Origin: Buttiauxella gaviniae ATCC 51604
GTDB taxonomy: Bacteria > Pseudomonadota > Gammaproteobacteria > Enterobacterales > Enterobacteriaceae
Assembly: GCF_001654835.1 (NCBI RefSeq)
Contig: NZ_LXEP01000032.1
Span: 1 to 64,000 of the forward strand
Direction: 5' to 3'
Length of the DNA stretch: 64,000 nucleotides
Under the pieces are notes generated by a model. That model worked only from the letters and a program-made list of their open reading frames with translations, was not told where the DNA came from and ran no database searches. Every line of letters starts with the position of its first letter. The first letter of the stretch is position 1. A program made the position numbers and the translations under genes. Shown in pieces: positions 1 through 64,000 of the stretch.

Positions 1-59
1 TTTCTAAGCTGGGGCTTTTTCATTTCTGTCGCTTATCACTCCAGACTTACCCTTTCATC

Positions 60-556
60 ATCAACGCTCCACCCACCAGTCCTGCAACCAGCACTTTTTA
101 AATCCTCTACAAACGGGTAAAGCGGATATTGTTACATCGACGCTTTTAGTCACGCCATAGCGAGCAGAAGTCATTGATTGCACCAGGGCGTATGCTGGTT
201 TGCGTTCAGTCATCGCGGCGCGACGCAGGACTCCATGCTAAGCAAAGATGCTAACCGTTCAGCGCTATGATGACGATGCAACGTTGGTCACCGCAGCCGT
301 CAGCGGGCAAGCATACGCCGTTGCAACTTCAGCGACTCTCGTCAATCAGATAAAAAAACAGAATCCAAAACTGAATTTTGAACCAAAGATGACGCTGACC
401 GTATTTGATTTGGCGATTGGGCTGCAAAAAAACCAGCCTGAGTTAAAAGAAAAACTTAATGCGTGGATTGAAACCAATATTAAAAATGGAAAGTTAAATG
501 CTATATACGAAAAGTATCATGGCGAACCAATTCCGCAAGAAATATTGAATCGCTAA
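60..556 (+). pseudogene. Decayed periplasmic amino-acid-binding protein (SBP family 3)
   Basis: The open stretch from 248 translates to a typical C-terminal lobe of an ABC-type polar amino-acid-binding protein (motifs AYAVATSATL, LAIGLQKNQPELK, AWIETNIKNGK). The same frame continues upstream with recognisable family sequence (QTGKADIVTSTLLVTP, then RAEVID) but is broken by TAG at 158-160 and TAA at 239-241. Still further upstream the similarity moves to another frame near position 100, which implies a frameshift. No signal peptide is visible and no permease or ATPase gene follows, so this reads as a non-functional relic rather than a short gene. The left boundary is uncertain because the window begins here. 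Confidence 0.7.
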
Positions 557-668
557 GATATATATGCAATTTATAGTCAGGCTATAATTGCAGGCGTAAT
601 ATTGCTTGCACCCATATTTTAGCTAGCTGGATATATGGCAGTTAACAGTATGGGCGCTATTTACTCTA

Positions 669-1898
669 TCAATACGAATGTTCCAAATCCATATTATCAG
701 TAAGAGTCATCACTTCTTGTCGGTGTTCTAGTAAAATATTAACCAGTTCGCTATCAAGAGAATTATTTTCGGCTTCCTGGTGAAGGATTTCGCTCACTCT
801 CTTCGCAGGCATTGCAGTGCGATATGGGCGGTTTTCAGTGAGTGCCACAAACACATCGGCTACCGAAATAATCCGACACTCTTGCCCAATCTCATCACCA
901 GCCAGACTAAATGGATAACCATAACCGTTGGGTTTCTCATGATGTAGTGCTGCCCAACGCGCTATATCAGTGATAGCGCCGATGGATGAAAGCAGCTCAA
1001 AGGTATGATAACTGTGGCTTTTTAATATCGCGATATCTGCATCATCAAGTTTGCCTTCTTTGTGTAATAAACTCATCGGAATGGCCAGTTTCCCGATATC
1101 ATGCAGATAGCCTGCCAATTCAATTTTCTTACACTCAACTTCAGAATAATGGCATTTCTCAGCAAGAAATCTGGCAACAATTCCCACGTGCAGTGAGTGG
1201 CGACAAGTGAAATTACAATGCATATCAATAATGGTATTCAGCAATAAGCCAAAATCCATTAGCTCATCGAGGCTGATTGTTTTATCAGCTATCGGTGAGT
1301 ACATTCTCAAGAGATGTAATGGCAATGGTCTGGTTAATGCCAGCCAAAAATAGGTTTTATTTGCCAGGCGAAGAAATGCATCAACGACTAACGGATGAAA
1401 ACGTGTTTCAACTTCATCTTTTATCAATTCAACGCAGCGTTCAACTGGCGACTCATGCCCACTATTTCTTAATTTAAGATATTGAATATCGATGCGGTCA
1501 GCCAGGTAAATGATATGGCTGGCGAACGGAATGCGCTCATCATCCTGATACTCACCCTGCCCATAACCCCATTTCCTATGGTGATGGAGGATGATTGATG
1601 CTTTATCCGCCAATAAAGGAACCATCTTAAAAATGGAAGCACCATAGGTTGCATGAGCGTGGCTATAAGGTTCTTGATCATCGATGGCGATTAAATAATC
1701 TTTCTTTACCAGACCACCAATATCATGCAGCAATGCAGAAATAAAAACATCTTCGCGGTATTTAGGCACTAGCTTGAGCTCAGCCGCCAGTTCATTAGCG
1801 ATGAACGCCGTCCGTTTATGATGACCGTTCAATTCAGGTGCACTGGTTTCAATCGCTAATGCGATCGTTGATAAAACCTGAAAGAGATTTATTTCCAC
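669..1898 (-). CDS. HD-GYP domain protein with tandem HD domains (probable c-di-GMP phosphodiesterase)
   Basis: Predicted cytosolic protein of 409 residues if started at GTG 1898, which has an AGGA ribosome-binding site five bases upstream; the longer reading from 1952 adds 18 unlikely residues. The C-terminal half is a canonical HD-GYP domain, with HDIGK at about residue 266 and HHEKPNGYGYP at about 319, the signature of c-di-GMP phosphodiesterases. The N-terminal half holds a second HD-like domain (HKRTAF, LLHDIGG) whose GYP part is degraded, HHHRKWGYGQ in place of HHE..GYP. It therefore looks like an internally duplicated HD-GYP protein with one intact catalytic copy. No sensory or membrane domain is visible. 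Enzymatic activity is inferred from motifs only. Confidence 0.85.
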   Translation of the reverse strand: MEINLFQVLSTIALAIETSAPELNGHHKRTAFIANELAAELKLVPKYREDVFISALLHDIGGLVKKDYLIAIDDQEPYSHAHATYGASIFKMVPLLADKASIILHHHRKWGYGQGEYQDDERIPFASHIIYLADRIDIQYLKLRNSGHESPVERCVELIKDEVETRFHPLVVDAFLRLANKTYFWLALTRPLPLHLLRMYSPIADKTISLDELMDFGLLLNTIIDMHCNFTCRHSLHVGIVARFLAEKCHYSEVECKKIELAGYLHDIGKLAIPMSLLHKEGKLDDADIAILKSHSYHTFELLSSIGAITDIARWAALHHEKPNGYGYPFSLAGDEIGQECRIISVADVFVALTENRPYRTAMPAKRVSEILHQEAENNSLDSELVNILLEHRQEVMTLTDNMDLEHSY

Positions 1899-2235
1899 AT
1901 TTATTCCTGTTGCACACAAAAAGAAATACTTGTTGATATATAAAATAAACATCCTGCCATTAACGATGTTTTATTTTATATAGACAAGTTTCATTAAGTA
2001 ATGATGTGTTTATCTAAAGCATTTTATTGTTAATCGTGTTCACATTTTGTTGACAAAATATTTTGTTTTCATCATGGAAAATATAAATTAGCCGCGGCTT
2101 TAGATTGTTGCGCGGTGATTTAAACCAATAACGAAATGAAAAGCAATGCGTAAGTTGCTGATGATACATGAGCTTGATAGAGACGTTCTAATACAGCAGT
2201 AATTTGCGCAGCTTATGACTACAGAATTAATTAGT
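1899..2235. other. Intergenic gap, no gene seen
   Basis: AT-rich stretch between the HD-GYP gene and the ABC operon, about 340 bases. I see no ORF with a credible ribosome-binding site and no RNA gene. It should contain the promoter of the leftward HD-GYP gene, but no convincing paired -35/-10 elements could be fixed by eye. Confidence 0.5.
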
Positions 2236-2264
2236 GCCGGGAGCAGCTAATCACTGCTCCCGGC
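2236..2264 (-). terminator. Stem-loop terminator of the ABC transporter operon
   Basis: Perfect 11-bp stem (GCCGGGAGCAG with its complement) and a 7-base loop, starting six bases beyond the stop codon of the ATPase gene. The T-run on the minus strand is weak, so termination may be imperfect. Confidence 0.6.
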
Positions 2265-2269
2265 AAGCA

Positions 2270-3340
2270 TCAGGATTTAGGGAAAATCCAGACATGTTCC
2301 TCAGGTAATGCCAGATGGCAGTGCTGGGGATCGCGAAGGCTGGTGCCATAGGCGCGAATGACAAAATCATCGCCCGAAGTACGGAACAAATACTCCCAGC
2401 GATCGCCAAGATACATGCTGGTCAGCAACGGGAGTTCAAGTTGGTTTTCGCCAGGGTCGTCAACCAGCATTACGCGTTCCACGCGGATAACAGCCGTCGC
2501 TTCCTGACCATTTAGCACACCTTCACCAGCTTGTCCCCACAACATCCAGCCTTTGCCTTCGATACGCGCTTTTCCATCACGCACCTCGGTGACTTTGCCG
2601 TGCAGACGGTTGTTACTGCCCATGAATTCCGCGGTAAAGAGGGTCTTTGGTGAGCCGTACATTTCCTGTGGAGTACCTTGCTGTTCAATTTTGCCGTTAT
2701 TAAGCAACAAAATTCGGTCAGATATCGCCATCGCCTCATTCTGATCGTGCGTGACCATGAGGGCTGACAAGCCCAATTTGATAATCAACTCGCGCAGGAA
2801 TACACGAGCTTCTTCACGCAATTTGGCATCAAGGTTTGATAGTGGTTCATCAAGCAGAATCACCGGCGGGTTGTAGACCAGCGCTCGGCCAATCGCTACG
2901 CGCTGTTGCTGACCACCAGAGAGTTGATGCGGATGGCGTTTACCCAGATGCCCAAGACCAAGTTGGTTCAGCACGTCTTGTACGCGTTGAGTGATTTCAG
3001 CGGCAGCGACTTTGCGCAGCTTCAGCGGATAGGCCACGTTTTCGAATACGGTTTTGTGCGGCCACAGTGCGTAAGACTGAAATACCAGCCCAAGGTTGCG
3101 CTCTTCAGCAGGGATCTCGCTATGCGGTGTGCCGTCGTAAACTTTGTTTTGCCCAATGGTAATCGTGCCCTGGGTGGGTTTTTCCAGCCCGGCAACGGCG
3201 CGTAATAATGTGGTTTTGCCGCTGCCTGATGGCCCGAGCAAAGAGACCACTTCGCCACGTTTCAGATTCATGGAAACACCCTTTAGTACCGGGTTATCAC
3301 CGTAGGTTAAGTGCAGGTTCTCGACCGTTAATTCAATCAT
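2270..3340 (-). CDS. ABC transporter ATP-binding protein, FbpC/AfuC/PotA type
   Basis: Energises uptake through the adjacent permease at the inner face of the cytoplasmic membrane. Walker A GPSGSGKT lies at residues 36-43, followed by the LSGGQQQR signature, Walker B VILLDEP and the switch histidine in VTHDQ. The last third, after about residue 240, is a TOBE-like C-terminal domain typical of the FbpC/PotA/MalK group. Total 356 residues. The start is ATG 3340 because it overlaps the permease stop by eight bases (ATGATTGA); the longer reading from 3367 would run deep into the permease gene. It is the third gene of a binding protein-permease-ATPase operon. The substrate cannot be read from this subunit. 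Confidence 0.92.
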   Translation of the reverse strand: MIELTVENLHLTYGDNPVLKGVSMNLKRGEVVSLLGPSGSGKTTLLRAVAGLEKPTQGTITIGQNKVYDGTPHSEIPAEERNLGLVFQSYALWPHKTVFENVAYPLKLRKVAAAEITQRVQDVLNQLGLGHLGKRHPHQLSGGQQQRVAIGRALVYNPPVILLDEPLSNLDAKLREEARVFLRELIIKLGLSALMVTHDQNEAMAISDRILLLNNGKIEQQGTPQEMYGSPKTLFTAEFMGSNNRLHGKVTEVRDGKARIEGKGWMLWGQAGEGVLNGQEATAVIRVERVMLVDDPGENQLELPLLTSMYLGDRWEYLFRTSGDDFVIRAYGTSLRDPQHCHLALPEEHVWIFPKS

Positions 3341-5102
3341 GCAATTTGACTCCAAAACGAAGGGCAATCCCCAGACCTACCACCACCAGCAGGATGTTAA
3401 TAAACGAGAGAGCGGCAACAATATCAATGGCTCCGGCGGCCCACAGGGAAACCAGCATTGAGCCGATGGTTTCTGTGCCTGGCGCAAGTAGGTACACGCC
3501 GGTTGAATATTCGCGCTCAAAAATCAGGAACATCAGCAACCAGGATCCAATTAGGCCGTAGCGCGATAACGGAATAGTGACGTGGCGAGTGATTTGCCCG
3601 CGTGTCGCACCGGTGCTGCGCGCAGCTTCTTCCAGTTCTGGCCCGACTTGCAGCAACGTTGAGGAAATCAACCGCAGACCGTACGCCATCCATACGACGG
3701 TATAAGCCAGCCAGACGCTGAAAATGGTACTGCGCAACGAACGCAGCCACATCACCAGGTTATCACGCAACCACTGCGACCACGGCATTCCGGAAAGCCA
3801 GCCGGATTTGAGTGCATTGTCGAGCCACATCGGCAAAAACAGGAAAACCCACAGGAATGCCAGACCCGCCAGTAGCCCTGGAACCGCGCGTGGCACCAGC
3901 ACGCTGTAGTCGAGGAAACGCGTGATGTTGTCTGGTTTGCGGTGCATAGCGATGCCGATAAACAGATAACAGGCAACAGCCAGTGCGCCGCCAATAACAC
4001 CAATCGCCATCGAGTTAACAATGGCGCGCAGCAGGTTTGGCTGCTCCCAGATAGTGCGGAAAGTTTGAAGCGACAGTTCATCCCAGATGGATACGCCTAC
4101 GCCCCAGTTAGAAATAAACGCGCGCAGCATTACGCCAATTAACGGTACACCGATAGTCACTGTTAGCCAGAATGCCACTACCGCACCGGCTACCCAGCGC
4201 CATTTCCCCAGTGGCAATGCGCGTGCCTGTGATGCTTTGCCTTTAACCGTTACGAAGCGGTTAGCGGTACGCATCAGGCGACGCTGCAACATCACCAAGG
4301 GAATGGTGATACAAATCAGCACCACGGCAACCGCGGCCATCAGGTGATAGGAAGGCGTGCCGAGTTTATTGGTCAACTGATAGAGGTAAGTGGCCAGAAC
4401 CATATTGCCTTCCGGGTCGCCCAGCACCAGCATCAGGCCGAACACTTCCAGTCCAAGGAAGAACAGCAACACGGTGGCGTACAAAATAGAAGGGCGCACC
4501 ATCGGCAGACTCACGGCGGTCATTACCTGTAACGGCGAGGCACCGGCTATACGAGCAGCTTCTTCGACATCAGACCCCACGCTGCGCAGTGCTGAGGAAA
4601 TATAGAGATATGCGTGTGGGACATGCGTTAGCCCGGCGATTACCACGATGCTCGACATGTCGTAGATATTCCACGGCACGAAACCAAGAATGGATTGGGC
4701 CCACAGCGAGAAGAACCCTACCGGCCCGGCGGCAACCACATACCCAAACCCCAGAACCATCGGCGAGACAAAAATAGGCACTAGGATCAGCGGTTCAATC
4801 AAACGTCTGCCTGGCAAATCGGTGCGCACCATCAAGAACGCCAGAATTCCACCCAACGGGATGGCAATAACCACAAGGCCGATGGCCAGAATAAATCCGC
4901 TTTTCAGTGCCCTGTAGAAATCAGGATCGGTAAAGATGAAGCCAAAAGATTCCAGGCTCCACTCTTTTGACGGCGAAAAGAACGGTGCAGAGAGGAAACT
5001 TTGTATCACGATGAACGACAGCGGTATGTAGATAACCAGCGCTGTTATTAACACCACAATGCCGCGTGGCAGGCTGTGCCACTTTCTTAGCAATGCACTC
5101 AT
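3333..5102 (-). CDS. ABC transporter permease, fused two-domain FbpB/AfuB type
   Basis: Inner-membrane permease of 589 residues made of two homologous halves of about six helices each. Each half carries a BPD-transporter EAA-type loop: EEAARIAGASPLQVMTAVSLP in the first half and an EEAARSTGATRGQ stretch in the second. Such tandem fusions are usual for the iron/phosphonate/hexose-phosphate ABC families (FbpB, ThiP, AfuB). ATG 5102 is preceded by AAGGAAG, which decides against the longer reading from 5183. It lies between the binding protein gene, separated by a palindromic repeat, and the ATPase gene, which it overlaps by eight bases. The transported compound is not determined. Confidence 0.9.
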   Translation of the reverse strand: MSALLRKWHSLPRGIVVLITALVIYIPLSFIVIQSFLSAPFFSPSKEWSLESFGFIFTDPDFYRALKSGFILAIGLVVIAIPLGGILAFLMVRTDLPGRRLIEPLILVPIFVSPMVLGFGYVVAAGPVGFFSLWAQSILGFVPWNIYDMSSIVVIAGLTHVPHAYLYISSALRSVGSDVEEAARIAGASPLQVMTAVSLPMVRPSILYATVLLFFLGLEVFGLMLVLGDPEGNMVLATYLYQLTNKLGTPSYHLMAAVAVVLICITIPLVMLQRRLMRTANRFVTVKGKASQARALPLGKWRWVAGAVVAFWLTVTIGVPLIGVMLRAFISNWGVGVSIWDELSLQTFRTIWEQPNLLRAIVNSMAIGVIGGALAVACYLFIGIAMHRKPDNITRFLDYSVLVPRAVPGLLAGLAFLWVFLFLPMWLDNALKSGWLSGMPWSQWLRDNLVMWLRSLRSTIFSVWLAYTVVWMAYGLRLISSTLLQVGPELEEAARSTGATRGQITRHVTIPLSRYGLIGSWLLMFLIFEREYSTGVYLLAPGTETIGSMLVSLWAAGAIDIVAALSFINILLVVVGLGIALRFGVKLHD

Positions 5103-5144
5103 ACGACTTCCTTTTTTCAACGACTGATTTACCCCAGTCATTCG

Positions 5145-5235
5145 CGCTACAGGCAGGCGGCAATCGAGCAAATCCCGAATCACTTACTCGAGTAAGTGAT
5201 TCGGGTGAGCGAGTGCAGACAACTCACCTGTAGCG
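5145..5235. repeat. ERIC-like palindromic element between binding protein and permease genes
   Basis: The element is bounded by the inverted ends CGCTACAGG and CCTGTAGCG. Its centre is a perfect 32-bp palindrome at 5174-5205 (half CCCGAATCACTTACTC) followed by GTGAGCG, resembling the ERIC core AAGTAAGTGA..GGGGTGAGCG. In the transcript it would form a long hairpin between the first and second genes of the ABC operon, a common way to lower permease relative to binding protein expression. That effect is inference. Confidence 0.65.
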
Positions 5236-5254
5236 TGAAAAGCGTAGGGGAAAT

Positions 5255-6343
5255 TTACTTAGCTGCGGCAGTGCGCCACTGTTTGATGTAATCCAGACGT
5301 TTTTTCTGTTGCAGATATTCCAACAGCGTTTCATCCACAGGGATTGGTTTTAGTGCACTGCCTAACATTTTCGTCATGCCGTCGATATCATTTTTGCCTT
5401 CGATATCGTTGCGGATGGACGGGATGTCTGCCTGATTGGCCAGGATGCTTTGCCCTTTTTCAGACAGAACGTAGTCCAGCCACAGTTTCGCGGCATTACT
5501 GTTTTGCGCTTGCTGACTGATGAACGACACGCGCGACAGCACCAGGGTGTAATCCTTCGGATAGGAAATTCCCAGAGACGGGTCGGTTTTGGCGCGGGCT
5601 TCAGCGTAGGAACCCAGAATGTTAAAGCCGATCAGGTTTTCGCCTGATGAGACCCTCTCCATCATGGTACCGGTGGACGACTGCACAGACAGGCCGCCTT
5701 TAGCGATATCAGCCAGAGTTTTGAAATAATTCGGGTCGGCTCTGAAATCCTGTACAGAAAGCATGAAGCCGAGACCGGATTTCTCAATGTCGTAAGTGGT
5801 GACTTTTTTGCTGAATTTATCAGGCTGGCTGGCGATAAGTTTTGCCAGAGCGGTGTGGGAATCTGGCACTTCATTCGCCGGAATCAAACGTTTGTTATAG
5901 ATAAACACTACCGGCTCGTAAGTTGTTCCGTAGGCTTTGTCTTTCCACACAGCCCATTTCGGCAATTGATCTTGCTCAGGGGATTTATATTTCTGTGCAT
6001 AGTCGACTGCTAGTTTCAGCGCGGTGTCCATCGAAGAACTCCAGACCACATCGCCGCTGGTGCCGCCCGCTGCCTGTTCGCTGATATAACGGTTATACAG
6101 TTCGGTACTGTTCATATCGTTATATTCAACTTTAATACCTGGGTATGTAGCCTCAAACCCCTGAATCAGCGGGCCCGCGGCTTTGGTATCGGTGGTTGAA
6201 TAGATGACCACTTTGCCTTCTTTAGTCGCCGCATCAACGACTTTTTGGTAGTCAGCCGGGTAGCCTTCAGGAAGTGCAGACATTGCGGAGCAGGACATCA
6301 GTACAGCGGTAGTGATTACAGAGAGATGTATTTTATTTAACAT
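5255..6343 (-). CDS. Periplasmic substrate-binding protein, FbpA/AfuA family
   Basis: Exported solute-binding protein of 362 residues with an N-terminal signal peptide (hydrophobic LSVITTAVLMSCSAMSA; likely cleavage before LPEGYP). The fold markers are those of family 1/6 binding proteins of the FbpA-AfuA-PhnS group: GKVVIYSTTD near the mature N terminus, FEATYPGIKVEY, and GFNILGSY in the C-lobe. The adjacent Tyr-Tyr pair that coordinates Fe(III) in FbpA is not visible near that site, where a single Tyr occurs (LGSYAEARAK), so an organic phosphate or other anion is at least as likely as iron. It is the first gene of the ABC operon and lies directly downstream of the two-component genes, which probably regulate it. 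Confidence 0.88.
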   Translation of the reverse strand: MLNKIHLSVITTAVLMSCSAMSALPEGYPADYQKVVDAATKEGKVVIYSTTDTKAAGPLIQGFEATYPGIKVEYNDMNSTELYNRYISEQAAGGTSGDVVWSSSMDTALKLAVDYAQKYKSPEQDQLPKWAVWKDKAYGTTYEPVVFIYNKRLIPANEVPDSHTALAKLIASQPDKFSKKVTTYDIEKSGLGFMLSVQDFRADPNYFKTLADIAKGGLSVQSSTGTMMERVSSGENLIGFNILGSYAEARAKTDPSLGISYPKDYTLVLSRVSFISQQAQNSNAAKLWLDYVLSEKGQSILANQADIPSIRNDIEGKNDIDGMTKMLGSALKPIPVDETLLEYLQQKKRLDYIKQWRTAAAK

Positions 6344-6431
6344 TGTTATTAACCTTTAGCTGCGTTTGGGTAACTAATGGTCAACATAGCGCATGGGGTT
6401 TGACAGACAATGGGGGGAGTTTTTTAACTTT

Positions 6432-6447
6432 CCGAATTGTGATTCGG
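6432..6447. promoter_or_regulatory. Inverted repeat upstream of the binding protein gene
   Basis: CCGAATTGTGATTCGG is an imperfect dyad about 90 bases upstream of the binding protein start and followed on the plus strand by a run of T. It could be an operator for the neighbouring response regulator or a stem-loop. The assignment is tentative. Confidence 0.3.
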
Positions 6448-6495
6448 GGCTTTTTTTAGGCAATTAACACCATTAAAACCGCGAATGCGTGCGGC

Positions 6496-6574
6496 TATAT
6501 CGGATGACGCTACGCTGATTCACGCTACAAAAATATGCATTTACCCACCGTTGGCGGTGGGATAGGCCGTAGGC
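6496..6574. repeat. REP/BIME-like repeat
   Basis: A REP-like half (TCGGATGACGCTACG) is followed by a short dyad (CCCACCG/CGGTGGG) and an inverted GGTGGGATA..TTATCCACC pair that runs into the response-regulator stop codon. It lies downstream of the two-component genes and may act as a transcript end. Confidence 0.4.
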
Positions 6575-6575
6575 G

Positions 6576-7271
6576 TTATCCACCAATTTTGCGGTATAGA
6601 CGTCGCGGATGACCGATATTTCCGTATTGCATCTCGACGCCGATAATACCCATCTCCACGCAATACTCGAGATAACGGCGCCCGGTGGTTTTACTAATCC
6701 CTACTTCTTCTACCACTTGTTCTACCGACCAACTGATATCAGGTCTGCTCGTAAAAATGCGCTGAACTTTCTCCAGCGTGTTCGGCTCAATTCCCTTCGT
6801 GGAAGGGGCTGAGGCCGCATTGATGGCGGGTAGGTTATACAATCGGTCCAGCGCATTCTGATCAACCGTCTTCACATGACGCAACGTTTTGACCAGTTGC
6901 ATAAAGCGCTCCAGCGAACTGCGCAGGCGGTGAAATGAGACGGGCTTAATGATGTAGTCAAACGCGCCGCTGCGCATCGCCTGGCTGCAAGTTTGCATAT
7001 CGCTGGCAGCAGTAATGAAAATCACCGAACAGTCGAAGCTCTTAAGCAGCGGGCTGTCTATCAAATTTACCCCCTGGCCATCCGGCAAAAAGTTGTCGAG
7101 CAATATCAGTCGTGGCTGATGTAACTCAAGCAGGGATCGCGCCTGCTCAAGTGTCGCGGCAATTCCCACGACGCGCAGGTGAAAATTTTGCTCAATGAAA
7201 TCGCGATGCAAACCAGCAAGGTGGGGTTCATCTTCCACAATGACGACATCAAATGAGTTGCTGTTATTCAT
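6576..7271 (-). CDS. Response regulator, CitB/DcuR family
   Basis: Cytoplasmic DNA-binding partner of the sensor kinase encoded just upstream; 231 residues from ATG 7271, chosen for its AGGG ribosome-binding site. The receiver domain has the acidic pair ED in VVIVEDEPH, the phospho-accepting Asp in LILLDNFLPDG and Lys in IIKPVSF. A linker leads to a C-terminal helix-turn-helix (WSVEQVVEEVGISKTTGRRYLEYC), the arrangement of CitB, DcuR and DpiA. The start lies 14 bases beyond the kinase stop codon at 7285, so the two are translationally close. Members of this family usually switch on transport genes for the ligand sensed, here most plausibly the adjacent ABC operon. Confidence 0.9.
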   Translation of the reverse strand: MNNSNSFDVVIVEDEPHLAGLHRDFIEQNFHLRVVGIAATLEQARSLLELHQPRLILLDNFLPDGQGVNLIDSPLLKSFDCSVIFITAASDMQTCSQAMRSGAFDYIIKPVSFHRLRSSLERFMQLVKTLRHVKTVDQNALDRLYNLPAINAASAPSTKGIEPNTLEKVQRIFTSRPDISWSVEQVVEEVGISKTTGRRYLEYCVEMGIIGVEMQYGNIGHPRRLYRKIGG

Positions 7272-7284
7272 GGTTTTACCCTGC

Positions 7285-8916
7285 TCAAACATTTACCGGA
7301 AAGGGGATAAAAACAGAAAATATTGTACCTTGCGGCGTATTGTCTGTGATTTCGATACTGCCGTGAGCTTGATGGACGTAACTGGCAACCAGATATAGAC
7401 CGATGCCATGTTCTGAGCCTGCCATCTCATGAATGCTTGACGGTTTAGTGGTGACGCCTTGCTCAAAAAGGTGGGGTTTTAGTTCGTCATTCACACCGCA
7501 GCCCTGGTCGGCTACTTCAATCACCAGTTCCTGATTCCTGTCTGAAATATAGAGCTCCACAGGCGCTGAATGTGTTGGGGCTTTCAACGTGGCGTCCACG
7601 GCGTTATCGAGTAAATTGCCGATTACCGACATGAGTTCAGTTTCACCCATTGTCGCGGGAATCCGGGTTAACTGGCAGGCCGGGTCAAATTTAAGCTCAA
7701 TACCTTTTTCGCGCGCGCTGACGTATTTCCCTAATAACAGGCCACAAAGGGCAGGGGAGGTGAAATGCGATGAGACAAAATCCAGCACATTCTGTGCACC
7801 CTCGGATTGCGCCTGGATATAGCGTATCGCATCGTCATAGCGCTGCATCTGCAACAAACCGGCGAGTGTTGCAGTCCAGTTCAACTGTTCATGGCGCATG
7901 ATGCGCAGGTTGTCTGCGTAGCGCTTCACCTGGCTTAATTGGCTGCTGAGAGTGTTCATATCGTTTTTGTCGCGGAAGCTAAAAACCCAGCCGCTTTCAG
8001 CCCCTGGTTCGAGTTCAATCGGTACACGGTTAACAATCACCTGCCGTTGATTCAGCACGGTTATTTGATCGTGATGGCTGTTATTTTCTGTCACGCCATG
8101 TTGATTAAAAAATGTCGGTGGCGTTTGTAATATCTCTTCGAGTGGTTTGCCGAGTAGTTCATTTTCAGGCTGGCGAATATCCAGCAACTCGCGCGCGGCA
8201 CGGTTAATTAATATCAGCTGCCTCTGCGCGTTAACGGCAAATACACCTTCATACATCGCTTCGAGCAACGCTTTTTGTTGGAGCACTAGCAGAGCAATAT
8301 CCTTTGGCTCCAGCCAGAACATTTGTTTTTTGACATTGCGGGTGAATATCCATGAAAAAATAAACAGCAGAATCAATAGCAGCAGACCATATAAACCCGC
8401 TTGCCAGAGCCGGTTGGCATTAATATTGGCAATATATGAAGTGAGATAACCAACAGAGACAATACCAATCACTTGGTTTTTAGCATTAAAGATTGGTGCC
8501 TTGCTGCGTAATGAAACACCGATGCCACCTTTACGCATAGAAATAATCGTTTTGCCTTGCAAAACTTCGGCGTTATCTCCACCAATCATTGGCAGGTTAA
8601 TGCGTTCCGGGGATTCAGAGTGGTAAAGATGCTGTTCGCGTGCATCGCCTATCACAATGTAACTGGCGTCACTTTGTTTACGTAATGGCTGGATTAAACG
8701 GGCAATTGCAGCCATGTCACGGGTTGCTACCATTTCCGCCAGCCCCGGTATCAGTGCGATTTCACTGGCCTGAACACGTGCGCGTTGACCCAGGTCATGT
8801 TGTATTTGCCGGTCCATAAAGTGGAACAACATCACGCCCAGCAAAGCTAATAGCAGGCACGAAAAGAGCACCAGAGATAAAAAGAGTTTTACCTGAAAAG
8901 GTAGTCTACGCTTCAT
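7285..8916 (-). CDS. Sensor histidine kinase, CitA/DcuS family
   Basis: Inner-membrane sensor of 543 residues from ATG 8916, which has an AGGTTAT ribosome-binding site; the reading from 8970 adds 18 residues. Order of parts: a transmembrane segment at about residues 8-33; a periplasmic Cache/PAS-like sensor of about 130 residues (ending in IGIVSVGYLTSY); a second transmembrane segment; a cytoplasmic PAS domain (LEAMYEGVFAVNAQRQLILIN); a histidine box (MRHEQLNW); and an HATPase domain with N box NLLDNAVDA and G boxes DQGCGV and GIGLYLV. CitA/DcuS-type sensors usually bind di- or tricarboxylates in the periplasm. The ligand here is unknown, and the pairing with an AfuA-like binding protein suggests a related anion. 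Confidence 0.9.
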   Translation of the reverse strand: MKRRLPFQVKLFLSLVLFSCLLLALLGVMLFHFMDRQIQHDLGQRARVQASEIALIPGLAEMVATRDMAAIARLIQPLRKQSDASYIVIGDAREQHLYHSESPERINLPMIGGDNAEVLQGKTIISMRKGGIGVSLRSKAPIFNAKNQVIGIVSVGYLTSYIANINANRLWQAGLYGLLLLILLFIFSWIFTRNVKKQMFWLEPKDIALLVLQQKALLEAMYEGVFAVNAQRQLILINRAARELLDIRQPENELLGKPLEEILQTPPTFFNQHGVTENNSHHDQITVLNQRQVIVNRVPIELEPGAESGWVFSFRDKNDMNTLSSQLSQVKRYADNLRIMRHEQLNWTATLAGLLQMQRYDDAIRYIQAQSEGAQNVLDFVSSHFTSPALCGLLLGKYVSAREKGIELKFDPACQLTRIPATMGETELMSVIGNLLDNAVDATLKAPTHSAPVELYISDRNQELVIEVADQGCGVNDELKPHLFEQGVTTKPSSIHEMAGSEHGIGLYLVASYVHQAHGSIEITDNTPQGTIFSVFIPFPVNV

Positions 8917-9175
8917 ATAACCTGCCGTAATGGAAATAACGAAAACAGACTTGGGAAGCGTATCATGCAAAAAACACTGTTGTACTCTGGCAAGAGGTGA
9001 GTTGTGAAGTCACCAGAGAAACAATCATTAATTCTCACATATAAATCAGGGTTAATGGCCATATGAACTCCCGTCTTTTAATTTTTATTAATCAGACAGG
9101 ATTAACCTTATTAAAACCTTAGTTTGCGATATTAATTGCGAGAGGCTATTCGGGGGATTTTACAATTACTGGTAG

Positions 9176-10126
9176 TCAGAAACTCATAGCCAGGCCGATA
9201 CCATAACCCGTTGTGTTATTACCGAACATATAGCGAGCCACCACGCGAGTTCGGGTAATAAAAACATTATACTTACTGCTATCAAGTTCAAAGCCCAGCC
9301 CCACAGACGAAAGACTATTAAAACCGAGTTGGCCGCGTTGATCGCCAAGATATTCAGTATGTGCCCCTTCGAGCACATAGCGAACCGGGCTTTGAAGTAA
9401 CGTCCAGTCAAATAAAGGTGCCCGACGACGCAGATAAAGCCCCAGATTTTCCGTGCTGGCGTGCCCTTTGACGGCACTTGAGGTATTACCGAAGGTTTGC
9501 AGGCTCATTCCGGAATAGCGCAATTCAATATCGATGTCCTGAGGCCTGGAAAATAGCTCGTAGTCGAGCATCAAAGAGCCTCCCAGACCATACGCATTGA
9601 GGCGCCCACCATCAAGAAAATCAAAATCATTATCTCTACGCTGCTCAAGCACGTAAGTGCCAACCCGTAAATCACTCACCATGGTGCCCAGCATGACATT
9701 GGCAATAGGGCGCAGTACCAGATTTCCCCCGCGTTTATCGGTATAAAGATGAAAATCCCAGCCAATACCTCCACTTGCGGTAACACTGTTCCATTTTGTT
9801 GGGATCTTGCGGCTTTCTTCACCGTTGGTCAGGATAAATTGCGGGTCATAACGGCTGTAGCTCATCGCCCCTTCAAGATAAAGGGGAAAGGATTCACTGA
9901 GTGTTGCTCCGCCCCCAAATTGGGTGATGGAAAGTTCATGGCTCTCGTTGTTACCGCTGCCAATATTAAGATCGCTGGCGGTGATGTCGGGCACAACGGT
10001 GTAGCTCATTAGAGTGAGAACCGCATCTGCGCGCTGCTTAAGACGATTGCCGTCTAATGCAAAACAAACCGGGCTGAACAGCAGTGCCGCCAGCAGGATG
10101 TGAGCGCCAGGTAACGGAACAGTCAT
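9176..10126 (-). CDS. Predicted outer-membrane beta-barrel, solitary autotransporter-barrel-like
   Basis: Exported protein of 316 residues. ATG 10126 gives a good signal peptide (LPGAHILLAALLFSPVCFA, cleavage before LDGNRLK); the alternative TTG start at 10180 adds 18 residues. The rest is rich in alternating aromatic/hydrophobic strands, lacks cysteine and further membrane helices, and ends in Phe (GIGLAMSF), the outer-membrane insertion signature. The pattern, with no passenger domain, is what I would expect of the solitary autotransporter-type barrel family; this assignment is by resemblance only. It stands alone between the two-component genes and an SDR gene. Function unknown. Confidence 0.65.
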   Translation of the reverse strand: MTVPLPGAHILLAALLFSPVCFALDGNRLKQRADAVLTLMSYTVVPDITASDLNIGSGNNESHELSITQFGGGATLSESFPLYLEGAMSYSRYDPQFILTNGEESRKIPTKWNSVTASGGIGWDFHLYTDKRGGNLVLRPIANVMLGTMVSDLRVGTYVLEQRRDNDFDFLDGGRLNAYGLGGSLMLDYELFSRPQDIDIELRYSGMSLQTFGNTSSAVKGHASTENLGLYLRRRAPLFDWTLLQSPVRYVLEGAHTEYLGDQRGQLGFNSLSSVGLGFELDSSKYNVFITRTRVVARYMFGNNTTGYGIGLAMSF

Positions 10127-10587
10127 AAGTGACTTGTAGCCTCCGATGGTCTTGACGACATGACAGGCAGAAGTAAGCAAACATAAAAGTCCTGCTAACA
10201 GACCTAGCTTTAAAGTTTAGAACTGATAACTGTAATTGACACTAGTAAACCAGAGATAAGGTGGACATAACTCCTCGCGAGGATCTCAGGTGAGTGTAAT
10301 AGCGCTAGAACTTCAAGCCAGCGGATTGATAAACAACATTAATCAACAGTCATTAGAGATGATGTATTTTATCGTAACTACTTACATGATGTGCCATTAC
10401 TGGATCGTATGTGTTGTGAACAATATTTGTTATAGCCAATTCTATTTTGACACTACAATTTGTAGCAGGTAGGTTGCGCTTTCGCCAATGTCTGGAGGGA
10501 TTATTGAGGTCTGGCCCTGGTGATTTTTTGGGTATTTAGAGTGCAGGAAAATATAAACAGAAAAGATTTATCTTAATCGCGTAAAAA
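10127..10587. other. Intergenic gap, no supported gene
   Basis: About 460 bases upstream of the barrel gene. A 60-codon plus-strand ORF from 10290 has no resemblance to a protein I know and unconvincing composition. TTGACA at about 10237 could be a -35 element, but I found no well-spaced -10. Confidence 0.4.
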
Positions 10588-10731
10588 TTAATCAACTTCG
10601 GTTTTAACCATCTTTTCAATCAAATGCAGGCTTTCAGAAATATGATGGAGAATATTGCCCGTATCAAAAAGTATTGCAAGCCATAGCAGGATAACCAGGG
10701 CAAGTGCGCCCATCGCAGAATAATTGAACAT
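10588..10731 (-). CDS. Small single-pass membrane protein (47 residues)
   Basis: Short ORF beginning MFNYSAMGAL and ending MVKTEVD. Residues 6-22 form a strongly hydrophobic transmembrane segment (LALVILLWLAILF). Residues 27-43 form a likely amphipathic helix (ILHHISESLHLIEKMVK). This organisation is typical of bacterial small membrane proteins. The ribosome-binding site is weak (TAATGAA immediately before ATG), which lowers confidence. It lies alone between the outer-membrane barrel and the SDR gene on the same strand. I do not recognise a family. Function unknown. Confidence 0.5.
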   Translation of the reverse strand: MFNYSAMGALALVILLWLAILFDTGNILHHISESLHLIEKMVKTEVD

Positions 10732-10857
10732 TTCATTACATTATTGGTAATAAGGGATTACTGATACTAATTATAGCAATCTGACTACAACCTCAATTAA
10801 ACAACTCATCTTTTACAAAATTATGCAGAAAAGCGGGACGAATCCCGCGCTTTACAC

Positions 10858-11652
10858 TTATTGTTTCTGATATCGCGGAGCAGGAATTCCTGTCCGGGAA
10901 GCAGCGAAAATCGCCAGTCGTGCAGATTCGTAGGCTTCCCATAAAGCCAGATCGTGCAGTGGTGGCACCGTCACCTCCTCGCCTTGATCCAATCCCACCA
11001 GTGCGGCATCAACCATATTTTCAGCGGTCATAATAGAATCCGGGGCCAAATGATCCATTGATACACCTGAGACTTCCCAGATTTCCGTTGCGGTGACCGC
11101 AGGCAATACCGCCTGAATGCGCACATTGCTGCCCGCAATCTCTTGCTGCAAACCACGCGTGAAATTCAGCACATATCCTTTGGTGCCGCTATACACGGCG
11201 CTCCCCGCGATGGCGTGGAGTGAGACGACTGAGGCAATGTTGATAATGGTGCCTCTATTTTGTGCCTGGAAACGGCCGAGGACGGCGAGGCTTAGACGAG
11301 TGAGCGCGGTGATATTGAGCATTATGTCTGTCTGGTGTAATTCAGCGCTGCCTGCGGTGAAAGGAGCAAGGTGCGCGGTTCCGGCATTATTGACCAGCAC
11401 ACTGATTCGCTCGTTACTGCGCAGCGCTTTTTCAACCACCTGAATACCGCTTTCTGCCGCCAGATCGGCCGGCAGTATCTGGACGGTGATGCCATGCAGA
11501 GCTTCAAGCTTACTCGCCAGTTCGCGCAAACGTTCTTCACGGCGTGCGACTAATAACAGGTCGTAACCGCGCGCGGCAAACCGCTCTGCGTATATCGCAC
11601 CAATACCTGAAGATGCGCCCGTGATGACTGCAACAGAAGGGGAAGTGGTCAT
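10858..11652 (-). CDS. SDR family NAD(P)-dependent oxidoreductase
   Basis: Cytoplasmic short-chain dehydrogenase of 264 residues. The Rossmann glycine motif TGASSGIG is at residues 11-18, the NNAG motif follows at about 90, and the catalytic Ser and Tyr-x3-Lys are in IASVVSL and YSGTKGY. An Arg after the second strand (VARREERL) suggests NADP(H) preference. The substrate is not predictable. The gene is transcribed in the same direction as the HxlR-type regulator 210 bases upstream, and HxlR regulators often control a neighbouring oxidoreductase, so it may be the regulator's target. Confidence 0.88.
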   Translation of the reverse strand: MTTSPSVAVITGASSGIGAIYAERFAARGYDLLLVARREERLRELASKLEALHGITVQILPADLAAESGIQVVEKALRSNERISVLVNNAGTAHLAPFTAGSAELHQTDIMLNITALTRLSLAVLGRFQAQNRGTIINIASVVSLHAIAGSAVYSGTKGYVLNFTRGLQQEIAGSNVRIQAVLPAVTATEIWEVSGVSMDHLAPDSIMTAENMVDAALVGLDQGEEVTVPPLHDLALWEAYESARLAIFAASRTGIPAPRYQKQ

Positions 11653-11862
11653 GGTAAAGCCTCGTCGTGAAAGTTGATTTTTGGTTTCATAATGAAACTA
11701 AATTAAAGTTAGGCTTATTGGTTCTATAATGCAACCACATTGCGTGCATTTTTTTATTTCTGCATTGAGATGAACGCTTGCTGGTGGATTATGGGATTAA
11801 TAATAAAAGGGAATCGGCGAATAGTGGATGCCGTTGCACTAGTCGCCCAGGAAACCTCGTTC

Positions 11863-12312
11863 TTAAACTAACTCAGGGCGCTGTGCTATCACCTCATCAG
11901 GCGCAAGCGTGCGGCCATCCTGCGCTTGTAGCTGGAGTTTACGCAACGGCTGTTGGTGTACATCATCAACAAGCACGCTGCACTTTTCATGGCTATCAAA
12001 CAAGTAATCACCTCCCCATTGGGCGAGGGCAACCAGCACGGTTTGCAATGCTCGTCCTTTTTCGGTCAACACATATTCATTCCAGGCGCTGCCGTCAGTG
12101 GCAGGACGCACGGTCAAAATACCTTGTTCCACCAGTTGTTTGAGTCGCTGAGTCAGCATGTTTTTGGCGATGCCGAGGTTTTTCTGGAACTCACCAAAAC
12201 GTGTCAGGCCGTTTAAAGCATCGCGCACGATAAGCAATGACCACCAGTCACCGATGATATCCAGTGAACGGGCAACCGGGCAGACGCTACCCTCCATACT
12301 TTTGCGTTTCAT
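11863..12312 (-). CDS. HxlR-family winged-helix transcriptional regulator
   Basis: 149-residue regulator. The HxlR hallmark begins with the Cys in GSVCPVARSLDIIGDWW and continues into a winged helix (LTRFGEFQKNLGIAKNML, TQRLKQLVEQGIL, wing EYVLTEKG). The single N-terminal Cys is the usual redox or electrophile-responsive residue of this family (HypR, YodB and relatives). The gene is divergent from agp and upstream of the SDR gene on the same strand, which suggests local control of the SDR and possibly of itself. Confidence 0.88.
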   Translation of the reverse strand: MKRKSMEGSVCPVARSLDIIGDWWSLLIVRDALNGLTRFGEFQKNLGIAKNMLTQRLKQLVEQGILTVRPATDGSAWNEYVLTEKGRALQTVLVALAQWGGDYLFDSHEKCSVLVDDVHQQPLRKLQLQAQDGRTLAPDEVIAQRPELV

Positions 12313-12483
12313 TAATCCTCCACAGGCTTAGGGCCTTTATTAGTTTTATTATAAAACCTCCTGCCGGGATTGAGTAGTTTTCCTTCAACTTACTGTTTTG
12401 CGAGCGGCCCGGAAGGCGGTGTCAGTTTTTTCTGCCAAACTGAATGCGGCACTTTTGTGCAATAGCATCTTGAGGATGAAGAG

Positions 12484-13725
12484 ATGAATAAAAAAACGAT
12501 TACGGCATTACTGGCAATGGCTTACTTCGCTCCTGCGTTGGCTCAAGCCGAAACAGCACCACAGGGTTACCAGCTTCAACAGGTTTTACTGATGAGTCGT
12601 CACAATCTGCGTGCGCCGCTTGCCAATAATGGCAGCGTACTGGAACAGTCGACTGCGCAATCATGGCCCGAGTGGGACGTGCCAGGCGGTCAACTCACCA
12701 CCAAAGGTGGCGTGTTGGAAGTGTATATGGGCCATTATTTGCGTGAATGGTTTGCGGAGCAGGGGTTGGTGACCAGCGGTGAATGCCCAACGCCACAAAG
12801 CATTTATGCCTACGCGAACAGTTTGCAACGCACCGTTGCGACAGCACAGTTCTTTATCACTGGTGCGTTCCCTGGTTGCGATGTGCCTGTCCATCACCAG
12901 GAGAAAATGGGCACGATGGACCCAACGTTTAATCCGGTCATCACCAATGGTTCACCAGAGTTTCAACAAGCAGCTGTGAAGGCGATGGAAACCCAGCGTG
13001 AGCAGTACAAACTGGGTGACAGCTATCAGCTGCTTGAGCAAATAGTTGCTTTTAAAGACTCGCCGAGCTGTAAAGAAAAGCAGCAATGCGATCTCACGGC
13101 TGAAAAAGATAAATTCACTGCTAATGCCACTGAGGAGCCAGGAGTCAGTGGCCCACTAAAAGTGGGGAACTCGCTGGTAGATGCGTTCACATTGCAATAT
13201 TACGAAGGGTTCCCACTGGATCAGGTTGCCTGGGGGCAAATCAAAACGGATCAGCAGTGGAAAGTGTTATCGCAGTTGAAAAATAGCTATCAGGACACGT
13301 TATTCACCTCACCGCAGGTTGCTCAGAATGTGGCGGCACCGCTGATTAAATATATTCAGAAAGCGTTGGCGGGAAGTAATAATAAAGGGCCAAAAATCAC
13401 TTTGCTGGTGGGGCATGACTCCAATATTGCATCGCTTTTGACGGCATTGGATTTCAAACCTTATCAGTTGCCTGAACAGTATGAACGCACGCCAATTGGC
13501 GGGAAAATTATGTTCCAGCGCTGGCATGATACGAATAACAATCGTGAATTGATGAAAGTCGAATATGTGTATCAAAGCGCGGAACAACTACGTAAAGCTG
13601 ATGTGCTAAGTCTGCAGCAGCCTCCGCAGCGTGTTACGCTCCAGCTTAATGGTTGTCCAACTGATGCGAATGGTTTTTGTCCGTGGGATAAATTTACGCA
13701 AGTATTGGCGCAGAGCGTGAAGTAG
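12484..13725 (+). CDS. agp: Periplasmic glucose-1-phosphatase
   Basis: Histidine acid phosphatase of 413 residues, the same length as E. coli Agp, which scavenges glucose by hydrolysing glucose-1-phosphate in the periplasm. The signal peptide ends near ALAQA. The phosphohistidine motif reads SRHNLRAPL (His40 of the precursor), the variant RHN motif characteristic of Agp. The proton-donor motif is GHDSN, near residue 310. Six or more cysteines are compatible with periplasmic disulfides. An AGGATGAAGAG ribosome-binding region precedes the ATG. Followed by a strong bidirectional terminator facing yccJ. Confidence 0.96.
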
Positions 13726-13737
13726 GGAAGTTACTGT

Positions 13738-13760
13738 CTCCCCCGCGTGCTGCGGGGGAG
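13738..13760. terminator. Bidirectional terminator between agp and yccJ
   Basis: Nine-bp GC-rich stem (CTCCCCCGC/GCGGGGGAG) with a 5-base loop in the convergent gap, 13 bases after the agp stop and about 10 bases before the yccJ stop. Confidence 0.75.
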
Positions 13761-13770
13761 GTAGTGCAGA

Positions 13771-13998
13771 CTAAACGTTTCTGCGTTCTATCGTCTGTTC
13801 GCCCCAAAATAGCGAATCTTTATCTGTTTTTTCAAATGCCAACGCCAGTACCTCGTCGTTGCCATCTTCCCAAATTTTCTCCGCCATTTTTTCGTCGTAT
13901 TTAGCCACTTCAAAAATAGCCTCAGCGATTTCAGGAGAGGTGTTACGTAAACTCGCCCATTCACCTACGTGATGAACTTTTGATTGTTGATTCTGCAT
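13771..13998 (-). CDS. yccJ: YccJ family protein
   Basis: 75-residue acidic protein nearly identical in pattern to E. coli YccJ ([19 protein letters not shown], ending [11 protein letters not shown]). It has no signal peptide or membrane segment. It follows wrbA with an 18-base gap on the same strand, as in E. coli, and an AGGAG ribosome-binding site precedes it, so the two form an operon. Molecular function unknown; known linkage is to stationary-phase wrbA expression. Confidence 0.95.
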
Positions 13999-14016
13999 GT
14001 ACTCCTCCAGAATTAT

Positions 14017-14985
<969 letters not shown>

Positions 14986-15162
14986 ATGGCAAACCATCGT
15001 GGTGGTTCAGGTAATTTCGCTGAAGACCGTGAAAGAGCATCAGAAGCAGGTCGTAAAGGTGGCCAGCATAGTGGCGGGAATTTCAAGAATGACCCGCAAC
15101 GCGCCTCAGAAGCAGGCCAAAAAGGGGGCAAAAATAGTCACGGCAAAGGCAGCAGTAAGTAG
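14986..15162 (+). CDS. ymdF: KGG-repeat stress-induced protein YmdF
   Basis: 58-residue, very hydrophilic Gly/Lys/Ser-rich protein with the KGG signature repeated: two copies of the unit ..(F).DRERASEAGRKGGQ.. and ..DPQRASEAGQKGGK. It belongs to the YciG/YmdF/ConA-like small stress proteins. The start at ATG 14986 is fixed by GGAGGT seven bases upstream; the longer reading from 14941 is rejected. Followed by a good terminator. Likely RpoS-dependent by analogy with E. coli. Confidence 0.92.
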   Translation: MANHRGGSGNFAEDRERASEAGRKGGQHSGGNFKNDPQRASEAGQKGGKNSHGKGSSK

Positions 15163-15182
15163 TCACTCGCCAGACTAACCCC

Positions 15183-15213
15183 AACCGCCGGTTTTCACCG
15201 GCGGTTTTATTTT
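15183..15213 (+). terminator. Rho-independent terminator of ymdF
   Basis: Nine-bp stem AACCGCCGG/CCGGCGGTT with loop TTTTCA followed by TTATTTT, 21 bases after the ymdF stop. Confidence 0.85.
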
Positions 15214-15284
15214 GACTATCCCATTGCATGGCTCAGCACCTCATCGCACACTATTCGGCTTGCTTATATCGTCCAGGTCATGTC

Positions 15285-16193
15285 ATGTCCGCCTTACTTC
15301 GTCGTTACCAACTATCCGTTAAACCTCAAGAAGCGATTCTGATCCTCATCACCATGTTCTGGGGAGGAACTTTCCTCGCCGTGCAATATGCAATGACAAT
15401 GAGCGGGCCATTCTTTTTTGTTGGTGTACGTTTTGCGACGGCCGCGTTAGCTGTTGGGTTGCTGTCAATAAAATCGCTGCGTGGCCTGACCTGGCTTGAA
15501 GTGAAGGCAGGTGTATTTATCGGCGTTTCTATTGCCATCGGTTACAGCATGCAAACCTGGGGTTTGCAGACTATTCCCAGCAGTAAATCAGCGTTTATCA
15601 CGGCGATGTATGTCCCGCTGGTCCCTGTGCTGCAATGGATTTGTCTCGGCAAAATGCCTGGGGTGATGTCCTGGGTGGGTGTGGTGCTGGCATTTATTGG
15701 CTTGGTCTTCCTGGCCGGGCCGGAAAATACCTCACTCACGCTCGGTGCGGGCGAAATTATCACGCTGATAAGCGCTCTTGCGATTGCCGCAGAAATTATC
15801 CTCATCAGCGCCTGGGCGGGCAAAGTGGATATTAAGCGTGTCACCATTGTCCAGCTCGCTACTGCCTCGATTGTGGCGTTTGCCACTATGATCCCCGCTG
15901 GGGAAAGCGTGCCATCGTTTACCCCCGGTTTGCTGGTGATTGCATTAGGGCTAGGCATTTTCAGCGCCATTATTCAGGTGACTATGAACTGGGCGCAACG
16001 CAGTGTTTCACCCACCCGCGCGACGGTGATTTACACCGGCGAACCGGTATGGGCGGGGATTTTCGGGCGTATAGCAGGGGAGCGCTTACCCGTTTTAGCT
16101 CTGCTTGGCGGCGCATTGATTGTGTTGGGCGTGCTGGTGAGTGAGTTGAAGCTTAAACGTAAGAAGAAAGAGGTATCGTTATCAGTTTTGTAG
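15285..16193 (+). CDS. DMT-superfamily (EamA) transporter
   Basis: Inner-membrane protein of 302 residues with about ten hydrophobic helices arranged as two EamA repeats (first repeat ILILITMFWGGTFLAVQYA; second repeat from about residue 150, ITLISALAIAAEIILISAWAG; C-terminal GEPVWAGIFG motif). The drug/metabolite transporter family exports metabolites or amino acids; the substrate is not predictable. ATG 15285 is preferred over an upstream reading at 15228 because the extra 19 residues lack family character. It converges on rutG across a REP-like repeat. Confidence 0.85.
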   Translation: MSALLRRYQLSVKPQEAILILITMFWGGTFLAVQYAMTMSGPFFFVGVRFATAALAVGLLSIKSLRGLTWLEVKAGVFIGVSIAIGYSMQTWGLQTIPSSKSAFITAMYVPLVPVLQWICLGKMPGVMSWVGVVLAFIGLVFLAGPENTSLTLGAGEIITLISALAIAAEIILISAWAGKVDIKRVTIVQLATASIVAFATMIPAGESVPSFTPGLLVIALGLGIFSAIIQVTMNWAQRSVSPTRATVIYTGEPVWAGIFGRIAGERLPVLALLGGALIVLGVLVSELKLKRKKKEVSLSVL

Positions 16194-16225
16194 GGTTGCG
16201 CCATCCACCCACTACGGCAGTTATG

Positions 16226-16254
16226 TCGGATGACGCTTCGCTTATCCGGCCTAC
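16226..16254. repeat. REP-like element
   Basis: Single REP unit (TCGGATGACGCTTCGC then TTATCCGGCCTAC) in the convergent gap between the EamA gene and rutG, a usual REP location. Confidence 0.75.
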
Positions 16255-17567
16255 GGAATGACTGTACTTTGGCCGATAACCACCGAGCGGCGGCTCAGAA
16301 TAGCGTTCAATATAATCGCGCCGAACGTGGCCGTGCCAATCCCGCCAAGCGTGAAGCCGCCCAGTGTTAAGGCGAAATCTCCGGCGCCCAAAACCAGTGT
16401 TACCGCCACCATAATCAGGTTGCCGTTCTGGCTTAAATCAACATTGTGCTGCACCCAAATGCGTGCGCCTGCAACGGCAATCAAGCCAAACACCACGATA
16501 GACGCACCGCCAATCACCGGGCCTGGAATGGTGTGAATCAGTGCGCCAAATTTTGGTGAAAAGCCCAATAACATGGCGATGCCGGACGCGGCGACAAACA
16601 CCAGTGTTGAGTAGACTTTGGTTACCGCCATCACGCCGATATTTTCGGCGTAGGTTGTTACGCCGCTGCCGCCAACGGAACCCGAAAGCATCGTTGCAAG
16701 GCCATCGCCAACAAAGGCTTTGCCGATATATGGGTCCATATTTTTTCCCGTCATCCCGGCGACGGCTTTCAGGTGCCCAAGGTTTTCGGCCACCAGAATC
16801 ACTGCAACGGGAGCAATCAACATCATCGCCTGTGCGTTAAATGTCGGGGAGGTGATTTGCGGAATGCCAAACCAGGCGGCCGAACTTAACAGGGCGAAAT
16901 CGACCGGTTTGCCAAAGCCAAACCCATTCGCCAGAACCGCATAAATGGCGCAGGCGAGGATCAGGCCAATGAGAATCAGCAAGCGTTGAATCATGCCACG
17001 GGTAAACACTGCGACCAACCCGATACACAACACCGTCATGACTGCCATCCAACTATCAAAACTGCTGGCTGAAACGCCGCGCACCGCGATTGGCGCAAGG
17101 TTAAGGCCGATTGCCATCACCACCGCACCGGTAACAACCGGTGGCATTAAGCGCTCAATCCAGGCTGTTCCGGCCTTCATCACCACAAAACCAATCAGCG
17201 TATATACCAGGCCGCAGGCGATAATACCGCCGAGCGCAACGCTCAAATGTGGGTTCAGCCCTTGCCCGTTAAACCCTGTAACGGCTATCACTACACCAAC
17301 AAACGCAGCACTTGAGCCTAAATAACTCGGCACCCGTCCGCCAGTCACCACAAAGAACAACAATGTCCCAATACCCGACATCAGTATCGACAGATTCGGG
17401 TCAAGCCCCATCAGTAGCGGCATTAGCACCGTGGCACCAAACATCGCTACCGCATGTTGCACACCCATCACCAGCGTCTGGCCGAGGGGGAGTGTTTCGT
17501 CCGGAGCTACCACACCACCTTCTACCGCAGTTTTTTTATGCCATTGTGGAAACCAGGTATTCGCCAT
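16251..17567 (-). CDS. rutG: Pyrimidine (uracil) permease RutG
   Basis: Inner-membrane NCS2-family uracil:proton symporter of 438 residues (E. coli RutG is 442). Signature stretches include QHAVAMFGATVLMPLLMG near the N terminus, VGDGLATMLSGSVGGSGVTTYAEN mid-protein, and about 14 hydrophobic segments. It is the last gene of the rutABCDEFG operon and supplies uracil to the RutA-initiated pathway. It lies 27 bases after rutF with an AGATAAAT-type leader. Confidence 0.95.
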   Translation of the reverse strand: MANTWFPQWHKKTAVEGGVVAPDETLPLGQTLVMGVQHAVAMFGATVLMPLLMGLDPNLSILMSGIGTLLFFVVTGGRVPSYLGSSAAFVGVVIAVTGFNGQGLNPHLSVALGGIIACGLVYTLIGFVVMKAGTAWIERLMPPVVTGAVVMAIGLNLAPIAVRGVSASSFDSWMAVMTVLCIGLVAVFTRGMIQRLLILIGLILACAIYAVLANGFGFGKPVDFALLSSAAWFGIPQITSPTFNAQAMMLIAPVAVILVAENLGHLKAVAGMTGKNMDPYIGKAFVGDGLATMLSGSVGGSGVTTYAENIGVMAVTKVYSTLVFVAASGIAMLLGFSPKFGALIHTIPGPVIGGASIVVFGLIAVAGARIWVQHNVDLSQNGNLIMVAVTLVLGAGDFALTLGGFTLGGIGTATFGAIILNAILSRRSVVIGQSTVIP

Positions 17568-17594
17568 ATTTATCTCCAGCAGATATCGTGTCGG

Positions 17595-18083
17595 CTAACA
17601 GGCAGGCCGCATCAGTTGATGGTAGCCACGGTCAAACCACACCAGGCCATGGGTATCGTCGTTACGTTCAAGGGCAACTAATTCACAAAATAAAATGTCA
17701 TGCGTACCAACACTGACGACCTGGCTAATGCGGCAGTCGAACGACACGAGTGCGCCTTCCAGTTGCGGGCAGCCGGTTACACCGTGCCGCCAGCGAGCTG
17801 CGGAAAAACGTTCGGTCATCGCTGTCTTTCCACCAAATAAATTCGAAAGATCTTCATGCCCTGCCGCCAGCGTGTTCACACACAGCGCCTGATTGCGGCT
17901 AAAAATCGGCCATACGGAAGCGCTACGATTCAGGCAAACCAGCAATGTTGGTGGCTCATCCGTTACGCTACATACCGCCGAGGCGGTAAACCCGGCGCGT
18001 CCGGCAGGACCATCGGTGGTGACGATATTCACCGCCGCGCCAAGGCACGACATCGCATCGCGAAAGGCTTGTTTTTCGATCAT
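17595..18083 (-). CDS. rutF: FMN reductase (NADH) RutF
   Basis: Flavin reductase-like domain protein of 162 residues that supplies reduced FMN to the RutA monooxygenase. Typical motifs are [44 protein letters not shown] and [11 protein letters not shown] 18083 is the start because GAGGAG lies just upstream and it aligns with the E. coli start; the reading from 18119 would add 12 residues and overlap rutE. Confidence 0.95.
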
Positions 18084-18093
18084 CTTTAACTCC

Positions 18094-18684
18094 TCAGGCG
18101 AGAACACATGCTTCTTCAAATGCTAAACGTGGCAAGCGTGAATGGGTTTTCGCCGGGTCACCGTAGCCAATATTAATCAGCAAATTGCTTTTCCAGCCGC
18201 TTGTGGCAAAAAACTCGGCATCCACTTTTTCACGGTCAAAACCAGACATTGGCCCGGTATCTAAACCGAGTGCCCGGCAGGCAGAAATCAGATACGCCGC
18301 CTGCATCGAGCTATTGCGAAACGCGGTTTCCTGCGCCAGTTCCGGGCTTGAGGTAAACCACGCGCGGGCATCGGCGTAAGGGAATAGTTTCGGCAGTTGC
18401 TCAAAGAATGCCGGGTCCCAAGCCACAATCGCAGTGACGGGGGCTGTCATGGTTTTTTCGATGTTGCCCGCAGAAAGAGTGGGTTTCAGGCGCGCTTTCG
18501 CTTCAGTACTGCGCACAAACACAAAGCGGGCAGGCGAACAGTTGGCTGATGTTGGGCCAAGGCGCAGCAGGTTATAAATCTCAGCAATTTGTTCATCACT
18601 CACAGGGGTATCCAGCCACGCGCTGTGGGTATGTGCGCCAGTGAACAAGGTTTCCAGTGCCTCGGACGTAATAGCATGACTCAT
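18094..18684 (-). CDS. rutE: Probable malonic semialdehyde reductase RutE
   Basis: Nitroreductase-fold FMN enzyme of 196 residues. In the rut pathway it reduces the toxic malonic semialdehyde to 3-hydroxypropionate. Motifs: [19 protein letters not shown] near residue 40 and [16 protein letters not shown] near 135. The four-base ATGA overlap with rutD indicates translational coupling. Confidence 0.95.
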
Positions 18685-19481
18685 ACAATTTCCTTGTGAT
18701 AAGCAGGTTCGGTTGCCAGCAAACTCAGTAGTCGCTGGTTAAAATCACTGGCCACGGTGACGTTACAGGCGTGACCACCCCACGGCATGATTTCCAGCAG
18801 GCTGTCCGGTAGCGCGTGGTGCAATTCTTCAGAACAATTCCACGGCACCAGCAGATCGTCACGGGAACAAATCAGCAGCACCGGCTGGTGGATATGTGCC
18901 GCTGTGGCATGAAAGTCAGCGGCCTTCAGCGCATTCAGGCGGCGAGTAAGATTTTCTTGCCCTTGAAAGTGCGCGTTATGCATCGCTTCTTCGGCTTCCA
19001 GCCGTGGCTGGTTGGCGGCCATCCAGTCTGCCGGGTAAAGAAACAGCGGTTGAGCCTGCAAATAAGCCCCTGGTCCGCTATCGTGCAGCAGCGTTTCGCG
19101 AACCGCAAAGCAGCGCCGGGTATGGGCATTGAGCTGCAACCAGCCGTTGATTATCGCCAGCTTGTCGATGGCTGCGGGGTAATCCAGCGCCAGCTGCATC
19201 GCGACCAGACCACCCAGCGCATGTCCAAGCACGTTGTAATGCACGATGCCCTGTTGCAGCATGGCGGTGTGGATTTCATGTGCCATATCCGCGAGGCAAT
19301 AATCATTGGACAACGGCTCTTTATTCACACCAGTGCCGCGCTGGTCATAAACCACCAGTTGGTAGTGTTCAGCCAGTGCCGCACGTTGTGGCAGCCAGTA
19401 ACTGCCCATGCCACCGAGCCCGGCTATTAGCAGCAAGACCGGGGCGTTGGGGAAGGGCGCTTGAGTCAGCTCAATCTGCAT
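18681..19481 (-). CDS. rutD: Putative carbamate hydrolase RutD
   Basis: Alpha/beta-hydrolase fold protein of 266 residues that speeds breakdown of carbamate or aminoacrylate intermediates in uracil degradation. The usual nucleophile elbow GHSxG reads GHALGG here, so the Ser is replaced by Ala, as in E. coli RutD; this agrees with its accessory role. The late motif GGHACNV supplies the His. It starts three bases after the rutC stop and overlaps rutE by four bases. Confidence 0.94.
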
Positions 19482-19484
19482 AAG

Positions 19485-19871
19485 CTATTTCCCGATGTGC
19501 GCGATGCTTGCGATTTCGACCAACGCATCCGGTTTCACGAGACCACACTGAATGCAGAACCGTGCAGGCTTATCACCTGGGAAAAACTCGGCATACACTT
19601 CGTTGATGGCGGCGTAGTTCGTCCAGTCGGTAATAAAAATGGAGTTAAACGTCACGTCGTCCATGGTGCCGCCTGCGGTTTCAATCACCGACTTAATGGT
19701 TTCCAGCACATGGCGCGTCTGGGCTTTAGCGTCGCCGACATACACCACATTATTTTGTTTATCGAACGGCAGCGTACCGGAGACATACACCACGCCATCG
19801 GCGAGGGTGCCTGGCACAAACGGTGCGATAGGCGTTGTGGTTCCTGGCGGAATGATTACGGATTTCGGCAT
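19485..19871 (-). CDS. rutC: 3-aminoacrylate deaminase RutC
   Basis: Rid/YjgF-family protein of 128 residues that forms a trimer and deaminates 3-aminoacrylate to malonic semialdehyde. Family motifs: [22 protein letters not shown] near residue 20 and [19 protein letters not shown] at the C terminus, including the Arg conserved for carboxylate binding. Tight spacing to rutB (13 bases) and rutD (3 bases). Confidence 0.95.
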
Positions 19872-19884
19872 GGGTTATTCCTTA

Positions 19885-20583
19885 TCAGGCAATGCGGGCG
19901 AAGGATTGTGGCTGCAAGGCCTGGCAAAATGTGCCGACGTCGCTTACCCAACCAAAGAAGGTTTCGATATTGAATAATGCGGCCTGCTGCACAAAAGTAG
20001 GCCCGGCCTGATGGGTGGCATCGGCAAGCACCACGCCAAAATATTCAAGGAAAAACCCGTCGCGCAGCGTCGACTCCACGCAGACGTTTGTGGCGATACC
20101 GGTGAATACCAGGTGGCGAATGCTGCGCGAACGCAAGATGCTGTCGAGCTGCGTGTTAAAGAAACCGCTGTAACGAGGCTTGGGCAGAACGATGTCACCT
20201 GCCTGTGGTACCAGTTCGTCCACCAGCTGGTAGTCCCAGCCGCCTTTTGCCAGCAGCATTCCCTGTAATTCCGGCTGCTTGCGCATGGTTTTCAATGCAT
20301 TGGATTTATGGAAGTTTGGCGAGCCTGGGCCACCCGCTTCGACGTAATTGCTATCCCAACCGTTCTGGAACCAGACAATCAACATCCCCGCTTCACGAGC
20401 GGCGGCAACAGCAGTTTTGATGTTTTCGATAACCGGTTTCGTTGCCGAAACATCGAACCCGGCAAGATCCAGATAGCCACCTTTGCTTGCATAAGCGTTT
20501 TGCATATCCACGACAATCAGTGCCGTCTGTTCAGGTGCGAATGTAATGGCTTCCGGGCGTGCATCAAGGGTGATGTTTTTCAT
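19885..20583 (-). CDS. rutB: Ureidoacrylate amidohydrolase RutB
   Basis: Isochorismatase-like cysteine hydrolase of 232 residues acting on the ring-opened RutA product (ureidoacrylate peracid/ureidoacrylate), giving aminoacrylate and carbamate. The catalytic triad is Asp26 (VVDMQNAY), Lys135 (LPKPRYSGF) and Cys168 ([10 protein letters not shown]). The ATG overlaps the rutA stop by one base (TAATG), so translation is coupled. Confidence 0.96.
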
Positions 20584-21674
20584 TACGCCACCTCGCGAGC
20601 GGAAGGGGAAAGATGGGCGCGCGACTGCATCAGCGGCTGGATTTTTTCGCCAAAGGCTTCAATACCACTCAGGAAATCATCAAAGGTTAGCAGTACCCCT
20701 TCAGCGCCCGGCACGGTCGCCACTTCATCCAACAGGCGGGCGACCGTGGCATAAGAGCCAACCAGGGTGCCCATATTGATATTCACCGCTGAAGTCGGGT
20801 CAGCCATTTGCCGCACGTTAGTATTAGTGCCTGAACGGGTGTCTTTCTGGCTTTGTTCAGTGAGCCACGCCAGCGCTTCTTCGTCGGCACCCGCTTTGTA
20901 GTGCTCCCATTTCGCGCGAGCGGCTTCGTCGGTTTCATCGGCGATGATCATAAATAGTATGTAGGAGCCGACATCGCGCCCGGTTTTCTCCGCCGCTTCC
21001 ATCATGCGCGCGGCGGTAGGGGCAAAAGCAGTTGGCGTGTTAACGCCTTTGCCAAAGCAGAAGTTGTAGTCGGCGTATTCGGCGGAGAACGCCATCCCCG
21101 CGTCGCTTTGCCCGGCGCAAATCATTTTTACCGGTTGAGCAGGGCGCGGGCTTAAACGGCAGTCGTTCATGGTGAAAAATTCACCTTTTAAATCACTTTG
21201 CCCGGTTCCCCACAAATCGCGCAGCACGGTGGCGTATTCGGCGAGGTAGTCGTAGCGGCGTGCGAAGTATTCGTCCCCCGGCCAGATCCCCATTTGCTCG
21301 TATTCAGGTTTTTGCCAGCCGGTGACCAGATTGACGCCAAAACGGCCAGGGGCGATGGAGTCAATGGTCGAGGCCATGCGCGCCACAATGGCGGGTGGTA
21401 AGGTTAGCGTGGCGGCCGTGGCGTAGATTTGAATTTTGGAGGTCACCGCTGCAAGGCCTGCCATCAGGCTGAACGACTCGAGGTTGTGATCCCAGAACTC
21501 CGTTTTGCCGCCAAAGCCGCGCAGTTTGATCATCGAAAGGGCAAAGTCGAAATCGTAGTATTCCGCTTTTTGCACAATCGCTTTATTGAGCTCAAAAGTG
21601 GGCATGTATTGCGGCGCGGTGGTAGAAATTAACCAGCCGTTGTTACCGATAGGAATGAATACGCCAATTTTCAT
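20583..21674 (-). CDS. rutA: Pyrimidine oxygenase RutA
   Basis: Flavin-dependent monooxygenase of the bacterial-luciferase fold, 363 residues, the same as in E. coli. It opens the uracil ring using FMNH2 supplied by RutF. Motifs: [18 protein letters not shown] at the N terminus, [16 protein letters not shown] near residue 135 and [13 protein letters not shown] near 200. ATG 21674 is preceded by GAGAGG and matches the E. coli start; the reading from 21755 would run into the ERIC element. First gene of rutABCDEFG. See the sigma-54-like promoter and the ERIC repeat upstream. Confidence 0.96.
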
Positions 21675-21698
21675 CGCAGACCTCTCATCACAGGTGAT

Positions 21699-21822
21699 AT
21701 ACCCATCATCCTTCAAGCCGCAGCTGCGTTGGCTGCAAACGCTCGTCCCAGTCACTTACTCAAGTAAGCTCCTGGGGACAATCGTCCTTGCCGCCTTGCT
21801 GCAACTCGAATGCTAATGGGTA
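21699..21822. repeat. ERIC element in the rutA leader
   Basis: About 124 bases with inverted ends ATACCCATCATCCTTCAAGC and GCATTAGCATTGAGT-like right end (..CTAATGGGTAT). The diagnostic ERIC core is present in reverse orientation: GTCACTTACTCAAGTAAGCT then CCTGGGGA. Its proximal edge is 25 bases upstream of the rutA start codon. Confidence 0.88.
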
Positions 21823-21843
21823 TTGATTTGTCATTTCAGTCTT

Positions 21844-21859
21844 TGCAAACCTGATGCCA
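21844..21859 (-). promoter_or_regulatory. Sigma-54-type promoter for the rut operon
   Basis: On the minus strand the sequence reads TGGCATCAGGTTTGCA, matching the -24/-12 consensus TGGCACG-N4-TTGCA with exactly ten bases between GG and GC. In E. coli the rut operon is NtrC-dependent, which supports the assignment. GGTGCA half-sites at 21944-21949 and 21978-21983, 85-125 bases upstream, could be NtrC contacts. Confidence 0.65.
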
Positions 21860-21923
21860 GGTTAAGAAAGTCATTTGTTATCATTGCGTTATTTATTGGT
21901 TACTGTTTTTAGGTGGTGAAAAC

Positions 21924-21940
21924 CAGACTGTTTGGTCAAA
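21924..21940. promoter_or_regulatory. Candidate RutR operator (degenerate)
   Basis: CAGACTGTTTGGTCAA resembles the RutR consensus TTGACCAnnTGGTCAA. The right half is perfect (TGGTCAA) and the left half matches at only about three of seven positions. It lies between the rutA promoter and rutR. Confidence 0.4.
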
Positions 21941-22049
21941 ACTGGTGCACAAAAAACAGGCGTTCGTGCGCGTTCAGGGTGCATACAACGCGCACTTCTG
22001 GCGTGGTCTTTGCTATGCTGTCGGGCAAAACAGAACGATGAGAGGGCGC

Positions 22050-22694
22050 ATGGCACAAGGTGCGGCAGCAACGAAAGAAACCGGACGGCGTTCAAAAGCG
22101 GTAGCGGCGAAAAAGCAGGCTATTCTGGCGGCAGGACTGGAGTTCTTTTCCCAATTTGGCATTCACGGCACCAGCATCGAACAGGTAGCTGAGCGTGCGG
22201 AAGTGTCAAAAACAAACCTTCTCTATTATTACCCTTCCAAAGAAGCACTCTATATTGCAGTGCTTAAGCAGATCCTTGATATCTGGCTTGCTCCTTTGCG
22301 TGCGTTTCGCGAGGATTTGCAGCCGCTGGTGGCGATAGGCGAATACATCCGGTTAAAACTGGAAGTTTCTCGAGATTACCCGCAAGCCTCGCGTCTGTTC
22401 TGCCTTGAGATGCTGCAAGGTGCACCATTGCTGAAAGAGGAATTGACTGGCGATTTGAAAGCGCTGGTTGATGAGAAATCGGCAATTATTGCCGGTTGGG
22501 TTGAGAACGGGAAGTTGGCGGCGGTCGATCCGCATCATCTGATCTTTATGCTGTGGGCCACCACACAACACTATGCTGATTTCGCAAGCCAGGTTGAAGC
22601 AGTGGCAGGTAGCAATTTAAACAATGAAGTATTTTTCCGCCGCACGGTGGAAAACGTGCAGCGGATGATTATTGAAGGTATTCGAGTGCGTTAA
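22050..22694 (+). CDS. rutR: Pyrimidine-responsive regulator RutR
   Basis: TetR-family regulator of 214 residues (E. coli RutR 212). The N-terminal helix-turn-helix is IEQVAERAEVSKTNLLYYYPSKEALY at about residues 38-63, followed by the ligand-binding domain (LKLEVSRDYPQASRLFCLEML). It binds uracil or thymine and represses the divergent rut operon, among other targets. ATG 22050 has AGAGGG upstream and aligns with the E. coli start; the reading from 21945 would include the promoter. Its 3' end overlaps the convergent LprI-like gene by four bases. Confidence 0.95.
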   Translation: MAQGAAATKETGRRSKAVAAKKQAILAAGLEFFSQFGIHGTSIEQVAERAEVSKTNLLYYYPSKEALYIAVLKQILDIWLAPLRAFREDLQPLVAIGEYIRLKLEVSRDYPQASRLFCLEMLQGAPLLKEELTGDLKALVDEKSAIIAGWVENGKLAAVDPHHLIFMLWATTQHYADFASQVEAVAGSNLNNEVFFRRTVENVQRMIIEGIRVR

Positions 22695-23092
22695 TTCGCG
22701 CTTGAATGGAAGACACAGCTCACATCGCCTTCTTCGCACTGGAGCGTGCTTTTCAGCAGTTCAGTGCGTTCGCGGGTTTTATCCGTCATACATTGCGCGT
22801 GAACCATCGGTGCGACTGATGCGCCGTCAGCACCAGAGGTTAAGAATGCACAGTCGGCGTCGCGAAACGCTATCCACGCATTTTGCGCCGCTTTGAGCTG
22901 GGTTTTCTGGGTGTCCGTGGCGAGTTTCATCGCCTCTTTGTAAGCCTGATTAAGTAAATCATCCTGCTTTTTATATTCGTTACTGGCGCATTCGTTGAGC
23001 CCAGCTTGTGAAGTTGCCGAGTCGCAACTATCGGCCAGAACGTTTGCGCTTAGCAACAGGCCCATCATCAGTAAACAAAAGCGTTTCATCAT
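22691..23092 (-). CDS. Lysozyme inhibitor LprI-like protein (DUF1311)
   Basis: Exported protein of 133 residues with a clear signal peptide (RFCLLMMGLLLSANVLADS). The mature part has the DUF1311/LprI pattern: DSATSQAGLNECA, LNQAYKEAMKLA, and AAQNAWIAFRDADC with paired cysteines. Family members reside in the periplasm, and some inhibit lysozyme. ATG 23092, four bases after GAGGA, is used rather than the TTG at 23095. It stands as a single gene, convergent with rutR. Activity not demonstrable from sequence. Confidence 0.85.
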   Translation of the reverse strand: MMKRFCLLMMGLLLSANVLADSCDSATSQAGLNECASNEYKKQDDLLNQAYKEAMKLATDTQKTQLKAAQNAWIAFRDADCAFLTSGADGASVAPMVHAQCMTDKTRERTELLKSTLQCEEGDVSCVFHSSAN

Positions 23093-23114
23093 CAATCCTC
23101 GAAGAAAAGGGCCT

Positions 23115-23155
23115 TTGTAGGGGTGGATGACGCTTTCGCTTATCCACCCCTACAA
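23115..23155. repeat. REP-like palindrome
   Basis: TTGTAGGGGTGGAT and its exact complement ATCCACCCCTACAA flank GACGCTTTCGCTT, giving a strong hairpin between putA and the LprI-like gene. It may serve as transcript end for putA. Confidence 0.65.
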
Positions 23156-23191
23156 GACCTTGCAAATTGTTCCCGAAAGCTTAGTGAAACC

Positions 23192-26100
23192 TTAGCCGAT
23201 TGTCATCAAACTGGCGTTACCGCCTGCTGCTGCCGTGTTCACGCTCAGTGAGCGTTCAACGTATAAACGCTCCAGCAACAGGTTAGTTTCGCCGCGTGCG
23301 AAGCCTTGCACCGAAACAATGGCCCCATCCCGCGCCGCTACCTTTTCACACAATGCGCGTAACTGGTCGGAATCACCGTGGTAAATCACCGCATCAAACG
23401 GCTGGTTCAGCAACGTATCTTCTTTCGCGAAGTTGATATGCTTCTGTACCAAATCCGGTAGCGCTTTCGCCAGTTCGCGATGCAGTTTGTCATCAGCCCA
23501 TAGCGCACGGCTGCCCACACTTGTGACCGCTGCCAGTTGCACCAGTACATCCTGCTCATTATCTGCGATACACAACACGCGTTCACGCGGCATTAATGCG
23601 TAAGTGTTACGTTCACCCGTTGGCCCCGGTAACTGGCGTAACGTGCCGCTTTGTGCCAGTTGCGCGAAGCGTGCGCAGATAGCAGGCAATTCGCCTTTTT
23701 TTACCGCCCATTGTGCGAACGCTTGATGAGCTTCCTGAAGGCTGGCTTTAAGCGTGGAATCCACCGGTAGCTCAGCATCCTGGCGGTTAAAGGTAGTTTG
23801 CAGCGCGTTGTCCGGGCGGTTTGCCAGCAGGCGATACAGATACAATGGGCCACCGGCTTTCGGACCGGTGCCCGATAAACCTTCGCCACCAAATGGCTGC
23901 ACACCGACGACTGCACCGACCATATTGCGGTTGACGTACATATTGCCGACATGCGCAGAACCGGTAACTTGGCCAATGGTCTCGTCAATACGCGTATGTA
24001 CACCCAGCGTCAGGCCATATCCCGCCGCATTGATTTGGTTAATCAGCGTTTCCAGGTTGCTGCGGTTGTAACGCACCACGTGCAATACCGGGCCAAACAC
24101 CTCTTTTTGCATCTCATCAAAGCTTTCTAGCTCAATTAATGTAGGCGCGACGAAAGTACCGCTCTGCCACTCTTTCGCATCCACGCTGTTTTCACGAGCC
24201 GCCTGGAATACTTTGCGGCCTTTACTGCGCAGCGTTTGAATATGCTTCTCGATATTCTCTTTTGCTTCGGCATCGATAACCGGGCCGATGTCCGTGGTTA
24301 AGCGGCCTGGGTTGCCCATGCGGCATTCCGCCATGGCACCGCGCAGCATTTGCAGCGTGTGCTCGGCGACATCTTCCTGGATACACAACACGCGCAGTGC
24401 GGAACAACGTTGGCCTGCGCTATCAAAGGCCGAGGCCAGCACATCAACCACCACTTGTTCGGTAAGCGCTGAAGAATCGACGATCATCGCGTTCAGACCG
24501 CCGGTTTCTGCAATCAGAGGCGTCGGGCGACCTTGTAGATCAAGGCGGTCAGCAATATTGCGTTGTAGAAGCGTCGCCACTTCCGTGGAGCCGGTAAACA
24601 TCACGCCACGTACGCGGGCATCGCCTGTTAACTGTGCGCCAACGGTTTCACCACGGCCTGGCAGAAGTTGCAGCACGCCTGCAGGCACACCGGCTTCCAG
24701 CAGAATATTGATACCGAGGGCGGCAATTAGCGGGGTTTGCTCAGCTGGTTTTGCCAGCACACTGTTACCGGCGGCGAGGGCCGCAGCAATTTGCCCGGTA
24801 AAGATTGCCAGAGGGAAGTTCCACGGGCTGATGCAAACGACTGGGCCCAGTGGGCGGTGAGTTTCGTTATCGAAATCATCGCGTACCTGGCCTGCGTAGT
24901 AGTGCAGGAAGTCTACGGCTTCACGCACTTCGGCAATGGCATTGCTAAAAGTTTTACCGGCTTCACGCACCAGAACGCCAATCAGCTTCTGCATCTGGCC
25001 TTCCATCATCACGGCCGCTCGCTCAAGAATCGCGGCGCGTTCTTGTGGCGGGGTGGCGAACCAGATTGGTGCATTGTTAACGGCACTCACGAGTGCTTGT
25101 GAAACCTCTTCGTGCGTGGCTTCACGCGTATAACCAACGACATCTGTCGGTTCCGCTGGGTTTTTCACTGCCACCATATCGCCTGGTGTGACGGCATTCT
25201 CCAGAATCGGCAGTGCCTGCCATTTTTGTGCCGCACTGTTAAGCAGGGCAGAGGAGAGGGAGGCGAGGCGATGCTCGTTCGCCAGATCCAGGCCGCTGGA
25301 GTTGGTGCGGTTCGCGCCGTATAGCTCTTTCGGTACAACGATTTTTGGATGTGGCAGACCGAGTTGGCCTTCTTTAACCGCGATAGCTTCAATGGCGGTA
25401 ACCGGGTCGGCAACCAATTCATCTAGTGGCAAGGTGTTGTCGGCAATACGGTTAACAAACGAGGTGTTCGCGCCATTTTCCAACAGGCGGCGCACCAGGT
25501 ACGCCAGTAGCGTCTCGTGGGTGCCAACAGGTGCATAAATACGGCAAGGGCGGTTCAGTTTACCATCGGCAATTTTACCCACCACTTGATCGTAAAGTGG
25601 TTCACCCATGCCGTGCAGGCACTGGAATTCATACTGGCCTGGATAGTAGTTCTGCCCGGCCAGATTGTAGATTGCTGCCAGCGTATGGGCGTTGTGTGTC
25701 GCAAACTGCGGGTAAATCAAGTTTGGTACTGCCAACAGTTTTTTCGCGCAGGCGAGATATGAGATGTCGGTGTAAACCTTACGGGTATAAACCGGGTAGC
25801 CTTCCAGGCCGTCCATCTGGGCGCGTTTGATTTCGCTGTCCCAGTACGCACCTTTCACCAGGCGAATCATCAGGCGGCGACGGCTGCGGGTAGCGAGATC
25901 CACCAGGTAATCAATCACAAACGGACAGCGTTTTTGGTACGCCTGAATCACAAAACCGATACCGTTCCAGCCGGCCAACTCAGGTTCGAAGCAGAGTTTT
26001 TCCAGCAGATCGAGTGAGATCTCCAGACGATCGGCCTCTTCTGCGTCGATATTAATGCCGACATCATACTGGCGTGCCAGCAGCGTCAGGAATTTCAGGC

Positions 26101-27151
26101 GTGGGTACAACTCTTCCATGACGCGATCGTACTGCGCACGGCTGTAGCGCGGGTGCAGTGCGGAAAGCTTGATGGAAATGCCAGGGCCTTCGTAAATGCC
26201 ACGCCCGTTAGAGGCTTTACCAATCGCGTGAATCGCTTGCTGATAAGAAACCATATAAGCCTGTGCATCGGCTTCAGTAAGTGCTGCTTCACCCAACATA
26301 TCGTAGGAGTAGCGGAAACCCTTCTCTTCGAGTTTACGTGCGTTAGCTAATGCTTCGGAAATGGTTTCGCCGGTCACAAACTGCTCGCCCATCAGGCGCA
26401 TCGCCATATCCACACCTTTGCGGATTAACGGCTCACCGCTTTTCCCGATGATGCGGTTCAGGGATGTCGACAGACTCGCTTCATTGTGGGTGGACACCAG
26501 TTTGCCGGTAAACAGCAGACCCCAGGTGGCAGCGTTCACAAACAGTGATGGGCTACGGCCAATATGCGAGTGCCAGTTGCCGTTGCTGATTTTGTCGCGG
26601 ATTAACGCATCGCGCGTCGCTTTGTCCGGGATGCGCAGTAATGCTTCGGCCAGACACATCAACGCCACACCTTCTTGCGATGAAAGTGAGAATTCTTGCA
26701 GCAAACCTTGTACCATGCCCGCCCGGCCTGATGCGCTCTTCTGATTACGAAGCTTTTCAGCGAGTTGGTACGCCAGTTTGTGAGTTTGTTCCGCAATATT
26801 CAGAGGCAAACGCGCCTGTTCCAGAATCATCGGCACCGCATCGGTTTCCGGGCGGCGCCAGGCTGCGGTAATAGCTGCGCGAGTTACGGACTGAGGAAGA
26901 ATTTGTTCTGCAAAATCAAGGAACGGCTGGTGTGTTTCTTCAATGTGCGGGGCAGCCTCTTCGCTTTCATTCGCGGCACCAGCTAGCATGGCCGGAAGTT
27001 CTGGCAGTTCATCGTTATTTTCCAGGCGTTCGAGATAATTAAATATCGCCTGTTTAATTAGCCAGTGTGGTGTGCGGTCAATACGTGAAGCGGCGTCTTT
27101 AATACGCTCGCGGGTAGCGTCGTCCAGTTTTACGCCCATGGTGGTGGCCAT
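23192..27151 (-). CDS. putA: Trifunctional proline utilisation protein PutA
   Basis: 1319 residues (E. coli 1320). It oxidises proline to glutamate in two steps at the membrane and represses put transcription when proline is absent. Order of domains: N-terminal ribbon-helix-helix DNA-binding domain (residues 1-45, TMGVKLDDATRERI); FAD proline dehydrogenase barrel at about 260-610 (GISIKLSALHPRY, LVKGAYWDSEIKRAQ); P5C dehydrogenase at about 640-1130 with SPWNFPLAIF and catalytic Cys in SAGQRCSALRV; and a C-terminal domain ending AAGGNASLMTIG. ATG 27151 with GGGAG eight bases upstream matches the E. coli start; readings from 27235 add leader sequence. Divergent from putP. Confidence 0.97.
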   Translation of the reverse strand: MATTMGVKLDDATRERIKDAASRIDRTPHWLIKQAIFNYLERLENNDELPELPAMLAGAANESEEAAPHIEETHQPFLDFAEQILPQSVTRAAITAAWRRPETDAVPMILEQARLPLNIAEQTHKLAYQLAEKLRNQKSASGRAGMVQGLLQEFSLSSQEGVALMCLAEALLRIPDKATRDALIRDKISNGNWHSHIGRSPSLFVNAATWGLLFTGKLVSTHNEASLSTSLNRIIGKSGEPLIRKGVDMAMRLMGEQFVTGETISEALANARKLEEKGFRYSYDMLGEAALTEADAQAYMVSYQQAIHAIGKASNGRGIYEGPGISIKLSALHPRYSRAQYDRVMEELYPRLKFLTLLARQYDVGINIDAEEADRLEISLDLLEKLCFEPELAGWNGIGFVIQAYQKRCPFVIDYLVDLATRSRRRLMIRLVKGAYWDSEIKRAQMDGLEGYPVYTRKVYTDISYLACAKKLLAVPNLIYPQFATHNAHTLAAIYNLAGQNYYPGQYEFQCLHGMGEPLYDQVVGKIADGKLNRPCRIYAPVGTHETLLAYLVRRLLENGANTSFVNRIADNTLPLDELVADPVTAIEAIAVKEGQLGLPHPKIVVPKELYGANRTNSSGLDLANEHRLASLSSALLNSAAQKWQALPILENAVTPGDMVAVKNPAEPTDVVGYTREATHEEVSQALVSAVNNAPIWFATPPQERAAILERAAVMMEGQMQKLIGVLVREAGKTFSNAIAEVREAVDFLHYYAGQVRDDFDNETHRPLGPVVCISPWNFPLAIFTGQIAAALAAGNSVLAKPAEQTPLIAALGINILLEAGVPAGVLQLLPGRGETVGAQLTGDARVRGVMFTGSTEVATLLQRNIADRLDLQGRPTPLIAETGGLNAMIVDSSALTEQVVVDVLASAFDSAGQRCSALRVLCIQEDVAEHTLQMLRGAMAECRMGNPGRLTTDIGPVIDAEAKENIEKHIQTLRSKGRKVFQAARENSVDAKEWQSGTFVAPTLIELESFDEMQKEVFGPVLHVVRYNRSNLETLINQINAAGYGLTLGVHTRIDETIGQVTGSAHVGNMYVNRNMVGAVVGVQPFGGEGLSGTGPKAGGPLYLYRLLANRPDNALQTTFNRQDAELPVDSTLKASLQEAHQAFAQWAVKKGELPAICARFAQLAQSGTLRQLPGPTGERNTYALMPRERVLCIADNEQDVLVQLAAVTSVGSRALWADDKLHRELAKALPDLVQKHINFAKEDTLLNQPFDAVIYHGDSDQLRALCEKVAARDGAIVSVQGFARGETNLLLERLYVERSLSVNTAAAGGNASLMTIG

Positions 27152-27228
27152 GTCAGTAACTCCCATACCCGTTATCACTCGGGTAAATATTGAAGGGTTG
27201 ATAAAAGTTATCGGGCAATATCTATCAT

Positions 27229-27509
27229 GTTGCAACTTTGTGCAACCTTGTTAAATGTGAGCCAGATAGCAAGCTGGGAAATAGGTTGAATTGTTAAATT
27301 TGGAATTAGAAAACAAGCGGGCTAATTATTCGCAGACAGGGTGAATTAACTGACAGAGTTAACACTTTCTAAGGGTGCAACCGTGAAAAGCGTGAGCGAG
27401 TGCAACCTGGTGAAAAAAGCTATTTTTTGTACGGTGAATTTATTGTGAATAGTGTGTTAAAACGCTTGTGAATAAAAAATACTAACCCCCCTAAATAATT
27501 CAAGTTGCA
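27229..27509. promoter_or_regulatory. PutA operator cluster in the put control region
   Basis: The 478-base gap between putA and putP holds no further gene, but contains five copies of the PutA recognition hexamer GTTGCA (or its complement TGCAAC), at 27229-27234, 27241-27246, 27376-27381, 27401-27406 and 27504-27509. Five operators are also known in the E. coli put region, so this fits established regulation. The fifth copy is supplied by the ERIC element. Confidence 0.7.
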
Positions 27510-27608
27510 GGAAGGCGGCCAGGCCGTAAGTCTCCAGGATCATAGTTAACTATGTGACTGGAGCGCGCGGGTGCAGCCAATGCATCTGCGGCTTGAAGGA
27601 TGACGGGG
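27490..27608. repeat. ERIC element upstream of putP
   Basis: About 119 bases from TAATTCAAGTTGCAGGAAGG to GCGGCTTGAAGGATGACG, with the central inverted pair CTCCAGGATCATAGTTAACT / TATGTGACTGGAG corresponding to the ERIC core. It ends about 20 bases before the putP start and so lies in its promoter or leader. Confidence 0.8.
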
Positions 27609-27629
27609 GAAATAATCTGGAGAACTTGC

Positions 27630-29138
27630 ATGAACATGAGTACACCAATGCTGGTGACCTTCTTTATCTATATCTTTGGCATGATATTGATTGGGTTTAT
27701 CGCCTGGCGTTCAACGAAAAACTTTGATGACTACATTCTGGGCGGTCGCAGCCTGGGTAGTGTGGTTACTGCATTATCAGCGGGCGCATCCGACATGAGC
27801 GGCTGGCTACTGATGGGGTTGCCGGGTGCCATCTTCCTTTCCGGTATTTCGGAAAGCTGGATTGCCATCGGTCTTACGGTTGGCGCATATATCAACTGGA
27901 AACTGGTCGCCGGACGCCTGCGTGTTCACACCGAAGTGAACAACAACGCGCTGACGCTGCCAGATTATTTCTCCGGGCGTTTTGAAGATAAAAGCCGTGT
28001 TCTGCGCATTATCTCCGCGTTAGTGATTCTGCTGTTCTTCACCATCTATTGTGCATCTGGCATCGTGGCCGGTGCGCGTCTGTTCGAAAGCACCTTTGGC
28101 ATGAGCTACGAAACCGCACTTTGGGCGGGTGCTGCGGCAACCATCATTTATACCTTTGTCGGTGGGTTCCTGGCAGTAAGTTGGACGGACACCGTTCAGG
28201 CGAGTTTGATGATCTTTGCTCTGATCCTGACACCTATCATGGTGGTGATTGCGGTTGGTGGCTTTGACGATTCGATGGCGGTTATCAAGCAAAAGAGCAT
28301 TGAAAATATCGATATGCTCAAAGGGCTGAACTTCGTCGCGATTATCTCTTTGATGGGTTGGGGTCTGGGCTACTTTGGTCAGCCACATATTCTTGCGCGC
28401 TTCATGGCGGCAGATTCACACCACACAATCGTTAAAGCGCGTCGCATTAGTATGACGTGGATGATTTTGTGCCTGGCGGGCGCGTGTGCTGTAGGCTTCT
28501 TTGGTATCGCGTATTTCAACAACAACCCGGCGCTTGCGGGTGCGGTAAACCAAAACGGCGAGCGCGTATTTATCGAGCTGGCGCAACTTCTGTTTAACCC
28601 ATGGATTGCAGGCATCTTGTTGTCAGCAATTTTAGCGGCAGTTATGTCAACGTTAAGCTGCCAGTTACTGGTGTGCTCCAGCGCAATTACCGAAGATTTG
28701 TACAAAGCATTCTTCCGTAAAGATGCGGGGCAAAAAGAGCTGGTTTGGGTCGGGCGCTTTATGGTGCTGTTAGTCGCTCTGATTGCCATCGCGCTGGCGG
28801 CTAACCCTGAAAACCGTGTGCTTGGCCTGGTCAGTTACGCATGGGCAGGCTTCGGTGCCGCGTTTGGCCCGGTTGTGCTGTTCTCGGTAATGTGGTCACG
28901 CATGACGCGTAATGGTGCGTTGGCAGGAATGATCATTGGGGCGCTGACTGTTATCGTCTGGAAACAGTTCGGCTGGTTGGGGCTGTATGAAATCATCCCA
29001 GGTTTCATCTTCGGCAGCATCGGTATTGTCGCGGTCAGCCTGCTTGGCAAAGCGCCAAGTGCGACTATGCAAAAACGCTTCGAACAAGCGGACGAAATTT
29101 ACCACTCCGCGCCACCAAGCAAATTACAACCTGAGTAA
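27630..29138 (+). CDS. putP: Sodium/proline symporter PutP
   Basis: Inner-membrane SSS-family transporter of 502 residues, the length of E. coli PutP. It brings in proline with Na+ for PutA. Thirteen-helix pattern; conserved stretches DDYILGGRSLG (about residue 32), SAGASDMSGWLLMGLPGA (about 54, containing residues for sodium and substrate binding) and SAILAAVMSTLSCQLLV (about 330). ATG 27630 has GGAG upstream and aligns with the E. coli start; the reading from 27600 begins inside the ERIC element. Terminator follows. Confidence 0.96.
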   Translation: MNMSTPMLVTFFIYIFGMILIGFIAWRSTKNFDDYILGGRSLGSVVTALSAGASDMSGWLLMGLPGAIFLSGISESWIAIGLTVGAYINWKLVAGRLRVHTEVNNNALTLPDYFSGRFEDKSRVLRIISALVILLFFTIYCASGIVAGARLFESTFGMSYETALWAGAAATIIYTFVGGFLAVSWTDTVQASLMIFALILTPIMVVIAVGGFDDSMAVIKQKSIENIDMLKGLNFVAIISLMGWGLGYFGQPHILARFMAADSHHTIVKARRISMTWMILCLAGACAVGFFGIAYFNNNPALAGAVNQNGERVFIELAQLLFNPWIAGILLSAILAAVMSTLSCQLLVCSSAITEDLYKAFFRKDAGQKELVWVGRFMVLLVALIAIALAANPENRVLGLVSYAWAGFGAAFGPVVLFSVMWSRMTRNGALAGMIIGALTVIVWKQFGWLGLYEIIPGFIFGSIGIVAVSLLGKAPSATMQKRFEQADEIYHSAPPSKLQPE

Positions 29139-29154
29139 TTCACAACATCCATTG

Positions 29155-29180
29155 AAGGCCGCTTATCGCGGCCTTTTTTA
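29155..29180 (+). terminator. Rho-independent terminator of putP
   Basis: Stem AAGGCCGC/GCGGCCTT with loop TTATC followed by TTTT, 16 bases after the putP stop. Confidence 0.9.
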
Positions 29181-29226
29181 CAGCTGTACACAAATATCCA
29201 AATTCTCTGCTTGTGTTTATTTTTGC

Positions 29227-29245
29227 GGTAATGATAATCACAATC
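29227..29245. promoter_or_regulatory. Fur box of the efeUOB operon
   Basis: GGTAATGATAATCACAATC matches the 19-bp Fur consensus GATAATGATAATCATTATC at about 16 positions. It lies 59 bases upstream of efeU, whose E. coli counterpart is Fur-repressed. Confidence 0.75.
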
Positions 29246-29303
29246 GTTCTGGTTTACTTTTCTTTACGCCATTTGACCTGAGTTCACAGTTGGGGTGTCA
29301 GTA

Positions 29304-30137
29304 ATGTTTGTCCCGTTTCTCATTATGTTACGCGAAGGCCTGGAAGCCGCGCTGATTGTTAGCCTGATTGCTAGCTATCTGAAGCGTACTCAACGCGGCC
29401 AATGGATTGGCGTCATGTGGGTTGGTGTTGTGGCGGCAGCTGCGCTATGCCTTGCGCTGGGCATCTTCATCAACGAAACCACCGGTGAATTCCCGCAAAA
29501 AGAGCAGGAGTTATTTGAAGGCATCGTGGCAGTCATCGCGGTCTTCATCCTGACGTGGATGGTGTTCTGGATGCGCAAAGTATCGCGCAATGTGAAAGGG
29601 CAGCTCGAGCAGAAAGTGGACGAAGCGCTGCACAGCAAAGGCAACCACGGTTGGGCGCTAATTTTAATGGTGTTCTTCGCGGTCGCCCGTGAAGGTCTGG
29701 AGTCAGTATTCTTTCTGTTGGCAGCATTCAAGCAGGATGTGGGCATTATGCCGCCACTCGGCGCGATGCTTGGCCTGGGTACCGCGATTGTGCTCGGCTT
29801 CTTACTTTACTGGGGCGGTATCCGCCTGAACCTGGCCGTGTTCTTCAAATGGACCAGCCTGTTTATTCTGCTGGTGGCCGCAGGGCTTGCAGCGGGTGCA
29901 GTACGTGCTTTCCACGAAGCGGGACTTTGGAATCACTTCCAGGATATCGCTTTTGACCTCAGTAATGTTCTTACCACTCATTCTCTTACCGGTACGCTGC
30001 TCGAAGGTATTTTTGGATATCAGGAAACACCGACCGTAAGCGAAGTAGGAATGTACTTTATTTACCTGATCCCCGCGCTGGTGCTGTTCTTAATGCCACC
30101 GCGTTTGAGCGCTCAGGCGACAAATAACGTTCGTTAA
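29304..30137 (+). CDS. efeU: Ferrous iron permease EfeU
   Basis: Inner-membrane iron permease of the Ftr1/OFeT family, 277 residues with about seven helices. Both iron-handling REGLE motifs are intact, REGLEAALIVS at residues 10-20 and AREGLESVFFLLAA near 132. In E. coli K-12 this gene is disrupted by a frameshift; here it is continuous, so the EfeUOB system should be functional. The start at ATG 29304 matches E. coli; the upstream GTG adds three residues. First gene of efeUOB. Confidence 0.95.
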   Translation: MFVPFLIMLREGLEAALIVSLIASYLKRTQRGQWIGVMWVGVVAAAALCLALGIFINETTGEFPQKEQELFEGIVAVIAVFILTWMVFWMRKVSRNVKGQLEQKVDEALHSKGNHGWALILMVFFAVAREGLESVFFLLAAFKQDVGIMPPLGAMLGLGTAIVLGFLLYWGGIRLNLAVFFKWTSLFILLVAAGLAAGAVRAFHEAGLWNHFQDIAFDLSNVLTTHSLTGTLLEGIFGYQETPTVSEVGMYFIYLIPALVLFLMPPRLSAQATNNVR

Positions 30138-30199
30138 ATATCTTGCGGCAGATTATCGCCACTTAGTTACAACATACTCTTGTTTTATAGGGATTGGTC

Positions 30200-31324
30200 A
30201 TGACTACACATTTTCGCCGTAAAGCCTTGCATGCTGCGCTGTTTGCGTTTGCTTCTTCTGCCTTTGCCGTTCAGGCGGCTGATGTTCCTCAGGTAAAAGT
30301 TACTGTGACTGATAAACAGTGCGAACCGATGAACATTACGGTTAACGCCGGTAAAACCCAGTTCATCATTCAAAATAACAGTCAAAAAGCGCTGGAGTGG
30401 GAAATCCTGAAAGGGGTGATGGTAGTTGAAGAGCGTGAGAACATTGCACCTGGTTTCTCACAGAAAATGACGGCTAACCTGCAAGCGGGTGAATACGACA
30501 TGACCTGTGGCTTGCTAAGCAACCCTAAGGGCAAGCTTATCGTTAAAGCGGCGGGCGATCAGACTGCACCGAAAAACGACCTGATGGCATTGGCCGGACC
30601 AATCACCGAATACAAAGCTTATGTGACTGCGGAAGTTGCAGAGTTGGTTAAAGGTACAAAAGCCTTTACTGACGCAGTGAAAGCCGGCGATATCGAAAAA
30701 GCCAAATCTCTGTATGCGCCAACTCGCCAGCATTACGAGCGTATCGAACCTATTGCTGAACTGTTCTCTGATCTCGACGGCAGCATTGATGCCCGCGAAG
30801 ATGATTACGAGCAGAAAGCCAATGATCCAAAATTCACTGGTTTCCACCGTCTGGAAAAAGCGCTGTTTGGTGACAACTCCACTAAAGGCATGGAAAAATA
30901 TGCCGATCAGCTCAACAGCGACGTGCTGGATCTGCAAACACGTATTTCTGAGCTGGCATTCCCGCCAAGCAAAGTTGTCGGCGGTGCTGCGGGCCTGATT
31001 GAAGAAGTCGCGGCCAGTAAAATCAGTGGTGAAGAAGATCGCTACAGCCACACTGACCTGTGGGACTTCCAGGCAAACGTTGATGGCGCACAGAAAATTG
31101 TTAACTTGCTGCGCCCGTTGCTGACTAAAGACAATGCGCCATTGCTGGCAAAAGTGGATGCCAACTTCAAGAAAGTGGACACTATTCTTGCTAAATACCG
31201 AACTAAAGACGGCTTCGAGACTTACGACAAACTGACCGATGCAGACCGCAATGCGCTGAAAGGGCCGGTAACGGCGCTGGCAGAAGACTTGTCACAACTG
31301 CGTGGCGTACTAGGTCTGGACTAG
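30200..31324 (+). CDS. efeO: Periplasmic iron uptake protein EfeO
   Basis: 374-residue exported protein. The signal peptide ends at [10 protein letters not shown]. An N-terminal cupredoxin-like domain (about residues 28-125, ending with [12 protein letters not shown], where the Cys and Met are candidate copper/iron ligands) precedes a C-terminal M75/imelysin-like helical domain with the HxxE motif in [11 protein letters not shown]. It is proposed to oxidise or hand ferrous iron to EfeU. ATG 30200 follows GGGATTGGTC. The gene lies between efeU and efeB. Confidence 0.94.
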
Positions 31325-31329
31325 TTTTT

Positions 31330-32613
31330 ATGGAAGATAAAAATAAAAACGGCGGGCATATTCCGGCTCGCCGCCGCTTACTGAAAGGTTTGGGCGCGCT
31401 CGGTGGCGCCCTTGCCGTTGTGGGCGGATGCCCAGTGGCACATGCGGCGAAACAAGAGACTTCTCCTGGCACGTTACCACCAGATGCGCGCATGGAAAAA
31501 CAGCCGTTTTACGGTGAACATCAGGCAGGTGTACTGACGCCACAGCAAGCGGCCATGATGTTGGTTGCATTTGATGTGTTGGCCAGTGATAAAGCTGACC
31601 TTGAGCGTTTATTCAAGTTGCTGTCTGCGCGTTTCGATTTCCTCACTATAGGTGGCCCTGCTCCGGATACCCCTAATCCACGGATGCCACCGATGGACTC
31701 AGGGATTCTTGGTGCGCAGATTTACCCGGATAACCTGACTTTTACCCTCTCTGCGGGAACATCGTTGTTTGATGAGCGCTTTGGGCTGAAAGGGCAGATG
31801 CCGAAAAAGCTGCAAAAGATGGAGCGCTTCGCTAATGATTCGTTGGATGCCAGCTTGTGTCATGGTGATTTGCTTCTCCAGATTTGCGCGAATACTGCGG
31901 ATACGGTTATCCATGCCTTACGAGATATCATCAAACACACGCCGGATTTGCTAAGCGTGCGTTGGAAGCGCGAAGGGTTTATCTCCAACCATGCAGCGCG
32001 TTCACGCGGCAAAGAGACGCCTATCAATTTGTTAGGGTTTAAAGACGGTACGGCGAACCCTAACAGCGAAGATAAACCGCTGATGAATGATGTGGTGTGG
32101 GTGACGGCAGATCAGCAAGAACCAGCATGGGCGGTAGGTGGCAGCTATAAGGCCGTGCGTATTATTCAGTTCCATGTTGAGTCCTGGGATCGAACGCCGC
32201 TAAAAGAGCAGCAGACTATTTTTGGCCGCGATAAACACAGTGGTGCCCCGCTTGGCATGAAGAATGAGCACGACGAGCCCGATTACGCAGCCGACCCTGA
32301 CGGTAATGTGATTGCGCTGGATGCTCATATTCGTCTGGCGAACCCGCGCACTAAAGAGACGCAGTCCAACCTGATGATGCGCCGTGGTTACAGCTATTCA
32401 CTGGGTGTATCAAAGTCTGGGCAACTGGATATGGGATTGTTATTTGTCTGCTTCCAGCATGACCTTGAGAAGGGCTTTTTGGCTGTGCAGCAACGTCTTA
32501 ACGGCGAAGCGCTGGAGGAGTACGTGAAGCCAATTGGCGGTGGGTACTTCTTTGTATTGCCGGGTGTTGTGGATAAGCAGCACTATTTAGGGCAAGGGCT
32601 TCTGGAAGCTTAA
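31330..32613 (+). CDS. efeB: Deferrochelatase/peroxidase EfeB (DyP type, Tat-exported)
   Basis: 427-residue periplasmic haem peroxidase of the dye-decolourising family. The N terminus has a twin-arginine signal ([14 protein letters not shown]). The DyP motif GxxDG appears as GFKDGTANP, and the proximal haem His lies in RGYSYSLG context (upstream HIRLANPRT). In E. coli it works with EfeO and EfeU in acid-induced ferrous iron uptake; removal of iron from haem has also been reported. It starts five bases after the efeO stop. Confidence 0.95.
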
Positions 32614-32640
32614 TTCTGTAATCTCGAAATCATTTCATCC

Positions 32641-32678
32641 TAAGCATCTCCTTCTTCTACATGAGAAGGAGATGCTTA
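32641..32678 (+). terminator. Stem-loop after efeB
   Basis: Fifteen-bp stem TAAGCATCTCCTTCT with its complement AGAAGGAGATGCTTA and an eight-base loop, 28 bases beyond the efeB stop. Only scattered T follow, so it may act in termination or mRNA protection. Confidence 0.7.
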
Positions 32679-32846
32679 ACTTTCTCTTCTGACTATCTGA
32701 GAGAGGGGGCGTTGTACGCTTACTTGAAGCACGTTTTTTCCTACAATTCTTCCCCTGCTAATTTTTCATTTGCTAACTATTTGCCTGCCAGGTATTCATT
32801 CAATTTCTATATGACTACCCCATTGATATAAAAGTGTAATATTTTT

Positions 32847-32864
32847 ATGTCATAAATTTGATAA
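32847..32864 (+). promoter_or_regulatory. Candidate PhoB box of phoH
   Basis: ATGTCATAAATTTGATAA resembles the Pho box (CTGTCATAAATCTGTCAT), with the first half strong and the second weak. Position and the phosphate-starvation control of E. coli phoH support it. Confidence 0.45.
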
Positions 32865-33269
32865 GCGCATGACGAAACGCGAATGTTGATTTAAAGTAAA
32901 ATAAAAGTTGCAATTTAGATAATTTTTGATGTAATTAAAGCACGAGCGGTAGTTCCCGGCTGTGAATCTTAATCACAATGGAGATCGCGAATGGTAGGGT
33001 CCTGTACTGGCCGATTGAACAAACATCTTACCCGCACAAATCAGCGCGGAGGCATCTCCTCCGGCTTCGCTATCTTCACCGCTAAAAACCCTGAATCCAC
33101 AACCAATCAATGTATTAACGATGCGCTAAGCGGCGTAATTCGTCTAACTGGTGCATCCTCTCAACCGGCAGTTCATGGCTTAAAAGGAAGCCAAACCTCA
33201 TCCGTTAGTGAACATAATCGCGCACTGTGTTGTGGCGCGGGAAATGAAACCAACTGTAAGGTGCCATCC

Positions 33270-34058
33270 ATGGGAAGACAGAAAGCAGTGATCAAAGCTC
33301 GTCGCGAAGCAAAACGTGTGCTGAGACGGGATTCGCGTAGCCATAAACAACGCGAAGAGGAATCGGTCACAACGCTTGTGCAGATGAGCGGCGTTGAATC
33401 TATCGGTATGGCAAGAGATTGCCGTGATAACTCACCGATTGCGGCGCGAAATGAGGCTCAGGAGCACTATCTTAACGCCATCGAGAAAAAGCAGCTGATA
33501 TTCGCCACCGGTGAAGCCGGGTGCGGCAAAACGTATATCAGTGCGGCGAAAGCCGCTGAGGCCCTGATACATAAGGATGTCGACAGGATAATTGTCACCC
33601 GCCCGGTCCTGCAAGCTGATGAAGATCTCGGTTTCTTACCCGGGGATATTTCGGAAAAATTCGCTCCTTATTTCCGCCCGGTGTATGACATCCTGGTGCG
33701 ACGTTTAGGGTCGTCTTTTATGCAGTACTGCCTGCGTCCCGAAATTGGCAAAGTAGAGATTGCGCCGTTCGCCTATATGCGTGGACGTACCTTCGAAAAT
33801 GCGGTGGTTATTCTTGATGAGGCGCAGAATGTCACCGCAGCGCAAATGAAAATGTTCTTAACGCGCCTTGGGGAAAACGTGACGGTCATCGTCAATGGCG
33901 ATATCACGCAATGCGATTTGCCACGGGGTGTTAAGTCCGGCCTGAGTGATGCTCTGGAACGTTTTGAAGAAGATGAAATGGTAGGTGTGGTCCGCTTTGG
34001 CAAACAAGATTGTGTGCGCTCGGCCCTTTGCCAGCGCGCATTGAATGCCTACGACTGA
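33270..34058 (+). CDS. phoH: Phosphate starvation-inducible ATPase PhoH
   Basis: Cytoplasmic P-loop NTPase of 262 residues from ATG 33270 (AAGG eight bases upstream). Walker A is GEAGCGKT, Walker B is VVILDEAQN, with TRPVLQADEDLGFLPGD between, as in superfamily I helicase-like PhoH. An upstream in-frame ATG at 32991 with a fair GGAG site would give 355 residues, similar in length to the annotated long form of E. coli PhoH. The first 93 residues look unlike a folded domain, so I prefer the short form but cannot exclude the long one. Precise biochemical role is unknown; RNA-related functions are proposed for the family. Confidence 0.85.
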   Translation: MGRQKAVIKARREAKRVLRRDSRSHKQREEESVTTLVQMSGVESIGMARDCRDNSPIAARNEAQEHYLNAIEKKQLIFATGEAGCGKTYISAAKAAEALIHKDVDRIIVTRPVLQADEDLGFLPGDISEKFAPYFRPVYDILVRRLGSSFMQYCLRPEIGKVEIAPFAYMRGRTFENAVVILDEAQNVTAAQMKMFLTRLGENVTVIVNGDITQCDLPRGVKSGLSDALERFEEDEMVGVVRFGKQDCVRSALCQRALNAYD

Positions 34059-34080
34059 TTTCCGGTGTGAAAGAATTGTA

Positions 34081-34107
34081 AAGCCCAAACTCTGTTTGGG
34101 CTTTTTT
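34081..34107 (+). terminator. Rho-independent terminator of phoH
   Basis: AAGCCCAAAC TCT GTTTGGGCTT followed by TTTT: a ten-bp stem with a T-run, 22 bases after the phoH stop. Confidence 0.92.
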
Positions 34108-34132
34108 CTTTGCGCGAATTATTTACCCAAAA

Positions 34133-34148
34133 TGTGAAGGGTATCAAA
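34133..34148. promoter_or_regulatory. Candidate CRP site of the chb operon
   Basis: TGTGA-N6-TCAAA (TGTGAAGGGTATCAAA) matches the CRP consensus TGTGA-N6-TCACA with one mismatch, 173 bases upstream of chbB. The E. coli chb operon needs CRP-cAMP. I did not find a confident NagC site. Confidence 0.5.
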
Positions 34149-34320
34149 ACGGATAGTCAAGGAGAGACAATTTTGGGCTCCGCAATATTATTCCCCGCCG
34201 ACGTGTTGCCGTATACTTCTCTCAACAAGAAACAATCAGAACTTTCCAATCAGTCCCTTTTGCAGGCGTGGGTTGTGCTGATTTCAGACATGCAGGCTAT
34301 TGCAACGTGAGGAATTTATT

Positions 34321-34641
34321 ATGACTAAAAGACGTATCTACCTATTTTGTTCTGCCGGGATGTCCACCTCATTGCTGGTATCAAAAATGAAGGCGCAGGC
34401 AGAGAAGTATGAAGTGCCTGTAATTATCGAAGCCTGGCCTGAAACTCTGGCTGCTGAAAAAGGCAAGGATGCAGATCTGGTATTACTTGGACCACAAATC
34501 GCTTATATGCTGCCAGAAATTCAGAAAGTATTACCCGGTAAACCGGTAGAAGTTATTGATTCAGCAATGTACGGCAAAATTGATGGGTTAGGCGTGCTGA
34601 AAGCAGCAGTCGCATCGATCAAGAAAGCAGCAAGCAACTAA
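34321..34641 (+). CDS. chbB: PTS N,N'-diacetylchitobiose-specific EIIB, ChbB
   Basis: Cytoplasmic phosphotransfer subunit of 106 residues, as in E. coli. The phospho-accepting Cys10 is in [13 protein letters not shown]. It takes phosphate from ChbA and passes it to the sugar during transport through ChbC. ATG 34321 is set by GAGG upstream. First gene of chbBCARFG. Confidence 0.96.
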
Positions 34642-34727
34642 TTTTTTATTTTGTTTTATTTTTCCGTCAAAGAACGACCTTACACAACCTGGCCGCAAGA
34701 ATCTTGCGGCAATAAAGGAAATTCCAA

Positions 34728-36086
34728 ATGAGTAAAGTCATTGATTCACTTGAAAAGATATTGCTTCCTTTCGCAGTGAAAATTGGGAAGCAACCGCACG
34801 TCAACGCAATTAAAAATGGTTTCATCAAATTAATGCCATTGACCCTTGCCGGGGCCATGTTTGTATTAATCAATAACGTATTTCTGAGTTTTGGCGCTGG
34901 TTCATTTTTTTATTCTTTAGGTATTCGCTTAGATCCCTCAACCATTGAAACCCTTAATGGGTTAAAAGCCATTGGCGGCAACGTATATAACGGTACGTTA
35001 GGTATTATGTCGCTAATGGCTCCTTTTTTCATTGGTATGGCGCTTGCTGAGGAACGTAAAGTTGACCCTCTTGCGGCCGGTTTATTATCCGTTGCCGCAT
35101 TTATGACCGTTACACCCTATAGCGTAGGTGAAGCTTATGCAGTGGGCGCTAACTGGTTAGGTGGTCAGAATATTATTTCCGGTATTGTTATTGGTCTGGT
35201 TGTCGCGGAGCTATTTACTTTTGTTATCCGCCGAAACTGGGTAATTACTTTGCCAGATAGTGTGCCAACTTCGGTATCACGTTCATTCTCTGCGTTAATT
35301 CCAGGTTTCCTGATTCTGTCTATTTTCGGGATTATTTCCTGGGTGCTGGCGAATCATGGTAGCAACTTCCACCAGATCATTATGGATTCCATCTCTACGC
35401 CGCTGGCTTCGATGGGTGCGGTAGTGGGCTGGGCGTATGTTATCTTCAACTCCCTGCTGTGGTTCTTCGGTGTGCATGGTTCGCTGGCGCTTACCGCGCT
35501 GGACAACGGCATCATGACCCCATGGGCGTTGGAAAACATCGCTCTCTACAACCAGTATGGTTCAGTTCAGGCTGCGATTGATGCAGGTAAACAGTTCCAC
35601 TTCTGGGCGAAACCAATGCTCGACTCCTACATCCTGTTGGGTGGTTCTGGTGCGACACTGGGCTTAATTATCGCAATCTTCATGGTTTCACGTCGCGCCG
35701 ACCACCGTCAGGTTGCGAAACTGGCACTGCCGTCAGGCATCTTCCAGATTAATGAACCAATCCTGTTCGGTCTGCCAATCATCATGAACCCAGTTATGTT
35801 CATCCCGTTTGTGCTGGTTCAGCCGATTCTGGCAGCTATCACACTTGCGGCTTACTCTCTGGGAATTATTCCACCGGTTACCAACCTTGCTCCATGGACG
35901 ATGCCTACCGGTCTGGGCGCCTTCTTCAACAGTAACGGTAGTATCGCAGCATTGTTAGTTGCGCTGTTCAACTTAGGTGTCGCGACATGTGTCTACATAC
36001 CGTTCGTTATCCTGTCTAACAAAGCACAGGCTGTAATCGAAGAAGAAGAAAGCGAAGAAGATATTGCTAACGCACTGAAATTCTAA
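34728..36086 (+). CDS. chbC: PTS N,N'-diacetylchitobiose-specific EIIC, ChbC
   Basis: Inner-membrane transport channel of 452 residues, lactose/cellobiose PTS family. About ten membrane segments; conserved [20 protein letters not shown] near residue 245 and [19 protein letters not shown] near 330, the substrate and loop motifs of the family. It carries chitobiose (and probably related disaccharides) inward for phosphorylation by ChbB. Preceded by AAAGGAAA. It is separated from chbA by 134 bases holding an ERIC remnant and a hairpin. Confidence 0.96.
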
Positions 36087-36106
36087 TCTTAAGTTTTGTA
36101 CCCAAA

Positions 36107-36158
36107 ATAATTCGAGCGGCAGGAAGCCAACGCACATGCGGCTTGAACTCTGAAGGGT
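36107..36158. repeat. Internally deleted ERIC remnant between chbC and chbA
   Basis: The left end (AATAATTCGAG..GCAGGAAG) and right end (CAACGCACATGCGGCTTGAA) of an ERIC element are joined with the central core missing. Confidence 0.6.
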
Positions 36159-36167
36159 AGTAGTTTT

Positions 36168-36195
36168 GGTTGGGGATGGCCCCCTATCCCCAACC
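36168..36195 (+). terminator. Intra-operonic hairpin upstream of chbA
   Basis: Perfect ten-bp stem GGTTGGGGAT/ATCCCCAACC with an eight-base loop and no T-run, 25 bases before chbA. It is more likely an attenuating or mRNA-protecting structure than a full terminator. Confidence 0.5.
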
Positions 36196-36220
36196 ACTTT
36201 AAATATACCGGGAGATTGAA

Positions 36221-36568
36221 ATGTTTGATTTGGATAGCGCAGTCGATAACGAAGTGGATACCGACGATCTTGAAGAAGTGGTGATGGGTTTAATCATTAA
36301 CTCAGGTCAGGCTCGCAGCCTTGCATACGGCGCACTGAAAATCGCGAAAACAGGTGATTTTGAAAAAGCCAGGGAGTTGATGGCGCAGTCTCGTGAAGCA
36401 CTGAATGCAGCGCACCTGGTGCAAACCAAATTGATTGAAGGTGACCAGGGCGAAGGCAAAACTAAAGTTAGCCTGGTGCTGGTTCATGCACAGGATCACC
36501 TGATGACTTCTATGCTGGCGCGTGAGTTGGTTACAGAACTTATTGAGCTTCACGAAAAAATAAAATAA
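36221..36568 (+). CDS. chbA: PTS N,N'-diacetylchitobiose-specific EIIA, ChbA
   Basis: Cytoplasmic EIIA of the lactose/cellobiose class, 115 residues. The phosphorylated His89 lies in LVLVHAQDHLM; the preceding helices carry the conserved GLIINSGQARSLAYGAL stretch. It receives phosphate from HPr and passes it to ChbB. GGGAG precedes the start. chbR follows 12 bases later. Confidence 0.95.
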   Translation: MFDLDSAVDNEVDTDDLEEVVMGLIINSGQARSLAYGALKIAKTGDFEKARELMAQSREALNAAHLVQTKLIEGDQGEGKTKVSLVLVHAQDHLMTSMLARELVTELIELHEKIK

Positions 36569-36580
36569 GTTGGAGTCCCT

Positions 36581-37417
36581 ATGCAGCCACCGGTAATCAG
36601 TATGGAAATCAACACGGCACGCGAGAGCCAGCTTTTTGATGGTCAACATTTCCACATGTTCATCCACAACAAAGTCGAAAGTGTCTCCGGGCTGCACCAG
36701 CATGATTATTACGAATTTACGGTAGTGCTGACAGGGCGTTATTATCAGGAAATCAACGGTAAACGTGTGCTGCTGGAAAGAGGGAGTTTTGTTTTCATTC
36801 CACTCGGCTCTTATCATCAAAGTTTTTATGATTTTGGTGCGACCCGAATTTTGAATGTTGGTATTAGCAAGGCTTTTTTTGAACAACATTATTTACCGTT
36901 ATTCCCAGCATATTTTATTGCGTCACAGGTTTATCAAATTAAGAATGAATTTTTGACTTATATTGAATCTGTGACTGCTTCATTAAACTTCCGTCAGGGT
37001 GAGTTTAATGAGTTTCTCGAAATGGTGACGTTTTATATTGTGAACCGTCTGCGCCATCATAAAGAATCTGAGTCCGGCGGTGATATTCCTGGCTGGCTGA
37101 AAAATGCTGTTGAGCAGATGCATGGCAAGTTGATGTTTGGCGATAAAGCATTAGTGAATATGGTGGAGTTGTCCGGTAAGTCACAGGAGTACTTAACCCG
37201 TGCTACACAGCGCCACTATGGCAAAACACCGATGCAAATTATTAATGAGATAAGAATTGATTTTGCTAAGAAGCAACTGGAAATTACCAACTATTCTGTC
37301 ACCGACATTGCTTTCGAGTCAGGTTATAGTAGTGCCAGTATGTTTATTAAAAACTTTAAGAAGTTAACGTCATTTACACCGCAGCATTATCGGAAGCAGT
37401 TATACAGCATTAAATAG
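36581..37417 (+). CDS. chbR: AraC-type regulator of the chb operon, ChbR
   Basis: 278 residues. An N-terminal cupin-like sensing domain ([19 protein letters not shown] near residue 32) and a C-terminal AraC double helix-turn-helix ([36 protein letters not shown] near 225-260). In E. coli ChbR represses chb without inducer and activates it with monodeacetylated chitobiose-6-phosphate, together with NagC and CRP. TTGGAG precedes the start. Confidence 0.94.
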
Positions 37418-37557
37418 TCATTATTCATATCCATTGTGAATGTATTAGTGAAGGTTGGTCAATATACCCCATATTATTAGTGCGGCATATAACCTTCAAT
37501 AATACATCTATATCGCTGTCTTAATTTACAGTGCAATAAACTTGTACCGGAGTCCTC

Positions 37558-38901
37558 ATGAGTAAAAAATTGAAAGTCGTCACAATCGGTGGTGGTAGCA
37601 GCTATACCCCTGAATTACTCGAAGGTTTTATTAAACGTTACGAAGAATTGCCGATAACTGAATTATGGCTGGTTGATGTTGAAGCCGGAAAAGAGAAACA
37701 AGATATTATTTTCGATCTCTGCTTGCGTATGATTGAACGCGCGGCAGTGCCAATTGCACTGTATAAAACCCTCGATCGCCGCGAAGCGCTGGTAGATGCC
37801 GATTTTGTTACCACGCAATTGCGTGTCGGGCAGCTTAAAGCCCGTGAACTTGATGAGCGTATCCCGCTAAGCTACGGCTATTTGGGCCAGGAAACTAACG
37901 GTGCGGGTGGTTTGTTTAAAGGTCTGCGTACTATTCCGGTGATTTTCGACATCATTAATGATGTGAAAGAGATCTGCCCAGACGCATGGGTTATCAACTT
38001 CACTAACCCGGCTGGCATGGTCACCGAAGCAGTTTATCGCCACACTGACTTCAAAAAATTCATCGGTGTTTGCAACATTCCAGTGGGCATGAAAATGTTC
38101 ATTAAGGATGTGTTGAAACTCGCACCAACGGACGAACTGAACATTGACCTGTTCGGCCTGAACCACATGGTCTTCATCAAAGATGTCATTGTTAACGGGA
38201 CTTCCCGTTTTGATGAACTGCTTGATGGCGTGGCGTCCGGTACGCTAACCGCAGGTTCGGTGAAAAACATCTTTGATCTGCCATTCAGTGAAGGTCTGAT
38301 TCGTTCACTTCGACTGTTGCCGTGCTCTTACTTGCTTTATTACTTCAAGCAAAAAGAGATGTTGGCCATCGAAATGGGCGAGTTCTACAAAGGTGGTGCA
38401 CGTGCCACGGTTGTTCAGAAAGTCGAAAAGCAACTGTTCGAGCTTTATAAAGATCCGGCCCTGAATGTGAAACCAAAAGAGTTGGAACTGCGTGGCGGAG
38501 CTTACTACTCTGATGCGGCTTGTGAAGTTATCAGCGATATCTATAACGACAAGCAAAGCGAGCATTACGTTAACGTGCCACACCACGGGCATGTTGATAA
38601 TATTCCTGCTGACTGGGCGGTTGAAATGACCTGTACCATCGGCCGTGAGGGTGCTACCCCAAGCTCGCGCATCACTCATTTTGATGAAAAAGTGCTGGGC
38701 CTGATTTACACCATCAAAGGGTTCGAAGTGGCAGCCAGTGAAGCCGCGCTTAGCGGAAACTTTAATGATGTTCTGCTGGCGTTAAATCTAAGCCCGCTGA
38801 TTCATTCTGATAAAGATGCCGAGAAAATTGCCCGCGATATGCTGTTAGCTCACGAAGCTAATCTGCCAAACTTTGCAGAAGCTATCGCTGCACTTAAATA
38901 A
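37558..38901 (+). CDS. chbF: 6-phospho-beta-glucosidase ChbF (GH4)
   Basis: Cytoplasmic NAD+/Mn2+-dependent glycosidase of family GH4, 447 residues (E. coli 450). N-terminal nucleotide-binding loop VVTIGGGSSYTPELLEGF; metal and catalytic motifs TNPAGMVTEA and GVCNIPVGM (Cys ligand) with a His in GLNHMVF. It hydrolyses phosphorylated chitobiose after deacetylation by ChbG. CGGAG lies upstream. A 140-base gap separates it from chbR. Confidence 0.95.
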   Translation: MSKKLKVVTIGGGSSYTPELLEGFIKRYEELPITELWLVDVEAGKEKQDIIFDLCLRMIERAAVPIALYKTLDRREALVDADFVTTQLRVGQLKARELDERIPLSYGYLGQETNGAGGLFKGLRTIPVIFDIINDVKEICPDAWVINFTNPAGMVTEAVYRHTDFKKFIGVCNIPVGMKMFIKDVLKLAPTDELNIDLFGLNHMVFIKDVIVNGTSRFDELLDGVASGTLTAGSVKNIFDLPFSEGLIRSLRLLPCSYLLYYFKQKEMLAIEMGEFYKGGARATVVQKVEKQLFELYKDPALNVKPKELELRGGAYYSDAACEVISDIYNDKQSEHYVNVPHHGHVDNIPADWAVEMTCTIGREGATPSSRITHFDEKVLGLIYTIKGFEVAASEAALSGNFNDVLLALNLSPLIHSDKDAEKIARDMLLAHEANLPNFAEAIAALK

Positions 38902-38907
38902 CTGGAG

Positions 38908-38929
38908 GCCTTCCCTGCAAAGGGAAGGC
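38908..38929 (+). other. Hairpin between chbF and chbG
   Basis: Nine-bp stem GCCTTCCCT/AGGGAAGGC with loop GCAA and no T-run, in the 45-base gap before chbG. Possible mRNA-stability or expression-tuning element. Confidence 0.5.
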
Positions 38930-38946
38930 AGCTTACCGAGGCGACA

Positions 38947-39708
38947 ATGGATAAGTTATTAATTGTTAACGCGGATGATTTTGGGCTGTGTAAGGCGCAA
39001 AACTACGGAATTATCGACGCATTCACCAACGGTGTAGTGACGTCTACCACCGCGATGGTTAACGCCGCAGGTATTGAACATGCTGTTGCACTCAGTGCAA
39101 AACATGCAGGTCTGGCTATTGGGATGCATTTTGTACTGACGTTGGGTCGACCATTATCTGCAATGCCAGGCCTGGTTGATGAAAAGGGCAAATTGGGTAA
39201 ATGGATTTGGCAGCGAGCGGAAGAAGACACTCTGCCATTTGCGGAAATTGAGCAAGAATTGGCGTGCCAGTTCGCGAGATTCATCGAATTATTTGGCCGC
39301 AAACCTACGCATCTCGACAGCCATCACCATGTACATATGATCCCGCAGATCTATCCGATAGTTGAAGCCTTTGCGAAAGAGCAGGGCGTGGCAATCCGTT
39401 TTGATTACGATGCTGCCATAGCTGGCGGGCTTGAGTGCCGGGGAGTAAAAACGGCGGAAGGTTTTGACAGTGGTTTTTATGGTGAGGCGATATCGGAAAC
39501 ATTATTCCTCGATACACTCGACCGCTCCATGGCGCGTGGTGAGCAATCGTTAGAAATAATGAGTCACCCTTCCTTTATTGATAACACCATTCTTAACAGC
39601 AAATATTGCTATCCGCGTCTTGCTGAACTGGATGTTTTGACTTCTGCGTCGTTAAAATATGCGATTGCGGAACGTGGTTATCGGTTGGGTTCGTTTGCGG
39701 ATTTATAA
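38947..39708 (+). CDS. chbG: Chitooligosaccharide deacetylase ChbG (YdjC family)
   Basis: 253-residue carbohydrate deacetylase. Metal ligands are seen in [12 protein letters not shown] (Asp11) and [11 protein letters not shown] (His pair near residue 125). It removes one acetyl group from chitobiose-6-phosphate, producing both the ChbF substrate and the inducer recognised by ChbR. GAGGCGAC precedes the start. Last gene of the operon, followed by a terminator. Confidence 0.95.
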
Positions 39709-39788
39709 TCCGCATGAGTTCACTTTAATCTGGCGGGTGGCGTGCTGCGCTTACTCGTACAGCGAAAGATGTAGACAGTTGATCTTAG

Positions 39789-39813
39789 CCCGAACTTAGG
39801 TTCGGGTTTTTTT
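39789..39813 (+). terminator. Rho-independent terminator of the chb operon
   Basis: CCCGAAC TTAG GTTCGGG followed by a seven-base T-run, 80 bases after chbG. Confidence 0.9.
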
Positions 39814-39847
39814 ATGGACAAAGCGGTATCGGATGACAAATTATGGA

Positions 39848-39880
39848 CGAAAAAAAAGTCTGAACGTGAGTTCAGACTTT
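39848..39880 (-). terminator. Terminator associated with the tRNA-Ser remnant
   Basis: On the minus strand, AAGTCTGAAC TCAC GTTCAGACTT is followed by TTTTTT. It sits just downstream of the truncated tRNA 3' end, in the same place as the terminators of the two complete tRNA genes. Confidence 0.8.
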
Positions 39881-39881
39881 C

Positions 39882-39910
39882 TCTTTAAATATGGCGGTGA
39901 GAGAGGGGTT
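39882..39910 (-). pseudogene. tRNA-Ser 3'-end remnant
   Basis: 29 bases identical to the 3' end of the two complete tRNA-Ser(GGA) genes plus the adjoining flank (TCTTTAAATATGGCGGTGAG then AGAGGGGTT). Identity stops inside the T-arm. The following 115 bases to about 40025 do not resemble the rest of the tRNA. It may be a leftover of a third gene copy, or an attachment-site duplicate. Confidence 0.65.
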
Positions 39911-40031
39911 GACTGCGCTGCGCTTGCCCTACGGGCGTCATGGCTGCAAGCATCCCTGACGTCCAAATGCTGGCGCATTTGTCGAACCTCGGGTCGAGGG
40001 TTCTCGCCCATCTCTCCACGGGTTTCGGGCG

Positions 40032-40059
40032 AAAAAAAAGCCCGCATTTGCATGCGAGC
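40032..40059 (-). terminator. Terminator of tRNA-Ser copy 1
   Basis: Minus-strand stem GCTCGCAT GCAA ATGCGGGC followed by eight T. An identical copy follows the second tRNA at 40335-40362. Confidence 0.85.
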
Positions 40060-40072
40060 TCTTCTTTAAATA

Positions 40073-40160
40073 TGGCGGTGAGAGAGGGGTTCGAACCCTC
40101 GATACGTTGCCGTATACACACTTTCCAGGCGTGCTCCTTCAGCCACTCGGACACCTCACC
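40073..40160 (-). tRNA. serX: tRNA-Ser (anticodon GGA), copy 1
   Basis: 88-nt tRNA including encoded CCA. Acceptor GGTGAGG pairs with the 3' arm before discriminator G and CCA. The anticodon loop is CTGGAAA (GGA, reading UCC/UCU). A long variable arm (class II) and T-loop GGTTCGAACC follow. Location upstream of ghrA corresponds to serX of E. coli. It has its own promoter and terminator. Confidence 0.97.
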
Positions 40161-40201
40161 GTTTTGAATCTGTTGCCAATATCATGGGGCAACGGGGCGC
40201 T

Positions 40202-40230
40202 ACTATAGGGAGTAGACCGCATTCGGTCAA
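40202..40230 (-). promoter_or_regulatory. Promoter of tRNA-Ser copy 1
   Basis: Minus strand: TTGACC, 17-base spacer, TATAGT. The spacing is optimal for sigma-70, and the -10 lies about 42 bases before the tRNA. Confidence 0.85.
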
Positions 40231-40334
40231 GTTTAATCTTCTGTTTCTATACCGTTTGGTCAAGGCGTGAACGATACCTGGACTTTAAGTTAGCGTCATT
40301 CATTCGCGATATTAGCAGTGCCGAATTACGGGCG

Positions 40335-40362
40335 AAAAAAAAGCCCGCATTTGCATGCGAGC
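40335..40362 (-). terminator. Terminator of tRNA-Ser copy 2
   Basis: Same stem-loop and T-run as the copy 1 terminator, within the duplicated 141-base block. Confidence 0.85.
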
Positions 40363-40375
40363 TCTTCTTTAAATA

Positions 40376-40463
40376 TGGCGGTGAGAGAGGGGTTCGAACC
40401 CTCGATACGTTGCCGTATACACACTTTCCAGGCGTGCTCCTTCAGCCACTCGGACACCTCACC
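40376..40463 (-). tRNA. tRNA-Ser (anticodon GGA), copy 2
   Basis: Base-for-base the same as copy 1, as far as I can compare by eye, including CCA. The duplicated block runs from 40026-40166 to 40329-40469 and includes the terminator but not the promoter, which differs in sequence. Confidence 0.97.
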
Positions 40464-40497
40464 GTTTTGTTGTTCCCTGACATCTGGAACGGGCGCT

Positions 40498-40526
40498 AAT
40501 GTAGGGAAAAGAACGGTCTGCGTCAA
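40498..40526 (-). promoter_or_regulatory. Promoter of tRNA-Ser copy 2
   Basis: Minus strand: TTGACG, 17-base spacer, TACATT, with a GC-rich stretch just downstream (GCGCCCG), typical of stringent tRNA promoters. Confidence 0.8.
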
Positions 40527-40669
40527 TTCACTTTTGAGTAAATCTGGTGCGTTCAGCCAAACTTCAAGCAACTTGCTTCTTAAAACAGCATTACACGCTG
40601 ATTTTTTATTACATTCATCTCATGTATTGTTTAGGGCTGCGCGTAAGCCTAAGAATAAATGGAGAAAGC

Positions 40670-41611
40670 ATGGACATTATTTTTCATCACCCAACATTTA
40701 ATACGCAATTTTGGCTGGAAGGTATGCAGCAGCAACTTCCTGGAGCCACGGTTCGCCAATGGCATCCTGGTGATAACCAGCCTGCGGATTACGCCCTGGT
40801 GTGGCATCCCCCGGTGGAAATGCTCAGTGGGCGCGAGACGCTGAAAGGGGTATTTGCATTGGGAGCAGGTGTAGACTCCATTCTGAGTAAGCTTCAGGCT
40901 CATCCGGATATGCTGCCAGCAGGTGTTCCGCTATTTCGTCTGGAAGATACCGGTATGGCGCTGCAGATGCAGGAATACGCGGTGAGTCAGGTATTGCACT
41001 GGTTCCGTAGGTTCGATGATTATCAGGCATTAAAGCTGCAGTCAAAATGGCAGCCGCTGGATGATTATCGCCGTGAAGACTTCACTATCGGCCTGCTTGG
41101 TGCGGGTGTACTGGGTGGGAAAGTAGCAGAAAGCCTGGCGGCCTGGGGGTTCCCGGTGCGTTGCTGGAGCCGCAGCAAAAAAGAGTATCCGGGCGTAACC
41201 AGCTTCGCGGGCGCTGAACAATTGGGTGACTTCCTTAAAGGCACTCGTGTGTTGATTAACCTGCTGCCGAATACTCCGCAAACTGTGGGCATTATCAACA
41301 GCCAGTTGCTCAATCAACTAGCGGATGAGGCTTTCGTTATGAACCTTGCGCGTGGTGTGCATCTGGTTGAAAGTGATCTGCTCGCCGCTCTTGAGAGTGG
41401 AAAAGTGAAAGGGGCCATGCTCGATGTCTTCGCCAAAGAGCCACTTCCTGCGGAAAGCCCGCTATGGAAACACCCGCGAATTGCCATAACACCTCATCTG
41501 GCAGCCGTTACCCGTCCTCAGGAGGCAATGGAATATATTGCCAAAACGATTCGCCAGATTGAAAACGGTGAGTCGCCGAGTGGTCAGGTTTCATTGCATC
41601 ACGGTTATTAA
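40670..41611 (+). CDS. ghrA: Glyoxylate/hydroxypyruvate reductase A
   Basis: NADPH-dependent 2-hydroxyacid dehydrogenase of 313 residues (E. coli GhrA 312). Motifs: [14 protein letters not shown] and [12 protein letters not shown] at the N-terminal half; Rossmann [16 protein letters not shown] near residue 140; [14 protein letters not shown] near 225; catalytic His in [13 protein letters not shown] 40670 has GGAG upstream and aligns with E. coli; the reading from 40547 starts inside the tRNA promoter region. Confidence 0.95.
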
Positions 41612-41692
41612 TGCACAGCCCGGCTTGAGCCGGGCTAAAAAACCACGGTGATAACTGCTATCCTTGCGAGAAAGACATATAAGGAGAGAGCC

Positions 41693-42430
41693 ATGTATCC
41701 CGTTGACCTGCATATGCACACCGTCGCCAGCACCCACGCCTATAGCACCCTTCATGACTACATTGCGATTGCTAAAAGCAAAGGTATCAAGTTGTTTGCT
41801 ATCACCGATCACGGCCCGGATATGGCTGACGCGCCTCACTACTGGCACTTTGTGAATATGCGCATTTGGCCGCGAGTGGTCGATGGTGTCGGTATTTTGC
41901 GTGGTATCGAATCTAATATAAAAAATACCGCTGGTGAAATTGACTGCACCGGGCCGATGTTAGACTCACTGGATCTGATTATTGCTGGTTTCCATGAGCC
42001 TGTTTTCCCGCCTCAGGATAGTGCTACTCACACCGAAGCGATGATTGCTGCAATGGCGAGTGGCAATGTCCACATCATTAGCCACCCCGGCAACCCGAAA
42101 TTCCCGGTCGATATTCCTGCTATAGCGCAGGCGGCAGCAAAATATAATGTCGCGCTGGAGCTCAATAACTCCTCATTTACTCATTCACGTAAGGGCAGCG
42201 GCCCGAACTGCCGTGCGATTGCTGCCGCAGTGCGTGATGCCGGTGGTTGGTTATCGTTGGGTTCAGATTCCCACACTGCCTTTACCCTTGGGGATTTTGA
42301 TGAGTGTCGCAAAATTCTGGACGAAGTTGAGTTCCCGGAAGATCGTATTCTGAATGTTTCAGTCGCCCGTATGCTTGGCTTCCTCGAAGCTCGCGGTATG
42401 GCGCCAATCGAAGAGTTCGCCACACTTTAA
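41693..42430 (+). CDS. ycdX: PHP-domain phosphatase YcdX
   Basis: Zinc-dependent PHP-superfamily phosphoesterase of 245 residues, the same as E. coli. Metal ligands: [10 protein letters not shown] (His7, His9), [26 protein letters not shown] and GSDSHTAF. It belongs to the cluster ghrA-ycdX-ycdY; in E. coli YcdX has been linked to swarming and its activity is raised by YcdY. AAGGAGAG lies upstream of ATG 41693. Confidence 0.95.
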
Positions 42431-42466
42431 TTTCTGTTTTTAATCTCTACTAAATGGATCGTTAGC

Positions 42467-43021
42467 ATGAATGAGTTTTCAATTATTTGCCGCATTTTAG
42501 GATCACTTTATTATCGTCAGCCTCAGGATCCGCTTCTGGTTCCGTTGTTGACGATGATCCGCGAAGGCAAACTAGCAGAGCACTGGCCGCTGGAGCAAGA
42601 TGAGTTACTGACTCGTCTGCAACAGAGCTGCGATCCTCAACAGCTGGCTGCTGATTACAATGCGCTGTTTGTTGGTGAAGAGTGTAGTGTGCCGCCTTAT
42701 CGCTCAGTATGGGAAGCTGGCAGTAATGAGGGTGATGTGCGCGAGTTTCTAAAACAGCGCGGCATGCCGCTTGCCGAAACACCTGCCGATCATTTTGGTA
42801 CTTTGTTGCTGGCAGCCTCCTGGCTTGAAGACCAGTCACAGGAAGATGAGTTTGAAGCGCAAGTTCGCTTGTTTGATGACTATCTGATGCCGTGGGCTGG
42901 CACTTTCCTTGGCAAAGTCGAAGCGCATTCTACAACGCCGTTTTACCGCACACTGGCGTTAATTAGCCGTGAAGCCATTCAGGCAATGCGCGATGAACTT
43001 GAAGAATCCGACGATGAGTAA
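42467..43021 (+). CDS. ycdY: TorD-like chaperone YcdY
   Basis: 184-residue, all-helical cytoplasmic protein of the TorD/DmsD redox-enzyme maturation family (EECSVPPYRSVWEAGSN near residue 77, PADHFGTLLLAASWLED near 107). In E. coli it acts on its neighbour YcdX, helping metal loading. It begins 36 bases after the ycdX stop. Very acidic tail (ELEESDDE). Confidence 0.93.
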   Translation: MNEFSIICRILGSLYYRQPQDPLLVPLLTMIREGKLAEHWPLEQDELLTRLQQSCDPQQLAADYNALFVGEECSVPPYRSVWEAGSNEGDVREFLKQRGMPLAETPADHFGTLLLAASWLEDQSQEDEFEAQVRLFDDYLMPWAGTFLGKVEAHSTTPFYRTLALISREAIQAMRDELEESDDE

Positions 43022-43123
43022 TGTGATTTAAATCACATATAAAGTGCAACTTGGATTTTTAGTTTACAAAAAATGTGCGGCAGATCGTGGTCGAACTATA
43101 AGGCTCTGCTATGATGTGCCGCT

Positions 43124-43603
43124 ATGAACATACTTATCTCTCTTGCATTGACCACCGGTATTCTCTCTGGCCTCTGGGGTTGGGTTGCGGTGAGTCTTGG
43201 TTTAATCAGTTGGGCAGGCTTCCTTGGTTGCACCGCATATTTTGCGTGTCCGCAAGGCGGTATCAAAGGTCTTTTCATTTCTGCATGCACATTATGTAGC
43301 GGCGTATTATGGGCTCAGGTCATCATTCACGGTAGCGCGGTAGCGCCTCACCTGGAGATTTTGGGCTACATGGTTACGGGTGTTGTGGCATTCCTGATGT
43401 GTATTCAGGCCAGGCATATATTGCTCTCGTTTGTGCCGGGCACATTTATTGGTGCTTGCGCGACCTTTGCAAACCAGGGTGAATGGCGGATTGTCGTGCC
43501 TTCTTTATTGCTCGGTCTGGTGTTTGGTTTTGCGATGAAAAATAGCGGACTGTGGCTTGCAGCACGGAAAACGAAGTCTGAATCTCAAGTGATAGCCGAA
43601 TAA
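43124..43603 (+). CDS. ycdZ: DUF1097 inner-membrane protein YcdZ
   Basis: 159-residue hydrophobic protein with about five membrane helices (ISLALTTGILSGLWGWVAVSL at the start). Same place and size class as E. coli YcdZ (DUF1097). Function unknown. It converges on csgG across a shared terminator. Confidence 0.9.
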   Translation: MNILISLALTTGILSGLWGWVAVSLGLISWAGFLGCTAYFACPQGGIKGLFISACTLCSGVLWAQVIIHGSAVAPHLEILGYMVTGVVAFLMCIQARHILLSFVPGTFIGACATFANQGEWRIVVPSLLLGLVFGFAMKNSGLWLAARKTKSESQVIAE

Positions 43604-43605
43604 AT

Positions 43606-43635
43606 AAAAAAAACCAGCCGAGGCTGGTTTTTTAT
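43606..43635. terminator. Bidirectional terminator between ycdZ and csgG
   Basis: Stem AAACCAGCC/GGCTGGTTT with loop GA, flanked by A-run and T-run, so it works in both directions for the convergent genes. Confidence 0.9.
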
Positions 43636-43648
43636 TATCTGTTGATCA

Positions 43649-44482
43649 TCAAGATTCAGGAGGGACGGACATCTCTCTGTATTTAGCCAGTATCGGATTG
43701 TTAATATCTTTTGGATTTTCTAAATCCCACAAGCCGCGATTAATACCATCATTAACCAGATAAATAACCCCTGTTTCTATTGCTGACATCAGACACATCA
43801 TTACAGGTTCATTGGTGGTGTAGCCGATTTCACCTTCCAGTAATCGTTGATAATCAACGAAACGGAATACCCCGGCCTGAACTTCATAAGACAAAATTGT
43901 TTTGCTGGTATTGACCGATGACAATACTTCACCGGTACTAACATTTACTACTCGTAAGTTCACTGCTATTTGATCAAGCTGATATTGTGTCTCGCCACCG
44001 ATACCAAAGTAGCGTGCACCAACACCGCCCGATTTCACGTTGCTTTCATAACCGATAATTGAACCTTCAACCATCACGTTTGCCGCTATTAGAGAATCTA
44101 GTGGTCTACGGTTGTTCTCTGCAACGGTGCCATTTTCCTGTGCTGCACGAATGATCTTACGTTCGTTTAACAGGTTTTGCAGGCCCTGACGTTCCAATGG
44201 AACAAACCAGCGTGAATCTTTTAAAGCAGTAACCAACATAGAGGTTGCGCTCTGTGGTACCGCGGTTGAGAAGTTACTTGCAGGATAGGGTTTAAATTGC
44301 CCTGTTTCATCCTGAATATTATAAACCGAGACAAACAGCTTACCTTTTGTCGGTGGTAAGTGGGTTAAGTCACGGTAACTTTGTGCCCGAGGCAAAAGTG
44401 TAGGTTTCGCAGCTTCTTTAGGTGGTGCGGTTAAACAACCACTTAATAAACACACTGCTACGATGAGAAGTAAGCGCTGCAT
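43649..44482 (-). CDS. csgG: Curli secretion channel lipoprotein CsgG
   Basis: 277-residue outer-membrane lipoprotein, lipobox LLSGC (Cys at 16), forming the nonameric curli export pore. Conserved ARSYRDLTHLPPTKGK-type start of the mature part and constriction-loop region containing NFSTAVPQSAT near residue 70. Last gene of csgDEFG. Confidence 0.96.
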   Translation of the reverse strand: MQRLLLIVAVCLLSGCLTAPPKEAAKPTLLPRAQSYRDLTHLPPTKGKLFVSVYNIQDETGQFKPYPASNFSTAVPQSATSMLVTALKDSRWFVPLERQGLQNLLNERKIIRAAQENGTVAENNRRPLDSLIAANVMVEGSIIGYESNVKSGGVGARYFGIGGETQYQLDQIAVNLRVVNVSTGEVLSSVNTSKTILSYEVQAGVFRFVDYQRLLEGEIGYTTNEPVMMCLMSAIETGVIYLVNDGINRGLWDLENPKDINNPILAKYREMSVPPES

Positions 44483-44522
44483 AATGTTTATCCTTAAATA
44501 CTTTTTTGTCGTTTAATGCCCA

Positions 44523-44936
44523 CTAAAAATTAGTAGCGTTGTTTTGTAATCCTGAAACATCAATTGTTGAAACCTGGCCAGTTTTACGGTCAGTGACGTT
44601 AAGTCGTAACTGCCCATCAACGTTAGCAATATCTACGATAAAGTCGTTTGTGACCATCCTGCCCGGTTTCCCGGTATTTATATTGGTCAATAGCCCACCG
44701 AGCAGTTGCGACTGAATAGCGGAAGTAAAACTATCCAGTGCGGAAGGCGCGGTATAACCAAAATCACTTGAGCTAGGGTCTTTATAGGAATTCTGAGCCT
44801 GTGCCTCATTAAGTAAAAAGGACCCATTATTGGGGTTACCACCAAAATTAGGGTTTATAAACTGAAAAGTCATATTTCCTCCCCAGGACAAAGGGGATAT
44901 CAGCAGTAAAGATAAAACTGCATGAGTGATACGCAT
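44523..44936 (-). CDS. csgF: Curli assembly protein CsgF
   Basis: 137-residue exported protein (signal peptide [14 protein letters not shown]). The mature N terminus [19 protein letters not shown] is the segment that plugs the CsgG pore; the rest presents CsgB at the cell surface for nucleation. It lies nine bases after csgE. Confidence 0.95.
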
Positions 44937-44945
44937 GACAGCCTC

Positions 44946-45335
44946 CTAAAATTCGTCGCTGGTTAAATCACCGGTACTCAATAATGCTTTATCAATTTGC
45001 CGGCGTTTAATTGCTTCATCAGTCTGGATTAATGCAATAGTGACATTTCGGTCAAAATCACGTTTTGAGGGGAATAAAAAAGCCTGGTAGATGACATCCT
45101 GATCAACAGTAATGGTTATCCAGCTTCCCCAACGGGCACTGGGCCGCTCATTTATCGTTAAGTTTCCGGTAAAACTGCTTTCCCACTTGTCACTAAAGGC
45201 ACGATAAAACTCATGCCCTACAGATGAAACGGTGTGATCCGTCAACAATCCAGGAACTTCCACTTCTACGGCGCGAGCACCCCCGGAGGCGCAGACTAAT
45301 ACTGACGCCAGCAGTAAAGCAGCTTGTAATTTCAT
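44946..45335 (-). CDS. csgE: Curli secretion specificity factor CsgE
   Basis: 129-residue periplasmic protein (signal peptide [18 protein letters not shown]) that caps CsgG and directs CsgA into it. Typical [18 protein letters not shown] and [20 protein letters not shown] motifs. It starts four bases after the csgD stop. Confidence 0.95.
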
Positions 45336-45339
45336 CGCC

Positions 45340-46005
45340 TTATCGCCTGAGATTATCGTTTGCCCAGGAAACCGCCTGAGTGCGATTTTTTACGGATATC
45401 TTTTTGAAAAGGTTATAGAGATGTGTTTTGACCGTATTTTCACTTATAAATAGCGACTGAGCGATTTCGATATTCGAGGCACCAATACGCAATTTATTAA
45501 GTATTTCCTTTTCACGGTGAGTCAGAAGGGAGGACTCAACATTATTGAAGCGATAATTCCCTGAGTGATTAATAAGATAGCTGGCTAACTTTTGCGAGAA
45601 GTAGCATTCCCCATCCATTACACCACGGATACCTTCTACCACGCGCGGTTCTTCCTCTGACATATAAAATACGCCATTAATATGTGGCCAGTTTTCTATG
45701 TCTCGGAATTGATACTCTTCAGGAGTGTTTAATAACAACAACTTAATGCTGTTATGTTTACGACTTAAGTTATCTTGCCAATAGTTAATCAGCTTTTTAT
45801 CAGCCTCTACCATATCGAAAAGGACCACAACATTTCCAGCGACATCTTCAAGAGAGCGTTGAATATTATGAAGTTTCCCATTTATAGATAGTGAGGATTT
45901 TAAATGCTGTAATAACGCAGTAGCTTGTAGCGAGGGTTTTGTGATCAACAATAAACTTTGAGCACTTAACGCCTGACTATTTATTGTATGGACTTCATTA
46001 AACAT
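45340..46005 (-). CDS. csgD: Biofilm master regulator CsgD
   Basis: LuxR/FixJ-family regulator of 221 residues (E. coli 216). The N-terminal receiver-like domain lacks the full phosphorylation pocket, and a LuxR helix-turn-helix ends the protein ([36 protein letters not shown] stretch). The extra five residues lie after the first eight, NSQALSAQS, where E. coli has a shorter loop. It activates csgBAC and cellulose or other matrix genes. ATG 46005 has GGAG upstream; the reading from 46035 is rejected. Confidence 0.95.
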
Positions 46006-46785
46006 GATGAAACTCCGTCCGAGTTTGCGCATCAATCAGCTGAATTAACAGAAAGTTAATTCACCAGAGGTACTGATAGGTGCTGCAGTGCTGTGTTTGA
46101 AATTAATATAACACTGTCAAATATCGTTAAGTTACGATCTGACTTAATGTGTTAAACAAAATGTTACTGCTGATTTCAATCTAGCGGTTACTAATCTTAA
46201 AGCAAGTGTTAAAGCTGTTACAAAATGTAACTGTAGATATTTAAATGTTTCTGCTTGATATTTTTTCTATTTAGTTTTAGCACTAAAGTTGTACATAACT
46301 TATAAATTGCATAGTTTTAAAAATCATACAAATAACTTTATTTAGTTGATTTATATGGATTATTTATTTTTTTCTTTATGCGTTTTGCAACTTAACATAT
46401 GTAAATTGTTGGCATTACATTCGCAGTTGTTAGCAGTCTTAAGAAAACTCATCACCGTGACATGGGTACGCTAAAAATTGCCAAATAGCAGTCTTTCAAA
46501 CCAACCAGACGACAAATCCATGCTTGATAAATGTGATGAATTTAAAAAACATACGCCAATTAAAATAATCGTTTTTGAACCCTTTGTTGTATTTGGGTTT
46601 TTTTATTCCACTAATACTTTGTAATGAGTGGAAATATAAAAATACAACATGCGGGTGAGATATTTTAAATGTTTCGACGGACATACTCATTTCCGTAACG
46701 CAGAGATAACATTTCTTCTCAACGTTAACGGCAAGTGTGATGAGTGAGTTTTATTAGTAGAAGTATTTAGACCCAGGGTGACAAC
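46006..46785. other. csgD-csgB divergent control region
   Basis: 780-base AT-rich gap, similar in size to the long csgD/csgB spacer of E. coli, which is the binding area for many regulators (OmpR, H-NS, IHF, RcsB and others). Apart from the CsgD box at 46652-46662, I could not place individual sites reliably. A minus-strand 64-codon ORF here (46496-46690) is not supported. Confidence 0.6.
46652..46662 (+). promoter_or_regulatory. CsgD-binding box upstream of csgB
   Basis: CGGGTGAGATA matches the reported CsgD motif CGGGKGAGNKA at every position and lies 124 bases before the csgB start, consistent with activation of csgBA. Confidence 0.65.
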
Positions 46786-47241
46786 ATGAAGAACAGATCG
46801 TTACTTGTGATGTTAGCATTGTTGGGAGCGCCTGGTTATGTTCTTGCAAATAATCCCGATCTTGCCAGATCAGAATATAACTTTGCGATGAACGAATTAA
46901 GTCGAACATCGCTAAATCAGGCAGCAATTATTGGTCAGGCTGGCAACTACAATAATGTCAACGTTGACCAGCATGGAAGCAAGCAATTAGCACTGGTCTC
47001 TCAGACAGGTTCTTCTAACAGAGCTAATGTTGAACAATCAGGGAGTTATAATCTTGCTTATATCTCACAAGTTGGCAGTGCCAACGATGCGAATATTGAG
47101 CAAACAACTTCGGGTAATACTGCTTTAATTAAACAGATAGGCTCTGGTAATAAAGCAAATATTATCCAAACGGGTACTGGTTATACCGCAGTTGTAGTGC
47201 AAGTAAGGTCACAAATGGCAGTCCGTGTTGTCCAAAGATAA
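46786..47241 (+). CDS. csgB: Curlin minor subunit and nucleator CsgB
   Basis: 151 residues as in E. coli, with signal peptide (LVMLALLGAPGYVLA). Five amyloid repeats of the form AxIGQAGxxN..V.VDQ: AAIIGQAGNYNNVNVDQ, ALVSQTGSSNRANVEQ, AYISQVGSANDANIEQ, ALIKQIGSGNKANIIQ, and a divergent basic last repeat (VVVQVRSQMAVRVVQR) that anchors the nucleator to the surface. AGGGTGAC precedes the start. Confidence 0.96.
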   Translation: MKNRSLLVMLALLGAPGYVLANNPDLARSEYNFAMNELSRTSLNQAAIIGQAGNYNNVNVDQHGSKQLALVSQTGSSNRANVEQSGSYNLAYISQVGSANDANIEQTTSGNTALIKQIGSGNKANIIQTGTGYTAVVVQVRSQMAVRVVQR

Positions 47242-47289
47242 TACACTAGCTATTTGGGCTTAAATTATCAATCCGATGGGAGTTTCACC

Positions 47290-47673
47290 ATGAACTTTAT
47301 TAAAGTAGCAGCAATCGCAGCAGCATTGGTGGTTTCGGGAAGTGCACTGGCTGGTCAAATCTATCAGGGCGGACATGGTAGTAGTGGTGGCTATGGTAAT
47401 TATGGCGATACCAATCAAGGTCTAACTGTTACTCAACTTGGTAATTTTAACGGCGCTAACGTTAACCAAAGTTCAAAATCCAGCAGCCTTGATCTACTGC
47501 AAAGCGGTAATAATAACCAGGCTAATCTTGTTCAGGCAAGTACTCGTGCCGACCTGGATGTTAAACAATTCGGCAACTTTAACGGTGCCAATGTGACACA
47601 AGCTACAACTGGCGCTTCGGCAGCTGTAACTCAGTCTGGCTGGGGTAATCAGGCCAATGTCTATCAGCACTAA
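47290..47673 (+). CDS. csgA: Curlin major subunit CsgA (four-repeat form)
   Basis: 127-residue secreted amyloid subunit with signal peptide ending SGSALA/GQIYQG. A Gly-rich N-terminal segment is followed by only four curlin repeats: LTVTQLGNFNGANVNQ, LDLLQSGNNNQANLVQ, LDVKQFGNFNGANVTQ and AAVTQSGWGNQANVYQ. E. coli CsgA has 151 residues and five repeats. By alignment of repeat features, the first (R1) is missing here. Repeats 1/3 and 2/4 resemble each other. ATG 47290 aligns with the family start; the reading from 47254 adds non-signal residues. Confidence 0.93.
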   Translation: MNFIKVAAIAAALVVSGSALAGQIYQGGHGSSGGYGNYGDTNQGLTVTQLGNFNGANVNQSSKSSSLDLLQSGNNNQANLVQASTRADLDVKQFGNFNGANVTQATTGASAAVTQSGWGNQANVYQH

Positions 47674-47694
47674 TTGCTAAACTAGACAAAAAAA

Positions 47695-47725
47695 GAACAG
47701 GGCCTTGATGCCCTGTTCTTTTTAT
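47695..47725 (+). terminator. Terminator between csgA and csgC
   Basis: Stem GAACAGGG/CCCTGTTC followed by TTTTTATT, 21 bases after csgA. It would reduce csgC relative to csgBA. Confidence 0.88.
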
Positions 47726-47736
47726 TGGGGGAAACC

Positions 47737-48066
47737 ATGCACACATTAGTTTTATTAGTCGCGCTCAGTAATCAGCTTGCTTTCGATACTCAGCAGCAGG
47801 GAGATATTTACACCATCGTGCCTGTCGCTACGCTCACTCAAGACTGCCAGTGTTCCTACAAATTTACCGCGCTACGTTCCGGCTCAGGAGGGCAAAGCAA
47901 CAGCAGCCAAAGCGGGAACATTTTTATAAAAGCGAATGAACCTGCCCGGCTTACACGGATGAGTATGAATATTTCTCCTGGAGATAATGTGACCATTATG
48001 GTGACCGTGTCGGATGGAAAAGATATTCATCTGGAAAAAGAGTGGGCTCCGCCGGGCAATGTTTAA
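47737..48066 (+). CDS. csgC: Curli assembly inhibitor CsgC
   Basis: 109-residue periplasmic immunoglobulin-like protein that prevents premature CsgA amyloid formation. The CxC pair (CQC near residue 36) and the LSMNISPGDNVTIMVTVSDG-like strand region (MSMNISPGDNVTI) are conserved. ATG 47737 aligns with E. coli CsgC; the reading from 47725 starts at TTG in the terminator tail. Confidence 0.93.
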   Translation: MHTLVLLVALSNQLAFDTQQQGDIYTIVPVATLTQDCQCSYKFTALRSGSGGQSNSSQSGNIFIKANEPARLTRMSMNISPGDNVTIMVTVSDGKDIHLEKEWAPPGNV

Positions 48067-48178
48067 TAAATGTAGCGGTTATGTGGATTTTATTTCTTAT
48101 ATATACCAGGTTTTAACTGTAGTGTTCACCGTTTTGTGCCGATAACCCTCATACCACTTCAGTTGAGGAGTCCGTAGC

Positions 48179-48490
48179 GTGAAAACAGTAAGCTTGAGAC
48201 GTTCATTTCTTTTGCCTGTTTTTGTTCTTGCTTTCCCTTTACTTAATGCTCATGCCAGTGGTGGTGTGATTCATTTTCAGGGGGCAATAGTAGAAGAAGG
48301 TTGTCGTTTATCGAATCAGGAACATTCTGTTAAATTTTCCTGTACCCAAAACGGGGAGCCAGTTGTTCAGACCATCGCACTTAATAAGCTGAATAATTAT
48401 ACGGCTGGTGGCGATGCTCCGTTTTCTACCAAAATGCGCTACATTGACGCGCAACATCAACTGGCAGTTCTGGAAATCACATACCGTTAG
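48179..48490 (+). CDS. ymdA: Curli-locus protein YmdA
   Basis: 103-residue exported protein starting at GTG 48179 (GAGGAG nine bases upstream). Signal peptide FLLPVFVLAFPLLNAHA. The mature part starts SGGVIHFQGAIVEEGC, a pattern like the first strands of pilin subunits, with two Cys able to form a disulfide. Downstream of csgC as in E. coli. Function unknown; a role in curli or surface assembly is only suggested by position. Confidence 0.88.
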   Translation: MKTVSLRRSFLLPVFVLAFPLLNAHASGGVIHFQGAIVEEGCRLSNQEHSVKFSCTQNGEPVVQTIALNKLNNYTAGGDAPFSTKMRYIDAQHQLAVLEITYR

Positions 48491-48496
48491 AATCCG

Positions 48497-48517
48497 CGGC
48501 CTGTGATTAGCAGGCCG
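48497..48517 (+). terminator. Stem-loop after ymdA
   Basis: CGGCCTG TGATTAG CAGGCCG directly after the ymdA stop, with a weak T tail. It separates the curli operon from the aryl-polyene cluster. Confidence 0.5.
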
Positions 48518-48706
48518 TTGGAATCGATGTATGAATATTTATTTCCCAGTCATTTTGATACTATTCCCCGCCGTTGATGAATTCATTGCGCGCAAAATAT
48601 AAGCGGCTTAAGAAAAATCCCGTAAAATTAAGACTTATTTTATAGTCGGCATAAATTCGAAGATATATATCTGACGGGACGTCGCAGATGATTGATGGTA
48701 CAGAGC

Positions 48707-49429
48707 ATGAAGTTAGCGTTTAACGTTGTCGACTGGCAGGCCAGTGCACCAGGTTTATCTGAACATGATGACTGGCAGGCATGGGGAAAAACCGCAGCTA
48801 TTATTGATGTTTCATCCCCGCTTGCCAAAAGTCGCCATCTACCTATGATGACCGCGCGCCGTCTGGCATCAGGTAGCCGTCTTGCTGTTGACTGTGCCCT
48901 TGCTATTTTGTCCCGACAAAATGTTGATGCGCTGGTCTTTTCCAGCCGCCATGGTGAGCTGGAGCGAAATTTTCGGATTTTAACTGCATTAGCGTGCGAA
49001 GAGAGTCTCTCACCAACTGATTTTGCGATGTCAGTACACAATTCAGCGGTAGGGAATACCACGATTGCGGCCCAACAAGCACTGGTTTCGTCCTCTGTTT
49101 CCGCAGGCTTTGACAGTTTTGCGCAGGCATTAATCGAAGTGGCATCGCTGCATCACTGTGGGTATCAACGCGTGATGTTGGTGGATTTCGATGGGCTGAT
49201 TCCTGATTTTTATCACTCTCATCTTCCAGGTGAGACGGTCAGCATGCCATTTGCGGTGGCACTGTTGCTGGAAGCTGGATCGCAGATCCAGTGTGAAACA
49301 ACACCGAGCCAAACCCCTGGTGCGCAAGGTTTACCGCAGGGGCTGGCATTTTTGCACGGCTGGCTCAGTGGCGAGCAGACATTCACTCTTCTTGGTGAAC
49401 GGCTGTGCTGGCGTTGGAGTCGTCATTAA
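48707..49429 (+). CDS. apeC: KS-like chain-length-factor subunit, ApeC type
   Basis: Ketosynthase-like protein of 240 residues, about half the usual KS length, of the N-terminal KS-fold type found at the head of aryl-polyene clusters. At the place of the catalytic Cys it reads SVHNSAVGNT, so it cannot itself condense. ApeC proteins form a heterodimer with the KS ApeO (here at 58567). ATG 48707 is chosen because MKLAFNVVDWQ begins family sequence; ATG 48695 and TTG 48692 also lie in frame. First gene of a tightly packed rightward operon of fifteen genes. A 216-base gap upstream must hold its promoter. Confidence 0.82.
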   Translation: MKLAFNVVDWQASAPGLSEHDDWQAWGKTAAIIDVSSPLAKSRHLPMMTARRLASGSRLAVDCALAILSRQNVDALVFSSRHGELERNFRILTALACEESLSPTDFAMSVHNSAVGNTTIAAQQALVSSSVSAGFDSFAQALIEVASLHHCGYQRVMLVDFDGLIPDFYHSHLPGETVSMPFAVALLLEAGSQIQCETTPSQTPGAQGLPQGLAFLHGWLSGEQTFTLLGERLCWRWSRH

Positions 49430-50199
49430 TGTGGGGGCGCATAGAGTGGTGCTGGCGCGTGCTGATGACCGGTTGGTTGTTCATTCTATTTGGTAGCGGT
49501 GGCCTGGTATTGTCACTGGTATGGTTTAACTTGTTGTTACTGTTTGTTCGCGATAATGGCAAACGCCGTCAGATTGCTCGCCGTAGCATCTCCGCCAGTT
49601 TCCGGCTATTTTTACGCATCGGACGCGGGCTGGGCGTGTTTGATTATCGCTTCGAAAATTGCGCGCAATTAGCAAACGACCATGGATGCTTGATAGTCGC
49701 TAACCACCCGACTCTGCTCGATTATGTGTTTATTGCTTCTCAGGCACCGCATATTGGTTGCCTGGTGAAAGCAAGCCTGGTGAACAATCCCTGTTTTCGC
49801 GGCGTGATTAAAGCCGCGGACTATCTGGTTAATAGTCAGGGCGAAACATTACTTCCTGAAAGCCAGAAACGCATAGCGGCAGGGGAGGCGATTCTGATTT
49901 TCCCGGAAGGGACGCGTACCCGTCCGGGTGAACCGCTGGTTATCCAGCGAGGTGCTGCGAATATTGCTGTGCGTTGTAGATGTGAATTGCGTTTGGTGCA
50001 TATTCACTGTGACCAGCGTTATCTGGACAAACACAGCCGCTGGTACCAGATACCTCAGCGCAAGCCGATGATTACTGTGAGTGCCAAACAGCGGATCGAC
50101 AGCCAAAGCTTTATGGCAAATCAAGACGATGCCCCCACGATTGCGGCGCGCCGTCTTAGCCAATATTTAAGTCAGGAATTGGTTCCTGACCCTTTTTAA
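49429..50199 (+). CDS. PlsC-like acyltransferase of the APE cluster
   Basis: 256-residue 1-acylglycerol-3-phosphate acyltransferase-like protein. One N-terminal membrane segment (TGWLFILFGSGGLVLSLVWF), then HX4D motif NHPTLLDY near residue 96 and the phosphate-binding EGTRTRPGEP near 155. It probably attaches an acyl chain to the lipid anchor of the polyene. The ATG shares one base with the apeC stop (TAATG). Confidence 0.88.
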   Translation: MWGRIEWCWRVLMTGWLFILFGSGGLVLSLVWFNLLLLFVRDNGKRRQIARRSISASFRLFLRIGRGLGVFDYRFENCAQLANDHGCLIVANHPTLLDYVFIASQAPHIGCLVKASLVNNPCFRGVIKAADYLVNSQGETLLPESQKRIAAGEAILIFPEGTRTRPGEPLVIQRGAANIAVRCRCELRLVHIHCDQRYLDKHSRWYQIPQRKPMITVSAKQRIDSQSFMANQDDAPTIAARRLSQYLSQELVPDPF

Positions 50200-50237
50200 A
50201 AGTCTACTCAGATAGACTCTAAGACTCGGATGGTGAT

Positions 50238-50510
50238 ATGCAATCTCTAGAGACCGATATTAAACAACTCATTATCGACACCCTGAATCTCGAAGAGATA
50301 AGTGTCGATGAGATTGAAAGTGAGGCTGCGTTATTTGGTAACGACGGCCTTGGCCTTGATTCCATCGATGCTCTGGAATTGGGTCTGGCGGTTAAAAAAC
50401 GTTATGGTGTGGTGTTATCCGCAGAAAACGAAACGATGCGTGAACATTTTTACTCGGTCGCGAATCTGGCCGCATTTATTAATAGTCAAAACCCTGCGCA
50501 CAGCGCCTGA
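50238..50510 (+). CDS. apeE: Acyl carrier protein 1 of the APE cluster
   Basis: 90-residue acidic ACP. The phosphopantetheine attachment Ser42 is in GLGLDSIDALEL. It carries the growing polyene or starter unit as thioester. The second ACP follows after 19 bases; two distinct ACPs are usual in APE clusters. Requires activation by a phosphopantetheinyl transferase, for which the cluster carries its own gene at 62151. Assignment of E versus F rests on order. Confidence 0.88.
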   Translation: MQSLETDIKQLIIDTLNLEEISVDEIESEAALFGNDGLGLDSIDALELGLAVKKRYGVVLSAENETMREHFYSVANLAAFINSQNPAHSA

Positions 50511-50529
50511 TTGAAACCACGAGTACGCT

Positions 50530-50778
50530 ATGAATAAAGAAGATATTTATCAGGAAGTCACCGGGTTACTGGTTAAGTTATTTGAACTCTCTCCTGAGCA
50601 AATCACCCCGCAATCTCGTCTTTACGAAGATTTGGATCTCGATAGTATCGATGCGGTAGATATGGTTGTGCATCTGCAAAAACGCACCGGTAAAAAAATC
50701 AAACCGGAAGATTTCAAAACGGTTCGTACCGTACAGGATGTCGTAGACGCAGTTGAGCGTCTGCATAGCGGGTCTTAA
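50530..50778 (+). CDS. apeF: Acyl carrier protein 2 of the APE cluster
   Basis: 82-residue ACP, attachment Ser39 in LDLDSIDAVDMV. Its helix II (DMVVHLQKRTGKKI) is more basic than in ACP 1, which suggests different enzyme partners. Assignment of E versus F rests on order. Confidence 0.88.
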   Translation: MNKEDIYQEVTGLLVKLFELSPEQITPQSRLYEDLDLDSIDAVDMVVHLQKRTGKKIKPEDFKTVRTVQDVVDAVERLHSGS

Positions 50779-50781
50779 AGC

Positions 50782-51351
50782 GTGCTGGCAAAACGTGCGC
50801 TAAGTATTGTCGGAGGGCTAGCCGTAATAGGTTGGCCCTTTGCCGTCTGGTTAGCCCTTTCGTATCCAAAATTACATATTTTGCTGCCTATTCTGGCGTT
50901 GTGCTTTGTACTGCGCTTGTGCGCATTGCGTGGCAAAACGGGTGCTTTGAGTCGTGCGTTCAAAGGGCTGGCCATTGCGGGGGCGGTGTTATCTATTGCC
51001 AGTATTTGGATGCGTGAAGCACAGCTGTTGTTGTGGTATCCGGTGGTGGTCAATGTGGTGATGCTGGCACTATTTGGTGCCTCACTGTGGAGTAGCCAGT
51101 CTTTGATTGAACGCCTGGCTCGTTGGCGTGAAGGGGATCTACCGGCTGCAGGTGTGCGATATACCCGTCGCGTGACGCAAGTGTGGTGCATTTTCTTTAT
51201 CCTGAATGGCAGCATGGCACTATTCACCTGCCTTGCGGGTAACATTCACTGGTGGACATTGTGGAATGGAATGGCGAGTTACCTGCTGATGGGGGCGTTA
51301 TTTGCCGGTGAATGGTTGGTGAGGCAGCGGGTGAAACGTCGCTATGAATAA
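50782..51351 (+). CDS. APE cluster inner-membrane protein (COG4648-like)
   Basis: 189-residue protein with about five membrane helices, start GTG 50782 three bases after the ACP stop. A conserved central basic patch (RLARWREGDLPAAGVRYTRRVTQ) lies between membrane segments. Homologues occur in aryl-polyene clusters; molecular role unknown. Its 3' end overlaps the ligase gene by eight bases. Confidence 0.8.
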   Translation: MLAKRALSIVGGLAVIGWPFAVWLALSYPKLHILLPILALCFVLRLCALRGKTGALSRAFKGLAIAGAVLSIASIWMREAQLLLWYPVVVNVVMLALFGASLWSSQSLIERLARWREGDLPAAGVRYTRRVTQVWCIFFILNGSMALFTCLAGNIHWWTLWNGMASYLLMGALFAGEWLVRQRVKRRYE

Positions 51352-52660
51352 TCCTTTACCTCTGAAGCTGTGGCTAAGCGGTCGCCATCCGCAACATATT
51401 GTGGCGTTTGAAGGGCCGCAGCTTCGGACGCAGGCCGATTTAATCAATGATGTTCAGCGTATCTATGGCTGGCTAAAAACGCAGCCTGGCGATCGCTGGG
51501 CGCTTTGCCTTGATAACAGCTACGCCTTTATTACCGCGCTTTTGGCGACACTGCATGCGGGTAAAACACCTGTGATCCCTGGACATTGCCGGGAAGCACA
51601 GCTTCGCGAACAGCAAATGCATTTTTGCGGCGTCATTAGCGATGTGCCACTCAACCTCAGCTGTCCGGTGATAAACCCGCAAACCCTGGCGTATACGGCA
51701 GTCCAACCCTTTGAACCGGTTCCTGTCGATGCTGGTGTGGTGCTATTTACCTCGGGGTCTACTGGTGAGCCTGCGCAGATTTTTAAAACGCTACAAGCGT
51801 TGGATGAAGAGATCGCCTGGCTTGCGGCATTGTGGGGCGAACAGATCCGCGATTGTCGCGTGGTGGGCTCGGTGTCACACCAGCATCTCTATGGTTTTAC
51901 TTTCCGTGTGATGCTGCCAATGGCGCTTGGTCTTGCCGGTGATGCTGCAATGATTCACTTCCCTGAGCAACTGGTGGCGCATTCGACCCATCCTTTATTG
52001 TTTATCAGCAGTCCGGCATTTTTAAAACGCCTCGATGCGAACCTCACGGCTCCGACTTTTAAAAGCGTGATTTCTGCCGCCGGGAAACTCGATGACGATA
52101 CCGCGAAAAATGCACGAGCGTGGCTTAAAACACCGGTATCAGAAATTTATGGCACCACCGAAACGGGTGTGCTGGCGTGGCGGCAACATTCGCAAATCTC
52201 GCCCGAATGGCAGCCCTTCCCGGAAGTGCGTTTTACCCCGCACGGTGATGGCTGGCAGGTTGAGTCAGCATTGATTCATCACCGATGCGTGCAGTTAGAC
52301 GATATTCTCGAATTTGGCCCGCAGGGGAGTTTTCGCTTATTAGGTCGCCGCGATCGCATTGTAAAAATCGAAGAAAAGCGCATTTCACTGAGTGAAATTG
52401 AGCGCCGATTACTGGCGCTCCCTGGTATTGAGGATGCCGCTGTCATTCCCATTACGCGTGGTAACCGAATTGCGCTGGGCGCGGTCGTGGTTGCTTGTGA
52501 ACAAACGGCTAATAAACAACTCTGGCGTGAAGCACTCCGCGCCTGGCTTGAGCCAATAGCCATTCCGCGTTATTGGCGCATCGTCGAGCTTATTCCACAC
52601 AATAGCCAAGGCAAGCGTTCGTGGGTGCAATTACAGGAGTTATTTGATGAAACCCGTTGA
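51344..52660 (+). CDS. apeH: Acyl-ACP ligase (AMP-binding) of the APE cluster
   Basis: 438-residue adenylating enzyme. The P-loop LFTSGSTGEP lies at residues 134-143, YGTTETG near 265 and the hinge GRRDRIVKIEEKRI near 343. By analogy with ApeH it activates an aryl acid starter (4-hydroxybenzoate or cinnamate type) and loads it on an ACP. The protein is shorter than typical acyl-CoA ligases, as is usual for the family. No starter-producing lyase accompanies it. Confidence 0.86.
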   Translation: MNNPLPLKLWLSGRHPQHIVAFEGPQLRTQADLINDVQRIYGWLKTQPGDRWALCLDNSYAFITALLATLHAGKTPVIPGHCREAQLREQQMHFCGVISDVPLNLSCPVINPQTLAYTAVQPFEPVPVDAGVVLFTSGSTGEPAQIFKTLQALDEEIAWLAALWGEQIRDCRVVGSVSHQHLYGFTFRVMLPMALGLAGDAAMIHFPEQLVAHSTHPLLFISSPAFLKRLDANLTAPTFKSVISAAGKLDDDTAKNARAWLKTPVSEIYGTTETGVLAWRQHSQISPEWQPFPEVRFTPHGDGWQVESALIHHRCVQLDDILEFGPQGSFRLLGRRDRIVKIEEKRISLSEIERRLLALPGIEDAAVIPITRGNRIALGAVVVACEQTANKQLWREALRAWLEPIAIPRYWRIVELIPHNSQGKRSWVQLQELFDETR

Positions 52661-52997
52661 GTTACAGCGCTCGCAGCCCGAAGCAGGAAAACTGTGCCTA
52701 CGTTTAGCTGTTCCGGCGACGGTAGGCTGGTTCGCAGGCCATTTTCCCACTCAACCATTATTACCTGGCGTGGCGCAGCTCGATTGGGTCATGGCTTATG
52801 GAGTCACACTTGCGCCGGGAATGCGCTTCTGTTCAATTGATAGCGTTAAATTCCAACGCCCGATTGTGCCGGGAAGCGAACTTGAGCTGAATCTGCAATG
52901 GGATGCTACGCGCTGTGTGTTGAGTTTCACTTATACCCTGTTAAGCGAAGAGGGTGGTGTTGCTGCCAGCAGCGGGAAAATTAATCTATGTCCATAA
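52647..52997 (+). CDS. apeI: Hot-dog dehydratase subunit ApeI
   Basis: 116-residue FabZ/FabA-like 3-hydroxyacyl-ACP dehydratase. The catalytic His is in AGHFPTQPLLPGVAQLDW. It works together with the second dehydratase ApeP (59732), with which ApeI is known to form a heterodimer. ATG 52647 has AGGAG upstream; the frame at 52644 begins with TTG. Overlaps both neighbours. Confidence 0.87.
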   Translation: MKPVELQRSQPEAGKLCLRLAVPATVGWFAGHFPTQPLLPGVAQLDWVMAYGVTLAPGMRFCSIDSVKFQRPIVPGSELELNLQWDATRCVLSFTYTLLSEEGGVAASSGKINLCP

Positions 52998-54682
52998 CAG
53001 CCTCGGCTTTTCACCCTTGTGTGGTGATCCCATGTTATAACCACGGCGCGACAATGGCGGTGGTGCTGAAACGTCTGCAACCTTTTGCACTGCCGGTGAT
53101 TATTGTTGATGACGGTAGTGATGCTGCAACCAAGCAGGAACTGGCGCAGTTAACTGGCGTCACCCTTATCCATTTGGAAAACAATCGGGGAAAAGGGGAG
53201 GCAGTCATTACCGGCCTTAAAGCGGCGTCACAGGCAGGGTTTAGCCATGCTATTCAACTTGATGCTGACGGGCAGCACTGCATTGAAGATGTCCCTCGTT
53301 TTTTAGATGAAGCGCGCAAGCATCCTGATTGCCTGATTTCTGGAATGCCGGAATACGATGATTCTGTTCCAAAATCGCGTCTTTACGGGCGCTATGTCAC
53401 GCACGTTTGGGTGTGGATTGAAACTCTGTCACTGTCTTTAAAAGACAGCATGTGTGGTTTCCGTGTTTATCCGTTGGCGGCAACGCTTGCGGTTATTGCG
53501 AAACATTCCCCAGGTAAACGCATGGATTTCGATACCGAAATTATGGTGCGTTTATATTGGGCTGGGACCAACAGCCATTTTTTGCGCACGCGAGTGATTT
53601 ATCCAGTAGATGGCCTGTCGCACTTTGACGCACTTCGCGACAATCTGCGCATCTCGTGGATGCATACGCGACTCTTCTTCGGCATGTTACCGCGCATTCC
53701 GGCATTACTCTCGCGTCGTCGAAAGAGCACTCATTGGGCGCAAGTGCCAGAACGTAAGGGGCTGGCGGGAATGCGCTTAATGCTGAATATCTACCAACGT
53801 CTGGGGCGGCGTGCATTTAACGCATTGCTCTATCCGGTGGTGGCGTGGATGTGGTTAACCGGCGGCACGCAGCGAAAGGCATCACAGCAGTGGCTAGCTC
53901 AGGTTCGTCAACAGGCACAATGCCTGGGCGTTACACTGCCAGCCGGGTTAAACAGCTATCGCCACTTCTTACGCTTTGGCGATGCAATGCTAAACAAAAT
54001 TGCTGCCTGGCGCGGCGATATTCTCTGGGGGCGTGATATCGAGTTTGCCCCCGGCAGCCGTGAAGTTTTACAACCGCGGGCCGGGCAGGGGAAGTTAATC
54101 CTCGCCGCACATCTGGGTGATATCGAAGCCAGCCGCGCACTGGCTCAGGTTGAGGCCGGGCTTGTGATTAATGCGCTCGTCTTCACCGATAACGCTCAAC
54201 GCTTTCGTCAGATTATTGAAGAAATTGCTCCACAGGCCGGTGTGAATCTGCTGCCGGTTAGCCATATTGGCCCGGAAACTGCCATGCTTCTACAAGAAAA
54301 ACTCGATGCCGGAGAGTGGGTGGCGATCGTCGGTGATCGGGTTGCTGTTAATACGCAACGTGGCGGCGAACGGCGCGTATGCTGGAGCCAGTTTATGGGC
54401 AACCTGGCCCCTTTCCCGCAAGGGCCGTTTATTCTTGCCGCCGCATTACGATGCCCGGTCATTTTGATGATGGTTTTGCGTGAACAGGGCAAACTGCGCA
54501 TTCATGCTGAGAACTTTGCCGATCCTTTGGTGTTGCCACGTGCAACTCGGCAACAAGCACTACAAGAACATATTGATAATTACGCGCGCCGTCTGGAGTG
54601 TTATGCACTGCGTTCGCCGCTCGATTGGTTTAATTTTTATGATTTCTGGCAATTACCTCCAGAAAAGGAGTCCGGATGTTAA
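52988..54682 (+). CDS. Glycosyltransferase 2 / LpxL-like acyltransferase fusion
   Basis: 564-residue bifunctional protein. Residues 1-235 form a GT-A family 2 glycosyltransferase (VIPCYNHG, IVDDGSD, QLDADGQH, a DxD-type metal site). Residues about 260-560 form a lipid A lauroyl-acyltransferase-like domain (AAHLGDIEASRAL HX4E motif, VGDRVAVN). It would add a sugar and an acyl chain to the lipid anchor of the polyene. Such fusions are typical of APE clusters. In several described clusters an ammonia lyase gene follows; here the thioesterase gene does. Confidence 0.87.
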   Translation: MSITASAFHPCVVIPCYNHGATMAVVLKRLQPFALPVIIVDDGSDAATKQELAQLTGVTLIHLENNRGKGEAVITGLKAASQAGFSHAIQLDADGQHCIEDVPRFLDEARKHPDCLISGMPEYDDSVPKSRLYGRYVTHVWVWIETLSLSLKDSMCGFRVYPLAATLAVIAKHSPGKRMDFDTEIMVRLYWAGTNSHFLRTRVIYPVDGLSHFDALRDNLRISWMHTRLFFGMLPRIPALLSRRRKSTHWAQVPERKGLAGMRLMLNIYQRLGRRAFNALLYPVVAWMWLTGGTQRKASQQWLAQVRQQAQCLGVTLPAGLNSYRHFLRFGDAMLNKIAAWRGDILWGRDIEFAPGSREVLQPRAGQGKLILAAHLGDIEASRALAQVEAGLVINALVFTDNAQRFRQIIEEIAPQAGVNLLPVSHIGPETAMLLQEKLDAGEWVAIVGDRVAVNTQRGGERRVCWSQFMGNLAPFPQGPFILAAALRCPVILMMVLREQGKLRIHAENFADPLVLPRATRQQALQEHIDNYARRLECYALRSPLDWFNFYDFWQLPPEKESGC

Positions 54683-55101
54683 ATGACCCACGTTTTACTG
54701 TGGAGGTCAGCATCAAAGTCCCATTCCATGATGTCGATGCGATGGGAGTTGTGTGGCATGGCAACTATTTCCGCTACTTTGAGGTGGCGCGCGAAGCATT
54801 GCTCAACCAATTTGATTATGGCTATCGTGCCATGAGTGAGTCTGGCTTTGTCTGGCCGGTTGTCGACACTCGAGTTAAATACCGTGATACGGTGAAATTT
54901 GAACAACAGATTCTGGTGCGCGCAACGGTACTCGAGTATGAAAACCGCCTAAAAATCGGCTATGAAATTGTTGATGCCCAAACTGGCAAACGCGCTACTT
55001 CGGGTTACACCATCCAGGTTGCCGTTGAGGCAACAAGCGGAGAACTTTGTTTCGTCTCCCCTCAGATACTTTTTGAACGCATGGGCTTGAGTCATGAATA
55101 A
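54676..55101 (+). CDS. Hot-dog acyl-ACP/CoA thioesterase of the APE cluster
   Basis: 141-residue 4HBT-type thioesterase. The active-site motif HDVDAMGVVWHGNYFRYFE is at residues 18-36. It may release or proofread acyl intermediates. Its ends overlap the fusion gene by seven bases and the LolA-like gene by eight. Confidence 0.88.
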   Translation: MLNDPRFTVEVSIKVPFHDVDAMGVVWHGNYFRYFEVAREALLNQFDYGYRAMSESGFVWPVVDTRVKYRDTVKFEQQILVRATVLEYENRLKIGYEIVDAQTGKRATSGYTIQVAVEATSGELCFVSPQILFERMGLSHE

Positions 55102-55699
55102 GATTATTTTAATGGCCTTGCTGTGTATCAGCTTTATGGCGAACGCAATTACCCTCGATGACGTGCAACGTAGCTTTGCATCGCAGCCGGTGGTGCGGGC
55201 TAAATTCCAGCAAGACCGTCAAATTAGTGGGATGGCGCAACCGCTGCATTCCAGCGGTGAAGTGTTGATCGCTAAAAGCAAAGGTTTGTGGTGGCAGCAA
55301 CAACATCCATTCCCGATGACGCTGGTCCTTGATGATAGCCACATGGTGCAGGTCATGGGCAGTCAGGCCCCGCAAATCATTACCGCAGACAGCAACCCGC
55401 AAATGTTCCAGTTCAATCATTTGCTACGCGCTCTATTCCAGGCCGACCGTAAAGTGCTTGATGAAAACTTCTCCAGCGCTTTTACCGACCAGGGCAATGG
55501 CAAATGGCAACTGGTCTTAACGCCGACTACGACGCCGCTCGATAAGCTGTTTAGTACGATTACCCTGGAAGGCGATAAATACCTTAATCGCATTGCGCTG
55601 AATGATTTGCAGGGCGACTTTACGGAAATCACCTTTAGCGACCACCGACTAAATCCACGAAAATTGACTCATGAAGAGCAGCAGCGCTTCGCTTTCTAA
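55094..55699 (+). CDS. LolA-like periplasmic carrier of the APE cluster
   Basis: 201-residue protein with signal peptide (ILMALLCISFMANA/ITLDD) and LolA fold pattern (VRAKFQQDRQISGMAQPL, GLWWQQQHPFPM). It probably chaperones the lipid-linked polyene across the periplasm from the MMPL exporter to the outer membrane. Confidence 0.87.
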   Translation: MNKIILMALLCISFMANAITLDDVQRSFASQPVVRAKFQQDRQISGMAQPLHSSGEVLIAKSKGLWWQQQHPFPMTLVLDDSHMVQVMGSQAPQIITADSNPQMFQFNHLLRALFQADRKVLDENFSSAFTDQGNGKWQLVLTPTTTPLDKLFSTITLEGDKYLNRIALNDLQGDFTEITFSDHRLNPRKLTHEEQQRFAF

Positions 55700-57989
55700 T
55701 ATGCATCGTCGTCTGGCATGGGGTTGGCTTGCGATAGTCACTGTGCTGGTGGTGTTGCTCGCAATGTTGTTGCCAAAGGCTCGGCTCGACAGCAGTGTGC
55801 TGTCGCTGCTGCCTGCCAGCAGCCTCGGTAAAGTTCCGCCACAAATCGAGAACGGTTTTTTGCAACGTCTCGATAGACAAATGATGTGGATGGTCAGCCC
55901 CGGCAATCAACCCGATCCAGCTGCCGCGCAATGGTGGCAAACGCAACTGCAACAGCAGCCATTCCTTGCGGGTGTGCAGGGGCCGATGGATGCAAAGGGT
56001 CAGCAGGAGTGGGGGAAATTCTACTTCGAGCATCGCAACGGCCTGGTTGATAGCCAAACTCGCGATCGTTTACAAAATGGTGGCGAAGCCCAGGCTCAGT
56101 GGGTGTTGTCGCAACTTTACTCGGCGTTTTCTGGCGTCAGTGGTAAAGAGCTGACAAACGATCCGTTGATGCTGGTGCGTGGGTCACAACTGGCGCTGCA
56201 ACAAACGGCCAGTCAGATGCGATTGATGAACGGCTGGCTGGTGGCACGTGATAAACAAGGGCGTTACTGGTATTTGCTACACGGTGAACTAAAAGGTTCA
56301 TCGTTTGATATGCAGCAGGGGCGCGAAGCGGTTGAGCAACTGCAAGCCTTGAAGCAAAACCTGAAACAGCACTTCCCGCAGGCTGAAGTGATGTCGCGTG
56401 GCACACTTTTCTACAGTGATTACGCAAGTCAGCAGGCAAAGCATGATGTTTCAACGCTTGGCCTGGCAACGGTGATTGGCGTGTTGCTACTGGTGCTTGC
56501 GGTGTTTCGCTCGGTACGGCCTCTACTGTTGTGTGCCACATCGGTTGCTATCGGAGCACTGGCTGGCACCGCTATCACACTACTTTGCTTTGGTGAACTG
56601 CACCTGATGACGCTTGTTATGAGCATGAGCATCGTTGGTGTTTCGGCCGATTACACGCTCTATTATCTCACTGAACGCATGGTGCATGGCCGAGAAAACT
56701 CGCCCATCACGAGTTTACGCAAAGTGCTTCCTGCTTTACTGCTGGCGCTGGCGACAACCGCTATTGCTTACCTGATTATGATCCTCGCGCCGTTCCCCGG
56801 CATTCGCCAACTCGCCGTCTTTGCCGCCAGTGGTTTAATTGCCTCCTGCCTGACGGTCGTGTGCTGGTACCCGTTTGCGGTGCGCGGCTTGCCGGTTAAG
56901 GCTGTGCCTTGTAGCCGGTTACTTACTGCCTGGCTTGATGCATGGCAGAACAAAAAAGCAGTGCGCGTTGGCGTGCCGCTCGCCTTGTTGGTGGTTAGCC
57001 TCACAGGAATTGCCTCCTTAAAAATCAATGACGATATCGCCAGTTTCCAGGCATTGCCGCAGGATCTGGTACGTGAAGAGCAGGCCATTACCGCTTTAAC
57101 CGGGCAGGGTATGGACCAGAAATGGTTCGTGGTTTATGGCGATACCGCCGAGCAAACGCTGCAACGCCTGGAAAAACTGGCTCCTGAACTTGCAGAGGCT
57201 AAAAAGCAAAAAGCTATCGAGAGCTATCGCCTGATTCCTTTAGCCTCTCTTGAGCAGCAACAGGCGGATTTGCTTCTGCTGCGCGAAGCCGCCCCTATAT
57301 TGCAAAAACGTCTTGCCGAAAGCGGCATTCCGGTGACTGCACCTAATTTACAGCAGATGGCAGTGACTCCGGATCTTTGGCAAAAAAGCGTGATTAGTAG
57401 CGGCTGGCGCTTGTTGTGGGTATCGCTGCCTGACGGTAAAAGCGGCGCGCTAGTGCCGGTAAATGGCGTTCACAATAGTGAATTACTTGCCAACATTGCA
57501 GCAAAGTTGCCTGGCGTAAGTTGGGTCGACAGAAAAGTGATGTTTAATGAATTATTCAGCCACTTCCGTAGTTTGTTGACTATTTTACTGGCTGCGGCAG
57601 TCGTGGCGATTGCCATCAGCTATGTGCTGCGACTCGGTGTAAAACGCGGGTTATTAAGTGTTGTACCTTCGCTGTTATCGCTGGGTTGTGGGCTTGCAGC
57701 ACTTGCCTTCAGTGGACATACATTAAACCTGTTCTCACTATTGGCGCTGGTGTTAGTCCTCGGGATTGGCATCAATTACACGCTGTTCTTTAGTAACCCA
57801 CGCGGCACCCCGTTGACGTCGCTTCTGGCAATAAGTGTGGCATTGCTGACCACACTCTTCACATTAGGCATGTTGGTCTTTAGCCAGACACAAGCCATCG
57901 CAAGCTTTGGCATTGTGCTCAGTTGCGGCATCTTCTGTGCATTCCTGACAGCCCCCTTAGCCCTACCTACTCAGGGAAAGAGAGAATAA
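55671..57989 (+). CDS. MMPL/RND-type exporter of the APE cluster
   Basis: 772-residue inner-membrane exporter with two repeats, each a first helix, a large periplasmic loop and a five-helix bundle (VIGVLLLVLAVFRSVRPLL region near residue 270, ALVLVLGIGINYTLFF near 690). MMPL proteins move lipids out of the inner membrane. ATG 55671 overlaps the LolA-like gene by 29 bases; ATG 55701, just after that stop, is an alternative that loses ten residues. Neither has a good ribosome-binding site. Confidence 0.88.
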   Translation: MKSSSASLSNMHRRLAWGWLAIVTVLVVLLAMLLPKARLDSSVLSLLPASSLGKVPPQIENGFLQRLDRQMMWMVSPGNQPDPAAAQWWQTQLQQQPFLAGVQGPMDAKGQQEWGKFYFEHRNGLVDSQTRDRLQNGGEAQAQWVLSQLYSAFSGVSGKELTNDPLMLVRGSQLALQQTASQMRLMNGWLVARDKQGRYWYLLHGELKGSSFDMQQGREAVEQLQALKQNLKQHFPQAEVMSRGTLFYSDYASQQAKHDVSTLGLATVIGVLLLVLAVFRSVRPLLLCATSVAIGALAGTAITLLCFGELHLMTLVMSMSIVGVSADYTLYYLTERMVHGRENSPITSLRKVLPALLLALATTAIAYLIMILAPFPGIRQLAVFAASGLIASCLTVVCWYPFAVRGLPVKAVPCSRLLTAWLDAWQNKKAVRVGVPLALLVVSLTGIASLKINDDIASFQALPQDLVREEQAITALTGQGMDQKWFVVYGDTAEQTLQRLEKLAPELAEAKKQKAIESYRLIPLASLEQQQADLLLLREAAPILQKRLAESGIPVTAPNLQQMAVTPDLWQKSVISSGWRLLWVSLPDGKSGALVPVNGVHNSELLANIAAKLPGVSWVDRKVMFNELFSHFRSLLTILLAAAVVAIAISYVLRLGVKRGLLSVVPSLLSLGCGLAALAFSGHTLNLFSLLALVLVLGIGINYTLFFSNPRGTPLTSLLAISVALLTTLFTLGMLVFSQTQAIASFGIVLSCGIFCAFLTAPLALPTQGKRE

Positions 57990-58564
57990 TGAAAATACTA
58001 CCTACACTGGCATTGTTGCTTGGCTCCTTATTATTGAGTGCGTGCAGCACAACAAAACCAGATAGCTCAAGGCCGCAGGCCTGGTTAAAAGCCGGCACTT
58101 TAGTGACGTTGCCCCCGCCTGGGATTTCGCCGTCAATTACCCAACAACAATTACTGACTGCGCAAGTCAAAGGCAAAACCCAATCATTGATGGTGTTGCT
58201 CAATGCCGACCAGCAGAAAATCATGCTGGCTGGTTTGTCGCCGTTAGGGATTCGTTTATTCCGGCTGACTTATGACAGTCAGGGCGTGAAAACCGAGCAG
58301 TCATTGACGCTGCCAGAATTGCCTCCAGCAAGTCAGGTTCTTGCCGATATTATGTTGAGCTACTGGCCGATAAGCGCCTGGCAGCCGCAGTTACCTAAAG
58401 GCTGGACATTAAAGGATATCGATTCCCGCCGCGAACTGCGAGATGACCAGGGGGAGTTGATTGAGACAATCCATTATCTGATGCGTAACGGCAGTCGTCA
58501 GCCGGTGAGTGTGCACCACCATCGTTTCGGTTATGTCATCAGCATTCATCATCTGGACAGCTAA
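57989..58564 (+). CDS. DUF3261-like lipoprotein of the APE cluster
   Basis: 191-residue lipoprotein with signal and lipobox LLLSAC (Cys at 18). The ATG shares one base with the exporter stop (TAATG), and AGAGAG lies upstream. No catalytic motif. It probably acts as an outer-membrane acceptor partner of the LolA-like carrier, comparable to LolB. Confidence 0.83.
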   Translation: MKILPTLALLLGSLLLSACSTTKPDSSRPQAWLKAGTLVTLPPPGISPSITQQQLLTAQVKGKTQSLMVLLNADQQKIMLAGLSPLGIRLFRLTYDSQGVKTEQSLTLPELPPASQVLADIMLSYWPISAWQPQLPKGWTLKDIDSRRELRDDQGELIETIHYLMRNGSRQPVSVHHHRFGYVISIHHLDS

Positions 58565-58566
58565 TT

Positions 58567-59739
58567 ATGATTACTCTATCTGCTGCCGGAATGGTCAACG
58601 CGTTAGGTAACAACCTTGACGAAATCGCAGCAAATTTGCAGGCCAACACGGCACCTGGTATGGGGCCAGATACCGATGACTGGTTGCAGCAGGGCGAATG
58701 TTGGGTCGGGCGTGTTTGTGGAGAATTACCAGAAATAGCGCCAGAAATGGCGCAGTACAACAGCCGAAATAACCGTCTGTTATTGGCTGCTCTGGCGCAA
58801 ATTCGCCCGCAGGTGGATGACGCCATTGCACGATACGGAAACGAGCGCGTGGCAGTCGTGTTGGGGACCAGTACTTCAGGGCTTGATGAAGGTGACCGTA
58901 TGGTCAGCGGCAGCCACGAAGGTTCTCCACCCGCTTCTTATTATTACGGCCAGCAAGAGCTTGGCGATCCCTCACGTTTTCTGAGCGACTATTTGCAACT
59001 GTTTGGTCCGGCGTTGACGATTTCAACCGCCTGTTCTTCCAGCGCGCGAGCAATGATTACCGGTAAAAGGCTAATTGAGTCGGGAATGGTGGATGCTGCG
59101 ATTGTGGGTGGCGCAGATACCCTCAGCCGCATGCCTATCAACGGTTTCAATAGCCTGGAGTCATTAAGTAACGTGCGCTGCAAGCCGTTTAGCGCCGAGC
59201 GCAACGGCATTACCATTGGTGAAGCCGGTGCATTGATATTACTGACCAAAGAGCCGGGTAAAGTCTGTTTACTGGGAGTGGGTGAGTCGTCTGATGCCTG
59301 GCATATGTCAGCCCCACATCCGGAAGGTCTTGGGGCTATTCGCGCAATTGAAATGGCGCTGCGTGAGGCCAGAATCGGCGCGCATGATATTGGCTATATT
59401 AATATGCACGGTACTGCCACGCGTCTGAATGACGAAATCGAGGCGAAAGTGGTAAATCAACTTTTTGGCGAAAGCGTGCCTGCCAGTTCCACTAAGCACC
59501 TTACCGGGCATACGCTAGGCGCTGCGGGTGCTTGTGAAGCGGTGCTCTGTTATATGCTGCTAGCACGCGACTTACTGCTGCCTGCACAAGATTTCACTGA
59601 CGCGCATCAAGACATGAGCCTTGCGGCCTGTGGTCTACTCACCGCGCCAAAACCATTCCTCAAACCGATAATGCTATCGAACTCATTTGCTTTTGGCGGC
59701 AATAATGCTTGCCTGATTTTTGGAGTTTCTCATGACTGA
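58567..59739 (+). CDS. apeO: Ketosynthase ApeO
   Basis: 390-residue beta-ketoacyl-ACP synthase with a complete triad: Cys156 (ISTACSSSAR), His281 (NMHGTATRLND) and His315 (STKHLTGHTLGAAG), with Lys310. It should be the condensing partner of the Cys-less ApeC-like protein at 48707, forming a KS/chain-length-factor pair that elongates the polyene. It overlaps apeP by eight bases. Confidence 0.9.
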   Translation: MITLSAAGMVNALGNNLDEIAANLQANTAPGMGPDTDDWLQQGECWVGRVCGELPEIAPEMAQYNSRNNRLLLAALAQIRPQVDDAIARYGNERVAVVLGTSTSGLDEGDRMVSGSHEGSPPASYYYGQQELGDPSRFLSDYLQLFGPALTISTACSSSARAMITGKRLIESGMVDAAIVGGADTLSRMPINGFNSLESLSNVRCKPFSAERNGITIGEAGALILLTKEPGKVCLLGVGESSDAWHMSAPHPEGLGAIRAIEMALREARIGAHDIGYINMHGTATRLNDEIEAKVVNQLFGESVPASSTKHLTGHTLGAAGACEAVLCYMLLARDLLLPAQDFTDAHQDMSLAACGLLTAPKPFLKPIMLSNSFAFGGNNACLIFGVSHD

Positions 59740-60190
59740 TTTTCTTGCCCCACAACACTACCTGCCGCACGAAGCACCCATGTGCTTGCTTGAATCGGTA
59801 GTGGCGGTGGAACAAGAAAGTGCGCATTGTCGGGTCACGGTGAGAAACCCTGGTGTGCTTGCACCTTTTCTAGATGCCGAAGGCAATTTACCGGGCTGGT
59901 TTGCTATTGAATTGATTGCCCAGACGGTCGGCGTGTGGTCAGGCTGGCATGCGAAAAAAAACGGTGAAGAAGAAAGCCTGGTTGGAATGCTGCTGGGTGG
60001 GCGGGGAATACGCTGCCCGGCAGGCATTTTCCCACAAGGTACGCTACTGGAATGCCACGTCACGCTGCTGATGCGTGATGAGAAGATTGGTAGTTTTGAA
60101 GGACAAATTCTCGCGGACGGCAACGTACTGGCGAGCGGGCGAGTTAATACATATCAGCCTGATAATAATGAATTAAAACAATTATTTTGA
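59732..60190 (+). CDS. apeP: Hot-dog dehydratase subunit ApeP
   Basis: 152-residue FabA/FabZ-like dehydratase. His in YLPHEAPMCLLESV, and the Glu in AIELIAQTVGVWSGWH is at the second catalytic position. ATG 59732 with GGAG upstream overlaps apeO (ATGACTGA). It acts with ApeI to dehydrate each beta-hydroxyacyl intermediate, giving conjugated double bonds. Confidence 0.88.
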   Translation: MTDFLAPQHYLPHEAPMCLLESVVAVEQESAHCRVTVRNPGVLAPFLDAEGNLPGWFAIELIAQTVGVWSGWHAKKNGEEESLVGMLLGGRGIRCPAGIFPQGTLLECHVTLLMRDEKIGSFEGQILADGNVLASGRVNTYQPDNNELKQLF

Positions 60191-60202
60191 TGGGATAGCA
60201 AG

Positions 60203-60934
60203 ATGACACAGACGGTATTAGTAACCGGCGCTAGCAAGGGGATTGGCAAGGCGATTGCTCTGGGGCTTGCCGCCGATGGATTTGCGGTGGTGGTGCATTA
60301 CCATCGTGACGAAGCGGGCGCACTGGATACGCTTGAGCAAATTACGGCTCAGGGCGGAAAAGGGCGCGTGATGCAGTTTGATAGCTCAGACCGTAGCCAA
60401 TGCCGCAGTGTCCTTGAGGCTGATATCGAAACCCACGGTGCATATTGGGGGGTGGTCAATAATGCGGGTATGACTCGCGATGGCGCATTTCCTGCACTCA
60501 GTGATGATGATTGGGATGGTGTTATTCGTACCAATCTCGACAGCTTTTACAATGTGATACAGCCGTGCGTCATGCCGATGATTGGCCTGCGCAAAGGTGG
60601 GCGCATTATTACACTTTCTTCGGTTTCTGGCCTGATGGGCAACCGTGGTCAGGTGAACTATAGCGCGGCAAAAGCGGGCATTATCGGCGCAACTAAAGCG
60701 CTGGCGATAGAACTGGCAAAGCGCAAAATCACCGTAAACTGTATTGCTCCGGGTTTGATTGATACCGGCATGATTGAGATGGAAGAGGCGGCGCTTACTG
60801 AAGCAATGCGTATGATTCCATTGCAACGTATGGGCCAACCCGAAGAAGTGGCGGGGCTTGCGCGTTACCTGATGTCACCTATTGCGGGCTACGTTACGCG
60901 CCAGGTTATCTCCATCAATGGAGGTATGCTGTGA
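60203..60934 (+). CDS. apeQ: Beta-ketoacyl-ACP reductase ApeQ
   Basis: FabG-like SDR of 243 residues. TGASKGIG at 8-15, catalytic Ser140, Tyr153 and Lys157 (SSVSG..NYSAAKAG), and C-terminal NGGML. It reduces the keto group in every elongation cycle. It overlaps apeR by four bases. Confidence 0.92.
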   Translation: MTQTVLVTGASKGIGKAIALGLAADGFAVVVHYHRDEAGALDTLEQITAQGGKGRVMQFDSSDRSQCRSVLEADIETHGAYWGVVNNAGMTRDGAFPALSDDDWDGVIRTNLDSFYNVIQPCVMPMIGLRKGGRIITLSSVSGLMGNRGQVNYSAAKAGIIGATKALAIELAKRKITVNCIAPGLIDTGMIEMEEAALTEAMRMIPLQRMGQPEEVAGLARYLMSPIAGYVTRQVISINGGML

Positions 60935-62157
60935 TTAAGCGTGTAGTAGTAACCGGAATGGGTGGCGTGACGGCATTTGGCACTAACTGGCAGGATGTAG
61001 CAGCGGGCTTGAAGTCTGGTAAAAACGCGGTCCGTCATATGCCAGAGTGGCAGGTTTACGATGGGCTGAACACCATGCTCGGTGCGCCGGTCGATAATTT
61101 TACTTTACCGGAGCACTACACGCGAAAGCGTATACGGGCGATGGGGCGCGTTTCGCTGCTGGCGACCAGGGCCACGGAACTTGCGCTAATTCAGGCGGGT
61201 TTGCTCGACGACCCTATTCTTACCAGTGGCGAAACTGGTATTGCCTACGGTTCTTCGACCGGAAGCACCGGGCCGGTGAGCGAGTTCGCTACCATGCTCA
61301 CTGAAAAACACACCCGTAATATTACCGGCACCACTTATGTGCAGATGATGCCACATACCGCGGCGGTCAATACCGGATTGTTTTTTGGCTTGCGTGGACG
61401 GGTGATCCCAACCTCCAGTGCTTGCACGTCAGGTAGTCAGGCGATTGGTTATGCCTGGGAAGCGATTCGCCATGGTTACCAGACAGTGATGGTTGCGGGG
61501 GGAGCAGAAGAGTTATGTCCTTCGGAAGCGGCGGTATTTGATACGCTTTTTGCCACCAGCCAGCGTAACGATCGGCCAAAGAGCACACCGTCCCCGTTTG
61601 ATAAACAACGAGATGGGCTAGTAATTGGTGAAGGTGCGGGGACATTGATCCTTGAAGATCTCGATCATGCCCTGGCACGTGGCGCGACAATCTATGCTGA
61701 AATTGTCGGCTTTCATACCAATTGTGATGCAGCACATATCACGCAGCCGCAGAAAGAAACCATGCAAATCTGTATCGAGCGCGGCTTGGTTTCCGCTGGG
61801 CTTGAGGCTCGCGACATTGGATACATTAACGCCCATGGCACCGCAACCGATCGTGGTGACATTGCGGAAAGTCACGCTACGGCGGCAATTTTTGGTGCCA
61901 ATACGCCTATATCTTCACTGAAAAGTTATTTGGGCCATACGCTCGGTGCATGTGGTGCGCTGGAAGCGTGGATGAGTATCGAGATGATGCGTGAAGGTTG
62001 GTTTGCCGAAACACTCAACTTGACTGAACCTGATGAGGCGTGCGGCGAGCTCGATTACATCATGGGTGGAGCGCGCAAAATCGACACTGAGTTTGTGCAG
62101 AGCAATAATTTCGCCTTTGGTGGAATTAACACGTCACTGGTGATGCGCCGTTGGTAG
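60931..62157 (+). CDS. apeR: Second ketosynthase ApeR
   Basis: 408-residue beta-ketoacyl-ACP synthase (FabF-like) with intact Cys165 (TSSACTSGSQA), His302 (INAHGTATDRGD) and His336 (SYLGHTLGACG). In described APE clusters ApeR is an additional KS outside the ApeO-ApeC pair, possibly acting early in chain building. It overlaps the phosphopantetheinyl transferase gene by seven bases. Confidence 0.9.
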   Translation: MIKRVVVTGMGGVTAFGTNWQDVAAGLKSGKNAVRHMPEWQVYDGLNTMLGAPVDNFTLPEHYTRKRIRAMGRVSLLATRATELALIQAGLLDDPILTSGETGIAYGSSTGSTGPVSEFATMLTEKHTRNITGTTYVQMMPHTAAVNTGLFFGLRGRVIPTSSACTSGSQAIGYAWEAIRHGYQTVMVAGGAEELCPSEAAVFDTLFATSQRNDRPKSTPSPFDKQRDGLVIGEGAGTLILEDLDHALARGATIYAEIVGFHTNCDAAHITQPQKETMQICIERGLVSAGLEARDIGYINAHGTATDRGDIAESHATAAIFGANTPISSLKSYLGHTLGACGALEAWMSIEMMREGWFAETLNLTEPDEACGELDYIMGGARKIDTEFVQSNNFAFGGINTSLVMRRW

Positions 62158-62765
62158 TCAACGGCTATCACCTGGCATTTGCCGATGCGGCGTGTTTAGC
62201 GGGTGATGTACTCGCTACACGCTGGATGTCACCTGAATTGCTGGAAGAGGCACCCGTGGGGTTGCGCCGCGCAGAATGGCTGGCTGCCAGAATTTTGCTG
62301 GCGATGCTGCTCAATGACGGCCCGTTACCGAAATTAGATCGGGGCGCTCACGGCAAACCGTTTCATCCGGCACTGCCTGCTTTTAATATCAGTAACACGG
62401 GTTCATCTGTTGCGGTGCTGGTGGGTGAAGGAGATGTGGGTTGCGATATTGAGTTCATTCGCCCGCGTGCGCGTTTCATGGCGATTGCCCGGCATAGTTT
62501 TGGTGCGCCACTTTGTGATTGGCTAGAATCGTTGCCTGAAGATGAAAAAATGGTGTCGTTCTGGCGCTTGTGGACGGCGCACGAGGCGGTGCTCAAGCAG
62601 CGTGGAGGAACGGTCTGGCAAATGAATCAGCTCAATTTACCGCTGGAGTCACTTTGCCCGCCAGACCGATATCTTCATCATGCTTGCGTCGAAAACCGGC
62701 TGATCGCGTGTTGCGGCGAGCAGCCGTTTCCCGATAGTTTTGCACCCGTAATGATTATTGTCTAA
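62151..62765 (+). CDS. Phosphopantetheinyl transferase of the APE cluster
   Basis: 204-residue Sfp/AcpT-like enzyme, start TTG 62151 inside the apeR end. Motifs: HGKPFHP and FNISNTGSSVAV (substrate loop), Asp99 in GCDIEFI (Mg2+), and WTAHEAVLKQRGG (Glu and Lys). It would convert both cluster ACPs to their holo form, making the pathway independent of housekeeping enzymes. Its end overlaps the convergent decarboxylase by eleven bases. The unusual start is the main uncertainty. Confidence 0.87.
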   Translation: MVVNGYHLAFADAACLAGDVLATRWMSPELLEEAPVGLRRAEWLAARILLAMLLNDGPLPKLDRGAHGKPFHPALPAFNISNTGSSVAVLVGEGDVGCDIEFIRPRARFMAIARHSFGAPLCDWLESLPEDEKMVSFWRLWTAHEAVLKQRGGTVWQMNQLNLPLESLCPPDRYLHHACVENRLIACCGEQPFPDSFAPVMIIV

Positions 62766-64000
62766 GCGCCCAGATGTGATAAACCCCATCAATCAATTCT
62801 GCGCCCTCTAGTTCTTTCTCAAAACCTGGGAATTTCTCTCCCCACTGGGCAATACTGCGAATGTATTTCAGCCACGGACCGTCCGCTGCGCCGAAGCTTT
62901 CACCAGGCATCACAATCGGAATGCCCGGAGGGTAAGGAATCACCCCGACGGCAGAAATACGGTTCGGTAATTGGTCGATAGGTAAATGGTCTGCTTTGCC
63001 TGCCATATGTTGTTGGAAGGCAATGCGCGGGCGTTTTGCCGGAACGGGAATATTGCCAAATGCCTCTGCCTGCAGTTTGTCCATCTGGCTGGTTTTCATG
63101 TAGTTAAACATCTCATCGCACAGATCTTTTAGCCCCATACCCGCATAGCGCGCGGCGTCGGCACTGATAAGGTCGGGCAAGCAGCGTTTGAGTTGCGTGT
63201 TGTTGTCGTAGTCATCTTTAAACTCCAGCAACACGTTAATCAGCGTGCCCCATTTGCCTTTTGTTACGCCGATTGAGAACAGGCACAGCACCATAAAATC
63301 GGTGGTACGCGAGGGGACGATCCCACGCTCGCCAAGGTAGGCGGTCACCATCGCGGCAGGAATACCTGACTCAAGTAAGTTGCCATCATCTCCCATCCCG
63401 GGAGCAAGGATCCCGGCTTTGATCGGATCAAGTAAACACCATTCATCTTCCAGTTGCTCAAAGCCGTGCCATTTATCGCCAGGCTTCAGTGTCCAACAGG
63501 CGGGATCGGTGGTGAGTTGCTCACGTGAGGCTTGAACAAACGGTACTTCAGCACCGGACGCATCGGTAATGGTTGGTGCATTCCACGGGGTGAAAAACCA
63601 CTCGCCTTTTTTGGCAAACGCAGCATGCACTTTCGCCAGCGCAAGACGGAAATCCACAGCTTCAACGATCACTTCCTGGGTCAGCGCTTCACCCTGGCCG
63701 CCATCCATCATCGCAGCACCAATTTCGTTGGAGGCGATAATCGCATACAGCGGGGAAGTAGTGGCTTGCAGCATATATGACTCGTTAAACCGCGAATGCT
63801 CGACGGGCTTTTTGCCGTTGCGAATATGGATGTATGAGGCTTGCGACAGTGCTGCCAATAGTTTGTGTGTTGAGTGAGTAGCAAAAACCGTTGGCCCATT
63901 GCGGTCAAAATCTTTCGGATCTCCACGCATGGCAAAGCGACCTTTGTACATCGGATTGAAGCGGGCATAGGCATACCATGCTTCGTCGAAGTGAATCTGG
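62755..64000 (-). CDS. Basic amino-acid decarboxylase, AdiA-like (partial)
   Basis: The open frame continues to the window edge, where QIHFDEAWYAYARFNP, a PLP-contact motif of the group III Orn/Lys/Arg decarboxylases, is encoded. The Schiff-base Lys is in THSTHKLLAALSQASYIHI. The sequence follows arginine decarboxylase AdiA most closely (SRFNESYMLQATTSPLY, SILAPGMG-type block KAGILAPGMGDDG, VIPYPPGIPIVMPGE). Here 415 codons of a usual 750 are present. Such enzymes consume cytoplasmic protons during acid stress. I cannot exclude lysine or ornithine as substrate. Confidence 0.88.
   Translation of the reverse strand, partial: QIHFDEAWYAYARFNPMYKGRFAMRGDPKDFDRNGPTVFATHSTHKLLAALSQASYIHIRNGKKPVEHSRFNESYMLQATTSPLYAIIASNEIGAAMMDGGQGEALTQEVIVEAVDFRLALAKVHAAFAKKGEWFFTPWNAPTITDASGAEVPFVQASREQLTTDPACWTLKPGDKWHGFEQLEDEWCLLDPIKAGILAPGMGDDGNLLESGIPAAMVTAYLGERGIVPSRTTDFMVLCLFSIGVTKGKWGTLINVLLEFKDDYDNNTQLKRCLPDLISADAARYAGMGLKDLCDEMFNYMKTSQMDKLQAEAFGNIPVPAKRPRIAFQQHMAGKADHLPIDQLPNRISAVGVIPYPPGIPIVMPGESFGAADGPWLKYIRSIAQWGEKFPGFEKELEGAELIDGVYHIWALRQ

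What the first reader, a model, noticed from the sequence alone, without database searches (positions are those of the whole stretch)
48707..62765. Aryl-polyene cluster without an ammonia lyase or methyltransferase
The cluster has the full APE synthase (ApeC/O/R-type ketosynthases, two ACPs, ApeH ligase, ApeI/P dehydratases, ApeQ reductase), lipid-anchor enzymes, exporter proteins and its own phosphopantetheinyl transferase. Between the glycosyl/acyltransferase fusion and the thioesterase, and in the rest of the cluster, there is no aromatic amino-acid ammonia lyase and no SAM methyltransferase, both of which occur in some described APE clusters. The ligase must therefore use an aryl acid from general metabolism (for example 4-hydroxybenzoate from chorismate) or another starter, giving an unmethylated or otherwise different pigment.
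Basis: partly seen in the sequence, partly recalled or inferred. Interest (0 to 1): 0.75.

Follow-up and report, generated by a model that had tools for sequence, protein, structure and literature searches.

The report
Ordinary aryl-polyene cluster lacking its methyltransferase
This is a standard bacterial gene cluster for a yellow membrane pigment: the 'missing' lyase is normal in its relatives, the 'missing' methyltransferase is absent in many of them too, and its one unusual feature is a position beside the curli biofilm genes.

Summary
Observation confirmed. Window 48707-62765 holds an intact aryl-polyene (APE) cluster, apeC to apeR plus an AcpT-like PPTase, without lyase or methyltransferase. 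The genome (Buttiauxella, inferred) has one aromatic lyase, HutH, and no ApeB-type methyltransferase, but does encode UbiC, source of 4-hydroxybenzoate.

4-Hydroxybenzoate loading by ApeH is the published APE mechanism, and no lyase was seen in 134 of 134 family loci. Methyltransferase absence does not bear on the starter; it predicts an unmethylated head group. That absence is common: 60 of 131 APE-bearing genomes in the family sample lack an ApeB relative, and the state changes at least 17 times on the tree.

Less expected: in 12 of 12 Buttiauxella genomes and 5 of 5 sampled from a sister genus the cluster lies just downstream of the curli genes; and in the family apeB was never seen without apeA, while apeA without apeB is common. 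No product was measured. New member of a known kind.

The parts
43649..46035 (-). csgG, csgF, csgE, csgD (curli secretion genes and the biofilm regulator CsgD); neighbours, not part of APE synthesis
   Evidence: NCBIfam over cut-off for CsgG, CsgF, CsgE and CsgD
46786..48066 (+). csgB, csgA, csgC (curli subunits and chaperone)
   Evidence: NCBIfam: CsgB and CsgC over cut-off; CsgA hit below its cut-off (93 vs 160 bits)
48179..48490 (+). small secreted-looking ORF after csgC (YmdA-like by recall; labelled 'csgC' in my scripts)
   Evidence: no NCBIfam or Pfam hit; relatives at the same place in 10 of 11 other Buttiauxella loci
48493..48523 (+). conserved hairpin between the curli genes and apeC, a possible terminator without a clear T run (approximate ends)
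   Evidence: 10 sequences, 11 pairs, 6 with changes on both sides that keep the pair
48707..49429 (+). apeC, chain-length-factor-like half ketosynthase
   Evidence: Ketoacyl-synt_2 E=1e-60; 57.5% to E. coli ApeC
49405..50199 (+). apeD, lysophospholipid-type acyltransferase (start uncertain)
   Evidence: Pfam acyltransferase; NHPTLLD motif
50238..50510 (+). apeE, acyl carrier protein
   Evidence: PP-binding; 67% to E. coli ApeE
50530..50778 (+). apeF, acyl carrier protein
   Evidence: PP-binding; 75% to E. coli ApeF
50782..51351 (+). apeG, COG4648-type membrane protein
   Evidence: no Pfam/NCBIfam hit; 54% to E. coli ApeG
51344..52660 (+). apeH, acyl-ACP synthetase (aryl-acid ligase)
   Evidence: AMP-binding; 48% to E. 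coli ApeH
52644..52997 (+). apeI, dehydratase
   Evidence: ApeI-like E=6e-28
52988..54682 (+). apeJ, glycosyltransferase/acyltransferase fusion
   Evidence: GT2; HX4E; 67% to E. coli ApeJ
54676..55101 (+). apeK, thioesterase; abuts apeJ with no lyase gene between
   Evidence: 4HBT_2; 7-base overlap
55094..55699 (+). apeL, LolA-like chaperone
   Evidence: LolA
55671..57989 (+). apeM, MMPL/RND exporter
   Evidence: MMPL; 62% to E. coli ApeM
57923..58564 (+). apeN, DUF3261 lipoprotein (true start probably about 57989)
   Evidence: DUF3261 E=2e-39
58567..59739 (+). apeO, ketosynthase
   Evidence: ketoacyl-synt N and C; active-site Cys
59720..60190 (+). apeP, dehydratase
   Evidence: ApeP-like E=2e-43
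60203..60934 (+). apeQ, ketoreductase
   Evidence: SDR; 79% to E. coli ApeQ
60931..62157 (+). apeR, second ketosynthase
   Evidence: ketoacyl-synt; 83% to E. coli ApeR
62151..62765 (+). AcpT-like phosphopantetheinyl transferase
   Evidence: ACPS; NCBIfam AcpT 140.6 bits, below its cut-off of 174

Best explanation
It is an ordinary, apparently functional gammaproteobacterial APE cluster of the lyase-free type. UbiC makes 4-hydroxybenzoate from chorismate; ApeH loads it onto an ACP; ApeO-ApeC (with ApeR), ApeQ and ApeI/ApeP extend it with malonyl units to a conjugated polyene; ApeK, ApeD and ApeJ release it and attach it to a lipid; ApeG, ApeL, ApeM and ApeN carry it to the outer membrane; the PPTase activates the ACPs. 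Because apeB (and apeA) are absent, the aryl head group is most likely left unmethylated. Shown here: gene content, order, families, motifs, absence of the two genes and presence of ubiC. Inferred from relatives: every chemical step and the product.
For: Full apeC-R order and families. UbiC in the genome. Only lyase is HutH. No ApeB relative in this or 11 other same-genus genomes. Same organisation in all 11 relatives of the genus. Published 4-hydroxybenzoate loading by ApeH (PMC8253772 passages; PMC8041823 passages). ApeH residue 276 (first position after the ETG motif) is Val/Ile-like as in lyase-free clusters, whereas it is Gly in 43 of 43 lyase-bearing loci.
Against: No product, expression or enzyme data. 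Residue 276 is not independent evidence: it changes once on the tree, and 3 of 159 lyase-free loci (L142, L144, L147) carry Gly. In E. coli, deleting apeA or apeB leaves only immature APE acids and no final APE lipid (PMC8253772), so a cluster without both might make a different or incomplete lipid. An unrelated methyltransferase elsewhere in the genome could act; generic methyltransferases were not tested.
Confidence: 0.72

Rival explanations
1. The head group is methylated after all, by a methyltransferase of another family encoded elsewhere in the genome.
For: Another type of methyltransferase gene occurs within one order-level APE cluster (L063), so non-ApeB enzymes can serve. Every genome encodes many methyltransferases (general knowledge).
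Against: No ApeB/FlxJ relative in the genome; no methyltransferase in the cluster; none recruited next to the cluster in the genus.
Confidence: 0.12
2. ApeH uses a different aryl acid from general metabolism or the environment, such as 4-coumarate, 3-hydroxybenzoate or a plant phenolic.
For: ApeH is among the least conserved proteins of the cluster (48% to E. coli), and its best NCBIfam hit is a 4-coumarate ligase, far below that model's cut-off (107 vs 335 bits).
Against: Its pocket-region residues group with lyase-free clusters and not with lyase-bearing ones, though this follows the tree. The genome has UbiC and no tyrosine or phenylalanine ammonia-lyase was found.
Confidence: 0.12
3. The cluster is silent or decaying, and the loss of apeA and apeB is a step in that decay.
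For: Broken apeB copies exist in relatives (4 of 134 loci). No promoter-like site above chance was found just upstream.
Against: All 17 genes are open, with catalytic motifs, and the cluster is kept in 12 of 12 Buttiauxella genomes.
Confidence: 0.06

Closest known systems
E. coli CFT073 APE cluster (apeA-apeR, c1204-c1186)
   Same: apeC to apeR in the same order, 47-83% protein identity, no lyase
   Different: CFT073 has apeA (lipoprotein) and apeB (methyltransferase) upstream and no PPTase of its own; here apeA and apeB are missing, an AcpT-like PPTase is the last gene, and the location differs
APE clusters of Citrobacter, Enterobacter, Lelliottia and Atlantibacter ending in an AcpT-like PPTase
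   Same: same core and a terminal PPTase
   Different: most of these have apeA and apeB; Lelliottia strain 51 (L078) and Pseudocitrobacter (L079) lack both, like the window
Pantoea APE clusters
   Same: no methyltransferase in 5 of 5 named loci (L069, L070, L072, L086, L124)
   Different: apeA retained, no PPTase seen, not next to curli genes
Vibrio/Shewanella/Burkholderia-type APE clusters
   Same: same synthase, anchor and export genes
   Different: an aromatic amino-acid lyase between apeJ and apeK and Gly at ApeH position 276

Membership tests
Aryl-polyene (APE) biosynthetic cluster | KS-chain-length-factor pair ApeO-ApeC and a second KS, ApeR | tested here: met
   Pfam hits and E. coli orthologues
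Aryl-polyene (APE) biosynthetic cluster | two ACPs and an acyl-ACP synthetase ApeH | tested here: met
Aryl-polyene (APE) biosynthetic cluster | ApeI and ApeP dehydratases and ApeQ ketoreductase | tested here: met
Aryl-polyene (APE) biosynthetic cluster | lipid-attachment and export genes apeD, J, K, L, M, N, G | tested here: met
Aryl-polyene (APE) biosynthetic cluster | product is an aryl polyene carboxylate on an outer-membrane lipid | not testable with these tools
   needs LC-MS
E. coli-type APE subgroup (methylated head group) | apeB methyltransferase | tested here: not met
E. coli-type APE subgroup (methylated head group) | apeA lipoprotein | tested here: not met
   no match beside the cluster nor in the genome at E<=10 (that search had no positive control)
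Lyase-bearing APE subgroup | aromatic lyase gene between apeJ and apeK | tested here: not met
   apeJ and apeK overlap; only HutH in the genome

The most novel reading that the evidence does not exclude
In Buttiauxella and its sister genus the APE cluster moved once to a site directly behind the curli operon and shed apeA and apeB, giving an unmethylated APE lipid that is deployed together with curli in the same biofilm programme. More generally, apeA works downstream of, or only on, the ApeB-methylated product, so it is dispensable only after apeB is gone; this would explain why apeB was never seen without apeA (0 of 69 visible family loci) while apeA without apeB is common (24).
Probability: 0.2. 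Interest if true: 0.5.

Novelty: new member of a known kind. Interest (0 to 1): 0.3.

Why it matters
Little for the pathway as such: it is a lyase-free APE cluster of a known type. As a natural experiment it is useful. E. coli mutants suggest apeA and apeB are needed to finish the APE lipid, yet nearly half of the APE-bearing genomes sampled in the family lack apeB while keeping the anchor and export genes. Either those lineages finish the lipid without methylation or they make something else; both can be tested by mass spectrometry. The fixed position beside curli offers a simple test of whether APE and curli are deployed together.

Tried and rejected
Rejected: the single PF00221 hit as a tyrosine ammonia-lyase (it passes the HutH cut-offs). 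Rejected: L059 as an ApeB relative (CMAS). Tried: residues that track methyltransferase loss among 4513 alignment columns of apeC-apeR (5991 residue tests); of the 25 strongest, none held up in independent pairs (10 pairs on supported branches), so the remaining enzymes show no clear adaptation. Tried: ApeH residue 276 against lyase presence; a strong correlation, but one change on the tree. Tried: lyases elsewhere in genomes whose Gly276 clusters lack an in-cluster lyase; inconclusive because HutH-like hits confound it. Tried: apeA and apeB loss as linked traits; same direction in about 4 of 10 independent pairs and never opposite, not significant. Tried: solved structures close to ApeH; only distant NRPS and DltA-type adenylating enzymes. 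Promoter and terminator scan upstream of apeC: not above chance.

Limits: ApeB and lyase counts rest on sequence similarity; methyltransferases of other families could be missed, above all outside Enterobacteriaceae, where several clusters have unidentified ORFs beside apeC. The tree is FastTree with several long branches, and the direction of change (loss or gain) is not inferred. Of 134 family rows in the tree, 10 had too little sequence upstream of apeC to judge apeA. L037 and L049 were left out of the tree for lack of apeR; G054 (49% complete) was not fetched.
Full report
WHAT IS THERE. Between the curli genes (csgGFED on the minus strand, csgBAC on the plus strand, 43649-48066) and an Orn/Lys/Arg-type decarboxylase gene on the minus strand (62755-63951) lie 17 tightly packed plus-strand genes: apeC, D, E, F, G, H, I, J, K, L, M, N, O, P, Q, R and an AcpT-like phosphopantetheinyl transferase. 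Each of the 16 ape proteins has its E. coli CFT073 counterpart, in the same order, at 47-83% identity. Apart from ApeG, which has no Pfam hit, every protein falls in an expected family; none is a lyase or methyltransferase. Active-site patterns are present in ApeO, ApeR, both ACPs, ApeD, ApeJ, ApeH and ApeQ.

WHOSE GENOME. The Buttiauxella brennerae ATCC 51605 contig found by name (L068, 143,678 bases) has the length of the contig in held genome G007, and the two loci are identical in the tree. G007 is in the window's genus, so the genus is Buttiauxella (inference).

THE LYASE. The genome has one PF00221 protein and it passes both histidine ammonia-lyase cut-offs. Lack of a lyase in the cluster is normal for this family: none in 134 of 134 family loci in the tree set, nor in 25 of 25 named Enterobacterales loci.

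THE STARTER. UbiC, which makes 4-hydroxybenzoate, is encoded. Johnston et al. 2021 (PMC8253772; abstract, passages and section 9 seen) state that the E. coli pathway is predicted to start with 4-hydroxybenzoate activated by ApeH, that Xenorhabdus ApeH does this in vitro, and that UbiC supplies the acid. An Acinetobacter in vitro assay also used 4-hydroxybenzoate (PMC8041823, passages). ApeH position 276 (first residue after ETG) is Gly in 43 of 43 lyase-bearing loci and another residue in 156 of 159 lyase-free loci, the window (Val) included; the exceptions are L142, L144 and L147. By recall, this position lines the aryl pocket of plant 4-coumarate ligases. It changes only once on the tree, so it fits the reading but does not prove it.

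THE METHYLTRANSFERASE. E. coli ApeB finds nothing at E<=0.001 in the window's genome or in 11 of 11 other same-genus genomes. The best own hit at a lax limit is a cyclopropane synthase (E=0.015), and the FlxJ-family model gives nothing below E=0.08. In a sample of 392 genomes of the family, 131 have a strong ApeJ match (E<=1e-90) and 71 a strong ApeB match (E<=1e-30), all 71 within the 131, leaving 60 APE-bearing genomes without ApeB (my count from the listings). On a FastTree tree of ApeJ+M+O+R (163 rows) presence or absence of the gene changes at least 17 times, 15 on the 124 family rows whose upstream side is visible. Four loci carry broken copies. Two Lelliottia loci differ: CCUG 25894 (L075) has apeA and apeB, strain 51 (L078) has neither. 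Johnston et al. already say that initiation and head-group tailoring differ by genus. The state of this cluster is therefore a frequent variant, and the product is predicted to be unmethylated.

APEA AND APEB. Among the 124 visible family loci: 65 have both genes intact, 4 have apeA with a broken apeB, 24 have apeA only, 31 have neither, and none has apeB only. In E. [quoted passage not shown] That fits ApeA acting on or after the methylated product, but in independent pairs the link is not significant (about 4 of 10 in the same direction, 0 opposite), and ApeA is small and divergent, so misses are possible. No residue in the remaining proteins clearly tracks methyltransferase loss.

THE CURLI NEIGHBOURHOOD. 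In the window, in 11 of 11 other Buttiauxella loci and in 5 of 5 sampled genomes of a sister genus (group g81) the cluster follows csgBA directly. In the other 118 tree rows of the family no csg gene was recognised in the stretch fetched (most stretches show about 5 kb upstream of apeC, some much less). The two genera form one supported group, so a single relocation is the simple reading. A conserved hairpin with compensatory changes follows the last small ORF of the curli side, which argues for a transcript end there and against simple read-through. APE expression increased biofilm in E. coli, but mutant data there suggest the effect is not directly due to APE synthesis (section 9), and in CFT073 APE and curli genes responded differently to temperature (PMC12890032, passages). 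Joint control with curli is therefore only a hypothesis. Searches for 'Buttiauxella' with 'aryl polyene' (1 unrelated paper listed) and 'aryl polyene' with 'curli' (6 listed; passages of two read) showed no report of this linkage in the open library; most subscription papers are not in it, and the original APE papers (Cimermancic 2014, Grammbitter 2019) were not held.

VERDICT. Real, correctly read as to content, ordinary in kind. The useful residue is the natural variation in apeA and apeB and the fixed curli linkage.

Noticed in passing
window 43649-48707 and L035-L045, L148-L152: The APE cluster sits directly behind the curli operon in 12 Buttiauxella genomes and 5 of a sister genus, with a conserved hairpin between.
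   Followed up: partly
L048, L080, L212, L224, L239: apeB is split or cut short beside an otherwise complete APE cluster (L048 and L080 look like the same genome); an interrupted copy also lies at L050.
   Followed up: partly
L075 and L078: Two loci titled Lelliottia nimipressuralis differ: one has apeA and apeB, the other neither.
   Followed up: no
L063:5526-6401: An APE cluster of an order-level relative carries a methyltransferase of another type between apeC and apeD.
   Followed up: no
L106-L112, L115, L119, L123, L126, L127 (Shewanella and Kangiella): Between apeM and apeN lies an extra ORF of about 416-453 aa (in L123 it matches an FAD-oxidoreductase of L063); possibly another head-group tailoring enzyme.
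   Followed up: no
ApeH position 276 in L142, L144, L147: Paraburkholderia and Thalassospira clusters without an in-cluster lyase still carry the Gly typical of lyase-bearing clusters; their lyase may be encoded elsewhere.
   Followed up: partly
L180, L182-L184, L187-L191, L193, L196, L197: In many draft genomes without apeB the contig ends within about 1.4 kb upstream of apeC, as if a repeat lay there.
   Followed up: no
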